Positions 1 through 64,000 of a stretch of DNA of 64,000 nt are shown in pieces (the first letter of the stretch is position 1; the number at the start of each line of letters is the position of its first letter). The stretch comes from Amycolatopsis sp. DSM 110486 (lineage in GTDB: Bacteria > Actinomycetota > Actinomycetes > Mycobacteriales > Pseudonocardiaceae). Both the position numbers and the translations under genes were made by a program. Under the pieces are notes generated by a model. The model saw nothing but the letters and a program-made list of their open reading frames with translations. It was not told where the DNA came from and ran no database searches. The stretch spans positions 7,495,001-7,559,000 of the forward strand of contig NZ_CP080519.1 in the NCBI RefSeq assembly GCF_019468465.1, written 5' to 3'.

Positions 1-1
1 G

Positions 2-1003
2 GACTTCGCGGCGCAGCTGGCCGACGACCCCTTCGCCAACACTCCGGGCGACCAGTTGTTGCAGGGGTTGAAGGGCAAGGACGTGCTGCTGACCTTTGTG
101 GAGAGTTACGGCCGCTTCGCGATCGAGGGCTCCGACATCGCCCCGGCCATCGACGCCCAGCTCGACCAGGAGACGAAGAGCCTGCAGACGGCCGGGTTCG
201 CGGCGAAGAGCGGTTTCCTGGACTCGTCGACCTTCGGCGGCGGCAGCTGGCTCGCGCACTCGACCGTCCAATCGGGAACGTGGGTGGACAACCAGCAGCG
301 CTACAACGACCTCCTGGCGAGCAACCGGCTTTCGCTGACGCGCGCGTTCGGCAAGGCCGGCTGGAAGACGGTGCAGGACGTGCCGGCCCACACGATGCCG
401 TGGCCGGAAGGCAAGTACTACGGGTTCCAGCAGTACTACGACTTCCACACTGTCGGCTACCAGGGCCCGGGCTACGCGTACGCCACGATGCCCGACCAGT
501 ACACGCTGTCCTTCCTGCAGCGCACCGAACTCGCCGCACAGAACCGCAAACCCGTGATGGCCGAGGTCGACTTCGTGTCGAGCCACGCGCCGTGGTCGCC
601 GCGCCCGTCGCTTGTGGACTGGAACAAGGTCGGCGACGGCTCGATCTTCGACCCGCAGCCGGCGATGGGCGAGGACCCGGAGCAGGTGTGGAAGGACCCG
701 AGCCAGATCCGCGACGCCTACGGCAAGGCGATCCAGTACACGCTCTCGACGCTGACGTCCTACCTGCAAACCTACGGCAACGACAACACGGTGCTGGTGT
801 TCCTGGGCGACCACCAGCCGCCCGTGGTCACGCCGGCCGGGGTGACGCACCAGGTTCCGATCACCATCGTGGCGAAGGACCCGGCGGTGCTGAACCGGGT
901 GTCGTCGTGGAACTGGACCGACGGCATGCGCCCGGCGGCCAACGCGCCGGTATGGCGCATGGACACCTTCCGGGACCGGTTCCTGACCGCGTTCGCCAAG
1001 TAA
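2..1003 (+). CDS. Sulfatase/LTA-synthase-like alkaline-phosphatase-superfamily protein (5' end cut off)
   Basis: Only the C-terminal 333 residues are visible; the frame is open to the window edge, so the TTG at 56 is not the real start. The visible part looks like the extracytoplasmic catalytic domain of sulfatase/phosphoglycerol-transferase enzymes. An early VESYGR segment and a GGGSWLAHST segment match the first metal ligand and nucleophile region of LtaS-type proteins, and FLGDHQPP near the end supplies the Asp-His metal ligands. N-terminal membrane helices, usual in this family, would lie upstream. The substrate cannot be told (an envelope glycerophosphate or sulfate ester is typical). 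Family call is firm, exact reaction open. Confidence 0.75.
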   Translation, partial: DFAAQLADDPFANTPGDQLLQGLKGKDVLLTFVESYGRFAIEGSDIAPAIDAQLDQETKSLQTAGFAAKSGFLDSSTFGGGSWLAHSTVQSGTWVDNQQRYNDLLASNRLSLTRAFGKAGWKTVQDVPAHTMPWPEGKYYGFQQYYDFHTVGYQGPGYAYATMPDQYTLSFLQRTELAAQNRKPVMAEVDFVSSHAPWSPRPSLVDWNKVGDGSIFDPQPAMGEDPEQVWKDPSQIRDAYGKAIQYTLSTLTSYLQTYGNDNTVLVFLGDHQPPVVTPAGVTHQVPITIVAKDPAVLNRVSSWNWTDGMRPAANAPVWRMDTFRDRFLTAFAK

Positions 1004-1049
1004 GAGGCCGGTCGCTGCGCGCCGCACGGGCATCGGGGAAGCTGTCGGG

Positions 1050-1676
1050 GTGGACGACGATTCGGCGGAACGGACGGGCTATCGGCGGTCGGCGGGGTCG
1101 CCGCGCGGGGAGGCGCGGCGGCGCGAGCTGCTGGCGCGTGTGACGGACGACCTCGCCGTGAACGGCCTCGTCGACTTCTCCCTGCGGCGCGCGGCGCGGG
1201 CGGCCGGCACCACGCACAAAGTGCTGCTCTACCACTTCGCCGGAGCGGAGGACCTGCTCGCGCAGGCCGTGTTCGCGTTGCGCGACCGCCGGATCGGCAA
1301 CGCGCTCGCGGCCATGGCCGACGGCGCGAAGCAGCGCACACTCGCCGGCCGCGTGCGCGTGGCGTGGCAGACGCTGCGTGACGAGGAGCCGGGTCTGCGC
1401 CGCGTGCTCGACCAGGCCGTCGGGCTCACCATGTACGACCCCGAGCGCTACGCCGACCTCGGCCGCGGCTCGACGCGGCAGTACCTGGACCTGCTGGTGT
1501 CGTTCTGCCCCCAGTCGTGGCCCGAGCAGCGCAAACGGGAGGTGGCCGAGCTCGTGCTGGCGACGCTGCGCGGGTTCGTCGTGCACCGCCTGACCAGCGA
1601 CGATCCCGGCGGCGCCGACGCGGGCTTCGCGGCGCTGGAGCGGGCGCTGGAACGGGAGGAAGCCGCGGGGGACTGA
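1050..1676 (+). CDS. TetR-family transcriptional regulator
   Basis: 208 residues from a GTG start. The N-terminal 25-75 region is a TetR helix-turn-helix: ELLARVTDDLAVNGLVDFSLR followed by RAAGTTHKVLLYHF, the usual recognition helix ending in the Y-x-F-x motif. The rest is a helical ligand-binding domain without a recognisable subclass. It sits 46 bp after the sulfatase-like gene and 154 bp before an alpha/beta-hydrolase on the same strand. The perfect palindrome at 1722-1735 in that gap is a natural operator, so the hydrolase is the likely target. Ligand unknown. Confidence 0.85.
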   Translation: MDDDSAERTGYRRSAGSPRGEARRRELLARVTDDLAVNGLVDFSLRRAARAAGTTHKVLLYHFAGAEDLLAQAVFALRDRRIGNALAAMADGAKQRTLAGRVRVAWQTLRDEEPGLRRVLDQAVGLTMYDPERYADLGRGSTRQYLDLLVSFCPQSWPEQRKREVAELVLATLRGFVVHRLTSDDPGGADAGFAALERALEREEAAGD

Positions 1677-1721
1677 GCCGCTCGGGTGGTTTCCCGGGGC
1701 GGCGGGACTGGACGCGTTTGC

Positions 1722-1735
1722 GAACCACGTGGTTC
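1722..1735. promoter_or_regulatory. Perfect 14-bp palindrome GAACCACGTGGTTC, probable TetR operator
   Basis: GAACCACGTGGTTC reads the same on both strands and lies between the TetR gene and the hydrolase it precedes, about 95 bp before the hydrolase ATG. Size and symmetry fit a TetR dimer site. Binding by the neighbouring regulator is inference. Confidence 0.5.
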
Positions 1736-1830
1736 ACTTCTGGCGGGGCGAACGACCGGGAGGTCCGCATGGGGTGTCGGCGAGCACGGTTCGGGGAGCA
1801 CGGCGGTCCGTCCGCGGGGGAGGCGGGCGA

Positions 1831-2670
1831 ATGAACGAGATCGAGCTGTCCGCGGGGACGATCGAGTACGAGGACACGGGCGGCGACGGGCCGGTTCTGG
1901 TGTTCCTGCACGGGTTGCTGATGGACTCGTCGCTGTGGGCGGAGACGATCGCGGATCTCGCGGGGGAGTTCCGGTGTGTCGCGCCGACGTTGCCGCTCGG
2001 GGCGCACCGGAAGGCGATGCGGCCCGACGCCGAGCTGTCGATGCCGGCGCTCGCGCGGCTGGCGGGGGAGTTCTTGGCACGCTTGGATCTTCGCGAGGTG
2101 ACGTTGGTCGGCGTGGATACCGGTGGGGCGCTCGTGCAACTGCTGATGGCCGGGGACGCCGGCCGGGTGCGGCGGGTGGTGCTCGCGTCGTGCGACGCGT
2201 TCGACAACTTCCCGCCGGGGCTGACGGGGAAGACACTGTTCCTCACGGGCCGGTTGTCACCGGGGTTGTTCGGGGCCTTCATGCAACAGATGCGGCTGAA
2301 AGCCCTGCGCCGCTTGCCGATCTCGTTCGGGTGGCTGACGAAGCGCGGCGACGCGGCCGTAGCCCGGTGGCTGCGGCCCCTGCTGACAGAGCCCGGGATC
2401 CGCCGCGACACCGTCCGCGTGCTGCGGGCCGCGGCGGCCGAACCCGGGATCCTCGTCGAAGCCGCGGCGCACCTGCCGGAGTTCGACCGGCCCACGCTGG
2501 TGGTGTGGGCGAGCGAGGACCGCGTGATGCCACCGGAACACGGGCGACGGCTGGCCGAGCTGCTGCCGAAGGCACAACTGTCCGAAGTGGACGACAGCTA
2601 CACCCTGCTGCCGCTCGACCGGCCCGCCGAGCTGGCCCGGCTGATCGGCGAGTTCACGCGCACCACCTGA
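1831..2670 (+). CDS. Alpha/beta-hydrolase with Asp at the nucleophile position
   Basis: 279 residues. The ATG at 1831 is chosen over an in-frame GTG at 1729 because a purine-rich GGGGGAGGCGGG stretch precedes it and the family N-terminus (ELSAGTIEYEDTGG) begins right there. HGLLMDSSLW (27-36) forms the oxyanion-side loop. The nucleophile elbow reads GVDTGG with Asp96 where most hydrolases have Ser, as in haloalkane-dehalogenase-type members. VVWASEDRVMP carries the acid-loop Asp. At the usual histidine position near the C-terminus the text is VDDSYTLLPLDRP, with no His. The protein may be a dehalogenase-like relative or a non-hydrolytic member. Probably controlled by the upstream TetR regulator. 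Confidence 0.8.
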   Translation: MNEIELSAGTIEYEDTGGDGPVLVFLHGLLMDSSLWAETIADLAGEFRCVAPTLPLGAHRKAMRPDAELSMPALARLAGEFLARLDLREVTLVGVDTGGALVQLLMAGDAGRVRRVVLASCDAFDNFPPGLTGKTLFLTGRLSPGLFGAFMQQMRLKALRRLPISFGWLTKRGDAAVARWLRPLLTEPGIRRDTVRVLRAAAAEPGILVEAAAHLPEFDRPTLVVWASEDRVMPPEHGRRLAELLPKAQLSEVDDSYTLLPLDRPAELARLIGEFTRTT

Positions 2671-2690
2671 GCTTCACTGTCCACAAAGGT

Positions 2691-2749
2691 CATTTCGCGG
2701 CCATCGGGCCCGCGCCGGTCACCGTGCGTGGTCCTGATGGCCGCGAATG
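2691..2749. repeat. Imperfect inverted repeat after the hydrolase gene
   Basis: CATTTCGCGGCCATC at 2691 pairs with GATGGCCGCGAATG ending at 2749, separated by about 30 bp that can itself partly fold. It starts about 20 bp after the hydrolase stop and may act as a transcription terminator. Similar AAGGTCATTT-type intergenic palindromes are dispersed in some Amycolatopsis genomes (from memory, not checked here). Confidence 0.45.
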
Positions 2750-2953
2750 TGCTCTCGAAGCACTTTCCGATGTTGCCGACTGTCGCGTCGCGACCTGATC
2801 GGGAAAATCGGAAGCGTTACCTCAGATGATGGCGCCGGGCGGCGCGGAGGCCTAACCTTCCCGCAACAACAGCCCCACCCGCACGCCGGTCGCAACTCCG
2901 TGGCCGGTTCGCGACCTGGAGATACTTCCGCTGTGAAAGTGTTTCCTTTATCC

Positions 2954-2961
2954 TGGATCCA
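2954..2961. promoter_or_regulatory. TGGATCCA operator, site 1 (upstream of class II aldolase)
   Basis: The 8-bp palindrome TGGATCCA lies 27 bp before the aldolase ATG. Read on the minus strand the context is GATTGGATCCAGGATA, which matches the sites at 3898 and 6850 beyond the palindromic core. Probable site of an FCD-type GntR repressor, most likely the one at 6941. Confidence 0.6.
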
Positions 2962-2988
2962 ATCGCCAATCCGAGAGGAAGGGCTTTC

Positions 2989-3714
2989 ATGATCGATTCC
3001 CAGGCCGACACCGACGCCGACCGAGTACGGGCCGATCTCGTCACCTGCACCAGCTTGCTCGTGTTCAAGGGTGTCCTCGACTACAGCGGCCACCTCTCCG
3101 CGCGGGTGCCGGGCACCGACGACCGCATCTTCATCCAGCCGCGCGACGCGAGCCGCGCCGCGCTGCGACCCGAAGACCTGCTGGTCGTGGACCTGGACGG
3201 CAACCTCGTCGAGGGCGAGCTCCCGCCGCCGGCCGAGACGGCCATCCACACCGGTGTCTACCGCGCGCGGCCCGAAGTGGACTTCATCTGCCACGGCCAC
3301 CCCACGCTGTCGACCACCTTCACCATGGTCGACCACCCGTTTCTGCCGATGCGCCACTTCGCGTACAAGTTCCCCGACGGCCTGGCCGTGCACCCCGACC
3401 CCACGCACATCCGCTCGCGCGAGCAGGGTGACGCCGTGGCGAAGACCCTCGGCGACGCCGGCGCGTGCCTGCTGCGCTCGCACGGCACGGTCGTGGTCGC
3501 GAACCGCATCCAGGAACTGCTGATGGACTGCCTCGACCTCGAGGAGAACGCCCGCACGCTCCTCATCGCGCGCCAGCTCGGCACGCCGCTGCCGCTCACG
3601 CCCGAAGAGATCGTGCAGGTCGCCGAGAGCTACGACCGCGGCGGGCACCGCCCCGGCAAGCTCTGGGACCACTACGTGCACCTCGGCCGCCGCGCCGGTG
3701 TGCTCGCCGCCTGA
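2989..3714 (+). CDS. Class II aldolase/adducin-family protein
   Basis: 241 residues, ATG preceded by AGAGGAAGG. The fold family includes L-fuculose- and L-ribulose-phosphate aldolases/epimerases and related decarboxylases, which use a zinc ion held by three histidines. Here the catalytic Glu sits in PPPAETAIHTGVY, two zinc histidines in CHGHPT and a third in LLRSHGTVVV, so the site looks intact. It is the first gene after operator site 1 and is followed by an ABC importer with its own site, which suggests it cleaves or decarboxylates an intermediate derived from the imported compound. Substrate unknown. Confidence 0.85.
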   Translation: MIDSQADTDADRVRADLVTCTSLLVFKGVLDYSGHLSARVPGTDDRIFIQPRDASRAALRPEDLLVVDLDGNLVEGELPPPAETAIHTGVYRARPEVDFICHGHPTLSTTFTMVDHPFLPMRHFAYKFPDGLAVHPDPTHIRSREQGDAVAKTLGDAGACLLRSHGTVVVANRIQELLMDCLDLEENARTLLIARQLGTPLPLTPEEIVQVAESYDRGGHRPGKLWDHYVHLGRRAGVLAA

Positions 3715-3880
3715 CCACACAGGACAGCTCCACGCAGGACAGAACACCGTCGGCCGGGGAAAACCGGCCGGTGGCAGTCGTTGTGCGCACTCCTCGTGTC
3801 CACAGTGCACGAAACCCGCGCTGCACAACACGGTGCACACGAACGTCATCCCCGAAACGAACAGTTCACGGCCGGACTGC

Positions 3881-3909
3881 TTGACCTTGATGTCGAATGG
3901 ATCCAGGCT
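3881..3909 (+). promoter_or_regulatory. Probable promoter of the ABC importer, -10 overlapped by operator
   Basis: TTGACC (3881-3886), a 17-bp spacer and CAGGCT (3904-3909) make a sigma-70-type promoter 27 bp before the permease GTG. The TGGATCCA operator lies across the end of the spacer and the -10, so a bound repressor would block polymerase. Confidence 0.5.
3898..3905. promoter_or_regulatory. TGGATCCA operator, site 2 (upstream of ABC importer)
   Basis: Context GAATGGATCCAGGCT; the ATGGATCCAGG part is identical to site 3 at 6850. It overlaps the predicted -10 element of the importer promoter. Together with sites 1 and 3 it marks the genes at 2.9-7.7 kb as one regulon. Confidence 0.6.
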
Positions 3910-3935
3910 CCAACTGACAACCGGAGGAGGTCACG

Positions 3936-4799
3936 GTGTCCCTCACCGAAGACACGAGCTTGGCCAGTTCGGCCCCGGACCGGGCCGGACCGCCGGCCGC
4001 GCCACCCAGGAAGTTCCGGATCCCGTGGAACGCGAAGGTCCGCCGGCGGGTGCTGCCCGTCGCGTCGGTCGTGGTGTTCCTGGGCGTGTGGCAGATCTTC
4101 GGCGCGCAGGTCAACCCGATCCTGCTGGCCACCCCGTCGGCGGTCGCCGCGTCCTTTGTGGACATCATCGGCAACGGTGAGCTCGGCGCGGCCTTCCTGC
4201 GGGCGATGGAGGTGCTCGCGGCGGGCTTCGGGCTCTCGGCCGTGGTCGGCATCGCGGTGGGCGTGTGGATGGGCCGGCGCGAAACGGTGTCGCGCGTGCT
4301 CAACCCTTACGTCAGCTTCTTCCAGGCCACGCCGCTGATCGCGCTCACGCCGCTCGTGGTGATCTGGACGGGCATCGGGTTCACCTCCGAGGTCACGATC
4401 ACCTTCCTGCTCGCGGTGTGGTCGATCATCATCAACACGGCCGAAGGCACCCGCAACACCCCGGCGATCCTGCTCGACATGGCGAAGGTCTACCGGGCGG
4501 GGGAGTGGTCGGTGGTCCGCCACGTCGCGATGCCCAACGCCGTGCCCTACATCTTCGCCGGCCTGCGCATCGCGCTGGCCAAGGCCCTGATCGGTGTGAT
4601 CATCGGCGAGATGGACATCAGCCTCAAGGGTCTCGGCGGGCTGATCCAGAACTACGGCGACTCGTTCCAGACCGCGCCGCTGCTCGCCTCGATCATCAGC
4701 TCCTCGATCGTCGGCGTGATCGGCACGATCATCCTCGAGGTCCTGCGCCGCAAGCTCGCCCCGTGGTCGTCCAACGCCTCGGCCCACACCCGCGTCTGA
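3936..4799 (+). CDS. ABC transporter permease, SsuC/TauC type
   Basis: 287 residues, GTG start behind a strong GGAGGAGG. After a Pro-rich cytoplasmic N-terminus (1-35) come about six membrane segments, with the first near VLPVASVVVFLGVW. The EAA loop that contacts the ATPase lies near residues 185-205 (YRAGEWSVVRHVAMPNAVP). This permease family serves importers of sulfonates, nitrate, thiamine precursors and other small organic acids or heterocycles. It forms a transporter with the ATPase (28 bp downstream) and the lipoprotein that follow. The substrate is not set by sequence. Confidence 0.9.
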   Translation: MSLTEDTSLASSAPDRAGPPAAPPRKFRIPWNAKVRRRVLPVASVVVFLGVWQIFGAQVNPILLATPSAVAASFVDIIGNGELGAAFLRAMEVLAAGFGLSAVVGIAVGVWMGRRETVSRVLNPYVSFFQATPLIALTPLVVIWTGIGFTSEVTITFLLAVWSIIINTAEGTRNTPAILLDMAKVYRAGEWSVVRHVAMPNAVPYIFAGLRIALAKALIGVIIGEMDISLKGLGGLIQNYGDSFQTAPLLASIISSSIVGVIGTIILEVLRRKLAPWSSNASAHTRV

Positions 4800-4827
4800 A
4801 CCCGGCACCGTCAATGAAAGGTTCGCC

Positions 4828-5610
4828 ATGAGCGCACCCACGGCCTGCATCGAGATCGAGCACGTGTCCAAGCGCTACCAGCGCCCGGGCCGCAAGGCCG
4901 AGAGCTTCCTCGCCGTCTCCGACGTGCATTTCGACATCCGCCAGGGTGATTTCATCTCGCTGATCGGCGCCTCGGGCTGCGGCAAGACCACGCTGCTGCG
5001 GATGATGTCCGGGCTCATCCCGGTCGACGACGGCCAGATCCGCATCAACGGCAACCCCGTGCAGGGCGTGCCGGGGTCGATCGGGTTCGTGTTCCAGGAG
5101 CCGGCGCTGCTGCCGTGGAAGACCGTGCGCGAGAACATGGTCTTCGCCTTGAAGGCCAAGGAGCTTCCGCCCGAAGAGGTCGACGCCGCGATCGCCGCGA
5201 AGCTCGAGATGACGAGCTTGCAGGACTTCGCGGGCTATTACCCGTCGGCGCTGTCCGGCGGCATGCAACAGCGCGCCGGTCTGGCCCGGGCCCTGGCCTG
5301 CGACCCCGACGTGCTGTTCATGGACGAACCCCTGTCCGCGCTCGACGCCTTCACCCGGCGCCGGCTGCAGCAGGACATCGCCACGATCATCGAAGGCATC
5401 GGCGCGACCACGGTGCTCGTGACGCACGACGTCGACGAGGCCGTGTTCTTCTCCGACCGCATCGTGGTGATGGGCACCTCGCCCGGCTCGGTCCGCGATG
5501 TCGTCGAGGTCCCGTTCCCCAAACCGCGCACGCACGCGGAGCTGCTCGGCGATCCCGAGGTGGCGAAGCTGCGCGACCACGTGCTGGGCATCGTGCTCGG
5601 CCTGCACTGA
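4828..5610 (+). CDS. ABC transporter ATP-binding protein, SsuB/TauB type
   Basis: 260 residues, one nucleotide-binding domain with all motifs intact: Walker A GASGCGKTT, Q-loop FQEPALLPW (the PALLPW form is typical of the nitrate/sulfonate/taurine class), signature LSGGMQQR, Walker B VLFMDEPLSALD and the switch His in VTHDVDE. It drives import by the permease encoded 28 bp upstream. Start preceded by ATGAAAGG. Part of the operon with permease and binding protein. Confidence 0.92.
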   Translation: MSAPTACIEIEHVSKRYQRPGRKAESFLAVSDVHFDIRQGDFISLIGASGCGKTTLLRMMSGLIPVDDGQIRINGNPVQGVPGSIGFVFQEPALLPWKTVRENMVFALKAKELPPEEVDAAIAAKLEMTSLQDFAGYYPSALSGGMQQRAGLARALACDPDVLFMDEPLSALDAFTRRRLQQDIATIIEGIGATTVLVTHDVDEAVFFSDRIVVMGTSPGSVRDVVEVPFPKPRTHAELLGDPEVAKLRDHVLGIVLGLH

Positions 5611-5728
5611 AGTTCCCGCACTGATGTTCCTGACTGAAGTTTCTGCACCGAAGAACCACGCTCGAACCGCTCTCCCAACCCCCATCCCCACCCCACCGTC
5701 AGATCCAGTCCAGAAAGGAGGGTCCGCG

Positions 5729-6775
5729 ATGTCCGCTCCCTCTTCGCGGCGGCGCCGCACGGCGCTCGTCGTCGGCGCGATCGCCGCGCTCACTGTGTCG
5801 CTCACGGCCGCGTGCGGCTCCGGCGACGCGGCCACCGGCACCGGCGACAAGCTGCCGACCTCGGCCGACGGCACGCCGAACCTCAAGGGCACCACCATCC
5901 GGATCGTCACCGGCGCCGCCCCCGCCATCGAGGACACCAAGATCGCCCTCGTGGCGCAGGTGCTCAAGAGCTGGGGCGCCGACGCGTCGATCGTCAACCA
6001 GACCGGCGACCCCTCGGCCATCCGGGTGCTGCTCGCCGGCGACGCCGACATCGGCACGCTCGCCGTATCGTCGTCGATCAACTCGGGCCTGAAGATCTTC
6101 GGGCCGAGCCAGCCGCGGCTGGATTACCACTTCATCGGCGCCCCTTCGCTGAGCTCGATGAAGGACCTGCCCGGCCACGTCTACGGCACCTCCAACGTCC
6201 ACGGTGTCGAGGCGCTGATGTTCGCCGACCTGCTGGCGAAGAACAACATCGACCCCAAGGCGGTCACCACGACCGTGGCCGGTGGCGCGTCGGTGCGCGT
6301 GAGCGCCATGCTCACCCACCACATCGACGCGACGTTCGCGCACGCCACCGACGTCTCGAAGCTGACCTCGGCCGGCTTCCACGACCTCGTGACTATGTCG
6401 AAGACCGCACCGGAGCTCGCGGACTCGTTCCTCGCGACCTCACCGCAGTGGCTCGCGAGCCACGGCGCGCTGGCCGTGGCGATCGACCAGGCGTGGATCA
6501 AGGCGGCGCAGATCTTCAACACCGACAAGGACCAGTGGGTCAAGGCCGCGGTCGCCTACGCCAAGGCGGACGAGAAGGAAGCGTCGAGCACCTACGACGC
6601 CCTCAAGGCGGCGGACACATTCCCCGCGACGAAGGACGCCTACTCCGAGGCTTCGGCGAAGGTCCAGGAGGATCTGGCCAACAAGGTCGGCGCGATCACC
6701 AAGGCACCGGCCACGTCCGTCTGGGTCGACACCGCCACGTGGGACAAGGCCACGGCCGCCATGAAGATCAACTGA
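5729..6775 (+). CDS. ABC transporter substrate-binding lipoprotein (SsuA/THI5-like)
   Basis: 348 residues from the ATG at 5729, behind AAAGGAGG; an upstream in-frame ATG at 5498 lies inside the ATPase gene and is rejected. The signal peptide has an Arg-rich start (SSRRRRTAL), a hydrophobic core and a lipobox LTAAC. The mature part has the periplasmic type II fold of the NMT1/THI5/SsuA group (VTGAAPAIEDTKIALVAQVL; DADIGTLAVSS). It captures the substrate for the permease and ATPase upstream. The family binds nitrogen- or sulfur-containing small organics, fitting a nearby cyclic amidohydrolase, but the ligand is unproven. Confidence 0.85.
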   Translation: MSAPSSRRRRTALVVGAIAALTVSLTAACGSGDAATGTGDKLPTSADGTPNLKGTTIRIVTGAAPAIEDTKIALVAQVLKSWGADASIVNQTGDPSAIRVLLAGDADIGTLAVSSSINSGLKIFGPSQPRLDYHFIGAPSLSSMKDLPGHVYGTSNVHGVEALMFADLLAKNNIDPKAVTTTVAGGASVRVSAMLTHHIDATFAHATDVSKLTSAGFHDLVTMSKTAPELADSFLATSPQWLASHGALAVAIDQAWIKAAQIFNTDKDQWVKAAVAYAKADEKEASSTYDALKAADTFPATKDAYSEASAKVQEDLANKVGAITKAPATSVWVDTATWDKATAAMKIN

Positions 6776-6849
6776 TCCACCTGATCCGCAACGGAAAGAC
6801 CCGGTGAAAAACCCCAGTGGGAAAGGACTCGTCCGGGTCGGTCCGATAA

Positions 6850-6857
6850 TGGATCCA
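6850..6857. promoter_or_regulatory. TGGATCCA operator, site 3 (upstream of GntR gene)
   Basis: Context ATAATGGATCCAGGATACGAT, about 85 bp before the regulator ATG. It shares ATGGATCCAGG with site 2 and GGATCCAGGATA with site 1 on the other strand. GATAAT directly before it or TACGAT just after it could be a -10. This position suggests the GntR gene is autoregulated. Confidence 0.6.
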
Positions 6858-6940
6858 GGATACGATTGTCCGGTAAAACCAGGACGAATGGTAACCGCTT
6901 GACGGCCGGCGCACGCCGGTCGAGGGGAGGCTAGGTCACG

Positions 6941-7714
6941 ATGGCTCAGCGTCAGTCCGGGGGAGCCGGCGGCGGTACGGGAGGCGGCACCCCGGAAGGG
7001 GCCGCGATCACCGGCCGCGCCAGCTTCGACGAGGTCGTGTCGCGGTTGTCGAGCGGCTACCGTTCGATCGGCGACATGGTCTACGAGGTCCTGCGCCAGG
7101 CGTTGCTCTCCGGGGCGTTCGCCCCCGGGGAGCACCTCCGGCAGGAGGCGCTGGCCACCGCAATCGGGGTGTCCCGGCTCCCGGTGCGGGCCGCGCTGCT
7201 GCGGCTCGACGCCGAGGGGCTCGTGGAGTTCCACCCGCGCCGCGGCGCGGTGGTCAAGACGCTGACGGCCGAGCAGCTCGTGGAGATCTACGAGCTGCGC
7301 GACCTGCTCGAGACCCACGCGCTGCGCAAGTCGATGAAGACGATGACCGTGGACCGGATCGCGAGCCTGCGCCGCAACGCCGAGCTGCTCGACGCCGAGG
7401 AGGAGGGCGAAGGCTTCCTCGACGTCCGAGTGCGGTTCTACCGGGAGCTCTACGACGCCGAGCGCAACCCGCGGCTGGTGGAGCTGATCGAGGACCTGCG
7501 CAGCAGCGTCGGGCGGTACCTGCTCGGCTGGCGGGTGTCGGGCAGCCGCAGCCACCACGGGCGCCACACCACGCTGGTCGACCACGTCGAGCGCGGTGAC
7601 GTCGAGAAGGCCGAAGCGGCGCTGCACGACCACCTTCGCGAAGTGAGCGAAGGCGTCGCCAAGATCCTTTCCGGCGAAAGCGATCGCGAACCCGACAGCG
7701 AATTCCCCGCGTAA
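6941..7714 (+). CDS. GntR-family transcriptional regulator (FCD type)
   Basis: 257 residues, ATG after GAGGGGAGG. A glycine-rich leader (about 1-35) precedes a winged helix (about 45-110: SIGDMVYEVLRQALLSGAF through GVSRLPVRAALLRLDAEG) and a C-terminal helical FCD effector domain starting near ELRDLLETHALRK. FCD regulators usually repress catabolic operons and respond to a pathway acid. Its own promoter and those of the aldolase and importer carry the same TGGATCCA site, so it is the natural repressor of this island. It lies between the importer and the catabolic enzymes. Confidence 0.9.
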   Translation: MAQRQSGGAGGGTGGGTPEGAAITGRASFDEVVSRLSSGYRSIGDMVYEVLRQALLSGAFAPGEHLRQEALATAIGVSRLPVRAALLRLDAEGLVEFHPRRGAVVKTLTAEQLVEIYELRDLLETHALRKSMKTMTVDRIASLRRNAELLDAEEEGEGFLDVRVRFYRELYDAERNPRLVELIEDLRSSVGRYLLGWRVSGSRSHHGRHTTLVDHVERGDVEKAEAALHDHLREVSEGVAKILSGESDREPDSEFPA

Positions 7715-7840
7715 CAGAATCCTTTCCCTTCATCGAACACAGTTCCGCAATCGAATACAGCGTTGTCCGCAAACCCGGCCGAATCGCCGGGCAGGTACCC
7801 CCTGCCCGGAAACCGGCGGGCAGGAGTGAACGGAAACGGC

Positions 7841-8785
7841 ATGAGAACTGACGAGGTCTCCTGGTTCAGCGACGGCGAACGCATCAGCGGGCTCTGGCGC
7901 ACCCCGGACGAGGGCGACGGGCCCTACCGCGTCGTCGTGCAGGGCCCGGGCTGGATGGGCCTGAAGGACGCGAAGCTCTACGTGCGCTACCACCAGGCGC
8001 TCACCGACGCCGGGTTCGCCGTGCTGGTGTTCGACTACCGCGGCTTCGGCGATTCCGAGGGCGATCCGGAGCTGCTGTCGCCGGCCCGCCAGCTGGCCGA
8101 CCTGCGCAGTGCGGTCACCTACGTCGAGGCGCGGCCCGACGTGCTGCCCGACTCGATCGGCGTGTTCGGCAGCGGCGGCACGGGCGGGGGCAACGCGGTG
8201 CTGCTCGCGGCCGTCGACCCGCGGGTGCGGGCGGCGGTGAGCCAGCTGCCCGTGGCCGACGGCGGCGACTGGCTGCACCGCATGCGCAGCGAGTACCAGT
8301 GGCTCGACTTCCTGGCCGAGCTGGACGCCGACCGGCGCGAGCGGACGCTGCACGGTGTGGGCAAGCTCGTGAACCCGCGCGAAGAGATCATGGTGCCGAC
8401 CTCGGAACGCCGGGCCACGAGCGTGAAGTCCGATGTGGACGGACGCGTGCCGAAGCAGGTGCGCCTGGCCGCGGCGGAGGAGATCATCGCCTACCGGCCG
8501 GCCGAGGCGGCGGCGACGCTGACCACGCCGCTGCTCGTGATCGGCGTGGAGAACGACGCCACCACGCCCACCGACCATGCGGAGCAGATCTACGAAGCCG
8601 CGCGCGGGCCGAAGGAACTGATCATGCAGCGGCACACGAGCCACTACGCCGCCTACGACAAGTACTGGACCGCGACGACGCCCCGCATCGTCGCGTGGTT
8701 CGAGGAGTATCTCCGCCCGGCCGATGTGGTCGTGCGTTCGAGCCGGCCGGGCGGACACCCGGCCGTAGTGGAGGTGAAGGCATGA
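7841..8785 (+). CDS. Alpha/beta-hydrolase (dienelactone-hydrolase/xylan-esterase-like) with altered nucleophile elbow
   Basis: 314 residues from the ATG at 7841; GTG codons in frame upstream (7763, 7826) are possible but less well placed. The layout matches DUF-type alpha/beta-hydrolases, with FDYRGFGDSEG (about 65-75) and the acid loop VIGVENDATTP. The elbow reads FGSGGTGGGN, with Gly112 at the position of the Ser in the GTSYAGG elbow of the related gene at 59431. HTSHYAAY supplies the C-terminal His. Either the nucleophile is displaced (Ser111 or Thr114) or the protein is not a classical esterase. Its stop overlaps the next gene by ATGA, so they are translationally coupled. Confidence 0.75.
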   Translation: MRTDEVSWFSDGERISGLWRTPDEGDGPYRVVVQGPGWMGLKDAKLYVRYHQALTDAGFAVLVFDYRGFGDSEGDPELLSPARQLADLRSAVTYVEARPDVLPDSIGVFGSGGTGGGNAVLLAAVDPRVRAAVSQLPVADGGDWLHRMRSEYQWLDFLAELDADRRERTLHGVGKLVNPREEIMVPTSERRATSVKSDVDGRVPKQVRLAAAEEIIAYRPAEAAATLTTPLLVIGVENDATTPTDHAEQIYEAARGPKELIMQRHTSHYAAYDKYWTATTPRIVAWFEEYLRPADVVVRSSRPGGHPAVVEVKA

Positions 8786-10173
8786 GCATCGATCTCCGTG
8801 TTTCCGGTGGCCGCGTGCAGTTGCCCAGCGGCGCCGTCGACGGCGACCTGCTGGTGAACGAGGGCAAGGTCGTCGGGGTCGTGTCCGGCTCCGTCGAGAT
8901 CGCCGACGTCGGCCGCACCGTCGACGCCACCGGGAAGCTGGTGCTGCCCGGCATGGTCGACGTCCACGTGCACACCCGCGAGCCCGGGTTCGAGCACAAG
9001 GAAGACATCTACACCACGTCGCTGCAGGCGGCCGCGGGCGGCGTCACCACGATCTTCGGGATGCCGAACCTGAACCCGCCGACCACCACCGCGAAGACGC
9101 TGCGCGAGGTGTTCGGCCTCTACGCCGAGAAGTCCATCGTGGACTGGAACCACAACCCGGCGGCCACGCAGCCCGACGAGATCGCGCCGATGGCCGCGAT
9201 GGGCGTGAACGCGTACAAGATCTACATGGTCGTGGACACCGGCCGCACCTACCCGCATCCGGCCGGCACCGGCATGCACGGGCACGGCGACCTGCTGCGC
9301 ATGATGGACACCATCGCCAAGACGGGTAAGCGCTTCATCATCCATCCGCACGACCAGTCCTTGATGGACTACATCGAGGGTGAATACCTGGCGCGCGGGG
9401 AAAACACGCCGCAGGGCTACGCGTCGGCCTACGCCGCGCGCAACGGCGTCATCTGGGACACGGCGATCGAGGTCGTGCTGCGGCTGGCCGAGGCTTCGGG
9501 CTGCAAGGTGCACCTCGCGCACATCCAGACGCGCCGCTCCGTCGAGGCGGTTCGCCGGGCTCGTGAGCACGGTGTGGACGTGACGTGTGAGGTCAACCAC
9601 TGGCTGCCGTTCCTGTCCACTTGGGACGATGTGGAGAAGCTCGGCCCGTACGCGCTGTCCTACTGGGTGCCCGACGACGGCCGCGCAGCCGTGTGGGAGG
9701 GCCTGCGTGACGGCACGATCGACATGTTCTCCTCCGACCACGCGCCGCACACGCGCGAGGAAAAGGAGATCGGCTGGACGCAGATGTGGAGCTCCCACAC
9801 GGGAACCCCCGGCATCCAGTACTTCTACCCGCTCGCGCTCGACGCGGTGAACAAGGGCCTGCTCACGCTCGACCGCGCGGTGGAGCTCGTCGCCGGTGCG
9901 CCGGCCGCGAAGTTCGGCCTGCAGGGTGTGAAGGGCGCACTCACCCCGGGCTGCGACGCGGACTTCGTGATCGCGGACCTCGACGCGCCGTGGACGATCA
10001 CCAACGACGGCGTGCTGTCGAAGATCGGCTGGACCCCGTACGACGGCCGGCAGCTCACGGCCGGCATCGAGCAGACCTACGTCCGCGGCACCGAGGTGTT
10101 CGCGGGCGGCAAGGTGACCGGCGAGGCCGGGCACGGCAAGCAGGCGGTGTCAGGAAAGGTGCAGAACGCATGA
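8782..10173 (+). CDS. Cyclic amidohydrolase (dihydroorotase/allantoinase/hydantoinase-like)
   Basis: 463 residues. The start overlaps the previous stop (ATGA). This is a TIM-barrel amidohydrolase that should open a cyclic amide or imide. All expected metal-site residues are visible: H62-x-H64 in DVHVHTREPG, the carboxylatable Lys146 in NAYKIYM, His188/His190 in IIHPHD, His247 in HLAHIQT and Asp319 in SSDHAPH. Size and the DVHVHTREPG start favour the dihydroorotase/allantoinase branch over D-hydantoinase. With two luciferase-like flavin/F420 enzymes directly downstream, it probably acts in ring opening of a nitrogen heterocycle; the true substrate is unknown. Confidence 0.88.
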   Translation: MSIDLRVSGGRVQLPSGAVDGDLLVNEGKVVGVVSGSVEIADVGRTVDATGKLVLPGMVDVHVHTREPGFEHKEDIYTTSLQAAAGGVTTIFGMPNLNPPTTTAKTLREVFGLYAEKSIVDWNHNPAATQPDEIAPMAAMGVNAYKIYMVVDTGRTYPHPAGTGMHGHGDLLRMMDTIAKTGKRFIIHPHDQSLMDYIEGEYLARGENTPQGYASAYAARNGVIWDTAIEVVLRLAEASGCKVHLAHIQTRRSVEAVRRAREHGVDVTCEVNHWLPFLSTWDDVEKLGPYALSYWVPDDGRAAVWEGLRDGTIDMFSSDHAPHTREEKEIGWTQMWSSHTGTPGIQYFYPLALDAVNKGLLTLDRAVELVAGAPAAKFGLQGVKGALTPGCDADFVIADLDAPWTITNDGVLSKIGWTPYDGRQLTAGIEQTYVRGTEVFAGGKVTGEAGHGKQAVSGKVQNA

Positions 10174-11153
10174 AGTTCGGACTGTTGCTCCCGCATTTCG
10201 GCGAGCACGCCTCGCGCGACAACGTGCTCCAGGGCGCGATCATGGCCGAGAAGGCCGGGTTCGACTCGGTCTGGGTGCGTGACCACCTGGTGTTCGAGCC
10301 GCACGGCGAGATGGAGAAACCCAACCGCACGTTCTACGACGCGCTCACCACGCTCACGGCCATCGGCGCCGTGACCGAGCGCATCGAGCTGGGCACGGGC
10401 TCGCTGATCCCGTTCCGGCACCCGCTGGTCACGGCCCTGATGACGGGCACGATGACCCAGCTGTTCGGCCCGCGCGTGATCCTCGGGTTCGGCGCCGGCA
10501 CGTTCGACCACGAGTTCGAGGCCATCGAGTGGGGCGAGCGCGACCGCGTGGAGCTCGTGCGCTCCAACGCCGAGATTTTCAAGCGCGTGTTCACCGAGAA
10601 CGACGTGACCTACTCGGACGCGAACTTCTCGTTCAGCGACATCACGATCGAACCGAAGCCGCTGGGCGGGAGGGTACCGTTCTGGTACTGCGGCGCCACC
10701 CCTCGTTCGGCCCGGCTCGCGGTCGAGTTCTGCGACGGCTGGATGCCGGGCCGGATCTCGATGGCGACGCTGGACAAGCGCGTGACGACCATGCGGGAGC
10801 TCTCGGACCAGGCCGGGCGCACGATGCCGACCGTGGCCGTGATCCCGCCCACGTCGATCGAGCCTACGTACGAGGAGGCGGTGAAGCACGTGAACGTCCC
10901 GGGCCTGCTGGCCTGGGCGAACAAGGCGAAGTTCGCGGTGAAGCCGCCGTCGGGCACCTTCGAGACCGTGAAGGATCTCTCAGGGCAGCTCATCGTCGGC
11001 ACACCGGAGGATGCTCTGGAGGAGATCGACCGCTTCGCCGCGACCGGGGTGGAGCACCTGGTGTTCGACTTCCGGTTCAAGTTCGATCGGTGGTTCGATC
11101 AGATCGAGCTGCTCGGGTCGGAGATCATCGGCAAGGTGAACGCGGGCGTCTGA
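10170..11153 (+). CDS. LLM-class (luciferase-like) oxidoreductase, probably F420- or flavin-dependent
   Basis: 327 residues; ATG overlaps the amidohydrolase stop by four bases. It has the luciferase-like barrel: KFGLLLPHFG strand, GFDSVWVRDHL, ERIELGTGSLIPFRHP and ILGFGAGTF, which surround the bound cofactor. A neighbour homologous to F420-dependent glucose-6-phosphate dehydrogenase (15 bp downstream) makes F420 the likely cofactor, but an FMN-dependent monooxygenase such as those opening pyrimidines cannot be excluded. It probably performs the redox step on the same compound handled by the amidohydrolase. Confidence 0.85.
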   Translation: MKFGLLLPHFGEHASRDNVLQGAIMAEKAGFDSVWVRDHLVFEPHGEMEKPNRTFYDALTTLTAIGAVTERIELGTGSLIPFRHPLVTALMTGTMTQLFGPRVILGFGAGTFDHEFEAIEWGERDRVELVRSNAEIFKRVFTENDVTYSDANFSFSDITIEPKPLGGRVPFWYCGATPRSARLAVEFCDGWMPGRISMATLDKRVTTMRELSDQAGRTMPTVAVIPPTSIEPTYEEAVKHVNVPGLLAWANKAKFAVKPPSGTFETVKDLSGQLIVGTPEDALEEIDRFAATGVEHLVFDFRFKFDRWFDQIELLGSEIIGKVNAGV

Positions 11154-11168
11154 GAAGGGACGAGTCCA

Positions 11169-12167
11169 GTGGTGAGGTTCGGGTACAAGGCGTCGGCGGA
11201 GCAGTTCGCGCCGGCGGAGCTGCTGCGCTACGGCGTGCTGGCCGAGGAGAACGGGTTCGACTCGGTGTTCGTGAGCGACCACCTGCAGCCGTGGCGCCAC
11301 GACGGCGGCCACGCGCCGGCCGCGCTGCCGTGGCTGGGCGCGCTCGGTTCGGCGACGGAGCGGGTGGTGCTCGGCACGAGCGTGCTGACGCCGACGTTCC
11401 GCTACCACCCGGCGGTGGTGGCGCAGGCGTTCGCCACGCTCGGGTGCCTGTTCCCGGGCCGCGTGGTGCTGGGCATCGGGTCGGGCGAGTCGATGAACGA
11501 GGCCCCGCTCGGCATCGAGTGGCCGGAGCCGAAGGTGCGGTTCGCGCGGCTGAAGGAGGCGATCGAGCTCATCCGCCGCCTGTGGACGGAGGAGCGCGTG
11601 GACTTCGAAGGCGCGCACTACCGCACGGAGAAGGCCACGGTGTACGACCGGCCGGAGGTGCCGGTGCCGCTCTACATCGCGGGCTCCGGCCCGGCTGCCA
11701 CGCGGCTCGCGGGCCGGCGGGGTGACGGGTTCATCACCACGAGTGGCAAGGCGCCGTCGCTGTACACGGACACGTTGCTGCCCGCCGTGCGCGAAGGCGT
11801 GGAGCAGTCGGGCCGGGCGGTCGGCGACGTGGACATGATGATCGAGGTCAAGGTCTCGTTCGACGCCGATGCCGACCGCGCGTTGCAGGACACGCGGTTC
11901 TGGGGCGCGCTGGCGTTGAAGCCGGAGGAGAAGACGGGTGTCGAGGACCCGGTCGAGATGCAGCGGCTGGCCGACGCGCTGCCGATCGAGCGGGCCGCGA
12001 GCCGGTTCATCGTGTCGTCCGACCCGGACGAGCACGTGGCGGCGATCAAGCGGTACCTCGACCTGGGCTTCACGCACCTGGTGTTCCACGCCCCCGGGCC
12101 GGACCAGGAGCGGTTCCTGAAGGCCTACGGCACGGAGATCCTGCCGCGGTTGCGCAAGCTGGTGTGA
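11169..12167 (+). CDS. fgd: F420-dependent glucose-6-phosphate dehydrogenase homologue
   Basis: 332 residues (mycobacterial Fgd1 is about 336). FGYKASAEQFAPAELL at the N-terminus, SDHLQPWRHDGGHAP, TSVLTPTFRYHPAVVAQAFAT, GDGFITTSGK and DPVEMQRLADALPIE match Fgd1 as I recall it, covering F420 contacts and the phosphate-binding loop. Fgd oxidises glucose 6-phosphate and reduces F420, so it could supply F420H2 to the luciferase-like enzyme 15 bp upstream. GTG start (a second GTG follows directly). A paralogue with another sugar-phosphate or alcohol substrate remains possible. A clear hairpin terminator follows. Confidence 0.8.
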   Translation: MVRFGYKASAEQFAPAELLRYGVLAEENGFDSVFVSDHLQPWRHDGGHAPAALPWLGALGSATERVVLGTSVLTPTFRYHPAVVAQAFATLGCLFPGRVVLGIGSGESMNEAPLGIEWPEPKVRFARLKEAIELIRRLWTEERVDFEGAHYRTEKATVYDRPEVPVPLYIAGSGPAATRLAGRRGDGFITTSGKAPSLYTDTLLPAVREGVEQSGRAVGDVDMMIEVKVSFDADADRALQDTRFWGALALKPEEKTGVEDPVEMQRLADALPIERAASRFIVSSDPDEHVAAIKRYLDLGFTHLVFHAPGPDQERFLKAYGTEILPRLRKLV

Positions 12168-12175
12168 CGTGAGTG

Positions 12176-12207
12176 CCGCGGGCCCGGCGAGTGTGCCGGG
12201 CCCGCGG
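12176..12207. terminator. Hairpin terminator between convergent fgd and MFS genes
   Basis: A perfect 13-bp stem, CCGCGGGCCCGGC and its complement, closes a 6-base loop (GAGTGT) nine bases after the fgd stop and just before the stop of the convergent MFS gene. There is no long U tract, as is common in actinomycetes; it can serve both directions. Confidence 0.7.
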
Positions 12208-12219
12208 TGTCCACTGTGG

Positions 12220-13383
12220 TCAGTGCACTGGTACTGGTGTTTTCGTGCGATCCAATCGGCCTGAGACGACGGCCAGCGCCAGGGCGGCCACCGTCATGGC
12301 GGCGCCGACCCAGTTGGTCGACGCGTAGCCGTATCCCGCGGCGATGACGACGCCGCCGAGCGAGGCGGCCAGCGCGTTGCCGAGGTTGAACGCGCCGATG
12401 TTCACGGCACTGGCGACCGTGGGTGCGGCTTCCGCACTGGCCAGCATCCGCATCTGCAACGGCGGCACGGTGGCGAAGCCGAAGCCGCCCAGCAGGAACA
12501 GCGTGATGATCGCGGGCACGGCCGCGTGGGCGGTGAAGGCGAACACGGCGAGCACCACGGCCAGCGCGGCGAGCACCGTGTACAGCGTCGGCATCAGAGC
12601 GCGATCGGCGAACTTGCCGCCGACGAGGTTGCCGAGCACCAGCCCGACCCCGAACAGCACCAGCAGCCAGCTGACCGCGCTGCTCGGCAGGCCGGCGACC
12701 TCGGTCATCATCGGCGCGATGTAGGTGAAGCTCGCGAACACCCCGCCGAAGCCCAGGATCGTCGTGCCGACCGCCAGCCACACCCGCGCGTGGCGGAACA
12801 CGGCGAACTCCGCGCCGATCCTGGCGTTTTCCGGCCTCGGGGTGTCCGGCACGAGCGCCGCGACACCGGCCAGCCCGAGTACGCCCAGCCCCGCGACCAC
12901 CCAGAACGTCGCTCGCCACCCCAGGCCCTGCCCGATGAACGTGCCCAGCGGCACACCGAGCACATTGGCCAGCGTCAGCCCGGTGAACATGAGCGCGATG
13001 GCGCTGGCCTTCTTCTCCGGCTTGACCAGGTCCGCGGCCACCACCGCGCCGACCCCGAAGAACGCCCCGTGCGTCAACGCCGCGACGATCCGGCCGGCCA
13101 GCAGCGCCCCGTAGCTCGGCGCCAGCGCCGACAACGCGTTGCCGACGATGAACACCCCCATCAGCAGGAGCAGCAGGTGCTTGCGCCGCATCCTGGTGCC
13201 GAGCGCCGTCATCGGCAACGCGCCGGCCGCCACCCCCAGCGCGTACCCGGTGATCAGCCACCCCGCGGCCGGGATGGACACCCCGAAATCGGCCGCCACC
13301 TCGGGCAGCAACCCGGCGATCACGAACTCCGTCGTGCCGATGCCGAACGCGCCGATGGCCAGCGCGAGCAAGGCGAGCGGCAT
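12220..13383 (-). CDS. MFS transporter (DHA1/AraJ-like efflux protein)
   Basis: 387 residues from the ATG at 13383, preceded by AGGAGG; an in-frame upstream start at 13434 lacks one. Twelve hydrophobic segments are visible. PLALLALAIGAFGIGTTEFVIAG is the typical first helix of arabinose-efflux/chloramphenicol-resistance-type transporters, and GTRMRRKHLL is the loop 2-3 motif A variant. Likely exports a small molecule or drug by proton antiport. An inverted CAATAG/CTATTG pair lies upstream. It is a single gene convergent with the F420 genes and not obviously part of their pathway. Confidence 0.88.
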   Translation of the reverse strand: MPLALLALAIGAFGIGTTEFVIAGLLPEVAADFGVSIPAAGWLITGYALGVAAGALPMTALGTRMRRKHLLLLLMGVFIVGNALSALAPSYGALLAGRIVAALTHGAFFGVGAVVAADLVKPEKKASAIALMFTGLTLANVLGVPLGTFIGQGLGWRATFWVVAGLGVLGLAGVAALVPDTPRPENARIGAEFAVFRHARVWLAVGTTILGFGGVFASFTYIAPMMTEVAGLPSSAVSWLLVLFGVGLVLGNLVGGKFADRALMPTLYTVLAALAVVLAVFAFTAHAAVPAIITLFLLGGFGFATVPPLQMRMLASAEAAPTVASAVNIGAFNLGNALAASLGGVVIAAGYGYASTNWVGAAMTVAALALAVVSGRLDRTKTPVPVH

Positions 13384-13422
13384 GGGACTGCCTCCTGAAG
13401 CGTGGACAACTACCGTCGCTGG

Positions 13423-13447
13423 CAATAGTTGCATACGCTTTCTATTG
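13423..13447. promoter_or_regulatory. CAATAG...CTATTG inverted repeat upstream of the MFS gene
   Basis: Six-base arms CAATAG (13423) and CTATTG (13442) are separated by 13 bp, about 40-65 bp before the MFS start. It sits in the only AT-richer stretch of the gap, so it is a candidate repressor or activator site. No regulator gene is adjacent. Confidence 0.3.
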
Positions 13448-13521
13448 AGGCTGCCGACTGTGATCAGCGGAACTCGGGGCGCGCGAAAGCTCGCCCCTGC
13501 GTGGTGAGCGGTGCGGCGTGA

Positions 13522-14811
13522 TCAGCTGCCGAAGACGTGCCGGTCCAGGAACGGGTTGCGGAACTTCCCCGCAGGGTCCAGCCGGGTCGCCAGGGAGCGG
13601 AAGTCGGCCGACCGCGGGTAGGCCAGGTCGAGTGCCTCGCCGTGGAAGAGTTTGCCCCAGTGGGGGCGGGGGGCGAAGGGGGCGAGGGTGGACTCGATGG
13701 TCGGCAGAAGGGTCTCGACCTCGGGTTGGCGGGGGAGCCAGGTGAAGTGGATCGCCACGCTGTCGCGGCCCGACGAGGGGCTGAGCCAGAGGTCGTCGCT
13801 GGCGATGGTGCGGATTTCGGACACCAGGAGCAGCGGGGCGATGAGGTGGCCGATGCCGCGCAGGGCCTCGAACGCGGCGGGGGCGGCGGCGCGGGGCACG
13901 AAGTACTCGGTCTGGAGTTCGGCGCCGACGCTCGGGGTGAAGCCGAGGCGGAAGTGGGGGAGGCGGTCGTACCAGGGACCGGGGGCGCCGAGCTGGGCGG
14001 TGGTGTTGCCGGCCGGCACGCCGGCGGCGTGGGCGGGGTGGCGGGGACCGTCGGCGGGGGCGGCGCCGAACAGTGACGGCGGGACAGCGGCGGCCGGCGA
14101 AGCCGGAACCTCGGCTGAGGTGCGGTTTTTCAGCCAGACCTGGTCGACGACGTCGCGGGCCCAGTTCGTGAACAGGCTGACGCTGTAGCCCGCCGCCTGG
14201 ATCTCGTCGAAGTGCTCGACGGCGGCGGACCACGGCAGGTTGTCGAACACGTCCTGGCGCACGGTGAACGACGGGACCAGGTCGAGCGTCAGCCGGGTCA
14301 CCACGCCGAGAGCGCCGACGCCGACGACGACACCGGCGAAGTCGGCGTCGCCCCGGGTGAAGGTCAGCAGCGAGCCGTCAGCGGTCAGCAGGTCCACCGC
14401 GGAGACGGCCGCGGCCAGGCCGGGGTGGCGTTCGCCGGAGCCGTGGGTGCCGGTGGCGACGCTGCCGCCCACGGTGATGTGCGGCAGCGACGCGAGGTTT
14501 TCCAGTGCGAAGCCGGCTTCGTCGAGCTGGGCCACGAGGTCGCCGTAGCGGACCGAACCCCCGACGGTCACGGTGGCAGCACGAGTGTCCAGCGACGGCA
14601 CGCCTGACATCCCCGAAAGATCCAGCTGCACGCCACCGGGACTGTCGGCCACGTCGTTGAAGCTGTGCCGGCTGCCGAGCGCCTTGATCCTTCCCGCGGA
14701 GGCGACGAGCTCGCGGGCCTCGTCGAGCGTCCGCGGGGTCAGCACCTCGCGGGCGCCGTAGGTGAGGTTCCCCGCCCAGTTGGCGGCCGCGCCGCGCGCA
14801 CTCTCGATCAC
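13522..14811 (-). CDS. Alditol oxidase-like FAD-dependent oxidase (AldO/xylitol oxidase family)
   Basis: 429 residues from a GTG at 14811; the frame stays open upstream through the repeat region, but homology starts at NWAGNLTYGAREVL. It resembles Streptomyces AldO throughout: LGSRHSFND (His49 corresponds to the His that binds FAD covalently), SLPHITVGGSVATGTHGSG, YSVSLFTNWARDVVDQVWLK, GPWYDRLPHFRLGFTPS, AIHFTW and RPHWGKLF. Such enzymes oxidise the terminal hydroxyl of polyols and release hydrogen peroxide. The start has no strong ribosome-binding site, so a few residues of uncertainty remain. Confidence 0.85.
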   Translation of the reverse strand: MIESARGAAANWAGNLTYGAREVLTPRTLDEARELVASAGRIKALGSRHSFNDVADSPGGVQLDLSGMSGVPSLDTRAATVTVGGSVRYGDLVAQLDEAGFALENLASLPHITVGGSVATGTHGSGERHPGLAAAVSAVDLLTADGSLLTFTRGDADFAGVVVGVGALGVVTRLTLDLVPSFTVRQDVFDNLPWSAAVEHFDEIQAAGYSVSLFTNWARDVVDQVWLKNRTSAEVPASPAAAVPPSLFGAAPADGPRHPAHAAGVPAGNTTAQLGAPGPWYDRLPHFRLGFTPSVGAELQTEYFVPRAAAPAAFEALRGIGHLIAPLLLVSEIRTIASDDLWLSPSSGRDSVAIHFTWLPRQPEVETLLPTIESTLAPFAPRPHWGKLFHGEALDLAYPRSADFRSLATRLDPAGKFRNPFLDRHVFGS

Positions 14812-14876
14812 GAACGCCCAGCTTAGGCGGGGCTCGCCAAAGGCGTCGGATCCGGGCAGACTTGGTTCATGCTTCT

Positions 14877-14984
14877 CGAACAGCCAGTGCGCCCCGAACC
14901 GGCGGCGCGTTTCGAACCGACAGTGCTTTTCGCGTCGGCAGTGCACTTCGAACCGGCAGCGCTGTTCGAACCGGCGGGGCGCTG
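14877..14984. repeat. Six tandem copies of an 18-bp repeat
   Basis: Six abutting 18-bp units run from 14877 to 14984, with consensus roughly CGAACCGGCAGTGCNCTT. Units 2, 3, 5 and 6 start CGAACC; unit 1 starts CGAACA and unit 4 CGCGTC. The array ends two bases before the NAD-kinase ATG and starts 65 bp before the divergent oxidase start, so it fills the shared upstream region. Because 18 is a multiple of three, every frame across it is open and would encode hexapeptide repeats (for example SNRQCF on the plus strand), but no start codon supports translation. Confidence 0.85.
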
Positions 14985-14986
14985 AC

Positions 14987-15847
14987 ATGCACTCGGCCGG
15001 ACTGGTACTGCACCCGAAGCGGGACTCCGCCCCGGCGGTTGAGGCCGTCCTCGGGTGGGCCGCGAACCGCGGGATCAAGATCCTCGGCATCGCCGAAGAG
15101 ATCGTGCGCCTGGACTGCAAGGCGGTGGGGGTGTCGGCGGAAGAGCTCGCCACCCAGTCCGACCTGCTGGTGAGCCTCGGCGGCGACGGCACCATGCTGC
15201 GCGCGATGCGCCTGGCAGACGGGCAGCGCGCCCCCGTGCTGGGTGTGAACCTCGGCAAGCTCGGCTTCCTGGCCGAGGTCGACGTGCCCGACCTGCCCGG
15301 CGCGTTGTCGATGATCGACGCGCACGAGTTCACCGTCGAGCCGCGCCTGGCGGTCGACGCGGTGATCGGCGGCCGGACCGTGACGGCGTTCAACGACGTC
15401 GCCGTGGTCCGCGTGCCCGGCGACGGCGGGGCGCTGGTCGCGGTGCGCGTGAACGAGGAGCAGTTCGTGAGCTACGCGGCCGACGCGGTCATCGTCGCGA
15501 CGCCCACCGGCTCCACGGCCTACAGCTTCTCCGCCGGCGGCCCGATCACGAGCCCCGCCGTGGAGGCGCTGCTGGTCACGCCGGCCGCCCCGCACTCCGC
15601 GTACGGCCGCGGCGTGGTGCTCTCCGTCCACGACACGCTGGCCCTCGAGCTCCTGCCCGGCAGCGGCCGGCTGGCGGTGGAGGTCGACGGGATCGTCGAG
15701 GGCTACGTCCAGCCGGGCGAACGGATCGAACTTTGCGCCCGCCCGAGCGCGGCCCGCGTCGTGCGGCTGGGCCGCACCACGTTCTTCCAACGGGCCCGGC
15801 GCAAGCTACGGCTGAGTGACTCGGCGGAGATCGCGCCGTCGTCCTGA
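14987..15847 (+). CDS. nadK: NAD kinase
   Basis: 286 residues from the ATG at 14987; the frame is open further upstream only because it runs through the 18-bp repeats. It phosphorylates NAD to NADP. The hallmark LVSLGGDGTMLRA (near 60-72), NLGKLGFLAEV and ATPTGSTAYSFSAGGP motifs are all present. It is somewhat short of the usual 295-310 residues. Actinomycetes often carry a second NAD kinase; this one is not beside recN or the rRNA methyltransferase gene, the usual place of the main copy, so it may be the extra one (inference). Its promoter must lie in or before the repeat array. Confidence 0.9.
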   Translation: MHSAGLVLHPKRDSAPAVEAVLGWAANRGIKILGIAEEIVRLDCKAVGVSAEELATQSDLLVSLGGDGTMLRAMRLADGQRAPVLGVNLGKLGFLAEVDVPDLPGALSMIDAHEFTVEPRLAVDAVIGGRTVTAFNDVAVVRVPGDGGALVAVRVNEEQFVSYAADAVIVATPTGSTAYSFSAGGPITSPAVEALLVTPAAPHSAYGRGVVLSVHDTLALELLPGSGRLAVEVDGIVEGYVQPGERIELCARPSAARVVRLGRTTFFQRARRKLRLSDSAEIAPSS

Positions 15848-16038
15848 GGACCACTCGGTAGGACCACGAACCCGCGCCCACGACTTTGGCGGGTGATCCT
15901 GCGTGGCCCAGCCCAGCGCTGGAGGGCGTAACCACGCCGAGGCGAGCCCAGCCGCCGCGCGCCGGAAAGATTTCTGGCGAGCCATGCAACCTCACAGGGC
16001 CCCCGCGTCGTATGGGGTGGTCGACGAGGGGTGGTGAC

Positions 16039-16548
16039 GTGGCGGATCGGAAGAGTTTCACCGACGTGGCGAGGGACCGCGCGCCGGTGTGGTGCCGGGT
16101 GTCGTTCCTGATGTGCGGGGACTGGGCCCTGGCCGAGGACATCGTGCAGGTGACGTTGCTGCGGCTGTACAAGCGCTGGCACCGGCTGGATCCCGCGGGA
16201 ATCGAGGCCTACGCGCGCAAGGTCATGGCCCGGTTGGCGATCGACGCCTCCCGACGGCCGCACCGCCGCAGCGAAGTACTGACCACGCCCCCCGAACGCA
16301 CGCAGCGGGCCGCGGCCCCCGAGGACGGGGCTGATGTCCGCGCCGCGCTCCGCACGTTGGGGCCACGGCAGCGTGCCGTGCTGGCCTTGCGCTTCTACTG
16401 CGACCTCTCGGTCGCCGAGACCGCGGCGACGCTGCGGATCAGCGAAGGCACGGTGAAGTCCCAGTCCGCGCGCGCCCTGGCCGCGCTGCGGACGCTGCTG
16501 TCGTACGACTCGACCACGCTCAGCCCGACCGAAAGGGTTCTGCCATGA
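16039..16548 (+). CDS. SigE-family RNA polymerase sigma-70 factor (ECF)
   Basis: 169 residues from the GTG at 16039, the usual length of this family; an ATG at 16012 in frame is the alternative. Region 2 is seen in [30 protein letters not shown], and region 4 in [47 protein letters not shown] (approximate span 105-150). GCAACC (15986) and CGTCGT (16006), 14 bp apart, resemble an ECF -35/-10 pair, suggesting autoregulation. The stop overlaps the next gene's start (ATGA), which encodes a membrane protein likely to be its partner. Confidence 0.88.
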   Translation: [169 protein letters not shown]

Positions 16549-17117
16549 CGACAGAACGGGAACTGCTCGAGCAGGCCCTGGGCTCCCACCAGCCGCCGGT
16601 GTCGCTGGACTTCGAGGCGATCGAGGCGCAGGGGGCACGAGCGGTGCGGCGTCGCACCAAGCTGGCTCTGGCAGGCACTGCCGCCGCGGTGGTCCTCGTC
16701 GGACTGGGCGGGGCGGCGCTATTCACCAGCGGAACCCCGCAGACGGTGACCCCGGCCGCCGGCGGGCAGGTCACCACCGCGGCGCCGACCGAGCGCGAGA
16801 TCGCCTACTGCTACCAGAACGCGGACATCACCAGCAGCGCGGACGATCAGCACGTCGCCGTTGGCATCAGCGGCAACAGCGCCAACGGCCGCGGCGACAC
16901 GGCGGCCCACATCATGTCGTACTGCACCACCGCTTGGGCGAACGACTACTACCAGTGGCAGCAGCCCGGACTGCCCCGGGTCGTTCCTCCGCTCGTCGCG
17001 TGTGTCCTGACGTCCGCGGCCGTCAACATCGACCAGGCGGCGGTCGGCGCGGTCGGTGTGTTCCCCGGTGACGCGACAACGTGCGCTGCGATGGGCCTGC
17101 CCGTCGCGAAAATCTAG
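16545..17117 (+). CDS. Single-pass membrane protein, probable partner of the SigE-family sigma factor
   Basis: 190 residues; start overlaps the sigma-factor stop by four bases. Residues 1-45 are cytoplasmic and charged (EQALGSHQPPVSLDFEAIEAQG, then the RRRTK stop-transfer side). One membrane helix follows (about 40-65, LALAGTAAAVVLVGLGGAALF), then an extracytoplasmic domain of about 125 residues with four or more cysteines (YCYQN, SYCTTAW, ACVLT, TTCAAMG). This gene order is typical for SigE-family sigma factors and their membrane regulators. No zinc anti-sigma motif is visible, so an anti-sigma role is inferred from position only. Confidence 0.65.
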   Translation: MTTERELLEQALGSHQPPVSLDFEAIEAQGARAVRRRTKLALAGTAAAVVLVGLGGAALFTSGTPQTVTPAAGGQVTTAAPTEREIAYCYQNADITSSADDQHVAVGISGNSANGRGDTAAHIMSYCTTAWANDYYQWQQPGLPRVVPPLVACVLTSAAVNIDQAAVGAVGVFPGDATTCAAMGLPVAKI

Positions 17118-17364
17118 AGTCTTCGCGTTGGCCAAATCGCCGAACTTGTTCGCTATCTAGGTCGCACCCGGTTGGTTCTCGGCCTTCGTCGAACCCAAGT
17201 ACGCGCCCGGCACGCAGGTCCACTCCGGACGGTTGCGCCGATTGGTCGACGCCACTGGGCCACTTGCCCGCGACGTGTCGGTTTTTGTCGGAAACGTGTG
17301 ACAGCAGTGTGAATCACGGTCCGGATCGCTTGCCCGCGCGGGCCGACGTGCCGAGAATCCAGCG

Positions 17365-20238
17365 GTGATCGGCGAGGCGAGCGGGGTACACGTGGCAGCG
17401 GACGGGCCTGACCTCCCCGCGGTCGGCACGCCCCGGCTCATCGGCCGCGACGACGAGCTCGCCCGTCTCGCCGCAGCGCTCGCGTCGCCGCCGGGGGTGG
17501 TGCTGGTCTCGGGCGAGGCCGGCATCGGCAAGAGCCGGCTCGTGCGGGAGCTGTTGCCGGAGCCCGGTGTGCTCGTCGCGCGCTGCCCGCCGCTGCGGGA
17601 GGCGCTCACGCTGGGCCCGATCGTCGACGCGCTGCGCCAGGCGCGCCCCGGCGTCGCCGGCTTGGAGCTGAGCCCGCTGGCAGGCACGCTGCGGCCGTTG
17701 TTCCCGGAGTGGAACCTGCCGCCGGCGCCGGAGGCACTGGCCGACGCGGGCGCGGCCCGGCACCGCCTGCTGCGCGCGCTGGCCGAGCTGCTCGACCGCA
17801 TCGACGTCGACGTGCTCGTGGTCGAAGACGTGCACTGGGCCGACGAGACCACGCTGGAGTTCTTGCTGTTCCTCGCCGCCCGGCAAGAGCAGCGGCCGGG
17901 GCTCGTGCTCACCTACCGGCCCGACGAGGTCGGCGACGACAGCCTGCTGCTGCGGCTTTCCTCGCGCTACCCGCGCATCACCCTCGGCGCGCTCGACGTG
18001 GCCCAGACCGCGCAGCTGGTCTCGTCGATGCTGGGCGACGAGCGCGTGTCGGAGCCGTTCGCGCGGTTCCTGCACCGGCACACCGACGGGATCCCGTTCG
18101 CGCTCGAGGAATCCGTCCGGTTGCTGCGCGACCGCGCCGACCTCATCCGCCAGGGCGGTGAGTGGATCCGGCGTTCGCTCACCGACATCGCCGTGCCGCC
18201 GACGATCCGCGACGCGCTGGCCGAACGGCTCGTGCGGCTCATGCCCGACGCCCAGGCGGTGCTGCGGGCGTGCGCGGTGCTCGCGACCCCCGCGGCCGAA
18301 CGCGACGTCGTCGAGGTCTGCGGGCTGCCGGCCGGACGAGCGGGCACGGCGATCGACGAGGCCGCGCGCAGCGGGCTGCTCGTGGAGGACGAACGCGGGC
18401 GGCTCGGCTTCCGGCACCTGTTGGCCGCGAAGGCCGTGTACGACGGCATCGGCGGGCGCGAACGCCGCGAGTTGCACCGGCGTTCGGGCAAGGCGCTGTC
18501 GGCCTGGGACCCCGCGCCGGTCGCCGTGCTGGCGCACCACTTCCGCGAGGCGGGCGAGACGGAGAAGTGGTGCGAGTACGCGGAACGCGCGGCGGATCTC
18601 GCGCTCGCGTCCGGCGACCACCACACCGCCGTGTCCTTCCTCCACGGCCTGCTCGCCTCGCCCGCGCTGCCGCCGACGGCCGTAGCCCGACTTTCGCGCA
18701 AGACGCCGCTGTTCGCGTTCACCGGCTACCTCGGGCGGGTCGACCTCGTGCGGACGGTGCGCGGGGTGCTCGACAGCGCCGTGCTCGACCGGCGCGAGAC
18801 CGCGGAGATCCGCAGCCAGCTGGGCCGGTTGCTGATGCACGCCGGCGACTACGCCGAGGGCGCCGCCGAGCTGGAACGCGCGATCCCCGATCTGGCGGAC
18901 AACCCGGTCGCCGTCGCGCAGGCGATGTCCGTGCTCGGCCGGCCCGCCGGGGCGTCGTGGCCCGCGCAGGCGCACCGTGAGTGGCTGGACCGCGCCGACG
19001 CCGTCGTGCGCTCGGCCGTGCCGGAGGACGAGCTGCTGTCGTTCACGGTCGACCGCGCGACGGCGTTGCTCGAGATGGGCGACGAAGCCGGCTGGACGGT
19101 CGTGGACGCCCTGCCCGCGGACGACGCCCACGACCCGCTGCAGATCACCCGCGGCCTGCTCAACTACGGCGACGCCGCCCTGCAGTGGGGCCGCTACGCC
19201 GACGCGCGCGCCAAACTGACCCGGTCCGTCGAGCTCGCGGAGCGGCAGGGGTTGCAGCGGTTGCGCGACATGGGGCTCGCGACGCTGATCCGGCTCGACT
19301 GGCTGACCGGTTCGTGGCAGGGGCTGGCTTCGCGTGTCGCCGAGTTCGCGGATCTCGCGGAGGAACCGCTGATCCAGCTGGACACCACGATGGTGGGTGC
19401 GCTGCTGCAGTCGGCCACCGAGCCCGGCAGCGAGGCCGAGGTCGAGCGCAAGCTGACGCTGGTGTTCGACGCCGCCCGGCAACGCGGGATTGTCGACATG
19501 CCGCTCGAACCGGCCGCGGCGCTGGCCCGGCTGCACCTCGCGGCCGGGCGCCCGGAGCCGGCGCTGGTGGTCACCGAGGAACCGATGGCCGTGGTGGCGC
19601 GCAAGCAGATCTGGCTGTGGGCGGCGGAACTGGCGCCGGTGCGGGTCGAAGCGCTGCTGGCCGCCGGCCGGGTCAGCGAGGCTTCGGCGCTCGTCGGCGA
19701 GTTCGCCGCCGGTTACCCGGGTGCGACCGGCGCGGTCCACTGGTGCCGGGCGCTGCTCACCGAGGCCGCGGGCGACCACGCCGGCGCCGCGCGGGAGTGG
19801 GCCGATGCCGCTGCCGCGTGGGCCGCCTTGCCGCGACCGTACGACGCCCTGCTCGCGCGCGAACGTGCCGCACTGTGCCTGCTGGCCGGCGGTTCGAGCG
19901 CACCTGCGTTGGAACAGCTGGAAAAGCTGCACGCCGACTGCGTCGCGTTGGGCGCCTCCGCCGCCGCCTCCCGCGTCCGCGCCCACCTCCCCGGCGCCGC
20001 CGTGTGGCGCGGCGGCCGCCGCGGCTACGGCGACCAGCTGTCCCCCCGCGAGCTGGAAGTCGTGCGGCTCCTGCTGACGGGCCTCACCAACCCGGAGATC
20101 GCCCGGGTCCTGTCCCGCTCCCCGAAAACCGTGGCGGCCCAGCTGAACTCCGCGATGCGCAAACACCGCGTGTCCTCCCGCACGGCGCTCGCGGTGAGCG
20201 CCACCCAGGCCGGCATCACCCCGGCGACGGCGGACTGA
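17365..20238 (+). CDS. LAL-type LuxR-family transcriptional regulator
   Basis: 957 residues, GTG start. The N-terminal AAA domain has Walker A VSGEAGIGKSRL (near 48-58) and Walker B VLVVEDVHWADETTLEFLLF (near 149-168). A long helical, TPR-like middle follows. The C-terminal 65 residues are a LuxR helix-turn-helix: LSPRELEVVRLLLTGLTNPEIA, then SRSPKTVAAQL. Proteins of this size are ATP-dependent activators of secondary-metabolite or sugar-use genes. The 247 bp upstream hold no other gene. The target may be the secreted S53/kelch protein downstream, but nothing in the sequence proves it. Confidence 0.9.
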   Translation: MIGEASGVHVAADGPDLPAVGTPRLIGRDDELARLAAALASPPGVVLVSGEAGIGKSRLVRELLPEPGVLVARCPPLREALTLGPIVDALRQARPGVAGLELSPLAGTLRPLFPEWNLPPAPEALADAGAARHRLLRALAELLDRIDVDVLVVEDVHWADETTLEFLLFLAARQEQRPGLVLTYRPDEVGDDSLLLRLSSRYPRITLGALDVAQTAQLVSSMLGDERVSEPFARFLHRHTDGIPFALEESVRLLRDRADLIRQGGEWIRRSLTDIAVPPTIRDALAERLVRLMPDAQAVLRACAVLATPAAERDVVEVCGLPAGRAGTAIDEAARSGLLVEDERGRLGFRHLLAAKAVYDGIGGRERRELHRRSGKALSAWDPAPVAVLAHHFREAGETEKWCEYAERAADLALASGDHHTAVSFLHGLLASPALPPTAVARLSRKTPLFAFTGYLGRVDLVRTVRGVLDSAVLDRRETAEIRSQLGRLLMHAGDYAEGAAELERAIPDLADNPVAVAQAMSVLGRPAGASWPAQAHREWLDRADAVVRSAVPEDELLSFTVDRATALLEMGDEAGWTVVDALPADDAHDPLQITRGLLNYGDAALQWGRYADARAKLTRSVELAERQGLQRLRDMGLATLIRLDWLTGSWQGLASRVAEFADLAEEPLIQLDTTMVGALLQSATEPGSEAEVERKLTLVFDAARQRGIVDMPLEPAAALARLHLAAGRPEPALVVTEEPMAVVARKQIWLWAAELAPVRVEALLAAGRVSEASALVGEFAAGYPGATGAVHWCRALLTEAAGDHAGAAREWADAAAAWAALPRPYDALLARERAALCLLAGGSSAPALEQLEKLHADCVALGASAAASRVRAHLPGAAVWRGGRRGYGDQLSPRELEVVRLLLTGLTNPEIARVLSRSPKTVAAQLNSAMRKHRVSSRTALAVSATQAGITPATAD

Positions 20239-20646
20239 ACCAGCGCCGATCACGGGGCCGACCACCCGGCGACGGCCGGAACGTGATGCCGAGGGGAGCC
20301 GGCCGACCGCGCCGACTGAACCAAGTGGCGGACCGGCTGGCCCGGAGCCGTGGACTAAGCAAGCGCGGGCGGGAGATTAGGTCATCCGCCCAATCGCGAA
20401 CGGAGCGTGTGCGCCCCGATACTTCGCCGGTGAACGCGACGAGACCCGGCGATGACCGTCCGGTGGACGGCACCGCGGTACCCCGGCCCGACGCGGGAAC
20501 GGATCCCCACCCCACCACCGCGGATCCCGCCGACGCCGCACCGGCGCCCGGCGATCGGTCCGACCGGGCAGCCGACGAAGCCGGGCGCGACCTGCCCGCG
20601 GGGTACGAACCCCTGTGACTGCCCGGGCGAACGGAAAGGTTATCCC
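20239..20646. other. Gene-free stretch before the S53/kelch gene
   Basis: 408 bp. A Pro/Asp-rich frame of 62 codons (GTG at 20430 to TGA at 20618) is open but lacks a ribosome-binding site and resembles no protein I know. The long frame starting at 20452 runs into the S53 gene but its first 65 codons do not look like a signal peptide. The sequence ends with GGAAAGG at 20632, the ribosome-binding site of the next gene. No clear promoter or operator was recognised. Confidence 0.5.
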
Positions 20647-23600
20647 TTGAGAGTCCCCCGGGGGCGCCTGCTGGCGCTCATCCTCCCGGTGCTGGCCGGC
20701 CTGGCGCTGGTCGTCGGCATCACCCAACCCGGCACGACACAATCCGGCGCGTCACAATCGCAACCGTCCGCGAACGCGCTCGCCACCGGCGGGCAGGCCG
20801 TGCTCGACGCGGCCAACACCTCCGGCGACGCGAAGCCCGTCGCCGCCGACAAGGCCACCCGGACGGCCACCGGCAAGACCGCCGCGAAGGCGCCGAAGGC
20901 GCTCTACGCGCCGACCGGCTGCAACCCCGCCAAGCCGAAGCCGCACACCGTCACGTGCAACTCGCTGTTCAAGGCGGGCAAGGACCTGCGCCCGCTGACC
21001 AGCAACGCCGGCCCGCTGCCGGACTCGCTCGGCCCGGCCGACATCAAGGCCGCCTACGACCTGCCCGACGGCGGCGCGGGTAAGACCGTCGCCATCATCG
21101 ACGCGCTCGGCGACTCCCACGCCGAGGCCGACCTCGCCGTGTACCGCGCGCAGTACGGCCTCCCGCCGTGCACCACGGACAACGGCTGCTTCCGCAAGGT
21201 GGACCAGAACGGCGGCGTGGCTTACCCGGCCGACGACGACGGCTGGGCGCAGGAGACCGCGCTCGACCTCGACGCCGTCTCCGCCGCGTGCCCCGCGTGC
21301 CACATCCTGCTCGTCGAGGGCGCCTCCACGAGCCCGTACGACATCGTGGTCGGTGTGGACACCGCCGTGCGCCTGGGCGCGAAGTTCGTCTCGAACTCCT
21401 ACGGCATCGACGGTGAAGACCCCGAAGAGGGCACGCTCGACTCGCACTACACCGTGCCGGGCGTCGCGATGGTCGCCTCGACCGGTGACCACGCCTACGG
21501 CCTGCAGGACTGGCCCGCCGCCAACCCGAACGTCGTCGCCGCCGGCGGCACGAACCTCTACCGCGACCCGGCGAACCCGCGCGGCTGGAGCGAGCAGGCC
21601 TGGTCCGACGCCGGCTCCGGCTGCTCCCCGTACGAGCCGAAGCCCGAATACCAGCAGGAACTCGCGACCGGCTGCGCGAACCGCGCCATCGCCGACGTCT
21701 CCGCCATCGCCGACCCGGCGAGCGGCTTCGGAATCTATGACTCCGGCAAGACGGGTGGCTGGGGCCAGGTGGGCGGCACGAGCCTGTCCTCGCCGCTGAT
21801 CGCCTCGATGTTCGCCCTCGCCGGCGACCCGCGTCCGGGCACGAACCCCGCGACCTACGCCTACTTCAACCACGGCAACGACCTCTACGACGTCACCGAG
21901 GGCACCAACGGCTCGTGCGGCGGGGTGCTGTGCACTGCCGGCGCGGGCTGGGACGGCCCCACCGGCCTCGGCTCGCCCCACGGCGTCGCGACCCTCGCCT
22001 ACACTCCACAAGGGACGGTCGCCGGGCACGTCCGCGACACCGCGGGCACGCCGATCGCCGGCGCCACGGTGACCGCCACCGGCAAGGGCACCGGCAACGT
22101 CTACCACGCCACGACCGACGACCAGGGCGCCTACCACCTCGCCGTCGCCGCCGACTCCTACCAGATCGCGGTCACCCGCTTCGGCTACGAGAACGGCAGC
22201 GGTGAGCTGTCCCTCGTGGACGGTCAGGCCACCACCTCCGACTACGCCGTCGCGAAGATCGCCACGCAGGCGGTGTCGGGCACCGTGACCGACGGCTCCG
22301 GCCACGGCTGGCCGCTGTACGCGAAGATCACCGTCGACGGTTACCCCGGCGGCGCGATTTACACCGACCCGTTCTCCGGCCACTACAGCGTCGACCTGCC
22401 GCAGGGCGCGGCCTACCAGCTGCACGTCTCCGCGGTGCAGCCCGGGTACCAGCCGATCGACAAGCAGGTGACCGTCGCCGATTCGGGCGTGCGGCAGAAC
22501 TTCACCGCCGTCGTCGACTCGAACGCGTGCACCGCGCTCGGTTACGGCCACGCCGCGCTGACCCGCTTCGACGGCTGGCTCGGCACCACCCCGAAGGACG
22601 GGTGGACCGTGACGAACGCCGACCCGGCTTCGACGGGCTGGACGTTCGACAACGGCATCGAGCTGTTCAACTTCATCAGCAGCGGCAACTACGCGCTCGC
22701 CAGCCCGATCACCCGCGACGGAAAGGCGGAGGACACCACGTTCCTCTCACCGGTCCTCGACCTGACCGGCGACGACGCCCCGGTGCTGTCGTTCGGCGGC
22801 GTGTACGTGCCGGACGGGAACAGCGCGTTCGACGCCGATCTGTCCCTCGACGGCGGTGCCACGTGGAGCCCGCTGGCGCACCACACCACCGACCTCGTGC
22901 AAACGCAGGTGTCGATGCCGCTGCCGCAGGCCGCGGGCAAGGACTCCGTGCGCGTGCGGTTCCACTTCCAGGGTGCCGGGAACTCGCTCGCCGAGCTCGA
23001 CGACGTGGTCGTCGGTTCGTGCACGGCCGGCGACGGCGGCCTGGTCGCCGGTGTGGTCACCGACGCCAACAACGGCCGGCCGCTCAACGACGTCACGGTG
23101 GCCGACTCGGCCGCTGCGGCCCGCTCCGCGGTCAGCTCGCCCACGCCTGACGACGCCGCGCTGGCGGACGGTTTCTACGAGCTGTTCGACACCACCGGTG
23201 CGCACCAGTACACGGCGAGCCTGCCGCGGTACTCGTCACCGGCGTTGTCGACGACAACCGGCCTGAACTCCGTGGCCCGCCTGGACGTCAAGCTCAAGGC
23301 CGGGCAGCTGGCGGTCGGCTCGACCGCGCTGGCCGTGAGCAAGACGATGGGCCAGGTCGCGAACCAGACGGTGAAGCTCACCAACACCGGCACGGCACCG
23401 GTGCACGTGTCGCTCGGCGAGCACGTCACCGGATTCACCGGGGTCGACCCGTCGGCGGCGGCCGGCTGGCAGCCGCTGGCGAACGTCCCGGAGTTCACCT
23501 ACGAAAGCGCGCTCGGCGGTTACCAGGGCAAGATCTACAGCGCGGGCGGCATGCCCATGCACATGCTCTCGCCCTCGGCCCGCAGCTACGTTTACGATCC

Positions 23601-24822
23601 GGTCACCGCCGCGTGGTCGCCGATCGCGGACATGCCGGAGCCGGTGATGCGTGGTGCGGCGGCGTTCCTGGACGGTTCGCTGTACGTCGTCGGCGGGGCC
23701 GGGATGCCCGGCCTCCTGTCCACGACGTACGCCTACCACCCGCAGACGAACACCTGGTCGCGGCTGGCGGACCTGCCGGCGAAGCTCTACGGCGCCACCG
23801 CCGCCACTCTCGGCGGGAAGCTGTACGTGGTCGGCGGCTGCGCGAGTGTGTGCGGCAAGGACCCGGTGAAGACGGCGTTCGTCTACGACCCGGCGCGCAA
23901 CGTCTGGTCGGCACTGCCCGACTACCCGGAGGCCGAGAGCGACGCGGCCTGCGCCGGTATCCACGGTGAGATCGTGTGCGCCGGCGGGTACATCGGTGGC
24001 GTCACGAACATCAAGTCGACCTACGTGTTCAAGCCGGGCAGCGCCGCGTGGACGAAGGTCGCCGACGCGCCGTACGAGGTCTCCCAGATGGCCTACAGCG
24101 GGGCGAACGGCCGCCTGCAGCTCGCCGGTGGCGAGACCGGCACCGGCACGGTCGTGTCCCAGGCCGGCGAGACCGCGCACACCATCGAGTACGACCCGGT
24201 GAGCGACAAGTGGTCGTCGCTGCCGGACCTGCCGCAGGAGTACTACGGCGGCGGGCGCGGGGCGTGTGCGCTCTACCAGGTCGGTTCGTTCGTGCCGGCG
24301 CTGCGCACCACGGCGATGCTGCCGGGCTACGACCAATGCGGTGACGACGACGCCGGCTGGCTCTCCGAAGGCAGCACCGAACTGGACCTCGCACCCGGCG
24401 CCACCGCGAAGGTCGCGGTGACCGTCGACTCCGGCAAGGTCACACAGCCCGGCAAGTACACGGCGACGATCACGCTCGACACCGACTCGCCCTACGCGGT
24501 GGCGGCCCTGCCTGTCACGCTGCAGGCCACGCCGCCCAAGGCGTGGGGTGAGCTCACGGGCACGGTCACCGACACCGCGTCCGGTGCTCCGGTGGCCGAC
24601 GCCACGGTGCAGGTCTGCACGATGGTCCACAATGGAGTGTGCGGTGAGGTCTCGTACACCCTCAAGACCGACGCGCAGGGCCACTACCGGCTGTGGCTGG
24701 ACAAGGGGTACAACCCGCTGATGGTCACGGTCGCCGCCAACGGGTACCAGCCGCAGTTCCGGCAGGTGAAGGTGACGGCGGGCACGGCCACTGTGAACGA
24801 CGTGGCCTTGCCGAAGATCTAG
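20647..24822 (+). CDS. Secreted S53 (sedolisin)-type peptidase with carboxypeptidase-regulatory-like and kelch repeats
   Basis: 1391 residues from a TTG at 20647 with GGAAAGG seven bases upstream; this start gives a good signal peptide (RVPRGRLLALILPVLAGLALVV). The S53 domain spans about 110-400: Glu203 and Asp207 in WAQETALDLDAV form the acid pair, Asp281 in ASTGDH is the oxyanion residue and Ser379 in GGTSLSSP the nucleophile, so it looks active. Two regulatory-like beta domains follow (about 455-620), then a jelly-roll-like domain (about 625-795), another regulatory-like segment, kelch repeats (about 955-1200, with repeated VVGG and YDP..W) and a final regulatory-like domain. Likely an extracellular protease; kelch and beta domains may bind substrate. 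Confidence 0.85.
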   Translation: MRVPRGRLLALILPVLAGLALVVGITQPGTTQSGASQSQPSANALATGGQAVLDAANTSGDAKPVAADKATRTATGKTAAKAPKALYAPTGCNPAKPKPHTVTCNSLFKAGKDLRPLTSNAGPLPDSLGPADIKAAYDLPDGGAGKTVAIIDALGDSHAEADLAVYRAQYGLPPCTTDNGCFRKVDQNGGVAYPADDDGWAQETALDLDAVSAACPACHILLVEGASTSPYDIVVGVDTAVRLGAKFVSNSYGIDGEDPEEGTLDSHYTVPGVAMVASTGDHAYGLQDWPAANPNVVAAGGTNLYRDPANPRGWSEQAWSDAGSGCSPYEPKPEYQQELATGCANRAIADVSAIADPASGFGIYDSGKTGGWGQVGGTSLSSPLIASMFALAGDPRPGTNPATYAYFNHGNDLYDVTEGTNGSCGGVLCTAGAGWDGPTGLGSPHGVATLAYTPQGTVAGHVRDTAGTPIAGATVTATGKGTGNVYHATTDDQGAYHLAVAADSYQIAVTRFGYENGSGELSLVDGQATTSDYAVAKIATQAVSGTVTDGSGHGWPLYAKITVDGYPGGAIYTDPFSGHYSVDLPQGAAYQLHVSAVQPGYQPIDKQVTVADSGVRQNFTAVVDSNACTALGYGHAALTRFDGWLGTTPKDGWTVTNADPASTGWTFDNGIELFNFISSGNYALASPITRDGKAEDTTFLSPVLDLTGDDAPVLSFGGVYVPDGNSAFDADLSLDGGATWSPLAHHTTDLVQTQVSMPLPQAAGKDSVRVRFHFQGAGNSLAELDDVVVGSCTAGDGGLVAGVVTDANNGRPLNDVTVADSAAAARSAVSSPTPDDAALADGFYELFDTTGAHQYTASLPRYSSPALSTTTGLNSVARLDVKLKAGQLAVGSTALAVSKTMGQVANQTVKLTNTGTAPVHVSLGEHVTGFTGVDPSAAAGWQPLANVPEFTYESALGGYQGKIYSAGGMPMHMLSPSARSYVYDPVTAAWSPIADMPEPVMRGAAAFLDGSLYVVGGAGMPGLLSTTYAYHPQTNTWSRLADLPAKLYGATAATLGGKLYVVGGCASVCGKDPVKTAFVYDPARNVWSALPDYPEAESDAACAGIHGEIVCAGGYIGGVTNIKSTYVFKPGSAAWTKVADAPYEVSQMAYSGANGRLQLAGGETGTGTVVSQAGETAHTIEYDPVSDKWSSLPDLPQEYYGGGRGACALYQVGSFVPALRTTAMLPGYDQCGDDDAGWLSEGSTELDLAPGATAKVAVTVDSGKVTQPGKYTATITLDTDSPYAVAALPVTLQATPPKAWGELTGTVTDTASGAPVADATVQVCTMVHNGVCGEVSYTLKTDAQGHYRLWLDKGYNPLMVTVAANGYQPQFRQVKVTAGTATVNDVALPKI

Positions 24823-24837
24823 GCGCGGCAAGGAAAA

Positions 24838-24881
24838 CCGAAGCGGTCCCACCCGGCATCCCCCGGGTGGGGCCGCTTCGG
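24838..24881. terminator. Bidirectional hairpin terminator
   Basis: CCGAAGCGG-T-CCCACCC pairs with GGGTGGG-G-CCGCTTCGG around an 8-11 base loop. It lies between the stops of the convergent S53/kelch and acyl-CoA dehydrogenase genes, so it can end both transcripts. Confidence 0.8.
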
Positions 24882-24891
24882 CGGGTCGGTC

Positions 24892-26067
24892 TCAGTACGA
24901 CTTGGGCAGCCCGAGCACGTGCGTGGAGACGTAGTTCAGCACCATCTCCTGGCTCACCGGCGCGATCCGCAGCAGGCGGGCTTCACGGAAGTAACGCTCG
25001 ACGTGGTACTCCTTCGCGTAGCCCATGCCGCCGAGGGTCTGCATCGCGCGATCGGCGGCCTGGAACCCCGCGTCGGCGCAGAGCCACTTGGCCATGTTGG
25101 CCTCGCGCCCGCACGAGAGGCCCTGGTCGTAACGCCAGGCGGCGTTGCGTGCCATGAGCGCGGCGGCGTCGAGGCGCGTCTGGGCTTCGGCGAGCGGGAA
25201 CGCGATGCCCTGGTTCTGCCCGATCGGCCGGTCGAACACGATGCGCTCGCGCGCGTAGGCCACGGCGCGGTCCACGGCGGCGCGGCCGAGGCCGAGGGCT
25301 TCGTGGGCGAGCAGGATGCGTTCGGGGTTCAGTCCGTCGAGCAGGTAACGGAAACCCTGGCCTTCCTCGCCGATGCGGGCCGACGCGGGCACTCGCAGGT
25401 CGTCGATCGCGACCTCGTAGGAGCTGACGGCGTTGCGGCCCATCTTCGGGATCGCGTTCAGCGTGATCGCTTCCGGATCGACGTCCACGAGGAACAACGA
25501 CATGCCGTCGGTGGGCCGCTCGACGTCCTCGAGCGGGGTGGTGCGCGCGATGAGCACCATCTTCTGCGACTGGCCGGCCTTGGTGATCCAGACCTTGCGG
25601 CCGTTGATCACGTAACTGTCGCCGTCGCGGCGGGCGAAGGTGCGGATGCGCGTGGTGTCGGTGCCGGCGTCCGGTTCGGTCACGCCGAAGCAGACGTGCA
25701 GTGAGCCGTCGGCGGCGCGGGGGAGGATTTCCTCGCGCAGGGCGGCGCTGCCGTGTTTCACGATGGTGTTGAGGCCGAAGATCGTGAGATGCATGGTGCT
25801 GCACCCGTTCATCCCGGCGCCGGACGCCGCGACTTCTTCGAGCAGCAGCGCGGCTTCGAAGATCCCGAGCCCGCCGCCGCCGTACTCCTCGGGGATCGCG
25901 ATGCCGAGCCAGCCGGCGTCGGCGAACGCGGTGTAGAAGGCCCACGGGAACTCACCCTCGGCATCGCAACGCGCCCAGTACTCGTCAGGGAACTTCGCCG
26001 CCAGCTCGCGGGCGCCCCGGCGCAGTGCTTCCTGGTCTTCGGTCAGCCCGAAGTCCACGAGCTCCAC
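24892..26067 (-). CDS. Acyl-CoA dehydrogenase
   Basis: 391 residues. FAD-dependent alpha-beta desaturation of an acyl-CoA. The three-domain fold is clear: ACAD N-terminus (FGLTEDQEALRRGARELA), the CFGVTEPDAGTDTTRIRT and VWITKAG FAD-binding segments, and the C-terminal GGMGYAKEYHVERYFREARL. The base position of medium-chain enzymes (IYEGT) reads IAPVS here, so the base is probably Glu249 in GLNPER, as in isovaleryl-CoA and long-chain enzymes. It is the last gene of the minus-strand run and starts 43 bp after the GntR gene. It would fit oxidation of an acyl group released by the upstream acylase. Confidence 0.9.
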   Translation of the reverse strand: MELVDFGLTEDQEALRRGARELAAKFPDEYWARCDAEGEFPWAFYTAFADAGWLGIAIPEEYGGGGLGIFEAALLLEEVAASGAGMNGCSTMHLTIFGLNTIVKHGSAALREEILPRAADGSLHVCFGVTEPDAGTDTTRIRTFARRDGDSYVINGRKVWITKAGQSQKMVLIARTTPLEDVERPTDGMSLFLVDVDPEAITLNAIPKMGRNAVSSYEVAIDDLRVPASARIGEEGQGFRYLLDGLNPERILLAHEALGLGRAAVDRAVAYARERIVFDRPIGQNQGIAFPLAEAQTRLDAAALMARNAAWRYDQGLSCGREANMAKWLCADAGFQAADRAMQTLGGMGYAKEYHVERYFREARLLRIAPVSQEMVLNYVSTHVLGLPKSY

Positions 26068-26086
26068 CTCCGTGTGTCGTTATGAC

Positions 26087-26122
26087 GGCAGTTTTATTCG
26101 GGCAGTTTTTTTATTCGGGCAG
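26087..26122. repeat. Short duplication of the GntR gene's end
   Basis: On the plus strand GGCAGTTTTATTCG (26087) is followed by GGCAGTTTTTTTATTCG (26101) and a third GGCAG. On the minus strand this repeats the last codons CTGCCCGAATAA of the GntR gene, so the Leu-Pro-Glu-stop sequence occurs twice. It looks like replication slippage over a T run. Confidence 0.6.
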
Positions 26123-26767
26123 AGCCGACTCCAGCGCCCGGATGACCTGAGCGACGTGCCGGCGCGTCGCCTGTTCCGCGGCCGCCGTATCGCCGGAGCG
26201 CAGCGCGTCCAGGATCTCCCCGTGCTCGTCGAGGCTGGCCTCGGGGCGGCCGGGGACGGTGATCGTCACGTTCTGGCCCAGCTGCAGCTGCGCGCCGAGC
26301 AGATCGGCGATGGCCAGCAGGCGGCGGTTGGCCGAGCCCTGCCAGATCAGGGCGTGGAACTCGCGGTCGAGCTCGGCGTAGCGCGGCACGTCGCGCGCGG
26401 CCAGGGCCGCCTGCTGGCCCGCGACGAGCTCGGCCAGCCGGGCGAGCAGCTCCGCCGGCTGCGTGCGGGCGATGTCCCGCGCGGCGAGCGTGTCGACGGC
26501 GGAGCGAAGTTCGTAGATGTCGCGCATGTCAGCGACGGTCAGCTCGGCGACGAAATACCCCGAGTGCCGGCGAGCCACGAGGAACCCCTCGCGTTCGAGG
26601 ATCGCCAGCGCGGCCTTGACCGGCGTCGGCGAGATGCCGAGCCGCTCGGTCAGCGGCCGCACGGTCACCCGCTCGCCGGGCAGCAGCTGCCGGTCCAGCA
26701 CGGCCTCGCGGATCGCCCGGTACGCGGTGCGGACCAGGCTGGCCGGTTCGGGGGGCTGGTCAGTCAC
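26111..26767 (-). CDS. GntR-family transcriptional regulator (FCD type)
   Basis: 218 residues, GTG start that overlaps the acylase stop by eight bases. Winged helix at about 10-75 (SLVRTAYRAIREAVLDRQLLPG, then GISPTPVKAALAILEREGF), FCD domain from IYELRSAVDTLAARD onward with the metal-type His in DREFHALIW. It lies inside the long minus-strand operon and is a natural repressor of it. The operon's promoter-proximal sites (35925 and 37229) resemble those at 3-7 kb, so this protein and the GntR at 6941 may recognise nearly the same sequence. Confidence 0.9.
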   Translation of the reverse strand: MTDQPPEPASLVRTAYRAIREAVLDRQLLPGERVTVRPLTERLGISPTPVKAALAILEREGFLVARRHSGYFVAELTVADMRDIYELRSAVDTLAARDIARTQPAELLARLAELVAGQQAALAARDVPRYAELDREFHALIWQGSANRRLLAIADLLGAQLQLGQNVTITVPGRPEASLDEHGEILDALRSGDTAAAEQATRRHVAQVIRALESALPE

Positions 26768-28988
26768 CGGGTCGCGGCTCCTCGATCGTGGCTGCGGCTG
26801 CTGTGGTTGCTGTGGCTCCCGTCGGGTGCATCGGGACGAGCTCGTGGCGCTGCCATGAGATCAGCTGGTCAGAATAGTGCGCCGAACCGGGCGAGCCGGA
26901 CGCTCCGCCCGGAATCACCCAGCCGGAGGCGTCGAGATCGGCCAGATCGAGTACCTGGCGGTAGACCGACAGGTTGGTGATGTCGAACCGCCCGCCCGGG
27001 GCCCAGCCGTAGGCGCCGTTCTGGATCGTCTCGTTGTCGCCGCCGATGCCGACGGCCGGCGGGTCGAACTCCGAGCCGGCCACGGGGTGCAGCGGGTGCT
27101 TGGCCGCCGTCCGGTGGACCTCGCCCCACGGCCGCGGACCTGTTTCGGCCACTCGGCGCCAGGCCGCGGCGAGCGCGTCGGCCAGCAGGTCGTCGCCGAG
27201 CCGCTCGGCGGGCCACTCGCCCTCGCGCGGCCAGGTCAGGCTCGCGAACCAGCGGCGCAGCACCACCGGCATGCCCGGCAGCCCGCACTTCATCAGCCAC
27301 GCCCGCGTGTCCGCGCCGATCTCGGCGTCCAGGACGCGCGCGGCGACCTCGCGGCGGAAGCACGCGTGCACGAGCCCCGTGGTCTCGCCGGGCCCGAGGT
27401 CGCCCCGGCCGGCCACGATCACGGCGCGGGCCAGCTCCGCGTCGCCGGTGAACGGGCCGCGCCCGTCGAGCAGCTCCGCCCAGCGCCGGGCCGCGACCGA
27501 CGTCGTGTCGCCCTGCCACGCGCGCATGTCGTCGGCGGTCGCGGGGCCGGCCGCGGCGGCCAGCTCGTGGATGCGCTCGGAGCGGTAGGAGTCATTGACG
27601 GCGTGGGAAACGACCGGGTGCGTCGCGGCGGTGACCGTGTTGTTCGACGTGACGATGAGGTCTTCCGGCGGGTCCTCGGTCCGCGGCATCTCGCCGAACG
27701 GCACGCGGCCGCGCCAGCGGTGCGCAGGCTCCCAGCCGGGCACCGGCAGCTGGGTCGCGGCGTGGTTGTCGCGCGCCGGGAGCTGCCCGCGCAGCAGGTA
27801 GCCGATGTGCCCGACGTGTCCGTTGTTGTCGGCGGCCAGGAGGTTGTTGACCGGGTCGACCCAGCCGTCCTGAGCGTCGAGCAGCGTGGGTACGTCGGGG
27901 GCGAGCAGCATCCGGCGCAGCACGCCGAACTGTTCGCACGCGCCGTCGGTGGCCGTCCAGCGCAGCGACAGGGCCGCGCCGCTCGCCGGATCGCCGTGCA
28001 CGACGGGACCGTTCGGGGTCAGCCAGCAGCGTTCGACGCGGTCCTCGCCGTCGCGGACGTGGATGACCTCGTCGCGCACGGACGCGTCCGCCCAGCCGTC
28101 GGCCGTGCGCACCTGCTCGCCGCGGAAGTGCTCCACGTAGAGGTCCTGCGCGTCGGCAGCGGCGTTGGTGATCGCCCAGCCGACGCGGCCGTTGTGGCCG
28201 AAGTGCGGGAAGCCCGGGAGCCCGGGGAACGTCGCGCCGGACACCGTGAACTCCGGGCAGCGCACGTGGGCCTGCCAGTAGGTGTTGGGCACGTCCAGGG
28301 CGCGGTGGGAGTCGTTGACCAGCAACGGTTTCCCGCTCGCGGTGCGGCTGCCGCCGAGCACCCACGCGTTGGACCCGCCCTCGGACTCGCTCAGGAACCC
28401 GAGGTGCTCGGCCGCCGCCTCGACGTCGGCGCGCGCCTGCTCGAACAGGTTCGCGCGGGCGTCGTCGACCCGGCCCAGCGGCGGCACCGTCACGCGCATG
28501 CCCGGCAACGGCCGCGGGTCCAGCTTCGCGGCCACCTCGGCGCCGGCCATCGCGCGCAGCACGGCGCGGGCGATCTTGTACTGCCACACGCCCATCAGCA
28601 CGTGGCGGATCTTGAACATCAGCAGGGAGTCCCGTGGCGTCCACGGTTCCCAGCCGATGCCGCCGCGTTCGTGCTCGACGCCGGCGCCGTGCTCGGCGAC
28701 GTGGGCGTTGATGCCCGCCGCGTAGTGCTCGAACGTCGCGAGCGTGGCGGGGTCCATGGCCGCCAGGTCGCGGTCGGCGGCGTCGGCGAGGCGCAGCCGG
28801 CGCGCGAGCCGGTCGGCGGCCACGGCCGGCTCGCCCACGACCTCGGCCCAGCGGCCGCGGGCGCGGCGACGGTCGTACTCCAGCTGCCACAGCCGGTCCT
28901 CGGCGGCGGCACGGCCGAGCTCGAACCACGCCTGATCCTCGGTTTCCGCCACCACCGAGGGAATTCCGTACTCGTCGCGAGTGATCAT
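26760..28988 (-). CDS. Penicillin acylase-family amidase (Ntn hydrolase)
   Basis: 742 residues from the ATG at 28988, which overlaps the ATPase stop (ATGA). The precursor should self-cleave before Ser206 in SESEGGSNAWVLGG, which becomes the N-terminal nucleophile of the beta chain. RDEYGIPSVVAETEDQAWFELG is the typical alpha-chain start, and LLVNDSH, HFGHNGRVGWAIT and ILVTSNN-type segments mark the beta chain. Members remove acyl groups from penicillins, acyl-homoserine lactones or other N-acyl amides. There is no signal peptide, so it should act in the cytoplasm, after import by the dipeptide-type transporter encoded in the same operon. Confidence 0.88.
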   Translation of the reverse strand: MITRDEYGIPSVVAETEDQAWFELGRAAAEDRLWQLEYDRRRARGRWAEVVGEPAVAADRLARRLRLADAADRDLAAMDPATLATFEHYAAGINAHVAEHGAGVEHERGGIGWEPWTPRDSLLMFKIRHVLMGVWQYKIARAVLRAMAGAEVAAKLDPRPLPGMRVTVPPLGRVDDARANLFEQARADVEAAAEHLGFLSESEGGSNAWVLGGSRTASGKPLLVNDSHRALDVPNTYWQAHVRCPEFTVSGATFPGLPGFPHFGHNGRVGWAITNAAADAQDLYVEHFRGEQVRTADGWADASVRDEVIHVRDGEDRVERCWLTPNGPVVHGDPASGAALSLRWTATDGACEQFGVLRRMLLAPDVPTLLDAQDGWVDPVNNLLAADNNGHVGHIGYLLRGQLPARDNHAATQLPVPGWEPAHRWRGRVPFGEMPRTEDPPEDLIVTSNNTVTAATHPVVSHAVNDSYRSERIHELAAAAGPATADDMRAWQGDTTSVAARRWAELLDGRGPFTGDAELARAVIVAGRGDLGPGETTGLVHACFRREVAARVLDAEIGADTRAWLMKCGLPGMPVVLRRWFASLTWPREGEWPAERLGDDLLADALAAAWRRVAETGPRPWGEVHRTAAKHPLHPVAGSEFDPPAVGIGGDNETIQNGAYGWAPGGRFDITNLSVYRQVLDLADLDASGWVIPGGASGSPGSAHYSDQLISWQRHELVPMHPTGATATTAAAATIEEPRPGD

Positions 28989-29950
28989 GTGGCTCCGACC
29001 CGCGCGGTCTCGGCGTAGTGGCACGCCGCGGCGCGCGTGTCCGCGAGCGGCCGCAGCGCGGGATCTTCGGTGCGGCAGAGGTCCGTGGCCAGCGGGCAGC
29101 GCGGGGCGAACGAGCAGCCGCTCGAGCGCGTCAGCGCACTCGTGGCCTCGCCGAGCCGCTCCACCGGTTCCTGCCGGTCGTGGTCACGCACGCGCGGCCG
29201 GGGCGCGGCCGCGAGCAGCAGCTGCGTGTACGGGTGGCGCGGGTCGGCGAACAGCTCCTCGGTCTCGCCCTCCTCCACGATCCGGCCGAGGTACATCACG
29301 GCCACACGGTGGGCGAGGTGGCGCACCAGTGCGAGGTCGTGGCTGATGAACAGGTAGGTGAGGCCGCGCTCGTCCTGCAGGCGCCGCAACAGGTTCACCA
29401 CCTGCGCCTGCACGGAAACGTCCAAAGCGGACACCGGCTCGTCGCACACGAGGAACTCCGGGTCGAGCGCGATGGCCCGCGCGATCGCCACGCGCTGGCG
29501 CTGCCCGCCCGAGAGCTCGTGCGGATACCGCTGTGCGAGCTCCGGGGCGAGCGTCACGGCTTCGAGCAGCTCCCGCACCCGCGCGTCGAGGTCACCGCGG
29601 AAGTGGTGCACGCGCAGGGGTTCCGCGACGATCTGGCCCACGGTCATGCGGCCGTTGAGCGAGTCGTACGGGTCCTGGAACACCGGCTGCATCGTGCGCC
29701 GCAGCTCGCGCAGCTGCTTCTTGCCGATCGAGTGCACGGCCTGCCCGGCGACCTCGACGCTGCCTTCGTCGGGCCGTTCCAGCGCGAGCAGCAGCCGCCC
29801 GGTGGTCGACTTCCCGCAGCCGGACTCGCCGACGAGCGCCAGCGTGGTGCCGCGTTCGATGCTCAGGCCGACGCCGTCGACGGCCGCGACCGTGCCGCCG
29901 CGAACCGGGTAGCGCTTGACCAGTCCTTCCGCGACCACGAGATCCGTCAT
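28985..29950 (-). CDS. ABC transporter ATP-binding protein, DppF/OppF type
   Basis: 321 residues from the ATG at 29950, which overlaps the preceding stop (TGATG). Walker A GESGCGKST, signature LSGGQRQR, Walker B FLVCDEPVSALD and the switch His in FISHDLALV are intact. The C-terminal oligopeptide/dipeptide extension ends with a cysteine cluster (GCSFAPRCPLATDLCRTEDP, and a final AACHYAE) as in DppF/OppF, which often bind an iron-sulfur cluster. It pairs with the DppD-type ATPase encoded just upstream to power the two permeases. Confidence 0.92.
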   Translation of the reverse strand: MTDLVVAEGLVKRYPVRGGTVAAVDGVGLSIERGTTLALVGESGCGKSTTGRLLLALERPDEGSVEVAGQAVHSIGKKQLRELRRTMQPVFQDPYDSLNGRMTVGQIVAEPLRVHHFRGDLDARVRELLEAVTLAPELAQRYPHELSGGQRQRVAIARAIALDPEFLVCDEPVSALDVSVQAQVVNLLRRLQDERGLTYLFISHDLALVRHLAHRVAVMYLGRIVEEGETEELFADPRHPYTQLLLAAAPRPRVRDHDRQEPVERLGEATSALTRSSGCSFAPRCPLATDLCRTEDPALRPLADTRAAACHYAETARVGAT

Positions 29951-30903
29951 CACGCCACCTCCTGGGATTCGCGGGACACCGGGCGCCAGCAGGCGACACC
30001 CTCGACGAGGGACGGGGCGGTGGCGCAGGTGTCGTCGGCGTGGTCGCACCGGGGCCGGAACGGGCAGCCTTCGAGCACCGCGCCGACGGCGGGGACCTGC
30101 CCGGGGATGGTGGGCAGTTCCCCGGCCGCCGGGCGGTCGGGATCGGGCACCGAGCGCAGCAGCGCCGCGGTGTAGGGGTGGCGCGGGGCTTCGAGGACTT
30201 CGCGCACGGTGCCGGTCTCCACGACCTGCCCCGCGTACATCACCGCGACGCGGTCGGCGATTTCCGCGACCACGCCCATGTCGTGCGTGATGAACAGCAG
30301 CGCCGTGTCCCGCGTGCGTTCCCGCAGGAGCGCGAGGACCTGGGCCTGCACGGTCACGTCGAGCGCCGTGGTGGGCTCGTCCGCGATGAGCAGCTCGGGA
30401 CTGCCGGCCAGCGCGATCGAGATCATCACGCGCTGGCGCATGCCGCCGGACAGCTCGTGCGGCATCTGCCGCGCCCGCGCCGCGGCGTCGGTGATGCCCA
30501 CGGACTCCATGAGCTCCACCGCGTGGCGCAGCCGGGCCGAGCGCCGCATCGGCGTGTGGATGGCCAGCACCTCGGCGATCTGCGTGCCGATGCGGGTGGT
30601 CGGGTTCAGCGAGCTCATCGGGTCCTGGAAGATCATCGCCGCGCGGGTGCCGCGCAGGCGCCGCAGCTCGCGTTCACCGCGGCCGATGAGCTCCGTGCCG
30701 GCCAGCGTCGCCGACCCCGTCACCTGCGCGGCGGCGGGTTCGAGGCCGAGTAGCGACAGCGCGGTGAGGCTCTTGCCGCACCCGGATTCCCCGACCACGG
30801 CGAGGGTTTCGCCGCGGCCGACGGTGAGGTCGACCCCGCGCACGGCGTCACGCCCGGCGCCGAAGGAGACCTTCAGGTCCTGTACTTCCAGCAGCTCAGT
30901 CAT
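29950..30903 (-). CDS. ABC transporter ATP-binding protein, DppD/OppD type
   Basis: 317 residues. Walker A GESGCGKSL, Q-loop FQDPMSSLNP, signature LSGGMRQR, Walker B LLIADEPTTALD and switch His in FITHDMGVV are all present. The C-terminal extension contains the PAVGAVLEGCPFRPRCDHADDTC motif typical of OppD/DppD. Starts within the end of the deacetylase gene (8-bp overlap) and ends overlapping the DppF-type start, so the pair is translationally coupled. Confidence 0.92.
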   Translation of the reverse strand: MTELLEVQDLKVSFGAGRDAVRGVDLTVGRGETLAVVGESGCGKSLTALSLLGLEPAAAQVTGSATLAGTELIGRGERELRRLRGTRAAMIFQDPMSSLNPTTRIGTQIAEVLAIHTPMRRSARLRHAVELMESVGITDAAARARQMPHELSGGMRQRVMISIALAGSPELLIADEPTTALDVTVQAQVLALLRERTRDTALLFITHDMGVVAEIADRVAVMYAGQVVETGTVREVLEAPRHPYTAALLRSVPDPDRPAAGELPTIPGQVPAVGAVLEGCPFRPRCDHADDTCATAPSLVEGVACWRPVSRESQEVA

Positions 30904-31741
30904 GACCGGGCCTGCCCAACTCTTCGAGGGGGACTTCGTATCCGGTGCCGTGCTCGCGATGGTGCGCGGCGAGCTCGGCGGCGGTGGGGGTGGCCAGCTC
31001 GTTGTCGGCGACGACCGAGGCGAGCAGCGCTTCCAACGTGGCCACGCGGGCGGGCCGGCCCGACAGCCACGGGTGGACGGTGATCATGCACAGCGAGCCG
31101 AGCTTCTTGGCCGCCGCGATCTCGGCGGCCCAGCCGGCCAGCACTTCGGGTGTGGTCGTGGGCGGCCGCGGATCCCCGCCGACGTAGCGGTAGTAGGGCG
31201 CGTCGTCGGTGGCCCAGTCGACGGGGACCTCCACGAGGTCGTCGACGAGGTAGGGCCGGTCGTCACCCATGAGCGAACTGTCGTAGGTCAGGCCGAGCTC
31301 GTGCAGGACCGGGAAGACGTCAGTGGTCATGTCCCAGCTGGGGGAGCGGTAGCCGACCGGCCGTTCGCCGGTGATCGCGGTGAGCGTGTCCGCGGCGCGG
31401 GCCAGCGTGCGGCGCAGCTCGTCGCGCGTCAGGCCCGTCGGTGCTTCGTGGCACCAGCCGTGCAGAGCCAGCTCGTGCCCGCGAGCGTGGACCTCGGCCA
31501 CCTGTTTCGGGTAGCGGTCGGCGATCCAGCCGGGCACGAAGACAGTCGCGCGCAGGTGCAGGTTGTCCATCATGGACAGCAGGTTGTGGATCCCGCGCCG
31601 CGGTCCGTAGCGCCGCTGCTCCAGCTCACCAACGGAGGCGGGCGGGTTTTCACGGGTGCGCCACAGGTGCGGTGACTCGCCGTCGAAGTCGAGCGTGAAG
31701 CACACGGCCGCGCGGGCGCCGCCGGGCCAGGGGTAGGTCAC
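30896..31741 (-). CDS. Polysaccharide deacetylase-family amidohydrolase
   Basis: 281 residues from a GTG at 31741 that overlaps the SDR stop (GTGA). The NodB-type fold is seen in AVCFTLDFDGES (catalytic Asp region), RATVFVPGWIADRYP, HELALHGWCHE (metal His) and GYRSPSWDMT, with MITVHPWLSG near the end. The LHGWCHE form is found in PuuE-like and other cytoplasmic members that hydrolyse small amides rather than chitin. There is no signal peptide. In this operon it probably cleaves an amide in the imported compound or a breakdown product. Confidence 0.85.
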   Translation of the reverse strand: MTYPWPGGARAAVCFTLDFDGESPHLWRTRENPPASVGELEQRRYGPRRGIHNLLSMMDNLHLRATVFVPGWIADRYPKQVAEVHARGHELALHGWCHEAPTGLTRDELRRTLARAADTLTAITGERPVGYRSPSWDMTTDVFPVLHELGLTYDSSLMGDDRPYLVDDLVEVPVDWATDDAPYYRYVGGDPRPPTTTPEVLAGWAAEIAAAKKLGSLCMITVHPWLSGRPARVATLEALLASVVADNELATPTAAELAAHHREHGTGYEVPLEELGRPGHD

Positions 31742-32514
31742 GACGTGCCTCCGGAGGGGGTGAAGTCGCCGGCGGTGCGGCCGCCGTCGACGTCGAGGGT
31801 GGTGCCGGTGACGAACGACGCGGCGCCGGAGCACAGCCAGAGGATCGCCGACGGAGCGTCGCCAGGCCCGGATGTGCGCCCGAGCGGGATGGCCCGGCGC
31901 ATCTTGGCGACGTGCTCCTCCGGCAGTTCGCTGACCTCACTGCCGGGCGCGAACCCCGGGCCCACGCTGTTGACGCGGATCCCGGCTTCGCCCGTTTCGA
32001 GGGCGAGCGACCGGGTGAGCATCTCCAGCGCCGCCTTGCTCGCGGAGTAGACGCCGCCGGTGCGGGTCGGGCGTTTCGCCGCGCCGGACGACAGGTTGAC
32101 GATGCAGCCCTGGGTACCGGTCGCGGTCATCGTCGCGATCACGTGCCGCGCCAGCTGGTAAGGCGCGAGGACGTTGACGGCGAAGATCGTCTCCACCGTC
32201 TCGCGCTCGGTGGTGGCGACCGGCGTGCGCGGGTAGATGCCGGCGTTGTTGACGAGGATGTCGGCTGTCGGCCAGCGCTCGTCGATCGCCGCGATGAGCT
32301 CGTCGACGCCGGCGCCGGTGGTCAGGTCGGCCACCGCCGCGTGCGCGCCGAGCCGATCGGCCAGCTCCTTCACCGGCCCGGGCCGGTTGTCGGACAACAA
32401 CAACTCGGCGCCTTCGGCGTGGAACGCCTCGGCCGTCCACGTGCCGATCAGCCCGGCCGCGCCCGTGATGACGACGCGCTTGCCGGTGAACTCGCCTCGG
32501 TAGTCGGGGGTCAT
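31738..32514 (-). CDS. Short-chain dehydrogenase/reductase (SDR)
   Basis: 258 residues from the ATG at 32514, overlapping the permease stop (ATGA). Classical SDR: nucleotide-binding VVITGAAGLIGTWTAEAF (the last Gly of TGxxxGxG is shifted, TGAAGLIG), DLTTG, NNAG in ILVNNAGIYPRT, the active-site Ser in VNLSSGAAKR and the YSASK catalytic pair, ending in DGGRT. NAD(P)-dependent oxidation of an alcohol intermediate is likely. Coupled on both sides to transporter and deacetylase genes, so it belongs to the same pathway. Confidence 0.9.
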   Translation of the reverse strand: MTPDYRGEFTGKRVVITGAAGLIGTWTAEAFHAEGAELLLSDNRPGPVKELADRLGAHAAVADLTTGAGVDELIAAIDERWPTADILVNNAGIYPRTPVATTERETVETIFAVNVLAPYQLARHVIATMTATGTQGCIVNLSSGAAKRPTRTGGVYSASKAALEMLTRSLALETGEAGIRVNSVGPGFAPGSEVSELPEEHVAKMRRAIPLGRTSGPGDAPSAILWLCSGAASFVTGTTLDVDGGRTAGDFTPSGGTS

Positions 32515-33365
32515 GCGGTCTGCCTCGCCATCCTGCGCAGCAGCCGCGGTCGCGGCAGCTCGGCGCGTTTCGCCGGGTCCAGTCGGTCGCGGGCCGCGTC
32601 GCCCAGCAGGTTCACGGCCAGCACGAGCAGGAACAACGCGATGCCCGGGAAGGTGGCGAGCCACCACGCCGAGGCGATGTACTGCTGGCCGTCGGAGAGG
32701 ATCGAGCCCCACGAGGCGGTGGGCGGCTGCACGCCGAGGCCCAGGAACGACAGCGAGGCCTCGTAGATCACCATGAGCCCCAGCTCCAGCGTGGCGACCA
32801 CAATGGACACCGGCAGCACCTCGGGCAGCACGTGCCGCAGCACGATCCACCACGCGGGCGCGCCGGTCGCCGTCGCCGCGCGGACGAACCCGCGGCCGCG
32901 GGCCTGGAGCGTCGCGGAGTGGGCGACACGGGCGTAGCGCGGCCAGCGCACGAGCGCCAGGCACACCACCACGTTGAGCAGGCTCGGCCCGAGCACCGCC
33001 ACCACGAGGATCGCCAGCAGGAAGAACGGCACCGACAGCACGATGTCGACCACGCGCATGATCACCGCGCCGAGCCAGCCGCCGCGCCAGCCCGCGAGCA
33101 CGCCGAGCGCGATGCCGACCACACCACCCGCCACGACGGCGCCGATCGCCACGAGCAGCGAGACCTGTGTGCCGTAGATGACGCGGGACGCCACGTCGCG
33201 CCCGAGCGCGTCGGTGCCGAGCCAGTGGTGTGCGCCCGGGGGCAGCAGCCGCTGCGCGAGCGTGACCTTGTCCGGGTCGGACGGCGCCAGCACGGGCGCG
33301 AACACCGCGACCAGCACGTAGATCGCCAGCACGACCAGGGGAATGACGATCGCTCGCCGCTTCAC
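32511..33365 (-). CDS. ABC transporter permease, DppC/OppC type
   Basis: 284 residues, GTG start overlapping the stop of the DppB-type gene. About six membrane helices; the N-terminal AQRLLPPGAHHWLGTDALGRDVASRVIYGTQ segment is the signature of DppC-type permeases, and the EAA loop is visible at ATGAPAWWIVLRHVLPEVLP. Forms the membrane channel with the DppB-type protein. Confidence 0.93.
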   Translation of the reverse strand: MKRRAIVIPLVVLAIYVLVAVFAPVLAPSDPDKVTLAQRLLPPGAHHWLGTDALGRDVASRVIYGTQVSLLVAIGAVVAGGVVGIALGVLAGWRGGWLGAVIMRVVDIVLSVPFFLLAILVVAVLGPSLLNVVVCLALVRWPRYARVAHSATLQARGRGFVRAATATGAPAWWIVLRHVLPEVLPVSIVVATLELGLMVIYEASLSFLGLGVQPPTASWGSILSDGQQYIASAWWLATFPGIALFLLVLAVNLLGDAARDRLDPAKRAELPRPRLLRRMARQTA

Positions 33366-34351
33366 GCCGCACCTCCGTTGCCACCGGTGGCGACGCGCCG
33401 GTCGATCACGCCGTAGAGCAGGTCGGTGAGCAGGTTGATCACGATGTACACCGCCGAGGCGAACAGCACGATCGCCTGCACCACCGGGAAGTCACGCGCC
33501 GACACCGACTGGATCGTCAGCTGGCCGATGCCCGGCCACGCGAAGATCACCTCGGTCACCACCGCGCCGCCGAGCAGGTTGGCCAGCTCCAGCGCGGCGA
33601 CCGTGAGCACCGGGATCGCGCTGTTGCGCGCGAGGTGGCGCAGCACCAGCCGCGTGGTGCTCGCGCCCTTGGCCCGCGCGGTGCGCACGTAGTCCTGGGA
33701 CAGCTGTTCGAGTACCGCGCCCCGCGTCACCCGCGCGATCGCGGCCGCCGACAGCGAGGCGAGCGTGACGGCCGGCAGCAGCAGGGAAAGCGGCCCGTCG
33801 TACCCGGTGGAAGGCAGCCAGCGCAGCGCCACCGAGAACACCAGCACGAGCAGCAGCCCGGTCCAGAACGCGGGCATCGCCTGTCCGATGAGGACGATCG
33901 GCATGAGCACGCGTTCCTGCCACCGGCCGCGCTTGAGTGCCGTGACGACCCCGACGACCACGCCGAACACCACCGACAGGATCAGGGCGGCCACCGCGAG
34001 GTTCGCGGTGTAGGGCAGCCGCTCGGCGATCAGCGCCGTCGCCGGCCGGTTCTGCACGTAGGAGTACCCGAGGTCGCCGCGCACGGCGTTGCCGAGGAAC
34101 GAAAGGTATTGGTGCCACAGGGAATCGCTCAGCCCGAGCTGCTCGCGCACCCGCTCGATGTCGGCCGCCGTGGCGCCCTCGGGTACGAGCAGCCGCGCCG
34201 GATCGCCGGAGAGGCGCAGCGCGAAGAACACGATGGTGGTCACGCCGAACAGCGCGAGCACGGCCTGGCCCAGCCGGCCCGCGACGTAGCGCGGGGTGGC
34301 CGGCAGGCTCCTCGTCCGCCCGCGGCGGGCCGGCACTGCGATCGCCGTCAT
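33362..34351 (-). CDS. ABC transporter permease, DppB/OppB type
   Basis: 329 residues. The N-terminal helix VLALFGVTTIVFFALRLSGDPARLL is typical of DppB-type permeases, and the EAA loop lies at AKGASTTRLVLRHLARNSAIPVLT. One base separates its start from the stop of the binding-protein gene, and its end overlaps the DppC-type start. Imports peptides or similar amide compounds together with the other four components encoded here. Confidence 0.93.
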   Translation of the reverse strand: MTAIAVPARRGRTRSLPATPRYVAGRLGQAVLALFGVTTIVFFALRLSGDPARLLVPEGATAADIERVREQLGLSDSLWHQYLSFLGNAVRGDLGYSYVQNRPATALIAERLPYTANLAVAALILSVVFGVVVGVVTALKRGRWQERVLMPIVLIGQAMPAFWTGLLLVLVFSVALRWLPSTGYDGPLSLLLPAVTLASLSAAAIARVTRGAVLEQLSQDYVRTARAKGASTTRLVLRHLARNSAIPVLTVAALELANLLGGAVVTEVIFAWPGIGQLTIQSVSARDFPVVQAIVLFASAVYIVINLLTDLLYGVIDRRVATGGNGGAA

Positions 34352-34352
34352 G

Positions 34353-35873
34353 TCAGCTCACCTTCATCTGGTCGAGGAACAGGCTTTCCGACGCGTCGGG
34401 TGTCCACTGCAGACGCGAGTTCGCGCCGTACACCGCGTACGCCTGGAACAGGCCGATGCCCGGCAGGTCGCGGTTGAGCAGTTCGAACGCCTGCGAGTAC
34501 AGCTTGGTCCGCTGCGCGGGGTCGATCGTCTCGCGCGCCTGCTCCACGATCTTGTCGAAGTCGGGGTTGCTGTAGGAGCTCCAGATCTCGCCGGTGTGGA
34601 ACAGCGGGTAGATCACGCCGTCGGAGTCGAGGCACGAGCACGACCACTTGCCGAAGCGGATCGAGCCCCACTCGTGCGACGGGTCCTGCACCTTCTTCAG
34701 GTACGTCGCCTGGTCGCTGTTCTGGATCTCCACCTGCAGCCCCACGGCGGCGAGGTCGCCCTGGATCGCCTGCACCACCTGCGGGTCGAACGACGGCGAG
34801 GTCGCCATCACCAGCTTCGCGCCGACCGCGTGCGCTTCCTGCAGCAGGCGTTTGGCGTCCTCGGGATCGTGGCGGTTGTCCGGCAACGACTTGTCGTAGC
34901 CGAACGCCAACGGCGTGGCCATGGAGTTGATCGGCTTGGCGTAACCGCGCTGGAGGTTCTTGATCAGCGCGTCGTAGTCGATCGCCTCGGCGATGGCCTT
35001 GCGCACGCGGGGATCGTCGGTAGCCCCGCCCTTGATCGTGTTGTACGCGAGGTAGGCCACTCGCTCGGTGGGCGTGGACAGGATCGCCAGCGTCGGGTCG
35101 CGGCGGATCTGGTCCGCGGCGTCCGGCGTGAGCGTGGTCGCGAGGTCGACCTTGCGCGACTGCAGGTCGGCCACGCGGCTGGCCACGTTGGGCACCGCGC
35201 GGAACACGGCCGTGCGGATCTGCGTGGGCGGGCCCCACCATTTCGGGTTGGCGGTGAGCACGACCTCGGACCCCGCCGTCGCCGACTGGAGCACGAACGG
35301 GCCGGACCCGATCGGCTTCACGGCGAACTGCTTGTCCCCGACGCGCTGCACGTAGGCCTTCGGCACCACCGAGAGCGTGGTCAGGTAGCTCAGCAGGGTG
35401 GGGGAGGGGACCGAAGTGCGCACCACGAGGTCGCTGCCGTCGGCCGTGGCCTTGTCGATGACGGAGAAGTTCGCGTACTGCTGGCTGCCGAACTTCTTGT
35501 CCAGGATCCGGCTGATGGAGTACGCCGCGTCTTCGGCGGTGAGCGGGCTGCCGTCGCTGAAGGTCACGCCGGGGCGCATGGTGAAGCGCCAGGTGAGCGG
35601 ATCGGTCTGCCGCCACTTCGTGGCGAGCCAGGGCACGACCGTGTTCGTCTTCGGATTCCGGCGCAGCAACTGGTCGAAGATGTTGCGGTACACCGAGTAC
35701 GTGTCGGTGTCGTACTGCTTGCCGGGGTCCAGTGTGGACGGATAGTTGGCGGTGTCGATCGTGATCGTGCCGGGGCCACGGCCCTCGCTCGCCGGCTGGA
35801 TGCCGCACGAGGCGGCGCCGAGAGCGAGGGCAGTGGCCAGGAGGAGCGCCGCACGGAAACGTCGTTGGTTCAT
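34353..35873 (-). CDS. ABC transporter substrate-binding lipoprotein, family 5 (peptide type)
   Basis: 506 residues with a lipoprotein signal (NQRRFRAALLLATALAL, lipobox GAASC). The SBP_bac_5 fold is clear: DTANYPSTLDPGKQYDTDTYSVYRNIFDQLL, then PLTWRFTMRPGVTFSDGSPLTAEDAAYS and the late NPDFDKIVEQARETIDPAQR. Captures a peptide, opine or other amide-bearing ligand at the membrane for the Dpp-type permeases that follow. Preceded at 35925 by a partial copy of the TGGATCCA-type operator. Confidence 0.92.
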   Translation of the reverse strand: MNQRRFRAALLLATALALGAASCGIQPASEGRGPGTITIDTANYPSTLDPGKQYDTDTYSVYRNIFDQLLRRNPKTNTVVPWLATKWRQTDPLTWRFTMRPGVTFSDGSPLTAEDAAYSISRILDKKFGSQQYANFSVIDKATADGSDLVVRTSVPSPTLLSYLTTLSVVPKAYVQRVGDKQFAVKPIGSGPFVLQSATAGSEVVLTANPKWWGPPTQIRTAVFRAVPNVASRVADLQSRKVDLATTLTPDAADQIRRDPTLAILSTPTERVAYLAYNTIKGGATDDPRVRKAIAEAIDYDALIKNLQRGYAKPINSMATPLAFGYDKSLPDNRHDPEDAKRLLQEAHAVGAKLVMATSPSFDPQVVQAIQGDLAAVGLQVEIQNSDQATYLKKVQDPSHEWGSIRFGKWSCSCLDSDGVIYPLFHTGEIWSSYSNPDFDKIVEQARETIDPAQRTKLYSQAFELLNRDLPGIGLFQAYAVYGANSRLQWTPDASESLFLDQMKVS

Positions 35874-35924
35874 GGGCTCGGTCCTGTCAGATCGGCTGCT
35901 GAGGTGGGGACATCAGATCAGATC

Positions 35925-35934
35925 CAATCGGTGC
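35925..35934. promoter_or_regulatory. Degenerate TGGATCCA-type operator, site 5
   Basis: GATCCAATCG lies in the 82-bp gap before the binding-protein gene, in the context CAGATCCAATCGG. GATCCAATCG is identical to the right half and flank of site 1 (2956-2965); only the left half differs (AGATCC for GGATCC). Probable weaker repressor site. Confidence 0.4.
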
Positions 35935-35955
35935 CGCGAAGGCCTGCGAGCAGAG

Positions 35956-37191
35956 TTAACGCGCCCGCAACGCACCCCGCGGCGGGATCGCGTCGGTCGT
36001 CGCCAGCAGCGGCGCGTCGACCTCCACGGTCTCGGGGTACTTGATGCCGGCGCCGGTGTTGAGGACCACGACCTCGTCGTCCTCGCTCACCCAGCCCGAT
36101 TCGCGCAGCTGGTCCAGCGCCGCGAAGCAGGCTGCGCCCTCGGGGCAGACGAACGCGCCCTCGAGCGCGGCCAGCCGCCGTTGCGCGGCCAGCAGTTCGT
36201 CGTCGGTCACCGCGATCGCGGTGCCTTCGGTGGCCCGGACGGCGTCCAGCACGAGGAAGTCGCCCAGCGCCTTCGGCACGGTGATGCCGAAGGCGACGGT
36301 GTGCGCGTCGGGGAACGCGGTGCTTTCAGTGGCACCGGACTTGAACGCCTCGACGATCGGCGCGCAGCCGGTGGCCTGCACGGCGACCAGGCGCGGCAGG
36401 TCGCCGGAGATCCAGCCCAGCTCCCGCATTTCCAGCAGCGCCTTGTAGATGCCGATGATGCCGACGCCGCCACCGGTCGGGTAGAGGATCACGTCGGGCA
36501 CGCGCCACCCGAGCTGCTCGACGATCTCGTAGCCCATCGTCTTCTTGCCCTCGAGCCGGTAGGGCTCCTTGAGGGTCGACACGTCCTGGTAGCCCTGGCG
36601 TTCGGCCACGGCGGCGCCGACGAGCTTGCCCGCGTCGCCGATCAGGCCGTCCACCCGGTACAGCTCGGCGCCGGCGGCCAGGCACTCCTTCATGGTGATG
36701 GCGGGGGCGTCGTCGGGCATCGCGATGAGACTGTCCATCCCGGCGCGGGCCGCGTAGAGCGCCCAGGCCGCACCGGCGTTGCCGTTGGTCGGCATCGCGA
36801 CGCCGCGCACGCCGAGCTCGGCCGCGCGGGACACGCCCACCGCGGCGCCGCGGGCCTTGAACGACCCGGTGGGCACGAGGCCCTCGTCCTTCATGAGCAG
36901 CTTCGGCACGCCGGACTGCTTGCCCTGGTTCGGCAGCGGCAGCAGGGGAGTCAGGCCTTCGCCCAGGCTCACGATGTTGTCGCGCGAACGCACCGGCAGC
37001 ACCTCGTGGTAGCGCCAGAGGCTGGGCTCGCGGCCCGCGATGTCCTCGCGCGTCACCGTTTCCCGCACCCGTTCCAGGTCGTACCGGGCGAGCAGCGGGG
37101 CGCCCGCGGCCGACGTGCCGGCCACCTGGTCCGCCTCGTACCGATCTCCGGTCCGGGAACACTCCAGGTGACTGAGGAACGAGAACGTCAT
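35956..37191 (-). CDS. Threonine synthase-like PLP enzyme
   Basis: 411 residues from the ATG at 37191 behind GGAGG; an earlier in-frame ATG at 37263 is rejected. PLP fold type II: the Schiff-base Lys lies in VPTGSFKARGA, the phosphate-binding loop in YPTGGGVGIIG, and SLGEGLTPLLPLP is typical of threonine synthases. An N-terminal segment (LECSRTGDRYEAD) resembles the zinc-ribbon-like start of some members. Threonine synthase makes threonine from O-phosphohomoserine; in a catabolic operon a related beta- or gamma-elimination of an amino acid is just as possible. It heads the minus-strand run and carries the best copy of the operator. Confidence 0.75.
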   Translation of the reverse strand: MTFSFLSHLECSRTGDRYEADQVAGTSAAGAPLLARYDLERVRETVTREDIAGREPSLWRYHEVLPVRSRDNIVSLGEGLTPLLPLPNQGKQSGVPKLLMKDEGLVPTGSFKARGAAVGVSRAAELGVRGVAMPTNGNAGAAWALYAARAGMDSLIAMPDDAPAITMKECLAAGAELYRVDGLIGDAGKLVGAAVAERQGYQDVSTLKEPYRLEGKKTMGYEIVEQLGWRVPDVILYPTGGGVGIIGIYKALLEMRELGWISGDLPRLVAVQATGCAPIVEAFKSGATESTAFPDAHTVAFGITVPKALGDFLVLDAVRATEGTAIAVTDDELLAAQRRLAALEGAFVCPEGAACFAALDQLRESGWVSEDDEVVVLNTGAGIKYPETVEVDAPLLATTDAIPPRGALRAR

Positions 37192-37587
37192 GCCGCCTCC
37201 ACGGGTCGGGTCGGAATCCCCGAGAGTTTGGATCCAAAACGGCGGTTCGTCAACCGGGTCCACCCTTCGGTATCGGTTCCGAAGCCTCTTCGGCCCTGCT
37301 CGGTCGCGCAGCGGTGATCATGGAAAACGCGTCGACGGAATGCGCGACCACGGCCTCGCGCACCGTGACCATGGCTGCGCGGAATGGTTGAACAGGCCGT
37401 GTCAATGGCGGGTAGCCGGAAAGTCAACATCACTGCTGACCTGCATCGATCGGTGTTGATCTGTGCGGACAATCACTCGGCAGTGACATCGCCGTGTCCG
37501 ATTCGTAATGTCGAGGCCGCTTTGCGTGCGCCGTATCCCCCGAATTCGCGGCGCGCGTTCCCCGAGCGAAGAAAATGGTGCACCAGG
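37192..37587. other. Gene-free divergent intergenic region
   Basis: 396 bp between the divergent threonine-synthase-like gene and the M15-like peptidase gene. It holds operator site 4 at 37227-37238, close to the minus-strand gene. TTGATC at 37456 could be a -35 for the plus-strand gene, but its -10 is weak. Short frames on both strands here have no ribosome-binding site and no recognisable product. Confidence 0.5.
37227..37238. promoter_or_regulatory. Perfect operator TTTGGATCCAAA, site 4
   Basis: The 12-bp palindrome TTTGGATCCAAA is the most symmetrical copy of the TGGATCCA motif in the window. It lies 36 bp upstream of the threonine-synthase-like gene's ATG. A GntR dimer site; the regulator may be the GntR at 26111 inside the operon or the one at 6941. 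Confidence 0.65.
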
Positions 37588-38313
37588 ATGTCCGGAAGAC
37601 ATCGCTACCGGTCGCTGTCGTGGCGGCTGCCAGTCGGGGTCGGCGTGTTCGCCGCACTCGGACTGGTGGCCCTCGTGTGGCTGACGGGCGCTATCCCGGG
37701 CGGTGGGCAGGTCTCGGCCGCCGACCGCCTCGCCCTCAGCGCCCCGCAGCCCGCTTCGAGCGCTTCGCTGTCCGGCGCCCCCACGCCGAGCAGCACGACG
37801 CCGAGCAGCCCGACCCAGACGACCCCCAGTACGACCCCGAGCACGTCGAGTCCCCGCATGTCGGTCGCGTCCCCGAAGCCGACGACGACGAAGCCGGTCG
37901 CGAAGGTCAAGCCGAACCCCCCGCCCGCGGCGAAGCAGACCTTGTCCGCCGGTAAGGCGTGTTCGTCCACTTTGGCCGGTGCGCAACCCAACGCGGCCCA
38001 AGTGGGCAACCACATCCTCACGAAGTTCAAGGTCGGCTCCGTCGGCGGCCGCGCCGGCCGGGCGGGTACGAGCGACCACCCAGCCGGTCTCGCGCTCGAC
38101 TTCATGGTCGACACCGCGACCGGCAACGCGCTCGCCGCATACGTGCTGGCTCACCAGGGCGAGTTCGGCGTGACGTACGTGATCTGGCGCCAGCGCATCA
38201 ACACCGGCAGCGGCTGGGACCCGATGGAGGACCGCGGCAGCCCCACCGCGAACCACTTCGACCACGTGCACGTGTCGTTCAAGGCCGGGGCCAAGGTGTC
38301 CGTCACCTGCTGA
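37588..38313 (+). CDS. Secreted or membrane-anchored M15 (VanY)-like peptidase-domain protein
   Basis: 241 residues from the ATG at 37588; an upstream in-frame ATG at 37384 is rejected since it would bury the membrane helix. One N-terminal helix (about 13-35, LPVGVGVFAALGLVALVWL) is followed by a Ser/Thr/Pro linker (about 55-115). The C-terminal domain has the metal-ligand pattern of M15-like hydrolases: SDHPAGLALDF (His and Asp) and NHFDHVHVSF (His). It is close to the ARB_07466-like C-terminal domain family. Likely acts on cell-wall peptides outside the membrane. Followed by a very strong terminator. Confidence 0.75.
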   Translation: MSGRHRYRSLSWRLPVGVGVFAALGLVALVWLTGAIPGGGQVSAADRLALSAPQPASSASLSGAPTPSSTTPSSPTQTTPSTTPSTSSPRMSVASPKPTTTKPVAKVKPNPPPAAKQTLSAGKACSSTLAGAQPNAAQVGNHILTKFKVGSVGGRAGRAGTSDHPAGLALDFMVDTATGNALAAYVLAHQGEFGVTYVIWRQRINTGSGWDPMEDRGSPTANHFDHVHVSFKAGAKVSVTC

Positions 38314-38337
38314 GCGGGTGAGCCGAACACCGGAAAC

Positions 38338-38380
38338 GACAAGGGGTTTCCTGCCCGGCGTGGGCAGGAAACCCCTTGTC
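38338..38380. terminator. Strong bidirectional hairpin terminator
   Basis: A perfect 19-bp stem, GACAAGGGGTTTCCTGCCC and its complement, closes a 5-base loop (GGCGT). It lies between the stops of the convergent M15-like gene and the family 3 binding-protein gene. It is the strongest terminator in the window. Confidence 0.9.
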
Positions 38381-38431
38381 TCCCCACTGCGCGCCACGGG
38401 AAGGCGCGGCGGGGCACCGAGCCCCGTCGGG

Positions 38432-39298
38432 CTACGGGGTCGGCTTGCCCTGCTTCTCGATCTGCTGCTGGATCGACGGCCAGAACTGGTACATCTGCGT
38501 CGGGTACGGCAGGTTCGGGAAATACTTCTGGTACAGCTTGAGGAACGTGCCGTCGTTCGCGAGCGCACTGAGCTCGGTGTTGTAGGCGTCGAGGAACTTG
38601 GTCAGCTTCTTGTTGACCGCCTCGGCGCCCGGCTGGTCCTGCGGTGAGGTCAGCGCGACCTTGAGCTTGCCGGGGTGCTCGGTGAAGATCTGCCCGACGT
38701 GCGTCGAGCCGAGCACCATCGCGTCGAGGTTGCCCGCGAGCAGCTGGTTCACACCCGCGCCGTCGGTGGCCTCGGACACGAGCTGCGACGTGGTCATCTT
38801 CTTTTTCGCGAAGTCTTCCTGCGTGCTGTTCGCGCCGGCGCCCACGCGCTTGCCGGCCAGGTCCGGAATGGACTTCGCGGTCGAGCTCGCCGGGACCACG
38901 ACCACGTTCTGGCCCCAGAAGATGGCCTTCGTGAAGGCCACGCTCTTCTTGCGTTCGTCGCTCGCCACCAGGCCCACCGACATCAGGTCGTACTGACCGC
39001 TGGTGAGACCGGGGAGTCCGGCTTGGACGGTGGTCGTCTTGTAGACGATCTTGAGGTGCATCCGGTCGGCGATGAGGTTGTTCAGGTCCACGAGCAGGCC
39101 GACCGGCTTGCCGCTGGCGTCGGGGGAGACGAACGGGTAGTCGCCCGCCGTGACCGCCGCCGTGATGGTGCCGGGCTGGGCGAGACCGAAGTCGTCGCCG
39201 GCCGCGGAGTCGCCGCCGCCGCAAGCGGTGACGGAGGCGGCGGTGAGTGCGGCGAGGCCGAGCGCACCGAGCGCGCGCCGCAGGGGAAGTCGGTTCAT
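38432..39298 (-). CDS. Polar amino acid ABC transporter substrate-binding lipoprotein (family 3)
   Basis: 288 residues with lipobox TAASVTAC. SBP_bac_3 fold: GLLVDLNNLIADRMHLKIVYKTTTVQAGLPGLTSGQYDLM, then IPDLAGKRVGAGANSTQ and a long C-terminal helix. The family binds amino acids and related zwitterions. The matching permease and ATPase are encoded 3.6 kb away at 42942-44509 on the other strand; all three units carry the TATAG-N-CTATA operator, which supports one split transporter. Has its own well-formed promoter. Confidence 0.9.
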   Translation of the reverse strand: MNRLPLRRALGALGLAALTAASVTACGGGDSAAGDDFGLAQPGTITAAVTAGDYPFVSPDASGKPVGLLVDLNNLIADRMHLKIVYKTTTVQAGLPGLTSGQYDLMSVGLVASDERKKSVAFTKAIFWGQNVVVVPASSTAKSIPDLAGKRVGAGANSTQEDFAKKKMTTSQLVSEATDGAGVNQLLAGNLDAMVLGSTHVGQIFTEHPGKLKVALTSPQDQPGAEAVNKKLTKFLDAYNTELSALANDGTFLKLYQKYFPNLPYPTQMYQFWPSIQQQIEKQGKPTP

Positions 39299-39361
39299 GG
39301 GTCTCCTTCGCCAGACCGAGAGGTGGGGAGAGAAAGCGGGGAGCGCTGACGATGGAGCGGA

Positions 39362-39391
39362 ACTATAGGCTATAGAACTTCAGAACGTCAA
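39362..39391 (-). promoter_or_regulatory. Promoter of the family 3 binding-protein gene
   Basis: On the minus strand TTGACG (39391-39386), an 18-bp spacer and TATAGT (39367-39362) form a near-consensus sigma-70 promoter about 65 bp before the gene. The operator at 39363-39375 covers the -10 and part of the spacer. Confidence 0.7.
39363..39375. promoter_or_regulatory. TATAG-N-CTATA operator, site a
   Basis: CTATAGGCTATAG, a 13-bp palindrome with one central base, lies across the -10 element of the binding-protein promoter. Same core as sites at 41848, 42830 and 52035. Likely recognised by the GntR regulator encoded at 40994-41659. Confidence 0.7.
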
Positions 39392-39432
39392 CGACCTGTA
39401 GTCACGGCTTCAGTACGGCGTCTCTGGGAAGA

Positions 39433-39993
39433 TCAGTGCAGGTCGGAGGCGGTGCCGACGGCCGAGATCCGCTCGGCGAGTGCCGAGATCACGAGTCGGT
39501 ACGCGTCTCCGGTGAGGTGCAGACCGTCCTCGTGGACCGGCGCTCCGGCGGCGACGAGCGGTGCCACCGCGGCGTCGGTGTCCACCGAGTTCGCGGCCGA
39601 GACGACCTCCCGCAGCACCTGCCGGTAGGTGTCGAGCACGGCGTTCGTACGCCCGCGCTTGCCGACGCCGTCGATCTCCTCGATCGAGGGCGGCAGGAAC
39701 CCGATCAGCGTGGCCGGGGCGAAGGCGGCGGCGATCGTGCGCATGTTCTCGGCGTACGCATCGAGCTCCACGAGCCGGTCGGGCGCGCAGTCGTTGGCGC
39801 CGAAGGACAACACCACCACGTCGGGCTCGGTCTTGGCGATCGTGGCCGCGCGGCGCGCCCCGTCGTCGCTCTTCCAGCCGCCCGCGGCGCAGTTGAAGAC
39901 GAGCACGTCGCCCGCCTCGGCCTCGAGCTGGTCGATGCGGGGCTTGGTGAACCGGCCCAGCATGCTGTCGCCGAACAGGACGATCGTCTTCAC
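39433..39993 (-). CDS. SGNH/GDSL-family hydrolase
   Basis: 186 residues from a GTG at 39993; the longer frame to 40281 runs through the opposite cyclase gene and is rejected. Block I GDSMLGRF gives the nucleophile Ser10, block III GAND is present, and block V DGLHL supplies the Asp-His pair, so the active site is complete. No signal peptide. Cytoplasmic esterase or deacylase of the TesA/GDSL type. Divergent from the cyclase-family gene, with which it shares an 88-bp control region containing a degenerate operator. Confidence 0.88.
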   Translation of the reverse strand: MKTIVLFGDSMLGRFTKPRIDQLEAEAGDVLVFNCAAGGWKSDDGARRAATIAKTEPDVVVLSFGANDCAPDRLVELDAYAENMRTIAAAFAPATLIGFLPPSIEEIDGVGKRGRTNAVLDTYRQVLREVVSAANSVDTDAAVAPLVAAGAPVHEDGLHLTGDAYRLVISALAERISAVGTASDLH

Positions 39994-40014
39994 TCGTCGC
40001 CGCCTTTCACGCGG

Positions 40015-40043
40015 TTGACAATCTGGTACTTGTAGCTTAGAAA
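40015..40043 (+). promoter_or_regulatory. Probable promoter of the cyclase-family gene
   Basis: A consensus -35 TTGACA (40015-40020), a 17-bp spacer and TAGAAA (40038-40043). Transcription would begin about 30 bp before the GTG at 40082. The degenerate operator (40030-40042) overlaps the -10. Confidence 0.5.
40030..40042. promoter_or_regulatory. Degenerate TATAG-N-CTATA operator, site e
   Basis: TTGTAGCTTAGAA matches TTATAGCCTATAA at 10 of 13 positions and overlaps the -10 of the cyclase promoter, between the divergent SGNH and cyclase genes. Weaker than the other four copies. Confidence 0.4.
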
Positions 40044-40081
40044 ATACCAAAACTCGGAGGCGAGCCGGAAGAGGTGGAGCG

Positions 40082-40987
40082 GTGGCGCGTGACTGGACCC
40101 GCGCCGAGGTCGAGGAGCAGCTCCACGGCCGCAGCAACTGGGGCCGCTGGGGCGCCCACGACCAAGTCGGCGCCGTCAACCTGATCACCGCCGCCAAGCG
40201 GGCCGAAGCCGCGCAACTCGTGCGCACGGGCCGCTCGGTGTCGCTCAGCCGGCCGTTCCCGACCCGCCCGCACGTGGACAACCCGCGGCCGGCCTCGCAC
40301 TACACGACCAAAACGCCCCGCGGCACCGGCGGGATCTCGGGCGACTACTACGGCATCGAGTACCACGGTGTCGCCTCCACCCACGTCGACGCGCTCTGTC
40401 ACGTCTGGGACGAGCGCGGTTTGTGGCAGGGCCGCGACCCCGACGTCGAGCTCACCTCGCGCGGCAGCCGCTGGGGTTCGGTGGACCACTGGCGCGAGGG
40501 CATCGTCACTCGCGGGGTCCTGCTCGACGTGGCGGCCTTCCGCGGCGAGCCGTATGTGACTCTCGACCGCCCGGTGCACGGCGACGAGCTGGAGGAGATC
40601 GCCGAGGCGCAAGGCGTCTCCGTCGGCCCCGGCGACGCGGTGGTCGTCCACTGCGGACGCGACGCGTGGGACCGCGAGAACCCGCCTTGGGGCACCGAGG
40701 AGAGCCGGCCGGGCCTGCACGCCTCCTGCCTGACGTTCCTGCGCGACCACGACTGCGCCGCCCTGGCGTGGGACATGCTCGACCGGACCCCGAACGACGG
40801 GGGAGTGCCGTGGACCGTGCACGGCGCGATCTTCGCCTACGGGCTGGCCGTGGTGGACAACTGCGCGCTCGAACCACTGGCCGCCGCGTGTGCCGAGGAA
40901 GGTCGTCACGAGTTCCTCTTCGTAGTGGCGCCGCTCGTGGTCGAGGGCGGGACGGGTTCGCCGGCCAACCCGCTGGCGCTCCTGTGA
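40082..40987 (+). CDS. Cyclase-family metal-dependent hydrolase (kynurenine-formamidase-like)
   Basis: 301 residues, GTG start behind GGAAGAGGTGG. The metal-binding motif of the family is clear at 95-107: His95, then STHVD with His101 and Asp103, and His107. WGRWGAHDQVGAVNLIT at the N-terminus is typical of the longer actinobacterial/proteobacterial branch. The family hydrolyses formamides, cyclic amides or esters of small acids. Its place beside a GntR regulator and an amino-acid importer suggests it acts on a breakdown product of the imported compound. Substrate unknown. Confidence 0.85.
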   Translation: MARDWTRAEVEEQLHGRSNWGRWGAHDQVGAVNLITAAKRAEAAQLVRTGRSVSLSRPFPTRPHVDNPRPASHYTTKTPRGTGGISGDYYGIEYHGVASTHVDALCHVWDERGLWQGRDPDVELTSRGSRWGSVDHWREGIVTRGVLLDVAAFRGEPYVTLDRPVHGDELEEIAEAQGVSVGPGDAVVVHCGRDAWDRENPPWGTEESRPGLHASCLTFLRDHDCAALAWDMLDRTPNDGGVPWTVHGAIFAYGLAVVDNCALEPLAAACAEEGRHEFLFVVAPLVVEGGTGSPANPLALL

Positions 40988-40993
40988 GCGTGC

Positions 40994-41659
40994 TCAGGCC
41001 TCCAGCGCGGCGATCGCCCGGCGGCCGAGGCTGCCGAGCACATGCTTCTTCATGGTCCGCTCGGCCGTGCGGGCGTCACCCGAGATCACGGCTCGGGCGA
41101 TCTCGATGTGCTCGCGCCGCACGCGTTCCTGGTCCTGCGGGGAGTCCGGTTTGGACTGCAGGCCGATCAGCCGGTAACGGTCGGCTTTGTCCCAGAGCCC
41201 GTCCAGCAGCGTCATCAGCAGCGGGTTGTGCGAGGCCGTGTAGACGCTGCGGTGGAACGCGCGGTGCACGAGCAGCGAGTCGAAGCCGGTGGACGTGCTC
41301 AGTGGCTCGAGGTCCTTGAGCGCCGACTCGATCGCCGCGATGTCGGCCTCGGTCCGGCGCGTGGCGGCGAGCTTGGTGGCCAGCGGGTCGAGGCGTTCGC
41401 GGACCTCGAAGAGGCTGCGGGCCTCCTCGGCGTTGAGCCGGCTCACCCGCGCGTCGCGGTGCGCGTCGATCGTCACGAGCCCTTCGGCGTCGAGCCGCCG
41501 CAGCGCCTCGCGCAGGGGAGTGGTGCTCACGCCGAGCTCGGCCGCGAGCTGCTCCTGGGAGATGGACTGGCCCTGGATCAGCTCGCCGGCCAAGATGCGC
41601 CGGCGCAGCTCCTCGTAGACGTACGCGTTCTTCGTGAGGGCTGGGCGGGGGTGGGTCAT
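40994..41659 (-). CDS. GntR-family transcriptional regulator (FCD type)
   Basis: 221 residues, ATG start. Winged helix at about 10-75 (NAYVYEELRRRILAGELIQGQ, then GVSTTPLREALRRLDAEGLV) and an FCD domain with probable metal ligands in VHRAFHRSVY and EHIEIARAVI. It stands at the centre of a group of transcription units that carry the TATAG-N-CTATA palindrome, which makes it the best candidate for their repressor. Its own upstream region (41660-41700) has no copy of the site. Convergent with the cyclase gene, six bases apart. Confidence 0.9.
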   Translation of the reverse strand: MTHPRPALTKNAYVYEELRRRILAGELIQGQSISQEQLAAELGVSTTPLREALRRLDAEGLVTIDAHRDARVSRLNAEEARSLFEVRERLDPLATKLAATRRTEADIAAIESALKDLEPLSTSTGFDSLLVHRAFHRSVYTASHNPLLMTLLDGLWDKADRYRLIGLQSKPDSPQDQERVRREHIEIARAVISGDARTAERTMKKHVLGSLGRRAIAALEA

Positions 41660-41847
41660 CGGCCTGACAATCTCTCTGGGCGGACAAAGGGGGACCGCAA
41701 GGATATCGGTCTCCCTCCCGCTCGGTGGGCAGGCTGTGGCCTGCGGCCTGCATCCTGTCGTGCCGGTTGAGGCGGCCTCGTGGTCCGCTCGCCCGGAGTT
41801 GTCGCATCACACAGTGTCAAACGGTGTCTTCAGGTCCTCGAATGAAC

Positions 41848-41860
41848 CTATAGCCTATAT
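41848..41860. promoter_or_regulatory. TATAG-N-CTATA operator, site b
   Basis: CTATAGCCTATAT lies 80 bp before the alpha/beta-hydrolase ATG. Its TATA elements could double as the -10. Same core as sites a, c and d. Confidence 0.65.
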
Positions 41861-41939
41861 CGTCTGCGTGCGTAGTGCACCGCTTGTGCCCGTCCCCGAA
41901 CTCTGACCCGCCCCCGAACTCTGAGAGGCCCCGGCTGCC

Positions 41940-42773
41940 ATGACCACCACCGAACCCGACTCGCAGGGAGCCCACTTCGTCGGCGCGACCCCGTTCTTCG
42001 CTTCCGGCCACGACCAGCGCCTGTCCTACGGGCTGTTCGTGCCGGAGGACCACACACCCGATGCCGCCCCGTTGCCGCTGGTCGTGGTGCAGCACGGCAC
42101 GGGCCGCTCGGCCGAGCGCTACCGCAACCAGTGGGCGGACTTCGCGACCCGCAACGGGTGCGTGATCCTCACGCCGCTGTTCCCGGCCGGCATCGGCAAG
42201 CGGCGCGAGCTGCACAGCTTCAAGTTCCTGGAGTACGACGGGATTCGCTTCGACGAAGAGCTGCTGCACATCGTCGACGAGGTCGGCGAGGAGTTCAACA
42301 CCGAGACCGAAACCTTCTTCCTGCACGGTTTCTCCGGCGGCGGGCAGTTCGCGCACCGGTTCTTCTACGCCCACCCCGACCGCCTCGCCGGCATCTCGAT
42401 CGGCGCGCCGGGCCGCATCACGCAGCTCGATGACTCGCTGCCGTGGTGGCTCGGCACCGGGGGTTTCCGCGAGAAGTTCGGCATCGAGCTCGACCTCGCG
42501 GCCCTGCGCCGCGTGCCGGTGCAGATGGTGGTCGGCTCCGCGGACGTGGAGACGTGGGAGATCAACAACGCCGGCGGTCCGAACTGGATGGACGGCGTGG
42601 AGAAGACCGGCCGCACGCGCATCGAGCGCATCGAGACGCTGCGTGACAGCTTCGAGCGCAGCGGGCTCTCCGTGCGGTTCGATGTGGTGCCCGGGGTGGC
42701 CCACCAGGGCAGCTTGGTGATCCCCGTGGTCCAGGACTTCTTCGCCGGCCTGCTCGCGAGCCGTGTGAAGTGA
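41940..42773 (+). CDS. Alpha/beta-hydrolase (feruloyl-esterase/PHB-depolymerase-like)
   Basis: 277 residues. VVQHGTGRSAERYRNQWADFA is the oxyanion-side segment, the elbow GFSGGG gives the nucleophile Ser132, VVGSADVET is the acid-loop region and PGVAHQG supplies the His. The layout fits short esterases related to feruloyl esterases and PHB depolymerases, but without a signal peptide, so the substrate is inside the cell. First gene after operator site b and 168 bp before the ABC permease gene, which has its own promoter. Confidence 0.82.
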   Translation: MTTTEPDSQGAHFVGATPFFASGHDQRLSYGLFVPEDHTPDAAPLPLVVVQHGTGRSAERYRNQWADFATRNGCVILTPLFPAGIGKRRELHSFKFLEYDGIRFDEELLHIVDEVGEEFNTETETFFLHGFSGGGQFAHRFFYAHPDRLAGISIGAPGRITQLDDSLPWWLGTGGFREKFGIELDLAALRRVPVQMVVGSADVETWEINNAGGPNWMDGVEKTGRTRIERIETLRDSFERSGLSVRFDVVPGVAHQGSLVIPVVQDFFAGLLASRVK

Positions 42774-42785
42774 GCACTTCAGTCG

Positions 42786-42813
42786 TTGACTATCTTGTCG
42801 AATCTGCTACCGT
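42786..42813 (+). promoter_or_regulatory. Probable promoter of the ABC permease-ATPase operon
   Basis: TTGACT (42786-42791), a 16-bp spacer and TACCGT (42808-42813). The operator at 42830-42842 lies just past the likely transcription start, a position suited to repression. Confidence 0.45.
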
Positions 42814-42829
42814 GAGCGCCACGTCACAG

Positions 42830-42842
42830 TTATAGTCTATAA
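42830..42842. promoter_or_regulatory. TATAG-N-CTATA operator, site c
   Basis: TTATAGTCTATAA is a perfect palindrome around one central base, about 100 bp before the permease ATG. The best-formed copy together with site d. Confidence 0.7.
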
Positions 42843-42941
42843 GACGAACTGCCGGCCGGTACCGTCGCCGACCCCGCTGAGCCCGGGTCCGCGCGCACTC
42901 CAGCGGTCCGCGGCCGAACCGAGGTAAGGACACCTGGTCCC

Positions 42942-43724
42942 ATGGGCGATTTCCTGCATTCCTTTTTCGATATCCACCAGATCCTCGCCGTGCTGCCCTC
43001 GCTGCTCGGGGAGGGCCTGCGCAACACGCTGATCATCGCGTCGCTCGCGCTGGTCCTCGGGCTGGTGGTGGGCCTGCTGCTGGCGATGCTGCTCATCTCC
43101 ACGCGCTGGTGGCTGCGAATGCCGGCCCGCGTCTACGTCGACGTGTTCCGCGGCCTGCCCGCCATCGTCACGGTGAGCCTCATCGGCATCGGGCTGCCGT
43201 CGGCGGGCGTGCGCTTGTTCGGCCAGTCGCCGATGGGCTACGCGATCCTCGCGGTGGGCCTGATCAACGCGGCCTACATCGCGGAGATCTTCCGCTCGGG
43301 CATCCAGAGCGTGCCGCCCGGCCAGGCCGAGGCCGGCCGCAGCCTCGGGATGAGCCACCTGAGCACGCAGCTGCTCGTCGTGGTGCCCCAGGGCATCCGC
43401 AACGTGCTGCCGGCGCTGGCGAACCAGTTCATCGTGGCCGTGAAGGAGAGTTCGCTGGTGTACCTGCTCGGCCTGGCCGTCGGTGAGCGCGAGCTGTACT
43501 TCATCGCGCAGCAGGCGCAGTCCATTTCGTACAACTCGTCGTCGTTCGTGGCCGCGGGCCTGGTCTACATCGTGTTCACGGTGCCGCTGACGCACCTGGT
43601 GAACTGGTTCGACAAGCGGCTCCGCGAAGGCCGCCGTCCGGCGAGCGGCGGTGGCGGCGGCCCGGCCGCGACGCCGCAGCCGCTGGTCCCCGTCGGTGCC
43701 ACCGGATTCGAAGCGGGAGCGTGA
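42942..43724 (+). CDS. Polar amino acid ABC transporter permease (HisM/GlnP type)
   Basis: 260 residues. [31 protein letters not shown] is the typical first helix pair of His/Glu/Gln permeases, [18 protein letters not shown] the conserved segment after helix 2, and [31 protein letters not shown] the EAA loop. Works as a homodimer with the ATPase whose GTG overlaps its stop by four bases. The binding protein is probably the one encoded at 38432-39298. Confidence 0.92.
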
Positions 43725-44509
43725 ACGTGAACCAGGTAACGACTTCTCCGCAGGCGCAGGACGAGGCGAAGGCCGACGTCCCCGCGATCGAGCTGGTCGA
43801 CATCTGCAAATCCTTCGGCCTCGTCGAGGTGCTCAAGGGCGTGTCGGCGACGGTCGCGCGCGGCGAGACCGTGTGCCTCATCGGCGCCTCGGGGTCGGGC
43901 AAGTCGACGCTGCTGCGGTGCGTGAACCTGCTGTCCCCGCCGACGTCGGGCACGATCCGGTTGCACGGGCAGACGATCACCGACCCGAAGGTGGACCTCA
44001 ACGCCGTGCGCTCGCGCACCGGCATGGTGTTCCAGCACTTCAACCTGTTCCAGCACAAGAGCGCGGTGGACAACATCGCGCTCGCGCTGCGGCGCGTGCG
44101 CAAGATGTCGCGCGAGGAAGCGCGGGAACGCGCGATGCAGCAGCTGGACAAGGTCGGCTTGCGGGCGCTGGCGTCCGCACGGCCCTCGCACCTGTCCGGC
44201 GGGCAGCAGCAGCGCGTGGCCATCGCGCGCTCGCTCGCGATGGAGCCCGACATCATGCTGTTCGACGAGGCGACCTCGGCGCTCGACCCCGAGCTGGTGA
44301 AGGGCGTGCTCGACGTGATGCGCGACCTCGCGACGTCGTCCGGGATGACGATGATGGTGGTGACGCACGAGATGAACTTCGCCCGCGAGGTCGCCGACCG
44401 CGTGCTGTTCGTGGACAGCGGCGTGATCGCGGAGGAGGGGCCGGCCCGGCAGCTGCTGACCGACCCGCAGACGCCGCGGCTGAAGTCGTTCCTTTCGCAG
44501 GTCCTGTAA
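43721..44509 (+). CDS. Polar amino acid ABC transporter ATP-binding protein (GlnQ/HisP type)
   Basis: 262 residues, GTG start overlapping the permease stop. Walker [11 protein letters not shown]-loop [11 protein letters not shown] (the HFNLF form is typical of amino-acid importers), signature LSGGQQQR, Walker [15 protein letters not shown] and switch His in [10 protein letters not shown]. All motifs intact. Co-transcribed with the permease and, 27 bp later, a beta-lactamase-like hydrolase. Confidence 0.93.
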
Positions 44510-44536
44510 TCCGGTAAGAAGTTCCGCACGAGAACG

Positions 44537-46012
44537 GTGAGCATGAGCAACGCCTTCCACGACCCGGCGCTGGACCCGGGCCCGGTCCACACCCTGCTGC
44601 AGACGATGGCCGAGCGCGGGATGCGTGTGCACTCCCTGCTCGTGCACCGCCACGGGCGGACCGTGCTGGACCTGTGGCAGTGGCCGCACGAACCGGGCCT
44701 GCGGCACAAGGTGCACTCGGCCACGAAGAGCTTCACGTCCGCGGCCGTCGGTTTCGCCGAGGCCGAGGGCCTGCTCTCCCTCGACGACCCCGTCGTCGGC
44801 TTCTTCGCCGACCGGCTGGGCGGCGAGCCGAGCGAGAACCTCGGCCGGATGCGCGTGCGCGACCTGCTGACGATGTGCACGGGTCACGCGCGCGGGCTGT
44901 CGGGCGCCACCACGCGGCTGCGGCGCACGGGCTGGGTCGACGAGTTCCTCGAGGAGCCCGTGGTCGAGCTGCCGGGGCGCAACTTCACCTACAGCAGCAC
45001 CACGAGCCACGTGCTGTCGGCGATCGTGCAGCAAGTCTCAGGTCAGCCGGTCGACGAGTACCTGCGGCCACGGCTGTTCGACCCGCTGGGGATCACGGAC
45101 TACACGTGGGAACGGGACCCCGAGGGCGTTTCCAGCGGCGGCAACGGGCTTTCGCTGCGCCCGCGCGATCTGCTGAACTTCGGCGTGCTGCACCTGCAGG
45201 ACGGCGTGTGGGACGGTTCCCGCGTGCTGCCGGCCGGCTGGGTGCAGAAGGCTTCGGCGCTGCACGTGCGCCGCGCGATCAGCGGGGAGTGGAACGGCAA
45301 GGAGCTCGTGCCGCCCGCGCCCGACGTCGTCGCCGACGAGGGGTACGGCTACCAGTTCTGGACGACCGAAGCCGGGATCTACAGCGCTTCGGGCATTTTC
45401 GGCCAGGAATGCATGGTCTTCCCCCGCCACGACGGCGTGGTCGTGATCACCGGCGCCATGGGCGACGGCAGCTACCACGACCTGCCGGGGATGTTGCGGT
45501 CCGCGTTCACCACGGCGTTCGAGAGCCCGGCTCGGGAACAGTCCGAAGTAGACGATCTGGCCGCGTGGGTGGACCGCGTGCAGGAGCCCGAAACCGTCGG
45601 CGCCGCGGTCCAGAGGGCCGGGTTCACGGCGACGTACGACTTCGAGCCCAACGAGCAGGGTCTCGTGTCGCTGGCGGTCGAGGTCCGCGACGGCTCGGTG
45701 CACGTCGTCGTCGAGGACGAGCTGGGCCGGCACCCGATCGACCACGGCGTGGGCACCTGGACGCGCCAGGACACCGGCGTCAGCGTGTGGCGCCTGCACC
45801 ACTCCTACCAGGACCCGACGGCTGCCGTCCTCGCCGCCGGGCAGTGGTGGTCGGCCGACGAGCTGCACCTGACGTGGCACTTCCTGGAGTCACCGTTCGT
45901 CGACCGGCTCGACCTGGCCTTCGACGACACCGGCGTCACGGTCGGCCACGCCACGAACGTCAACTCCGGGCCGACGACGCTGCCGCCGGCGCGCGGCGAG
46001 CTTCGCAAGTAA
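44537..46012 (+). CDS. Serine hydrolase, class C beta-lactamase/esterase family
   Basis: 491 residues from a GTG at 44537; the ATG at 44543 is equally possible. The SxxK motif is Ser61-Ala-Thr-Lys64 in KVHSATKSFTSAAVG, and the second-motif Tyr is likely in FTYSSTTSH. The catalytic domain ends near 330; a C-terminal beta-rich domain of about 150 residues follows (WVDRVQEPETVGAAV onward). There is no signal peptide, so it is probably a cytoplasmic esterase or amide hydrolase, not a resistance enzyme. It is the third gene of the importer operon and is followed by a terminator. Confidence 0.87.
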   Translation: MSMSNAFHDPALDPGPVHTLLQTMAERGMRVHSLLVHRHGRTVLDLWQWPHEPGLRHKVHSATKSFTSAAVGFAEAEGLLSLDDPVVGFFADRLGGEPSENLGRMRVRDLLTMCTGHARGLSGATTRLRRTGWVDEFLEEPVVELPGRNFTYSSTTSHVLSAIVQQVSGQPVDEYLRPRLFDPLGITDYTWERDPEGVSSGGNGLSLRPRDLLNFGVLHLQDGVWDGSRVLPAGWVQKASALHVRRAISGEWNGKELVPPAPDVVADEGYGYQFWTTEAGIYSASGIFGQECMVFPRHDGVVVITGAMGDGSYHDLPGMLRSAFTTAFESPAREQSEVDDLAAWVDRVQEPETVGAAVQRAGFTATYDFEPNEQGLVSLAVEVRDGSVHVVVEDELGRHPIDHGVGTWTRQDTGVSVWRLHHSYQDPTAAVLAAGQWWSADELHLTWHFLESPFVDRLDLAFDDTGVTVGHATNVNSGPTTLPPARGELRK

Positions 46013-46023
46013 TCCCTCGGCCC

Positions 46024-46067
46024 CCGGCCGTGAGGTCTGCCGCACCGACGGCGGACCTCACGGCCGG
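46024..46067. terminator. Bidirectional hairpin terminator
   Basis: CCGGCCGTGAGGTC at 46024 pairs perfectly with GACCTCACGGCCGG ending at 46067, and the intervening TGCCG/CGGC can extend the stem. It lies between the convergent serine hydrolase and kinase-aminotransferase genes. Confidence 0.85.
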
Positions 46068-46076
46068 TTTCAGTTG

Positions 46077-48374
46077 TCAGGCCCGGAGTTCCGCCAGCGC
46101 ACGCCGCAGCCGCTCCAGGAACTGGCTCACGTGCGTGTCCTCCCACACCAGCGGCGGCCGCACCTTCAGCACGTCACCGCGCGGGCCGGTGGACCCGGCG
46201 AGCACGCCCTGCCCGACCAGCTCCGAGAGGAGCGCGCGCGTGACTTCGCGAGACGTCGAGGCACCCGAGCCGAGCACGTCGACACCCGCGAGCAGCCCGG
46301 TGCCGCGGACCTCGCCCAGCAGCGGTTCCTCCGCGGCCAGCGCTCGCAGACCCTCCCGCAGGAACGTGCCCGTCGCGGCGGCGCGCGCGGGCAGGTCGGT
46401 GAGGCCGAGGACGTCGAGCACCGCGTGGCCGGCCGCGGCCGCCGCCGGAGTGGCGGCGAAGGTGGAGAAGTACTCGTAGCTGCCGGCGAGCGCGTCGGCG
46501 ATCTCGCGCCGCGTCACGACGGCGCCGATCGGGTAGCCCGCGCCCATCGGCTTGCCCAGCGTCACGAGGTCGGGTGTCACGCCGGCGAGCAGGAAGCGCC
46601 ACAGCTGCGGGCCGCTGCGGCCGTAGCCCGACTGGACCTCGTCGGCGAGGTACAGCGCGCCCGCCGTGTGGGCGCCCGAGACCAGGCCGGCCACGAACTC
46701 GCCGGGCACGTCGAGGATGCCTTCGGAGGTGAACTGCGAGTCCGCGAGCACGAGGGCCGGACGCTCACCGGCGGCGCGCAGGGTCTCGTCCGCCCGGTGG
46801 ATCCGTTCGGCCGCAACGGTTTCCGTCAGCTCGGGAGCCGGGCCGCGCGGTGCTTCGAACGTCGCGACGTGGGCGGGCCGGTAGCCCGCAGGCCACTCGT
46901 TCGAGCTCAGGTCCGCCATCCACTTCGACGCCCCGTGGTAGGCGTGCTCCGCGATTACGGCCGCGCCCGCGCCGGTGTACTCCGTGGCCAGGCGCCACGC
47001 CAGCTCGTTGGCCTCGGTGCCGGACGTGGTGAACAGGACTGTGTCGAGCGGTGCCGGCATGGTCGCGAGGATGCGCTCGGAGAGCTCGACGATCCCCGCG
47101 TGCAGGTAGCGCGAATGCGTGTTGAGCTGCGCCAGCTGCAGGTTCACCGCCTGCGTCACGGCGGGGTGCGTGTGGCCGATGACCGCGACGTTGTTGTACG
47201 CGTCGAGGTACCGCGCGCCGTCGCGGGCGTAGAGCCACGGCCCTTCGCCGCGCACGATTTCCAGCGGCCGCCGGTAGAACAGCGGGGAGAGCTTGCCGCC
47301 CATGGCCTGCGCGCGGCGCGCCGGAAGGCTGTCCGGCGAGATCGCCGCCGTGAGGTCCCGCGTGCCCGCCAGCCGCGCCAGCCGGTCGGCGAGCTCCCGC
47401 ACGGACAACGCCGACAGCAGCTCCAGCGCCTGCTCGCTGTTGGTGTCGTACTGCGTGATGTAGCGGTGGTTGTCCGCGTGCGGCCCGCGCCGGGTCGCCG
47501 AGACCGCGAGTGTCGTGAGCAGGCGCGCGATCACCAGCTCGCCCAGCACCGCCACCTCCGCCGGCGACAGCGAGCGGTGCCGCTGGTAGCCGCGCAGCAC
47601 CGCGTCGGTGAGGCGCCACAGGCGATCCGCGTCGCCGCCGCTGAAGCGCAGCACGGAGGTCAGCGTCACGGCGAGGTCGGCGACGGCGGCCGTGTGGTGC
47701 ATGTCGCCGAAGTCGATCACGCCGGTCACGCTCGCACGCGAGGCCAGCACGTTGGTGAGGGTCACGTCGGCGTGCTGCACACCCGACGGGAGCGTGGCGG
47801 TGGCCGCCAGCGCGGGGGCGACGCGCTGGGCGAGCTCGCCCAGCCGCCCGGTCGCGATCCCGGCCGCCGTCAGGACTTCCGGCATCCGCCGGATGTCCCA
47901 CATCAGCGTCCGCCCGGCCGAGGGGTGGAAGAACCCTTGCAGCGCCACGGAAACGCGCGCGGCCACCGCGCCGACCTGCGCGGCGAGGTCGGGATCCAGC
48001 GGTCCGCCTTCGAGCGGTGACCCGGGCAGCAGCGTGATCAGCCGCGCGAGGCATTCGCGTCCGGCGTCGTCAAGCGGGCGCGCGACGGGTTCGCCCGCCG
48101 TGGTCGCGACCGTCTCCGGCACCGGGAGCTCCGGGTCGGCTGCGTGCACGTGCTCCAGCGCGCGGGTCTCCATGTCCACGACGTCAGCCTGTTCGGCGGG
48201 GTTGGAGATCTTGAGCACGAACCGGCCGTCGACGAGCACGTTGAGATCGCGTTCGCTGTCGAGCGGCTTGAGTACCGGGTCGGTGAGCGCCCAGTGCTCG
48301 CCGAGCACGGCGTGCAGGCCCTCGGTGGAGAACTTCGGAGCCGGCTCGGCGAAGATGCCGGTGGCGGTGGTCAT
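46077..48374 (-). CDS. Fusion of APH-type kinase and class III PLP enzyme (hydroxylysine/ethanolamine kinase-phospholyase-like)
   Basis: 765 residues in two domains. Residues 1-330 are an aminoglycoside-phosphotransferase-fold kinase: FVLKISN (ATP-site Lys), His201-Ala-Asp203 and Asn in the catalytic loop, and Asp221 in VIDFGD. Residues 340-765 are a class III aminotransferase-fold PLP enzyme: NNVAVIGHTHP, TSGTEANELAWR, LADEVQSGYGR and the PLP Lys608 in TLGKPMGAG. In animals, hydroxylysine kinase and the phospholyases AGXT2L1/2 are separate proteins of exactly these families; they phosphorylate hydroxylysine or make an aldehyde and ammonia from O-phospho amines. The fusion suggests phosphorylation then elimination of an imported hydroxy-amine. 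Exact substrate unknown. Confidence 0.85.
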   Translation of the reverse strand: MTTATGIFAEPAPKFSTEGLHAVLGEHWALTDPVLKPLDSERDLNVLVDGRFVLKISNPAEQADVVDMETRALEHVHAADPELPVPETVATTAGEPVARPLDDAGRECLARLITLLPGSPLEGGPLDPDLAAQVGAVAARVSVALQGFFHPSAGRTLMWDIRRMPEVLTAAGIATGRLGELAQRVAPALAATATLPSGVQHADVTLTNVLASRASVTGVIDFGDMHHTAAVADLAVTLTSVLRFSGGDADRLWRLTDAVLRGYQRHRSLSPAEVAVLGELVIARLLTTLAVSATRRGPHADNHRYITQYDTNSEQALELLSALSVRELADRLARLAGTRDLTAAISPDSLPARRAQAMGGKLSPLFYRRPLEIVRGEGPWLYARDGARYLDAYNNVAVIGHTHPAVTQAVNLQLAQLNTHSRYLHAGIVELSERILATMPAPLDTVLFTTSGTEANELAWRLATEYTGAGAAVIAEHAYHGASKWMADLSSNEWPAGYRPAHVATFEAPRGPAPELTETVAAERIHRADETLRAAGERPALVLADSQFTSEGILDVPGEFVAGLVSGAHTAGALYLADEVQSGYGRSGPQLWRFLLAGVTPDLVTLGKPMGAGYPIGAVVTRREIADALAGSYEYFSTFAATPAAAAAGHAVLDVLGLTDLPARAAATGTFLREGLRALAAEEPLLGEVRGTGLLAGVDVLGSGASTSREVTRALLSELVGQGVLAGSTGPRGDVLKVRPPLVWEDTHVSQFLERLRRALAELRA

Positions 48375-48408
48375 GCTGGGGAGCTTCCTTTCGGCGGAGA
48401 CCCGCGCC

Positions 48409-49134
48409 TCAAGACGGCGCGGGCGGGTCGTCGGTCAGCGGGTCGGGCGCGAGCACCTCGAGGTCCACGCGCGGGAACAGGTACCGGCCGGGCAGCCCGG
48501 CCTCGATCGTGAACGGCCGGTCGTGGCCGGGGTACACCACGTCGGCCCGGCTCCGCACGAGCTCGATCGACGCGGCGGCCGCTTCCTCGCTCGCCGCTGT
48601 GGTGGCGCGGCCGGCACGCAGGGCGCGGGAGGAGGGGACGGCGTCGCCGGTGAGCAGCGCCGTGCCGTCGGCGGTCTCGACGGTGAGGCCGAGCGAACCC
48701 GCGGTGTGGCCGGGCAGCCCGGTGATCGTGACGCCGGGCGCCAGCTCGAGCCCGTCGATGCTGCCTTCGTGCAGTGCCAGTCCGGTGAAGATCGCGTCCG
48801 TCCACGGAGGAGCCACCGGGTCGCCGGGCGCGCGCCCGCGTTCGGCCGGGTGCAGGAACACCTCGGCGTGGCCGAAGAGGTCGGCGTTCTGCACGTGGTC
48901 GTAGTGGGCGTGGGAGAGCACCAGCGTGTCGACGTCGCGCACGCCGAGCCCGTGGCGGGCCAGCGCCCGGTGCAGCGCGCGGCGGCGGCCCGCGTGACCG
49001 CAGTCGAACAGGATGCGGCGCCGCGGCGACTGCACGAGGTAGACGCCGCAGAACCCGATGCTGCCCTGGTCGGACGAGAGGCCGTAGCCGAGCAGCAGCG
49101 GTTCGACGACGGGCGCGGGATCAGTCAAGCTCAC
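48409..49134 (-). CDS. Metallo-beta-lactamase-fold hydrolase
   Basis: 241 residues from a GTG at 49134 that lies 14 bp inside the end of the aconitase gene. The metal motif SHAHYDH is complete (HxHxDH), followed by the His in GLPGHTAGS, the Asp in LLTGDAVPS and the final His in VYPGHDRP. This pattern fits lactonases, glyoxalase-II-like thioesterases and N-acyl-homoserine-lactonase-type enzymes. Translationally coupled to the aconitase and 34 bp before the kinase-aminotransferase gene, so all three form one operon. Confidence 0.87.
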   Translation of the reverse strand: MSLTDPAPVVEPLLLGYGLSSDQGSIGFCGVYLVQSPRRRILFDCGHAGRRRALHRALARHGLGVRDVDTLVLSHAHYDHVQNADLFGHAEVFLHPAERGRAPGDPVAPPWTDAIFTGLALHEGSIDGLELAPGVTITGLPGHTAGSLGLTVETADGTALLTGDAVPSSRALRAGRATTAASEEAAAASIELVRSRADVVYPGHDRPFTIEAGLPGRYLFPRVDLEVLAPDPLTDDPPAPS

Positions 49135-52015
49135 CTCGCAGGATCAGGCGGTGGACGTACGGCAGCACCCCGCCGTTCGCGTAGTAGGTGGCTTCGCGCG
49201 GGGTGTCGAGCCGGGCGCGCACGGAGAACTCGAACGCCGGTCGGCCCGCCGGGCGCACGCGCACCGTCAGCGGCCGCGCCGGATCCTCGACGACGTCGGC
49301 GATCCCGGTGAGGTCGAACTCCTCCGTGCCGTCGAGCCCGAGCGAGGCCGCGCTGTCGCCGTCGAGGAACTGCAGCGGCAGCACGCCGAGCGCCACGAGG
49401 TTGGACCGGTGGATCCGCTCGAACGACTGCGCCAGCACGGCTTTCACCTTCAGCAGCGCGGTCGTCTTCGCCGCCCAGTCGCGCGACGAACCCGTGCCGT
49501 ACTCCTGGCCGGCGATCACGATCAACGGCACGCCGGCCGCGGCGTAGGACTGGGAAGCCTCGTGGATGGGCACCAGCGCGCCGTCGCGCGTGAAGTCGGG
49601 GGTGACGCCGCCGCCGGCGTCCGGGGCGAGCAGGTTGGCCAGCCGCGGGTTGGCGAACCCGCCGCGCACCATCACCTCGAAGTTGCCGCGGCGTGAGGCG
49701 TAGGTGTTGAGGTCGGTCTCGCCCAGCGCCGTGAGGTAACGCCCGGCGCTGCTCGCCGCGGGGATGCGGCCGGCGGGGCTGATGTGGTCGGTGGTCACGG
49801 AGTCGCCCAGCAGCAACAGCGTGCGCGCGCCGGTCACGTCGGTTGGCGCGGCGACGGTTTCGGTGACCTCGTCGAGGAACGGCGGGCGGCGCAGGTACGT
49901 CGAGTCCGGCTCCCACGCGAAGTGGTGGCCGTCGGACTCGGGCACGCCGGCCCAGTGCTCGTCGCCGCCGAACACGTCGGCGTAGGCCTCGCGGAACAGC
50001 TCGGGCGTGAGGTGCGCGCGCACGACCTCGTCGATCTCGGCGTCGTCCGGCCACAGGTCCGCGAGCAGCACGGGCTGGCCGTCGGCGTCGACCCCCAGCG
50101 GCTCGCTGGTCAGGTCGTGCTTGACCGAACCGGCCAGCGCGTAGGCGACGACGAGCGGGGGAGAGGCGAGGTAGTTGAGGGAGACGTCGTTGTTGATGCG
50201 GCCGTCGAAGTTCCGGTTGCCCGACAGCACCGACGCCACCACGGCGCCGCGCTCGGCCACCGCTTCGGCGGCGCTGGGCAGCAACGGGCCGGAGTTGCCG
50301 ATGCACGTCATGCAGCCGTAGCCCACGAGCTGGAAGCCCAGCTCGTCGAGCGGCCCGGTCAGCCCGGCGCGCGCCAGGTACTCGGTGACGGTCTTCGAAC
50401 CCGGCGCGAGGCTCGTCTTCACCCACGGCTTCGCGGTGAGGCCCCGCGCGCGGGCGTTGCGCGCGAGCAGACCCGCGGCGACCATCACATGCGGGTTGGA
50501 GGTGTTGGTACACGAGGTGATCGCTGCAATGGCTATCGCACCGTCAGCCGCGGCTCCGCCGGGCCCTACGGTGCTATCGCCATCGCTGTGTTTTTTGGCC
50601 CCGGCTCCGCCGGGGCGTGCGAGATCGCCTTTGAGCCGGCTTCCGGATTGGGCAGTCGGATCGGCCGGGGGCCGATCGGACCGCCCCATCCGGAAGCCGG
50701 CGCGATCTCGCTGGTGGGTCGCGTCGACGGAGTCGGGTTCTTGATGGTGGGGTGGCTCGGGGGACGGTGCTTCACCGCGCGAGGAGCGCACGTGCTCGAT
50801 TGCGGCCGTGGCGTTGGCCGGCACGGCGGCGAGCGGCACGCGGTCCTGGGGCCGGCGGGGGCCGGCGAGGGAAGCCGTCACAGTGGAGAGGTCGATCCGC
50901 AGGCGCTCGTCGTAACGCAAGTCCGCCGAAGGATCGTGCCAGAGGAGCTGTTCCTTCGCGTACTTCTCCACGGAGGCGACGTGGTCCGGCGTGCGGCCGG
51001 TGAGGCGCAGGTAGCCGGTCGTCGCGGCGTCGATGGGGAACATCGCCGCGGTGGCGCCGAACTCGGGGCACATGTTGGAGATCGTCGCGCGGTGCGCGAG
51101 CGGGATGCGCGCCACGGCGTCGCCGGTGAACTCCACGAACTTCCCGACCACGCCGTGCGCGCGCAGGGTTTCCACGACCGTGAGGACGAGGTCGGTCGCG
51201 GTGACGCCGGGGCCGAGCTCACCCGTGAGCTCCACGCCGACCACGGGCGGCACCAGCATGCTCAACGGCTGGCCCAGCAGCGCCACTTCCGCCTCGACGC
51301 CACCGACACCCCACGCCAGCACACCCAGCGCGTTGACCATCGTCGTGTGCGAGTCGGTGCCGGCGCAGGTGTCCGGAAACGCCCAGCCGTCGCGGCGTTC
51401 CACCACGCTCGCGAGGTACTCGAGGTTGATCTGGTGCATGATCCCGGTGCCGGGCGGCACCACGTGCACGCCGTCGAGCGTCTCGCCCCACTTGAGGAAG
51501 CGGTAGCGCTCGGCGTTGCGGGTGTACTCGATCTCGACGTTGCGGCGCAGGGCGTCGGCCCGGCCGGAGACCTCCGTGGCCACGGAGTGGTCCACGGTCA
51601 GGTGGCTCGGGATCCGCGGGCGCACGCTGCGGGGATCGCCCCCGGCCGCGGCGACGGCGTCGCGCAGCGCGGCCAGGTCCGTGAGCACGGGCACGCCGTT
51701 GGTGTCGTGCAGGAACACCCGCGACGGGGAGAAGGCGACGACGTCGTGGGCCGCGTCGGACCCGCCGTGCACCAGAGCCGTGATGTGCTCGGCCGTGACG
51801 GTGTGGCCGTCTTCGTGGCGCAGCAGGTTCTCCAGCAGGATCTTGTGGCTCAGGGGCAGCCGCTCGGAGTCGGGGACGGCGTCGAGGCGGTGCACCCGAT
51901 AGCGCTCGCCACCGAGGTCGAGGCGGGCGAGGCTGCCGAAGCTGTCGGGTCCTGAGGTGGCTGCGGTGTTCGGCGCCGGGGTGTTCGGCGCGGCGGTATT
52001 CGGCGCTGTGCTCAA
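49121..52015 (-). CDS. acnA: Aconitate hydratase A-type enzyme with an inserted low-complexity segment
   Basis: 964 residues from a TTG at 52015 behind AAGGAG; AcnA is usually about 900-940. It interconverts citrate and isocitrate or related acids with a 4Fe-4S cluster held by Cys502 (TSCTNTS) and Cys568/Cys571 (GCMTCIGNSG). IPSHLTVDHSV, AGTDSHTTMVNALGV and GTGSSRDWAAK mark the substrate site. An in-frame insertion of about 70 residues (near 420-490) lies in the variable loop before TSCTNTS; its DNA contains a 93-bp palindrome. It belongs to a three-gene operon under operator site d, so it may be a pathway-specific aconitase rather than the main TCA enzyme. Confidence 0.9.
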   Translation of the reverse strand: MSTAPNTAAPNTPAPNTAATSGPDSFGSLARLDLGGERYRVHRLDAVPDSERLPLSHKILLENLLRHEDGHTVTAEHITALVHGGSDAAHDVVAFSPSRVFLHDTNGVPVLTDLAALRDAVAAAGGDPRSVRPRIPSHLTVDHSVATEVSGRADALRRNVEIEYTRNAERYRFLKWGETLDGVHVVPPGTGIMHQINLEYLASVVERRDGWAFPDTCAGTDSHTTMVNALGVLAWGVGGVEAEVALLGQPLSMLVPPVVGVELTGELGPGVTATDLVLTVVETLRAHGVVGKFVEFTGDAVARIPLAHRATISNMCPEFGATAAMFPIDAATTGYLRLTGRTPDHVASVEKYAKEQLLWHDPSADLRYDERLRIDLSTVTASLAGPRRPQDRVPLAAVPANATAAIEHVRSSRGEAPSPEPPHHQEPDSVDATHQRDRAGFRMGRSDRPPADPTAQSGSRLKGDLARPGGAGAKKHSDGDSTVGPGGAAADGAIAIAAITSCTNTSNPHVMVAAGLLARNARARGLTAKPWVKTSLAPGSKTVTEYLARAGLTGPLDELGFQLVGYGCMTCIGNSGPLLPSAAEAVAERGAVVASVLSGNRNFDGRINNDVSLNYLASPPLVVAYALAGSVKHDLTSEPLGVDADGQPVLLADLWPDDAEIDEVVRAHLTPELFREAYADVFGGDEHWAGVPESDGHHFAWEPDSTYLRRPPFLDEVTETVAAPTDVTGARTLLLLGDSVTTDHISPAGRIPAASSAGRYLTALGETDLNTYASRRGNFEVMVRGGFANPRLANLLAPDAGGGVTPDFTRDGALVPIHEASQSYAAAGVPLIVIAGQEYGTGSSRDWAAKTTALLKVKAVLAQSFERIHRSNLVALGVLPLQFLDGDSAASLGLDGTEEFDLTGIADVVEDPARPLTVRVRPAGRPAFEFSVRARLDTPREATYYANGGVLPYVHRLILRGELD
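50619..50711. repeat. 93-bp palindromic element inside the aconitase gene
   Basis: GCGAGATCGC and GCCGGCTTCCGGA at 50619-50647 are repeated in reverse complement at 50688-50711, and the inner 19 bases on each side (TCGGATCGGCC type) also pair with few mismatches around a GGG loop. Only a 6-base bulge (CTTTGA) breaks the outer stem. Shorter hairpins flank it (CCCCGG-CTCCG-CCGGGG at 50599-50615). It keeps the aconitase frame open. It resembles REP/MITE-like palindromes. Confidence 0.75.
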
Positions 52016-52034
52016 GGCACTCCTTCCATACAGC

Positions 52035-52047
52035 TTATAGGCTATAA
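52035..52047. promoter_or_regulatory. TATAG-N-CTATA operator, site d (divergent)
   Basis: TTATAGGCTATAA lies between the divergent aconitase (start 52015) and Ser/Thr dehydratase (start 52123) genes. A perfect -10 TATAAT (52043-52048) overlaps it on the plus strand. One site could control both directions. Confidence 0.7.
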
Positions 52048-52122
52048 TAAGCTCGGAAGTGAGACCAGTGGCCCTGGCGGAGCGTCCAGGGCCCCATCCG
52101 GAGAACCCCCGAGGAGCCCAGC

Positions 52123-53091
52123 GTGCCCACCCTCTTCGACCGCATTCTCGACGCGCACCAGGGCATCCGCCCGCAGGTGCCGGTGAGCACGCTCGAACGC
52201 AGCCGGCTGCTGTCGGACGAGCTCGAGTGCGATGTGTGGCTCAAGACCGAGCACCTCATGCCCACCGGTTCGTTCAAGGTGCGCGGGTCGGCCAACAAGA
52301 TCCGCGTGCTCGGCGAGAGCGCGAAGCGGACCGGTGTGATCACCGCGTCGACCGGCAACCACGGCCAGGGCGTGGCCCGCGCCGGCAACCTCGCCGGGGT
52401 CGGGGTCACCGTGTATGTCGCCTCCTACACCACGCCGGCCAAGATCGCCGCGATCCGGGCGATGGGGGCCGAGCTCGTGGTGGTCGAGGGCGGTGCGCTC
52501 GACGCCGAGCAGGAGGCGCGCCGGCAGGCGGAGCGCCTCGGCAAGCCGTACGTGGCGCCCTACAACGACCTCGACACCGTCGCGGGCCAGGGCACGCTCG
52601 GCGTCGAGCTGGCCGAGCAGGCGCCCGACCTCGACGCCGTGTTCATCTGCACCGGGGGCGGTGGCCTGATCGGCGGCACGGGCACGGCGCTGAAGCAGCT
52701 GAGCCCGCGGACGAAGGTCGTCGGCGTGTGGCCCGAGGCCTCCACCTGCATGCTCGACTCGCTGAAGGCCGGCGAGATCATCGAGACGCCGGAGTTCCCC
52801 ACGCTGTCCGACGGCTCGGCCGGCGCGGTGGAGCCTGGCTCCGTCACGTTCGGAATCTGCCAGGAAGTGATCGACGAGACGGTCACGGTCACCGAGCCGG
52901 AGATCGCCCGTGCCATGCGGAAGATCGCCGAGGGGGAGCGCTGGATCGTCGAAGGCGCCGCCGGTGTCGCGGTCGCGGGTCTGATCCGCACGGCCGAGCA
53001 GTACCGGGGCAAAAAGGTCGCGGTCGTCCTTTGTGGACGGAATGTGGCGCTCGAGACGTTCCTGGGCGCGATGGCTCTCGCGCAGGAGTGA
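52123..53091 (+). CDS. Threonine/serine dehydratase-family PLP enzyme
   Basis: 322 residues, GTG start after GAGGAG. PLP fold type II: Schiff-base Lys in MPTGSFKVRG, phosphate-binding loop CTGGGGLIGG, and STGNHGQGVA. Length fits catabolic dehydratases (IlvA without the regulatory domain, TdcB, or the EutB-like hydroxyectoine enzyme). It should deaminate a beta-hydroxy amino acid to an oxo acid. Divergent from the aconitase operon and under the shared TATAG-N-CTATA site. A paralogue is encoded at 55719. Confidence 0.87.
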   Translation: MPTLFDRILDAHQGIRPQVPVSTLERSRLLSDELECDVWLKTEHLMPTGSFKVRGSANKIRVLGESAKRTGVITASTGNHGQGVARAGNLAGVGVTVYVASYTTPAKIAAIRAMGAELVVVEGGALDAEQEARRQAERLGKPYVAPYNDLDTVAGQGTLGVELAEQAPDLDAVFICTGGGGLIGGTGTALKQLSPRTKVVGVWPEASTCMLDSLKAGEIIETPEFPTLSDGSAGAVEPGSVTFGICQEVIDETVTVTEPEIARAMRKIAEGERWIVEGAAGVAVAGLIRTAEQYRGKKVAVVLCGRNVALETFLGAMALAQE

Positions 53092-53099
53092 GCCGGGTG

Positions 53100-53126
53100 G
53101 GGTGGCGGGCCGACGGCTCGCCACCC
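53100..53126. terminator. Hairpin terminator between dehydratase and gamma-glutamyltransferase genes
   Basis: GGGTGGCG pairs with CGCCACCC around 11 bases, nine bases after the dehydratase stop and before the convergent gamma-glutamyltransferase stop. Confidence 0.55.
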
Positions 53127-53156
53127 GGGCCCTTCAACCGGGCCGCAGGCGCCCGG

Positions 53157-54713
53157 TCACTCCGGGACCACGGCGGCGGAGCCGTCGGAACGCGGGTCGC
53201 TGCCGGCGGTGAGGGTGCCGTCCGGCGCGAGCGAGACGACGTTGGTGTGGCCCAGGAACTCCGTGCGCGCAGGGACTTCCCGCAGCGGGAAGCCGTCGGC
53301 GGCGAGGTCCGCCACGGTCTCGGCCGCGAGGTCGGCTTCGTGGTGCACCGTGTCGGAGGCCTGGCCCTCGGCCCGCGCGCCGACGACCCAGCGCGGCGCA
53401 CTCACGGCTTCGGCCGGCGAGTCGCCGGCCAGCAGCCGCAGCAGCACCTGCGCGTGGATCTGCGGCTGGCCGTGCCCGCCCATCGTCGAGTTCACCCAGC
53501 GGACGCGCCCGTCCTCGCGCGTGACGAGCACGGGCATCAGCGTGTGCTTGGGCCGTTTGCCGGGCGCGATCACGTTGGGGGAGCGGGGATCCAGCGAGAA
53601 GCTCGTGCCGCGGTTCTGCAGGATGATGCCGGTCTCCGGTTCCAGCACGGCGGCGCCGAAGCTGTCGAACACGCTCTGGATGATCGACACGGCGTAACCC
53701 GCGGAGTCGGCCGCCGCCACGCCCACGGTGTCGCCGCGCGGGATCGAGGGAGCCGCCACCGCGTCGGCCGGGCGCGGGTCTCGCAGTCCCGCGATCAGCT
53801 CGGCGAACCCGTCGTTCTCCACGTCCGTGGCGGCGAAGGCGGGGTCGGCCAGCAGGGTGTCGCGCACGCGCGTGCCGTCGTGGAACAGGCGGCCCAGCAC
53901 GGCGGCCGGGGCCGTCCACGGAGTGGCGGCGAAGCCCAGCTCGGCCAGCGCCCGCACGGTCCGCAGCAGCGCGAAGCCCTGCGTGTTGGGCGGGCTGGTG
54001 TGCACGCGGAAACCGCTCAGCGGTGCGGAAATCGCGGCCGTGTCCCTGGCCACGTACCCGGCGAGGTCGGCTGTCGTGAGTGGACAGCCGAGGGCCCGCA
54101 GGCCACGGGCCAGGGCCGCGCCCACCGCGCCTTCGTAGAACTCGCCGGGTCCGCCGGACGCGATCGCGCGCAGCGAATCCGCGAGACGTGGCTGCACGAG
54201 CAGGTCGCCTTCGCGAAGGGACGCACCGAACACCGCGCGCGAGCCGGCGTCGGCGTCGAGGAGCGCCCGGTCCGTCACGAGCGCGGCGGCGAGCGAGCGC
54301 GCCACGGGGACGCCTTCGGCCGCGTACCCGATCGCGGCGGCGAACTGGGCGGACCAGTCCAGCGCGGCACCGTGACCGCGCAGGGCCTCCCAGCCGCGTA
54401 CCGCGCCGGGCACGGTGATGGTGTCGGGCCCGCGTTCCGGCAGCCGCTCACCGTGGCGGGCGCGCAGTGCGGCGAGGTCGCGGGCGGCCGGCGCTGTGCC
54501 GGTGGCGTTCACACAGGTGATCGAGCCGTCGGGGGTGCGCACGAGGGCCACGAGGTCACCGCCGAGAGCGGTGTTGTGCGGATAGACGACGGTGAGTGCA
54601 GTCGCGGCCGCGAGCGCCGCGTCGATGGCGTTGCCGCCCGCGCGGAAGGCCTGCTCCCCGGCGCGGGTGGCGAGGGCGTGCGGCGAGGCGATGGCGCCGG
54701 TGATCGGGGACAA
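53157..54713 (-). CDS. ggt: Gamma-glutamyltransferase family protein
   Basis: 518 residues from a TTG at 54713 with AAGGAG just upstream; the frame continues to 55250 but that part overlaps the opposite RpiR gene. Ntn hydrolase: ASPHALATRAGEQAFRAGGNAIDAALA is the typical start, and cleavage should occur before Thr329 in PRGDTVGVAAAD, freeing the catalytic Thr. NSTMGGHGQPQ and the C-terminal AGSDPRSDG are family marks. No signal peptide is visible, unlike secreted Ggt, so it probably acts inside the cell on a gamma-glutamyl or related amide. Divergent from an RpiR-type regulator with a shared palindrome. Confidence 0.87.
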   Translation of the reverse strand: MSPITGAIASPHALATRAGEQAFRAGGNAIDAALAAATALTVVYPHNTALGGDLVALVRTPDGSITCVNATGTAPAARDLAALRARHGERLPERGPDTITVPGAVRGWEALRGHGAALDWSAQFAAAIGYAAEGVPVARSLAAALVTDRALLDADAGSRAVFGASLREGDLLVQPRLADSLRAIASGGPGEFYEGAVGAALARGLRALGCPLTTADLAGYVARDTAAISAPLSGFRVHTSPPNTQGFALLRTVRALAELGFAATPWTAPAAVLGRLFHDGTRVRDTLLADPAFAATDVENDGFAELIAGLRDPRPADAVAAPSIPRGDTVGVAAADSAGYAVSIIQSVFDSFGAAVLEPETGIILQNRGTSFSLDPRSPNVIAPGKRPKHTLMPVLVTREDGRVRWVNSTMGGHGQPQIHAQVLLRLLAGDSPAEAVSAPRWVVGARAEGQASDTVHHEADLAAETVADLAADGFPLREVPARTEFLGHTNVVSLAPDGTLTAGSDPRSDGSAAVVPE

Positions 54714-54789
54714 AGCAGCTCCTTCTTCGCGGCGGGCGGGTGTGCGCGGCGAGGCCCGGGGCAGTCCCGGCCCGGCGGGGTAAGCTGCG

Positions 54790-54806
54790 GTCACTGTAGC
54801 AGTGAC
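54790..54806. promoter_or_regulatory. 17-bp palindrome over the RpiR start codon
   Basis: GTCACTGTAGCAGTGAC has perfect 7-bp arms around TAG and includes the GTG start (54802) of the RpiR gene. In the 88-bp gap to the divergent gamma-glutamyltransferase gene it is well placed for autorepression and control of both genes. Confidence 0.55.
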
Positions 54807-55698
54807 GACAGAAACGGCACTAGCTGAATTGGATACTTCAGAACCGCGCACCCTCGCGAGCCGGGTCAACCACGAGTGGACCCGGCTGAGCAAGACCGAA
54901 CGCGTCGTCGCGCGGTACCTCGTCGCGTCGCCGCCGCAGCGGATCATGCTGGCCACCGCCGGCGACATCGGCCGCACCACGGGCACGAGCGACGCCACGG
55001 TCGTCCGCACCGCGCGCCGGCTCGGGTACGCCGGGCTCCCGGACCTCAAAGCCGCGCTGGGCGAAAACTTCACCACGACCGCGCCACCCCAGATCAGCGA
55101 ACGCCTCCAGCTCTCCCGCACGGCGCGGGACTTCTCCGCCACCTCGGAACGGGTCCTGGGTGACGCCCGTGAGCGGATCACCGGGCTCGGCCGCAAGACC
55201 GACCCGGCCGCGCTGGCGAAGGCGCTGCAGCTCATCGCGCCCGCGGCCACGGTCTTCTGCTACGGCTGGGGCGTCAACGAGCTCAGCGCCCGCTACCTCG
55301 CCCTGAAGCTGAACCGCATCGGCAAGTTCGCGGTCTTCTCCGGCGCCACCGGCTTCACCCTCGCCGACGACCTGCTCAGCCTCTCCGCCCGCCACGCCGT
55401 GGTGATCTTCGCGCCCGGCCGCGCCTTGCCGGAGCTGGAGCTGCTCGTGGCTCACGCCCGCGCCGCCGGGGCCGGGCTGATTCTCGTGACCGAGAACCTC
55501 GGCGAGGAGCTCACCAGTGCTGTCGACGTCGTCCTGCGCGACGAGGCGTCCGCGGGCGGGCTCACTGCCGAACCGCTCGGCGGGATGCTGCTGGCCGACA
55601 TGCTCGTGCTCGCCACGATGGCCGTCGGACGCGACCCCGCCGTCGACACCTACGAACTGCTCACCCGCCTGCGCCGCGAACTCGCCCCGGAAGCCTGA
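54802..55698 (+). CDS. RpiR/MurR-family transcriptional regulator (HTH plus SIS domain)
   Basis: 298 residues, GTG start. The N-terminal RpiR HTH (about 20-90) reads LSKTERVVARYLVASPP, GDIGRTTGTSDATVVRTARRLGYAGLPDLK. A SIS domain follows (about 125-275: FCYGWGVNELSARYLALKLNRIG, VVIFAPGRALPELELLVAHARAAG, VTENLGEE). SIS domains bind phosphosugars or related ligands. It is divergent from the gamma-glutamyltransferase gene and 20 bp before a dehydratase-like gene, so both are likely targets. Confidence 0.9.
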   Translation: MTTETALAELDTSEPRTLASRVNHEWTRLSKTERVVARYLVASPPQRIMLATAGDIGRTTGTSDATVVRTARRLGYAGLPDLKAALGENFTTTAPPQISERLQLSRTARDFSATSERVLGDARERITGLGRKTDPAALAKALQLIAPAATVFCYGWGVNELSARYLALKLNRIGKFAVFSGATGFTLADDLLSLSARHAVVIFAPGRALPELELLVAHARAAGAGLILVTENLGEELTSAVDVVLRDEASAGGLTAEPLGGMLLADMLVLATMAVGRDPAVDTYELLTRLRRELAPEA

Positions 55699-55718
55699 CC
55701 CGTCCCCGAAGGAGAGCC

Positions 55719-56666
55719 ATGCCCCTGATCGCCGACGCCATCCTCGACCAGGCAAGGGAAACGGTCACGCGTAACCTCGCGCCGACCCCGCTCCTGCCCT
55801 TTCATGCCGCCGGTCTCGACGTGCCGGTGTTCCTGAAGTACGAGGGCGCGCAGCCCACCGGCTCGTTCAAGGTCCGCGGCGGCGTCACCGCCCTCACCGC
55901 GTACGCCGCCGACGGCACGCCGGTCGTCACGGCGTCGGCGGGCAACCACGCGCTCGGCATCGCGCACGCGTCGCGGCTGCTCGGCGCGCAGTCCACAGTG
56001 GTCGTTCCGGAAGACGGTTCCCCGGCCAAGATCTCGGCGCTGCGCACCTACCCGGTGGACCTCGTGCTCGCGCCTGGCGGCTACGACGGCGCGGAAGCGA
56101 AGGCCCTGGAGCTGGCGGCCGGCGGGATGAAGTTCGTGTCCGCCTACAACGACCCGTACGTGATCGCCGGCCAGAGCACCCTCGTCGGCGAGGTGGCCGA
56201 CAGCTTCGGCGAGGACTTCACGATCGTCGTGCCCACGGGCTCGGGCGGGCTGCTGGCCGGCACGGCGCTCGGCGCCCGTCGCGCGAAACCGGACGTGCGC
56301 GTGGTCGGCGTCGAGTCCGCGGCGTGCCACGCCGTGTCCGCGGCGGTCGCGGCGGGACACCTCGTGACCGTGCCGGTGGGGGACACCATCGCCGATGGGC
56401 TGGTCGGCAACCTCGAGCCGGGCACCATCACGCCGGACATCGTGCGCGAGGCCGGCGTCGGGCTGGTCGACGTCGACGAGCCCGCGATCCGCCGCTCGGT
56501 CCGCGAGTTCGCGCTCACGGCGGGACTGGTGGCGGAGGGTTCGTCGGCCGCGGCGCTGGCCGCGTTGCGCGAGGGCCTGGTCCCGCTCGACCGGCCGATC
56601 GTGCTCGTGGTGTCCGGGCGCAACATCGCCGCCGAGCTGCTCGCCACGATCCTCACCGAGGGCTGA
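55719..56666 (+). CDS. Threonine/serine dehydratase-like PLP enzyme
   Basis: 315 residues, ATG after GAAGGAGAG. PLP fold type II: Schiff-base Lys in QPTGSFKVRGG, SAGNHALGIAHASRLLG, and the phosphate loop in PTGSGGLLAG. Clearly paralogous to the enzyme at 52123 but diverged. The phosphate loop is PTGSGGL rather than CTGGGGL, so the substrate probably differs. Downstream of the RpiR gene and likely in one transcript with it. May deaminate serine, threonine or another hydroxy-amino acid released by the gamma-glutamyltransferase. Confidence 0.87.
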   Translation: MPLIADAILDQARETVTRNLAPTPLLPFHAAGLDVPVFLKYEGAQPTGSFKVRGGVTALTAYAADGTPVVTASAGNHALGIAHASRLLGAQSTVVVPEDGSPAKISALRTYPVDLVLAPGGYDGAEAKALELAAGGMKFVSAYNDPYVIAGQSTLVGEVADSFGEDFTIVVPTGSGGLLAGTALGARRAKPDVRVVGVESAACHAVSAAVAAGHLVTVPVGDTIADGLVGNLEPGTITPDIVREAGVGLVDVDEPAIRRSVREFALTAGLVAEGSSAAALAALREGLVPLDRPIVLVVSGRNIAAELLATILTEG

Positions 56667-56777
56667 GCGGGAGTTCCGACTTTCGTGGGTGTGCCGGGTT
56701 TGTCCCGGGCCGCCACACTGTGCGTTGCGGGACGGTCACCGTCGGTCCGTCCCCCGACGCATCCGTGAGGAGCCCCG

Positions 56778-58112
56778 ATGAAGGTCAGGTCGTCGTGGAA
56801 GGCCGCGCTGGCGGCGGTCGGAGTGCTGGTGGCGGGCCTGTCCGCGGGCGCCACCAGCGCCACGGCCGCCGCGCCCGGGTCCGGCGCGCCGGTGTTCTGG
56901 CGGGTGCCGGTGACCGCGGACCAGGTGGCGGGGCTCGCGCGCGCCGGGTTCGACGTCGCCGAATCCGACCGTGAAGCCGCGTACGTCGTGGGGGACCAGG
57001 CCGTGGCCCGGAAGCTGCGGACGCTGGGGTATCAACCGTCGTACTTCGACACCGTCTACAAGGACGTGCCCGCCGCGTCAGCGCGGGCGGCCGCGGCCGA
57101 CACCTTCTACGGCGGCTACCGCACCGTCGCCGCGCAGGAAGCACACCTGACCCAGGTCGCCTCGGCGCACCCGGACCTGGCGACCGTGTACACGCTCGGC
57201 TCGTCGTGGAAGAAGACCAAGGGCCAGGGCGGACACGACCTGAAAGCCATCTGCCTCAGCAAGAAGCAGGCCGGCGACTGCACGCTGTCCACGGCCTCGG
57301 CCAAACCGAAGTTCGTGCTGATGGCCCAGATCCACGCGCGCGAGATCTCGACCGGCGAGCTCGCGTGGCGCTGGATCGACTACCTCGCGAACGGCTACGC
57401 CGGTGACCCGACCGCGAAGTCCATTCTGGACACCACCGAGGTGTGGGTGATCCCGATCGCCAACCCGGACGGCGTGGACATCGTGGCCTCGGGCGGCAAC
57501 TCGCCCAAGCTGCAGCGCAAGAACGCCGACAACACCCGCGGCGGCTGCTCCGGCACCAACGTCGGCATCGACGTGAACCGCAACTCCACTTATCAGTGGG
57601 GCGGGGACTCGAACTCGCCGTGCGCCGAGACCTATCAGGGCGCGAGCGCCGGTTCGGAGCCGGAAACCCAGGCGCTGGAGAAGTTCTTCCGGGCGATCTA
57701 CCCCGTGCAGCGCGGCACCGGCAACAACGACCCGGCGCCCACGACCGCGCGCGGCACGATGATCACGCTGCACAGCTACGGCAACGACATCGTGATCCCG
57801 TGGGGCTTCACCCAGGCGACCTCGCCAAACGACGCGCAGTACCGCAAGCTGGGCGCGAAGTTCACCGCCTCCAACGGCTACGTCGTGGGCACCAACCGCG
57901 AGACCGTCGGCTACGACACGAGCGGCACGACCGACGACTTCACCTACGGCACCCTCGGCGTCGCGAGCTTCACCTTCGAGGTCGGTGCGTCGAGCGGCAC
58001 GTGCGGCGGGTTCCTGCCGAAGTACTCCTGTGTGGACAGCACGTTCTGGCCGAAGAACAAGGGCGCGTTCATCACCGCCGCGCAGGCAGCCGCCGCGCCG
58101 TACCGGCAGTGA
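56778..58112 (+). CDS. Secreted zinc carboxypeptidase, M14 family
   Basis: 444 residues with a signal peptide (KVRSSWKAALAAVGVLVAGLSAG, cut near ATAAA). A short N-terminal region (about 35-105) precedes the catalytic domain. Zinc ligands are His186 and Glu189 in IHAREISTGE and His332 in TLHSYG. NPDGVDI and GIDVNRNS line the substrate site, and Glu401 in FTFEVGAS is the catalytic Glu. The complete set indicates an active extracellular metallocarboxypeptidase related to carboxypeptidase T/A. Confidence 0.92.
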   Translation: MKVRSSWKAALAAVGVLVAGLSAGATSATAAAPGSGAPVFWRVPVTADQVAGLARAGFDVAESDREAAYVVGDQAVARKLRTLGYQPSYFDTVYKDVPAASARAAAADTFYGGYRTVAAQEAHLTQVASAHPDLATVYTLGSSWKKTKGQGGHDLKAICLSKKQAGDCTLSTASAKPKFVLMAQIHAREISTGELAWRWIDYLANGYAGDPTAKSILDTTEVWVIPIANPDGVDIVASGGNSPKLQRKNADNTRGGCSGTNVGIDVNRNSTYQWGGDSNSPCAETYQGASAGSEPETQALEKFFRAIYPVQRGTGNNDPAPTTARGTMITLHSYGNDIVIPWGFTQATSPNDAQYRKLGAKFTASNGYVVGTNRETVGYDTSGTTDDFTYGTLGVASFTFEVGASSGTCGGFLPKYSCVDSTFWPKNKGAFITAAQAAAAPYRQ

Positions 58113-58313
58113 GTGCGGGCTACTATTTCCGTTCACTTCTGTCGTAACCCGGCACGAAGACGGTCCTGAGTCGGGAACCTCCGGGCACTGACCCTGTGAT
58201 CTGTGGCCGGAGTCACCTGGCGTGGCTCCTGGCATGACAGAGGCTAACGGTCTACGGTTGGGTCATTCACCGGCAGTCGCCCGACGCCGGGACGACCTGA
58301 TCGGGGAAGATCC

Positions 58314-59429
58314 ATGGCCGAACCGACCGTCTTCGTGCACGGGTTCCTCGACGACCACCGGGTCTGGGACGGGGTCGTCGGGGCGCTCCCGGCCGACGGC
58401 GAGTACGTGGCCGTGGACCTCGCCGGCAGCGGCGACCGTGCCGCGGAGGCGGGGCCGTTCACCTACGACCGGTTCACGGCCGACGTGCTGTCCACTGTGG
58501 ACGCTATCGGCGGCCCGTTCCTGCTGGTGGGCCACAGCATGGGCTCGGCTGTGGCCGAGCTGGTCGCGGCGGCACGGCCCGAGCTGACCAGCGGGCTGGT
58601 GCTCGTGAACCCGGTGCCCCTGGCGGGCACGCGCCTGCCCGACGAGGTCATCGAACCGTTCCGCTCGCTGGGCGAGGCCGGAGCCGAGGCGCAGCGCGCG
58701 GCGCGGGCGAACCTCTCGCCGAACCTGAGCGCCGAAACCTCCGAACGGATCGGCGCGGCCGGCCTGCGCCTGCGTCCCGAGGTGGTGCGCGCGTTCGCCT
58801 CCTGCTGGAACAACGGCGCTCCGGAAGGGCACGCGCCGAGCGGGTACCCGGGTCCGGTGCTCATCGTGCGCGGCGGGGACGACCCGTTCGTCACGGCGGA
58901 CCTCGTGGCCGGCGCCGTCGCACCCCGCTTCGCCGCGCCCGTCACGGAGGTGGTCGCCGGCGCGGGTCACTGGACGCACGCGGAGGCGCCCGCCCGTCTC
59001 GCCGAGCTGATCGCGGGCTTCGCCGGCGGCCAGGCGCGCGGCTGGGCCGCGGGGTTCTCGCGCAAGACCGCCGACGCGTTCGGCGAGACGTTCGCCGAGG
59101 ACGTGGTCCTCGAAGCCGGCACGCTGCTCGAGCCCGTCGAAGGCCGGGAGAACGTGCAGCGCGTGATGGCCGCCGCCAGCGGGATCTACGAGTCGCTGAA
59201 GTTCACGCACCAGACCGAGTCCGGCGAGCGCACCTACCTCGAGTGGGAGGCCGTGGCGTTCGGCGGCGCGACGCTGCTCGGCGTCACCGTGCTGACCAAG
59301 GACGAGGCCGGCCGGATCGTGCACGCGGCCATCCACCACCGCCCGCTCGGCGGCGCGCTCAAGTTCTCCGCGGAGCTGGGCCGGCGCCTGCCCGACCTCG
59401 CGGCCGCTCACTTCCACCAGGAGGCCTGA
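58314..59429 (+). CDS. Alpha/beta-hydrolase fused to an NTF2/SnoaL-like domain
   Basis: 371 residues. Residues 1-240 are a short alpha/beta-hydrolase: FVHGFLDDHRVW, the elbow GHSMGS with Ser75, RGGDDPFV and the His in GAGHWTHAEAP. Residues about 245-350 (KTADAFGETFAEDVVLEAGTLLEPVEGRENV onward) form a cone-shaped NTF2/SnoaL-like domain, usual as a separate small protein in ring-forming or hydrating enzymes. The fusion suggests two steps on one substrate. First gene of a three-gene run with another hydrolase one base downstream. Confidence 0.83.
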   Translation: MAEPTVFVHGFLDDHRVWDGVVGALPADGEYVAVDLAGSGDRAAEAGPFTYDRFTADVLSTVDAIGGPFLLVGHSMGSAVAELVAAARPELTSGLVLVNPVPLAGTRLPDEVIEPFRSLGEAGAEAQRAARANLSPNLSAETSERIGAAGLRLRPEVVRAFASCWNNGAPEGHAPSGYPGPVLIVRGGDDPFVTADLVAGAVAPRFAAPVTEVVAGAGHWTHAEAPARLAELIAGFAGGQARGWAAGFSRKTADAFGETFAEDVVLEAGTLLEPVEGRENVQRVMAAASGIYESLKFTHQTESGERTYLEWEAVAFGGATLLGVTVLTKDEAGRIVHAAIHHRPLGGALKFSAELGRRLPDLAAAHFHQEA

Positions 59430-59430
59430 C

Positions 59431-60324
59431 ATGACCACACGAAGCGACATCGAGTTCGCCGGCGAGGACGGCGTGACCCTGCGCGGCTGGCTGTTCGTGC
59501 CGGACGCGCCCGGGCCGCGGCCCGCCATCACCATGGCCCACGGCTACGCCGGCGTGAAAGAACACGGCCTCGAACCCTTCGCCGAGGCGTTCGCCGACGC
59601 CGGGTTCGTGGTGCTGGTGCACGACCACCGCACGTTCGGCGCCAGCGACGGCACCCCGCGCCAGGACGTGGACCCCTGGCGCCAGATCGCCGACTGGCGC
59701 CGCGCCCTCACCTTCCTCGAAGCCCGCCCCGAGGTCGACCCGGAGCGGATCGGCTTGTGGGGCACCAGCTACGCCGGCGGCCACGCGATCGTGCTGGGCG
59801 CGACCGACCGGCGGCTCAAGGCCGTGGTCGCGCAGGTGCCGACGATCAGCGGTGTCGAGCAGGGCCTGCGCCGCGTGCCGCCGGACGGCGTCGCCGCGCT
59901 GGAGCACGCGTTCGCCGAGGACGACCGCGCGGTCGGGCGGGGTGAACCCCCGCGCAGCCAGACGATCGTGAGCACGGACCCGGCTGTGCCCGCCTCCTAC
60001 CGCGCGCCGGACGCGGTCGGGTTCTACCTGCAGGACATCCCCGAGGGCAGTTGGGAGAACCAGGTCACCGTGCGCTCCACGCGTGCCGCGCGGATGTACG
60101 AGCCGGGCGCGTGGGTCAGCCGTGTGTCGCCGACGCCGCTGCTGCTGGTCGTCGCGTTGAACGACACGATCACCGTGACCGACCTGGCGCTCGCCGCCTA
60201 CGAACGCGCCCTGCAGCCGAAGGGGCTCGAACTGATCCCGGGCGGGCACTTCGACCCGTACGTCACCGAGTTCGCCCGCTCCAGCGCCGCCGCGCGGTCC
60301 TGGTTCGAGCAGCACCTGTCCTGA
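59431..60324 (+). CDS. Alpha/beta-hydrolase (dienelactone-hydrolase/CocE-like)
   Basis: 297 residues; starts one base after the previous stop. AHGYAGVKEHGLEPFAEAFADAGF, HDHRTFGASDG, the intact elbow GTSYAGG with Ser113, the acid-loop Asp in VVALNDTIT and His in PGGHFDPY. It resembles the gene at 7841 in layout but keeps the Ser nucleophile. Probably a cytoplasmic esterase or C-C hydrolase acting with the fusion hydrolase and enoyl-CoA hydratase. Confidence 0.85.
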   Translation: MTTRSDIEFAGEDGVTLRGWLFVPDAPGPRPAITMAHGYAGVKEHGLEPFAEAFADAGFVVLVHDHRTFGASDGTPRQDVDPWRQIADWRRALTFLEARPEVDPERIGLWGTSYAGGHAIVLGATDRRLKAVVAQVPTISGVEQGLRRVPPDGVAALEHAFAEDDRAVGRGEPPRSQTIVSTDPAVPASYRAPDAVGFYLQDIPEGSWENQVTVRSTRAARMYEPGAWVSRVSPTPLLLVVALNDTITVTDLALAAYERALQPKGLELIPGGHFDPYVTEFARSSAAARSWFEQHLS

Positions 60325-60334
60325 GGAGTCCACC

Positions 60335-61135
60335 GTGCCGCAGCTTTCCCTGACCCGAGACGGTGCCGAGGACGCCGCCGTCGCCGTGCTCACGCTCCAC
60401 AATCCGCCACAGAACCGCATCGGCGTCCCGATGACGACGGAGCTGGTGGCCGCCGTCGACGAGATCACCGGCAGCGGCGCCCGTGCCGTCGTGCTGCGCG
60501 CCGAAGGCCCGGACTTCAGCTACGGCGGCGACATCGTGCCGTGGGAAGGGCAGGACGGGCGGGAGCTGCGCGCGTCGTTCGAGCTCTTCCTGCGCGCGTT
60601 CAACGCGTTCGAGCAGCTGCCGGTGCCGGTGATCGCCGCGGTGCACGGGTTGTGCTTCGGCGGAGGCTTCGAACTGGCGCTGCGGGCCGACGTGCTCTTC
60701 GCCGGCGAGTCGGCCCGGTTCGGCCACCCCGAGCAGACGCTGGGGATCGTGACGCTGCTGGGCGGGATCCACCGCGTCGCCGCGCGGGCGGGCCGGGCAC
60801 GGGCGATGGAGTGGGCGCTCACCTCCGAGCCGGTGCCGGCGACGGTGATGGCCGAGGCCGGCGTCGTCAACCGGGTCGTCCCGGACGAGCAGGTGTTCGC
60901 CGAGGCGCTGGCGTTCGCGCGCCGCGTGGCGCAGGGCCCGACCCGGGCGCACGCCGTGCACAAGGCGCTGCTGCGCACGTGGGAGGTCGGCGGCACGGCG
61001 GCCGCGGACCAGGTGCTGTTCGACCTCTCGATGCCGCTGTTCGAGACCGGCGACGTGCGGCGCGGCCTGGCGTCGGCGATCACCGCATACAAGGCGGGGC
61101 AGCCGCGGCCGGTGCTGACGTTCGACGGGCACTGA
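60335..61135 (+). CDS. Enoyl-CoA hydratase/isomerase family protein
   Basis: 266 residues, GTG start after GAGGAG, ten bases from the previous stop. Crotonase fold: the oxyanion segments NPPQNRI and DFSYGGDI, and both catalytic glutamates of hydratases, Glu113 in GGGFELAL and Glu133 in GHPEQTLG (20 apart, as in rat hydratase). So it should hydrate an enoyl-CoA rather than only isomerise. It completes an operon with two hydrolases, consistent with breakdown of a ring or chain as CoA ester. Confidence 0.88.
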   Translation: MPQLSLTRDGAEDAAVAVLTLHNPPQNRIGVPMTTELVAAVDEITGSGARAVVLRAEGPDFSYGGDIVPWEGQDGRELRASFELFLRAFNAFEQLPVPVIAAVHGLCFGGGFELALRADVLFAGESARFGHPEQTLGIVTLLGGIHRVAARAGRARAMEWALTSEPVPATVMAEAGVVNRVVPDEQVFAEALAFARRVAQGPTRAHAVHKALLRTWEVGGTAAADQVLFDLSMPLFETGDVRRGLASAITAYKAGQPRPVLTFDGH

Positions 61136-61210
61136 GTCGTCGGACCGCCGTCAGCCGACGCAGCCGAACGCCGTCCACCTGCGTCGGCCGGGGCGGAATG
61201 CCGGTTCTGT

Positions 61211-61238
61211 CTTGCGTGCAGCTCGGAGGCGGTATAGT
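61211..61238 (+). promoter_or_regulatory. Probable promoter of the CGNR-type gene
   Basis: CTTGCG (61211-61216), 16 bp, then TATAGT (61233-61238), about 50 bp before the start at 61287. The -10 is good, the -35 weak. Confidence 0.4.
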
Positions 61239-61286
61239 CGAGCCGACAGAGTTGATGACGTGATGGCTCTGCCGGGAGGAGTACGG

Positions 61287-61871
61287 ATGAACTGGCCGGC
61301 GACGGATCGCTACGAGCTCGAGGTGAGCCCGGGCGGGCTGGGTTTCGTGCACGACCTGCTCAACACGCTCTCGGCCGGCAAGCCCCGCGAAAAAGACCTG
61401 CTCGCCGAGGTCGGTGACGCGCAGAAGTGGCTGGACAGCGCGCTGGAACGGTGGGCCGGGGCCACCGAACGCCCGGCCGAACGTGTCCAGTTGTCCGGCG
61501 ACGACGTCGAGCGCCTGCGCGACCTGCGCGAGGAGCTGCGCGACTTCACCGACCACGACCCCGAAGCCGGCGCGGCGCTGCTGCACAGCGCGCCCGTGCT
61601 GCTGCAGCCCGGCGCCGACGGCTGGATCCGGCCCGAGCCCCGCGGCACCGGCTGGCGGCGCGTGGCGTCGATCGTGCTGATCGAGGTGCTGGAGGCACAG
61701 CGCGCCGACCGCTGGCGGCGCCTGAAGACCTGCCGCAACAAGCGCTGCGCGGTCGCCTTCTACGACCGCTCCCGCAACAACAGCGGCGTGTGGCACAACG
61801 TGCAGATCTGCGGCAACGCGGTCAACCTGCGCGCCTACCGCGCCCGCCGGCGTACCCAGCAGAGCACCTGA
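61287..61871 (+). CDS. ABATE/CGNR zinc-finger-type regulatory protein
   Basis: 194 residues from the ATG at 61287 with GGAGGAG five bases upstream; the longer frame from 61212 includes the promoter. N-terminal ABATE domain (LGFVHDLLNTLSAGKPREKDLL) and a C-terminal zinc-finger with CRNKRC...WHNVQICGN. The signature is CGNA rather than CGNR, but the four cysteines are kept. Such proteins are putative stress or antibiotic-export regulators that bind DNA. Single gene, ended by a strong terminator. Confidence 0.82.
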   Translation: MNWPATDRYELEVSPGGLGFVHDLLNTLSAGKPREKDLLAEVGDAQKWLDSALERWAGATERPAERVQLSGDDVERLRDLREELRDFTDHDPEAGAALLHSAPVLLQPGADGWIRPEPRGTGWRRVASIVLIEVLEAQRADRWRRLKTCRNKRCAVAFYDRSRNNSGVWHNVQICGNAVNLRAYRARRRTQQST

Positions 61872-61918
61872 CCCGCGACGGGTGCCCGGACCTCGAGTCC
61901 GGGCACCCGTCGCGGGTC
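61870..61918. terminator. Strong bidirectional hairpin terminator
   Basis: GACCCGCGACGGGTGCCCGG and its full complement form a perfect 21-bp stem (the listed arm plus one A) around the loop CCTCGAG. It overlaps the stop codons of both the CGNR-type gene and the convergent lipoprotein gene. Confidence 0.9.
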
Positions 61919-62474
61919 AGTACGGCATCTCGTGGATGTCGGTGATCTGGTCGGCGGCGTTCACGGCGGCGTCGGCGAACAGCCCGCTGCCGCCGTACTG
62001 GCTCAGCACGCTCTGCAGCTCGATCCCGGTCGAGCACTCGGTGGGAGGGCATGTCTCGAACGGGAAGCCGGCCGGGTCGACGGACTCGATCGTCGCGTTC
62101 GGGGCCAGCGGCAGCCGGTGCGGACCCGGCACGTCGACGAGGTGCGGGCCGGCTCCGCCGTTCGGCGCCAGTGTGACCAGGAAGAACTCCGCCATCCCGC
62201 TCGCGCGGTCGTAGCGGTAGAACCGGACCTCGAGGCTCTTGCCCGGGAACTTCAGCCCGGCGGCGGCCGCCGCCACCGGCTGCTGGGACTGGCCCGGCTG
62301 CTGCGCGGAAGACGACGGGGCCTGCGTTGCGGTCGGGGCGACGGAGGTGGACAACGGGGCTGACGGAACCGGTGCCGGCGGTGCGGCGGGCGCACCCGAG
62401 CACGCGGTGGCGAGCACCGCCGCCGAAACGGAAGCAGCGACGAGAGCGCCTCTGAACACGGTTGTCCGCGTCAT
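61917..62474 (-). CDS. Lipoprotein of unknown function
   Basis: 185 residues. A signal peptide (RTTVFRGALVAASVSAAVL) ends in lipobox ATAC, followed by a Pro/Ser/Thr/Gln-rich spacer (about 26-70). A small globular domain follows (about 72-185: GLKFPGKSLEVRFYRYDRAS, then AEFFLVTLAPNGG) with a Cys pair in ETCPPTEC. I do not recognise the family. It would sit on the outer face of the membrane. Convergent with the CGNR-type gene; divergent from the phospholipase gene. Confidence 0.7.
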   Translation of the reverse strand: MTRTTVFRGALVAASVSAAVLATACSGAPAAPPAPVPSAPLSTSVAPTATQAPSSSAQQPGQSQQPVAAAAAGLKFPGKSLEVRFYRYDRASGMAEFFLVTLAPNGGAGPHLVDVPGPHRLPLAPNATIESVDPAGFPFETCPPTECSTGIELQSVLSQYGGSGLFADAAVNAADQITDIHEMPY

Positions 62475-62664
62475 GTGATCATTCCCCCAGGATTCGCGAA
62501 AAGCTTGCGGTCACGGGCAAAGACGGCTGTGCGCGCCCGGCGTTGCGGCTGTGATCAACCCGTGACTCACGGGTGCCCTCGCGGTGGCCGGCTGTCCGCT
62601 CTGTCCGGTGTGGACTGCGCCGGTCGGACGAGCCCGGCCACGGTTCCGACGCGCGTCGAGGAGT

Positions 62665-62686
62665 GTTCAGGTCGAGTTCGCCCTGA
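62665..62686 (+). promoter_or_regulatory. PHO-box-like direct repeat upstream of the phospholipase gene
   Basis: Two 11-bp units, GTTCAGGTCGA and GTTCGCCCTGA, lie directly next to each other, matching the GTTCACC-type repeats bound by PhoP in Streptomyces. TAGGTT at 62703-62708 is a suitable -10 at the right distance, so the repeat sits on the -35. This predicts induction by phosphate starvation. Confidence 0.55.
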
Positions 62687-62764
62687 ACCAGTTCCGCGAC
62701 CGTAGGTTTCGGCCGTCCCACGCGCTCTCTCGCGCGTGCCGGCCGTTACCGGAGGTTCTCACCC

Positions 62765-64000
62765 ATGTCCGATCTTTCCCGAAGAGGTTTCCTCGGCGCT
62801 GCCGCGGCGGTCACCGGTGCCGCGGTCGTCGGCGGCGGCGCGCTGGCCGCCACCGAAGCCGAGGCGTCGCCCCGGCCGCCCGTCCCGTCGAAGCGGTACG
62901 GCGACCTGCGGGACATCAAGCACGTGGTGATCCTCATGCAGGAGAACCGCAGCTTCGACCACTACTTCGGCTCGCTGAAGGGCGTTCGCGGCTTCGGCGA
63001 CCGCTCGGCGATCACGCTGCCCGGCGGCAACTCGGTGTTCCAGCAGCCGACGACGGCGCCCACCACCCCGGCCGGTGGTACCCAGTTCCCGTGGAAGCTG
63101 TCCGACGCCAAGGTGTCGCAGTACCCGGCCAACCACCAGCCGCCCACCTCCGAGGTCGGCGCGCAGGGCTACGGCGGCACCTCGCACAGCTGGGACGACC
63201 AGCACGGCGCCTGGTACGGCGGCCTCATGAACGGCTGGTACTACGCCAAGGGCGGCCCGACCACCCTCGGGTACCTCGACCGCTCGGACATCCCGTGGCA
63301 CTACGCGCTGGCCGACACCTACACCGTCGGCGACGCCTACCACTGCTCCGTGCTCAGCGCGACCGGCCCGAACCGCACCTACCTGTGGAGCGGTTCGATC
63401 AACGCCGACAAGTTGCACGGCGACTACGTGGCCTTCAACGGCGGCGACGAGCTCGGCAAGCACCTGCTGTGGGAGAGCTACGCCGAGTCCCTGCAGAAGA
63501 CCGGCTACTCGTGGAAGGTCTACCAGGGCTCCGACAACTACGGTGACAACGGTGTCGAGTACTTCGACACCTTCGCCAAGCTCGACCCGTCGCAGGGCGG
63601 CACCGCCGCGCCCGGCAACGTGTTCTACGACAACGGCGTGGCGATCGTCCCCGAGCCGCACACCGGCCTGAGCGCCAACGCCGACAACCTCACCGACGCC
63701 CTGCGCGCCGACGTGGTGGCGGGCAAGCTGGCGAAGGTCTCGTGGATGGTCACGAACCAGGCCTTCTCCGAGCACCCGGACGGTTCGCCGAACGACGGTG
63801 CCTACTACGTCAACAACGTCCTCGAGGCCCTCAACGCCGACCCCGAGGTCTTCAACTCGACGCTCGTGATCATCGACTACGACGAGAACGACGGCCAGTT
63901 CGACCACGTGCCGCCGCCTGTGCCCGCGCCCGGCGCCGACGAAGACGAGTTCTACCTCGAGTCCTCCGGCGCGCTCGCCAATGCCGGCCTCACCAAGCCG
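62765..64000 (+). CDS. Tat-exported phospholipase C/acid phosphatase-type phosphoesterase (3' end cut off)
   Basis: 412 residues visible; the frame is open to the window end. Start ATG at 62765 behind GGAGG. A twin-arginine signal (SDLSRRGFLGAAAAVTGAAVV) exports the folded enzyme. The phosphoesterase domain starts with HVVILMQENRSFDHYFGSLKGVRGF, the hallmark of phosphocholine-specific phospholipase C and AcpA-type phosphatases, followed by SWDDQHGAWYGG, SVLSATGPNRTYLWSG and IIDYDENDGQFDHV (metal ligands). It releases phosphate from phospholipids or other esters outside the cell. The PHO-box-like repeat upstream agrees with a phosphate-scavenging role. Confidence 0.88.
   Translation, partial: MSDLSRRGFLGAAAAVTGAAVVGGGALAATEAEASPRPPVPSKRYGDLRDIKHVVILMQENRSFDHYFGSLKGVRGFGDRSAITLPGGNSVFQQPTTAPTTPAGGTQFPWKLSDAKVSQYPANHQPPTSEVGAQGYGGTSHSWDDQHGAWYGGLMNGWYYAKGGPTTLGYLDRSDIPWHYALADTYTVGDAYHCSVLSATGPNRTYLWSGSINADKLHGDYVAFNGGDELGKHLLWESYAESLQKTGYSWKVYQGSDNYGDNGVEYFDTFAKLDPSQGGTAAPGNVFYDNGVAIVPEPHTGLSANADNLTDALRADVVAGKLAKVSWMVTNQAFSEHPDGSPNDGAYYVNNVLEALNADPEVFNSTLVIIDYDENDGQFDHVPPPVPAPGADEDEFYLESSGALANAGLTKP

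Follow-up and report, generated by a model that had tools for sequence, protein, structure and literature searches.

The question raised by this locus is whether a short palindrome repeated between genes marks a regulon and, if so, which regulator reads it. An earlier note on the window, i.e. the whole stretch of 64,000 nucleotides analysed here, had listed palindromic 13-mers at 39363, 41848, 42830 and 52035, considered them very unlikely by chance and confined to regions upstream of genes, and named the FCD-type GntR protein encoded at 40994 as their repressor. All four palindromes are present at these coordinates (Table 1). The genome scan proposed in that note as a check found exactly four matches to TATAGNCTATA, all of them inside one cluster, and none elsewhere in the 10,984,156-base (10.98-Mb) genome. 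Each match is intergenic, with its centre 26-195 bp from a start codon, and 100 shuffled windows contained no match. If four sites were placed randomly, the chance of all of them falling within 12.7 kb would be about 6e-9. Allowing one mismatch, the genome contains four matches outside the cluster compared to eight for a reversed control pattern, and these are therefore regarded as background. A genome-wide regulon was rejected, since there are no exact sites outside the cluster and the one-mismatch sites do not exceed this background. Judging from the sequence comparisons described below, the four palindromes are very probably bound by a repressor that the cluster itself encodes. With considerable confidence, the locus can be read as a cluster-specific, probably autoregulated catabolic regulon in which the FCD-GntR represses via the palindromes and responds to a tricarboxylate-like effector.

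Table 1. Predicted sites and genes of the cluster, in window coordinates; ranks of sites and their bits refer to the matrix built from relatives in other genera.
Feature	Position	Strand	Remarks
Solute-binding protein, family 3 (polar amino acid type)	38432..39298	-	PF00497, 90.1 bits
Promoter of the solute-binding protein gene	39362..39391	-	TTGACG-18-TATAGT, near-consensus -10
Predicted operator 1	39363..39375		CTATAGGCTATAG; 5' of solute-binding protein gene, over its -10; rank 4, 18.1 bits
GDSL hydrolase (GTG start estimated)	39433..39993	-	PF13472, 52.4 bits on longer frame 39433-40281
Weak operator-like copy	40030..40042		TTGTAGCTTAGAA; between GDSL and cyclase genes; 10/13 match; rank 5, 13.85 bits
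Cyclase-family protein (putative metal hydrolase)	40082..40987	+	PF04199, 51.8 bits
FCD-type GntR, proposed regulator of all sites	40994..41659	-	PF00392, 60.5 bits (cut-off 27); PF07729, 92.1 bits (cut-off 24.3)
Predicted operator 2	41848..41860		CTATAGCCTATAT; between GntR and esterase genes; rank 3, 21.5 bits
Esterase, PHB-depolymerase-like, under family cut-off	41940..42773	+	NF050058, 49 bits (cut-off 150)
Predicted operator 3	42830..42842		TTATAGTCTATAA; 5' of permease operon; rank 1, 25.8 bits
ABC permease	42942..43724	+	PF00528, 95.5 bits
ABC ATPase, polar amino acid type	43721..44509	+	PF00005, 123 bits; best NCBIfam match GlnQ, below its cut-off
Serine beta-lactamase-fold hydrolase, last gene of inferred permease operon	44537..46012	+	PF00144, 112.7 bits
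APH kinase - class III aminotransferase/phospholyase fusion, last of inferred aconitase operon	46077..48374	-	PF01636, PF00202
Metallo-beta-lactamase-fold (MBL) enzyme	48409..49134	-	PF00753, 73.1 bits
Aconitase paralogue, HDTNGVP signature	49121..52015	-	TIGR01341, 1057.8 bits (cut-off 945)
Predicted operator 4	52029..52047		TTATAGGCTATAA (52035-52047) and overlapping TACAGCTTATA (52029-52039); divergent aconitase/dehydratase promoter region; ranks 2 and 6
PLP-dependent threonine/serine-type dehydratase	52123..53091	+	NF005292, 453.4 bits (cut-off 371)

The distribution of the palindrome among related genomes supports the GntR protein as its regulator, as the earlier note had suggested. Of 80 genomes from the genus, five carry a GntR that is at least 80 % identical, and all five have the exact palindrome. 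None of the other 75 has it, two of them having a GntR of 49 % identity; the probability of this co-occurrence was computed ignoring the relatedness of the genomes. All 13 exact matches in those genus genomes fall inside the GntR cluster. Beyond the genus, sites with at most two mismatches lie in the 300 bp preceding the GntR gene in 35 of 57 clade loci (L005-L060, L081) compared to 3 of 21 loci with less closely related GntRs (L061-L080, L082), and sites with at most one mismatch in 21/57 and 0/21, respectively. The remaining 22 clade GntRs lack a site with up to two mismatches within this distance; four of these loci (L017, L020, L040 and L045) have sites with at most one mismatch elsewhere, near the aconitase gene. 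Kribbella loci mostly contain diverged versions of the site only. A single exact palindrome was also found in one genome of the order (G045) and in eight other genomes of the class, and the 20 kb around the G045 site contain no homologues of the tested window genes.

The four exact sites of the window take the first four ranks with a matrix derived from sites of relatives outside the genus. This matrix is independent in its genomes and not in the choice of motif, since the training sites were picked as the best matches to the same pattern, and its input was restricted to the 32 of 54 loci with at most two mismatches, giving 26 unique sites. Position counts over these sites, which were selected by their resemblance to the pattern, give TTATAG/CTATAA. 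In 354 kb of non-clade control loci, which are less GC-rich, 15 positions reached at least 12 bits. A score of 17.1 bits, near that of operator 1 and above that of the copy at 40030, was obtained for one shuffled window out of five. For this reason, the 40030 copy is not above chance on score alone: the 10-of-13 match reported earlier was counted correctly, but its 13.9 bits lie within the shuffle range. This copy overlaps a TTGACA (40015)-17-TAGAAA promoter, read by eye, and its block is conserved in the sister genomes G028 and G091, yet it scores 6.4 bits there.

The four strong sites are kept in both sister genomes, which is the conservation in related strains that had been named as a further check. 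Operator 1 is exact in G028 and G091 and has one mismatch in L005, operator 2 is exact in G028 with one mismatch in G091, operator 3 is exact in both, and the exact site of operator 4 is kept in G028, G091, G083 and G069. Whereas the other three window operators consist of two boxes each, operator 4 has boxes at a 7-bp pitch, with a third half-box containing two mismatches. This third box is present at the aconitase/dehydratase site of the window and the same four genomes, and also at sites in L007, L017, L020, L040 and L045. The earlier assignment of the 52035 site to the divergent aconitase and dehydratase genes was right, but the adjoining half-box had been missed. The 41848 site precedes not only the esterase gene but also the GntR gene, which had been overlooked.

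The positions of the sites relative to promoters bear on how they may act. The near-consensus -10 recognised earlier at 39362 belongs to the sole sigma-70-like match in the 15.2 kb scanned, where 0.3 are expected, and its TTGAC is kept in G028, G091 and L005. Operator 3 lies 16 bp downstream of a promoter recognised by eye (TTGACT-16-TACCGT), and a TATAAT at 52043-52048 overlaps operator 4. Overlap with -10-like elements at two promoters could suggest that the palindromes are promoter sequence or arose by chance. However, both palindrome halves are conserved, including at 42830, 3' of the promoter-like pair, and four copies contrast with none in the shuffled windows or elsewhere in the genome. 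Owing to this uniqueness and the co-occurrence with GntR in the genus, the explanation by chance or promoter sequence is taken as refuted, its probability being practically negligible. Repression by the GntR protein fits these positions, since the site at 39363 lies over a -10, that at 52035 includes a TATAAT and that at 42830 comes after a promoter-like pair. Ligand-dependent activation by the GntR is an alternative suggested by CitO of Enterococcus faecalis, an FCD regulator of citrate use that activates the cit operons when bound to citrate. According to its description (PMC4746285), the regions protected by CitO (-41 to -65 and -51 to -74) lie upstream of its promoters, in contrast to the predicted operators here, which makes activation improbable.

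Another regulator, either the RpiR-family protein encoded at 54802-55698 or a further GntR paralogue, could bind the palindrome, with the FCD-GntR being a mere neighbour. Some related clusters likewise have an RpiR match nearby, and the genome contains 30 further matches to the GntR at E-values up to 1e-10, including those at 7079 and 26153 of the window. However, loci that have no RpiR match, e.g. in Geodermatophilus, Nocardiopsis and Lentzea, carry sites next to the GntR gene, and within the genus the palindrome and the cluster GntR occur together one to one. No other close clade member is present in the genome, where the nearest paralogue is 38 % identical, and the window's two other GntRs have SRLP and SPTP in the helix in which 55 of the 57 clade GntRs have STTP. 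Binding by another regulator is accordingly considered very unlikely.

The cluster GntR combines an N-terminal GntR winged helix with a C-terminal FCD domain, both above cut-off, and resembles FadR-subfamily regulators such as LldR, GlcC and HypR in this architecture and in its putative local carboxylate or amino-acid targets. According to PMC4494728, this subfamily has consensus TKGT/ACMA boxes, and weaker extra half-boxes at 7-12 nt are also known, as in the window. The window operator TTATAGNCTATAA lacks these boxes, which are typical of the subfamily without defining it, and residues of the DNA-reading domain are altered too, with STTP in place of the SRTP-type helix. BioR and NanR are described in the same text as accepted exceptions. 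BioR, also an FCD protein, has a comparable AT-rich palindrome without GT/AC boxes (TTATMKATAA), but its site spans ten bp, it controls biotin genes and it is described in PMC4554459 as confined to certain alphaproteobacteria. NanR has GGTATA boxes at short pitch near promoters, where several dimers may pack (PMC8012715); short-pitch boxes also occur here. In NanR sites, a non-palindromic box is repeated directly, whereas the CTATAG box forms a palindrome on its own, and the window sites other than operator 4 contain two boxes instead of three. Searches of the open-access literature with exact-motif variants and an N form returned no paper on a GntR operator, judged by title and abstract.

H132, H136, H184, H206, R87 and LWDKADRYR are invariant in all 37 aligned clade GntRs. 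The last two histidines of the putative metal/carboxylate pocket (H136, H184 and H206 with R87) are separated by a 22-residue step, as reported for CitO and TM0439. This set resembles the metal-dependent citrate sensing of CitO, which needs bound metal, Arg97 and His191 (PMC4746285); the comparison is with the published description of CitO, which differs as an activator.

Taken as a repressor, a GntR dimer would bind TTATAG-N-CTATAA operators covering or directly following the cluster promoters and would block RNA polymerase. The controlled units would be the binding protein, GntR/esterase, permease-ATPase-hydrolase, and the divergent aconitase-MBL-kinase/phospholyase and dehydratase transcripts. 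Autoregulation is less certain in the window than in relatives because the GntR start codon lies 195 bp from its site. A carboxylate effector in the FCD pocket, probably with metal, would release the repressor; most likely, it is a citrate-like tricarboxylate that the linked aconitase paralogue consumes or produces. The cell would then import this compound or its conjugate and hydrolyse it, and the pieces may pass through the aconitase paralogue, the kinase-phospholyase and the PLP dehydratase.

Synteny and conservation of the strong sites support the pathway unit proposed earlier, but the MBL enzyme and the kinase-phospholyase, whose best solved relative is a phospholyase (5g4i), belong to it only via the inferred aconitase operon, and the GDSL and cyclase genes only via the 40030 copy, their sole upstream site. 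A terminator-like hairpin (46024-46067) follows the serine beta-lactamase-fold hydrolase gene. The importer is split as described before: the binding-protein gene lies kilobases from the permease/ATPase genes, and each part has its own upstream site in all five examined clusters holding both (window, G028, G091, L005 and L007).

An aconitase paralogue is the commonest companion of the clade GntR in other genera, and GntR relatives from other actinobacteria frequently have a comparable site beside it. PF00330 matches five times in the genome, and two of these matches lie in frames longer than 900 residues, namely the cluster aconitase and C1:9426800. The cluster enzyme keeps the [4Fe-4S] cysteines and the DSH, NRNFxGR and GSSR motifs. 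HDTNG[VI]P replaces the QDFTGVP of AcnA in 32 of 34 GntR-linked aconitases and in none of nine housekeeping ones, the latter from one genus only; frames of up to 780 or at least 1150 residues (e.g. L006/L110, L007, L035 and the split L105) were dropped from this comparison. We take this tract, placed via Gln72 of pig aconitase, to lie near the active site. In a tree, the linked enzymes are set apart from the nine AcnA of the housekeeping type, but they may not be a clade, since the tree is unrooted and housekeeping enzymes were sampled in one genus.

It is quite possible, although short of probable, that the linked enzyme simply serves as a spare aconitase when the cells grow on citrate and that the cluster degrades an ordinary citrate conjugate. 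This would agree with the conserved catalytic and cluster-binding motifs, with a score above the AcnA family cut-off and with tricarboxylate-transporter genes nearby in other genera, e.g. TctABC adjoining aconitase and GntR in Nocardiopsis; isocitrate-dehydrogenase-like genes are neighbours in some genera. The distinct signature argues against a mere spare aconitase and makes a substrate beyond citrate/isocitrate possible, but does not prove a different one. Named entries among the 120 nearest database aconitases listed are aconitate hydratase or aconitase, including one aconitate hydratase A / 2-methylisocitrate dehydratase. No substrate is named here because the literature, as far as its available text goes, holds no deciding evidence for siderophore, phosphonate (phosphinomethylmalate isomerase, FrbA) or hydroxylysine/ethanolamine pathway readings.

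Tentatively, the GntR clade may be a new actinobacterial subgroup that has a non-canonical YTATAG-N-CTATAR operator extendable in 7-bp steps, senses a non-citrate tricarboxylate and controls HDTNG[VI]P aconitases isomerising it, often followed by an isocitrate-dehydrogenase-like enzyme. No earlier description of such a GntR subgroup or aconitase-paralogue group was found in the open-access literature. The cluster provides a directly testable regulator-operator pair, in which the motif departs from the subfamily rule along with the residues of the reading domain. Its regulation joins scattered genes, i.e. the split importer, hydrolases, kinase-phospholyase and aconitase paralogue, into a single pathway, which would be missed from annotation alone. 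If the subgroup holds true, it would represent a parallel catabolic route for citrate analogues, to which each lineage adds its own transporters and hydrolases.

The exact palindrome TATAGNCTATA occurs at exactly four places in the window, in none of 100 window shuffles and nowhere else in the genome, which bears out the four sites described in the earlier note. Allowing one mismatch adds 4 dispersed genome positions, compared to 8 for a reversed control pattern. Exact matches are present in 9 of 296 genomes of the class, with four in the organism's own genome and one in each of the remaining eight. The palindrome itself is rare, since the reversed control was found 50 times across 80 genomes of the genus. 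Five of these 80 encode a GntR that is 80-100 % identical to the FCD-type GntR of the window, and precisely these five contain the exact palindrome; it is absent from the remaining 75, two of which carry a GntR with 49 % identity. All 13 exact matches of the genus sit within the GntR cluster. The probability of a random five-of-80 coincidence is p = 4e-8, an optimistic value as the genomes are related.

By profile search, the protein combines a GntR winged helix with an FCD domain, and its nearest paralogue in the genome has 38 % identity. A total of 78 relatives were fetched from named genomes; 57 (L005-L060, L081) were taken as its clade and the other 21 as more distant. Sites with at most one mismatch lie within 300 bp upstream of the GntR gene in 21 of the 57 clade loci vs none of the distant ones, and with at most two mismatches in 35/57 vs 3/21. 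Together with the co-occurrence in the genus, this supports the proposal of the earlier note that this GntR is the repressor, an assignment that, on comparative sequence evidence, is very likely right. The kind of system is well known, and this variant of it is new.

Features of the window, with the distance from palindrome centre to start codon
Feature	Position	Genes	Distance
Exact site (11-mer start)	39364	binding protein	71 bp
Exact site (11-mer start)	41849	GntR and esterase	esterase 86 bp, GntR 195 bp
Exact site (11-mer start)	42831	permease-ATPase-hydrolase	permease 106 bp
Exact site (11-mer start)	52036	aconitase-MBL-kinase/phospholyase; dehydratase	aconitase 26 bp, dehydratase 82 bp
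Third box	52029	aconitase/dehydratase site	
10-of-13 copy	40030	between GDSL and cyclase genes	
GntR	40994-41659 (-)		
Linked aconitase	49121-52015 (-)		
Left flank	34353-37263	family-5 (oligopeptide-type) solute-binding protein, further PLP enzyme	
Right flank	53157-60324	gamma-glutamyltransferase, RpiR regulator, second PLP dehydratase, M14 carboxypeptidase, hydrolase	

A position matrix was built from sites in other genera, 26 of them unique, and has the consensus TTATAG-N-CTATAA. It ranks the exact sites of the window first to fourth (25.8, 24.8, 21.5 and 18.1 bits), followed by the 10-of-13 copy, which is present as claimed (13.9), and the third box (13.3), with the next position at 7.5 bits. 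Five base-shuffled versions of the window peaked at 9.5, 10.0, 10.6, 11.0 and 17.1 bits, and non-clade control loci (354 kb, less GC-rich) contain 15 positions with at least 12 bits.

The positions of the putative operators fit repression by polymerase block. The operator overlies the -10 of the binding-protein promoter, of which the -35 is kept in the sister genomes G028 and G091 and in the Streptomyces locus L005; at the dehydratase promoter, the operator includes a TATAAT. At the permease promoter, it lies 16 bp downstream of TTGACT-16-TACCGT, a pair read by eye and below the threshold of the promoter scan. The block of the 10-of-13 copy is kept in both sister genomes, yet its score there falls to 6.4 bits. 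It overlaps a TTGACA-17-TAGAAA pair, also read by eye, and may be a promoter instead of an operator.

The recognition-helix arginine of SRTP makes contact in FadR. In the clade this usual arginine is replaced by threonine, with STTP in 55 of 57 members vs none of the 21 distant relatives, and a wing aspartate is found in 56/57 vs 0/21, the distant ones having glycine in 19. Operators of the subfamily follow the consensus TKGT/ACMA, from which BioR and NanR are known to deviate (PMC4494728), whereas the sites described here have no GT/AC box. In the same paper, an outer-box G/C pair is linked to glycine at one position of the domain and to arginine at another. The loss of such residues and of the box would coherently go together, provided that the positions map onto that study as we infer.

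Since CTATAG is itself palindromic, the sites are extendable in 7-bp steps; the family is known for additional half-boxes at 7-12 nt (PMC4494728). The third box is found at the aconitase/dehydratase site in the window, G028, G091, G083 and G069, and at sites in L007, L017, L020, L040 and L045. In G045, a genome of the same order, overlapping TATAG boxes with a 7-bp pitch (L107:9196-9220; 9196, 9203, 9210) lie in a stretch of 57 % GC, and none of the window genes tested has a homologue in the 20 kb fetched around them.

Gene overlap and direction suggest the operon membership of the units in the table. Gene order and sites are conserved in both sister genomes and largely in the Streptomyces loci L005 and L007; G083 and G069 have a reduced version. 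L007 has a further site pair, ahead of an operon that encodes an isocitrate-dehydrogenase-like protein, an aldehyde dehydrogenase, a cupin and a cyclase. The right-flank genes, which are without TATAG sites, may belong to a larger island for the catabolism of peptides or amino acids; the left-flank genes immediately adjoin the cluster. Across the clade, the commonest companion found is an aconitase, with a tblastn match in the fetched flank of 38 of 57 loci, some matches being cut by the locus end, and of 32 with a length filter. TctABC-type tricarboxylate transporter genes adjoin it in Nocardiopsis (L010), where TctC is preceded by a one-mismatch site; these three gene groups and the site recur in L011, and L009 has a TctC. 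In L018 (Cryobacterium), L025 (Nonomuraea) and L026 (Naasia), which represent another branch of this regulator group, the clade GntR is accompanied by genes for 3-oxo-tetronate kinase and aldolase, Ldh_2 or isocitrate-dehydrogenase-like proteins in differing combinations.

Of the five PF00330 matches in the organism's genome, two lie in AcnA-sized frames, namely that of the window and one at C1:9426800. Two AcnA-like genes were found in six genomes of the genus that encode a clade GntR (four with 80-99 %, two with 49 % identity), and one in each of two checked without it. The linked aconitases carry HDTNG[VI]P (32/34) or HDTTSTP (2/34) and the housekeeping ones QDFTGVP (9/9), while the compared catalytic motifs are the same in both. 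HDTNG[VI]P is also present in 117 of the 120 nearest database proteins; the other 3 are shorter, and no such motif was seen in them. When the 43 rows were placed on an unrooted tree, the 34 linked enzymes were separated from the 9 housekeeping ones by a branch supported at 100/100, which does not establish the former as one clade because the housekeeping rows come from one genus only and two linked branches (L014, L023) are long. The linker between the two halves of the window's aconitase (about residues 401-488) is long and aligns poorly, and matches of relatives break there. The gene is a single frame in the window and G091, unlike in G028, where it occupies two frames (L105:7135-9881; 7135-8454 and 8445-9881) and read-through meets stops, due to either sequencing error or gene decay.

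H132, H136, H184, H206, R87 and LWDKADRYR are invariant in 37 aligned GntRs. In CitO (PMC4746285), citrate is sensed via a metal, Arg97 and His191. Since transporters and hydrolases vary from locus to locus and the putative pocket does not, the effector probably relates to the aconitase paralogue, which is the most frequent companion. In roughly one third of the clade loci, no aconitase was found in the fetched stretch.
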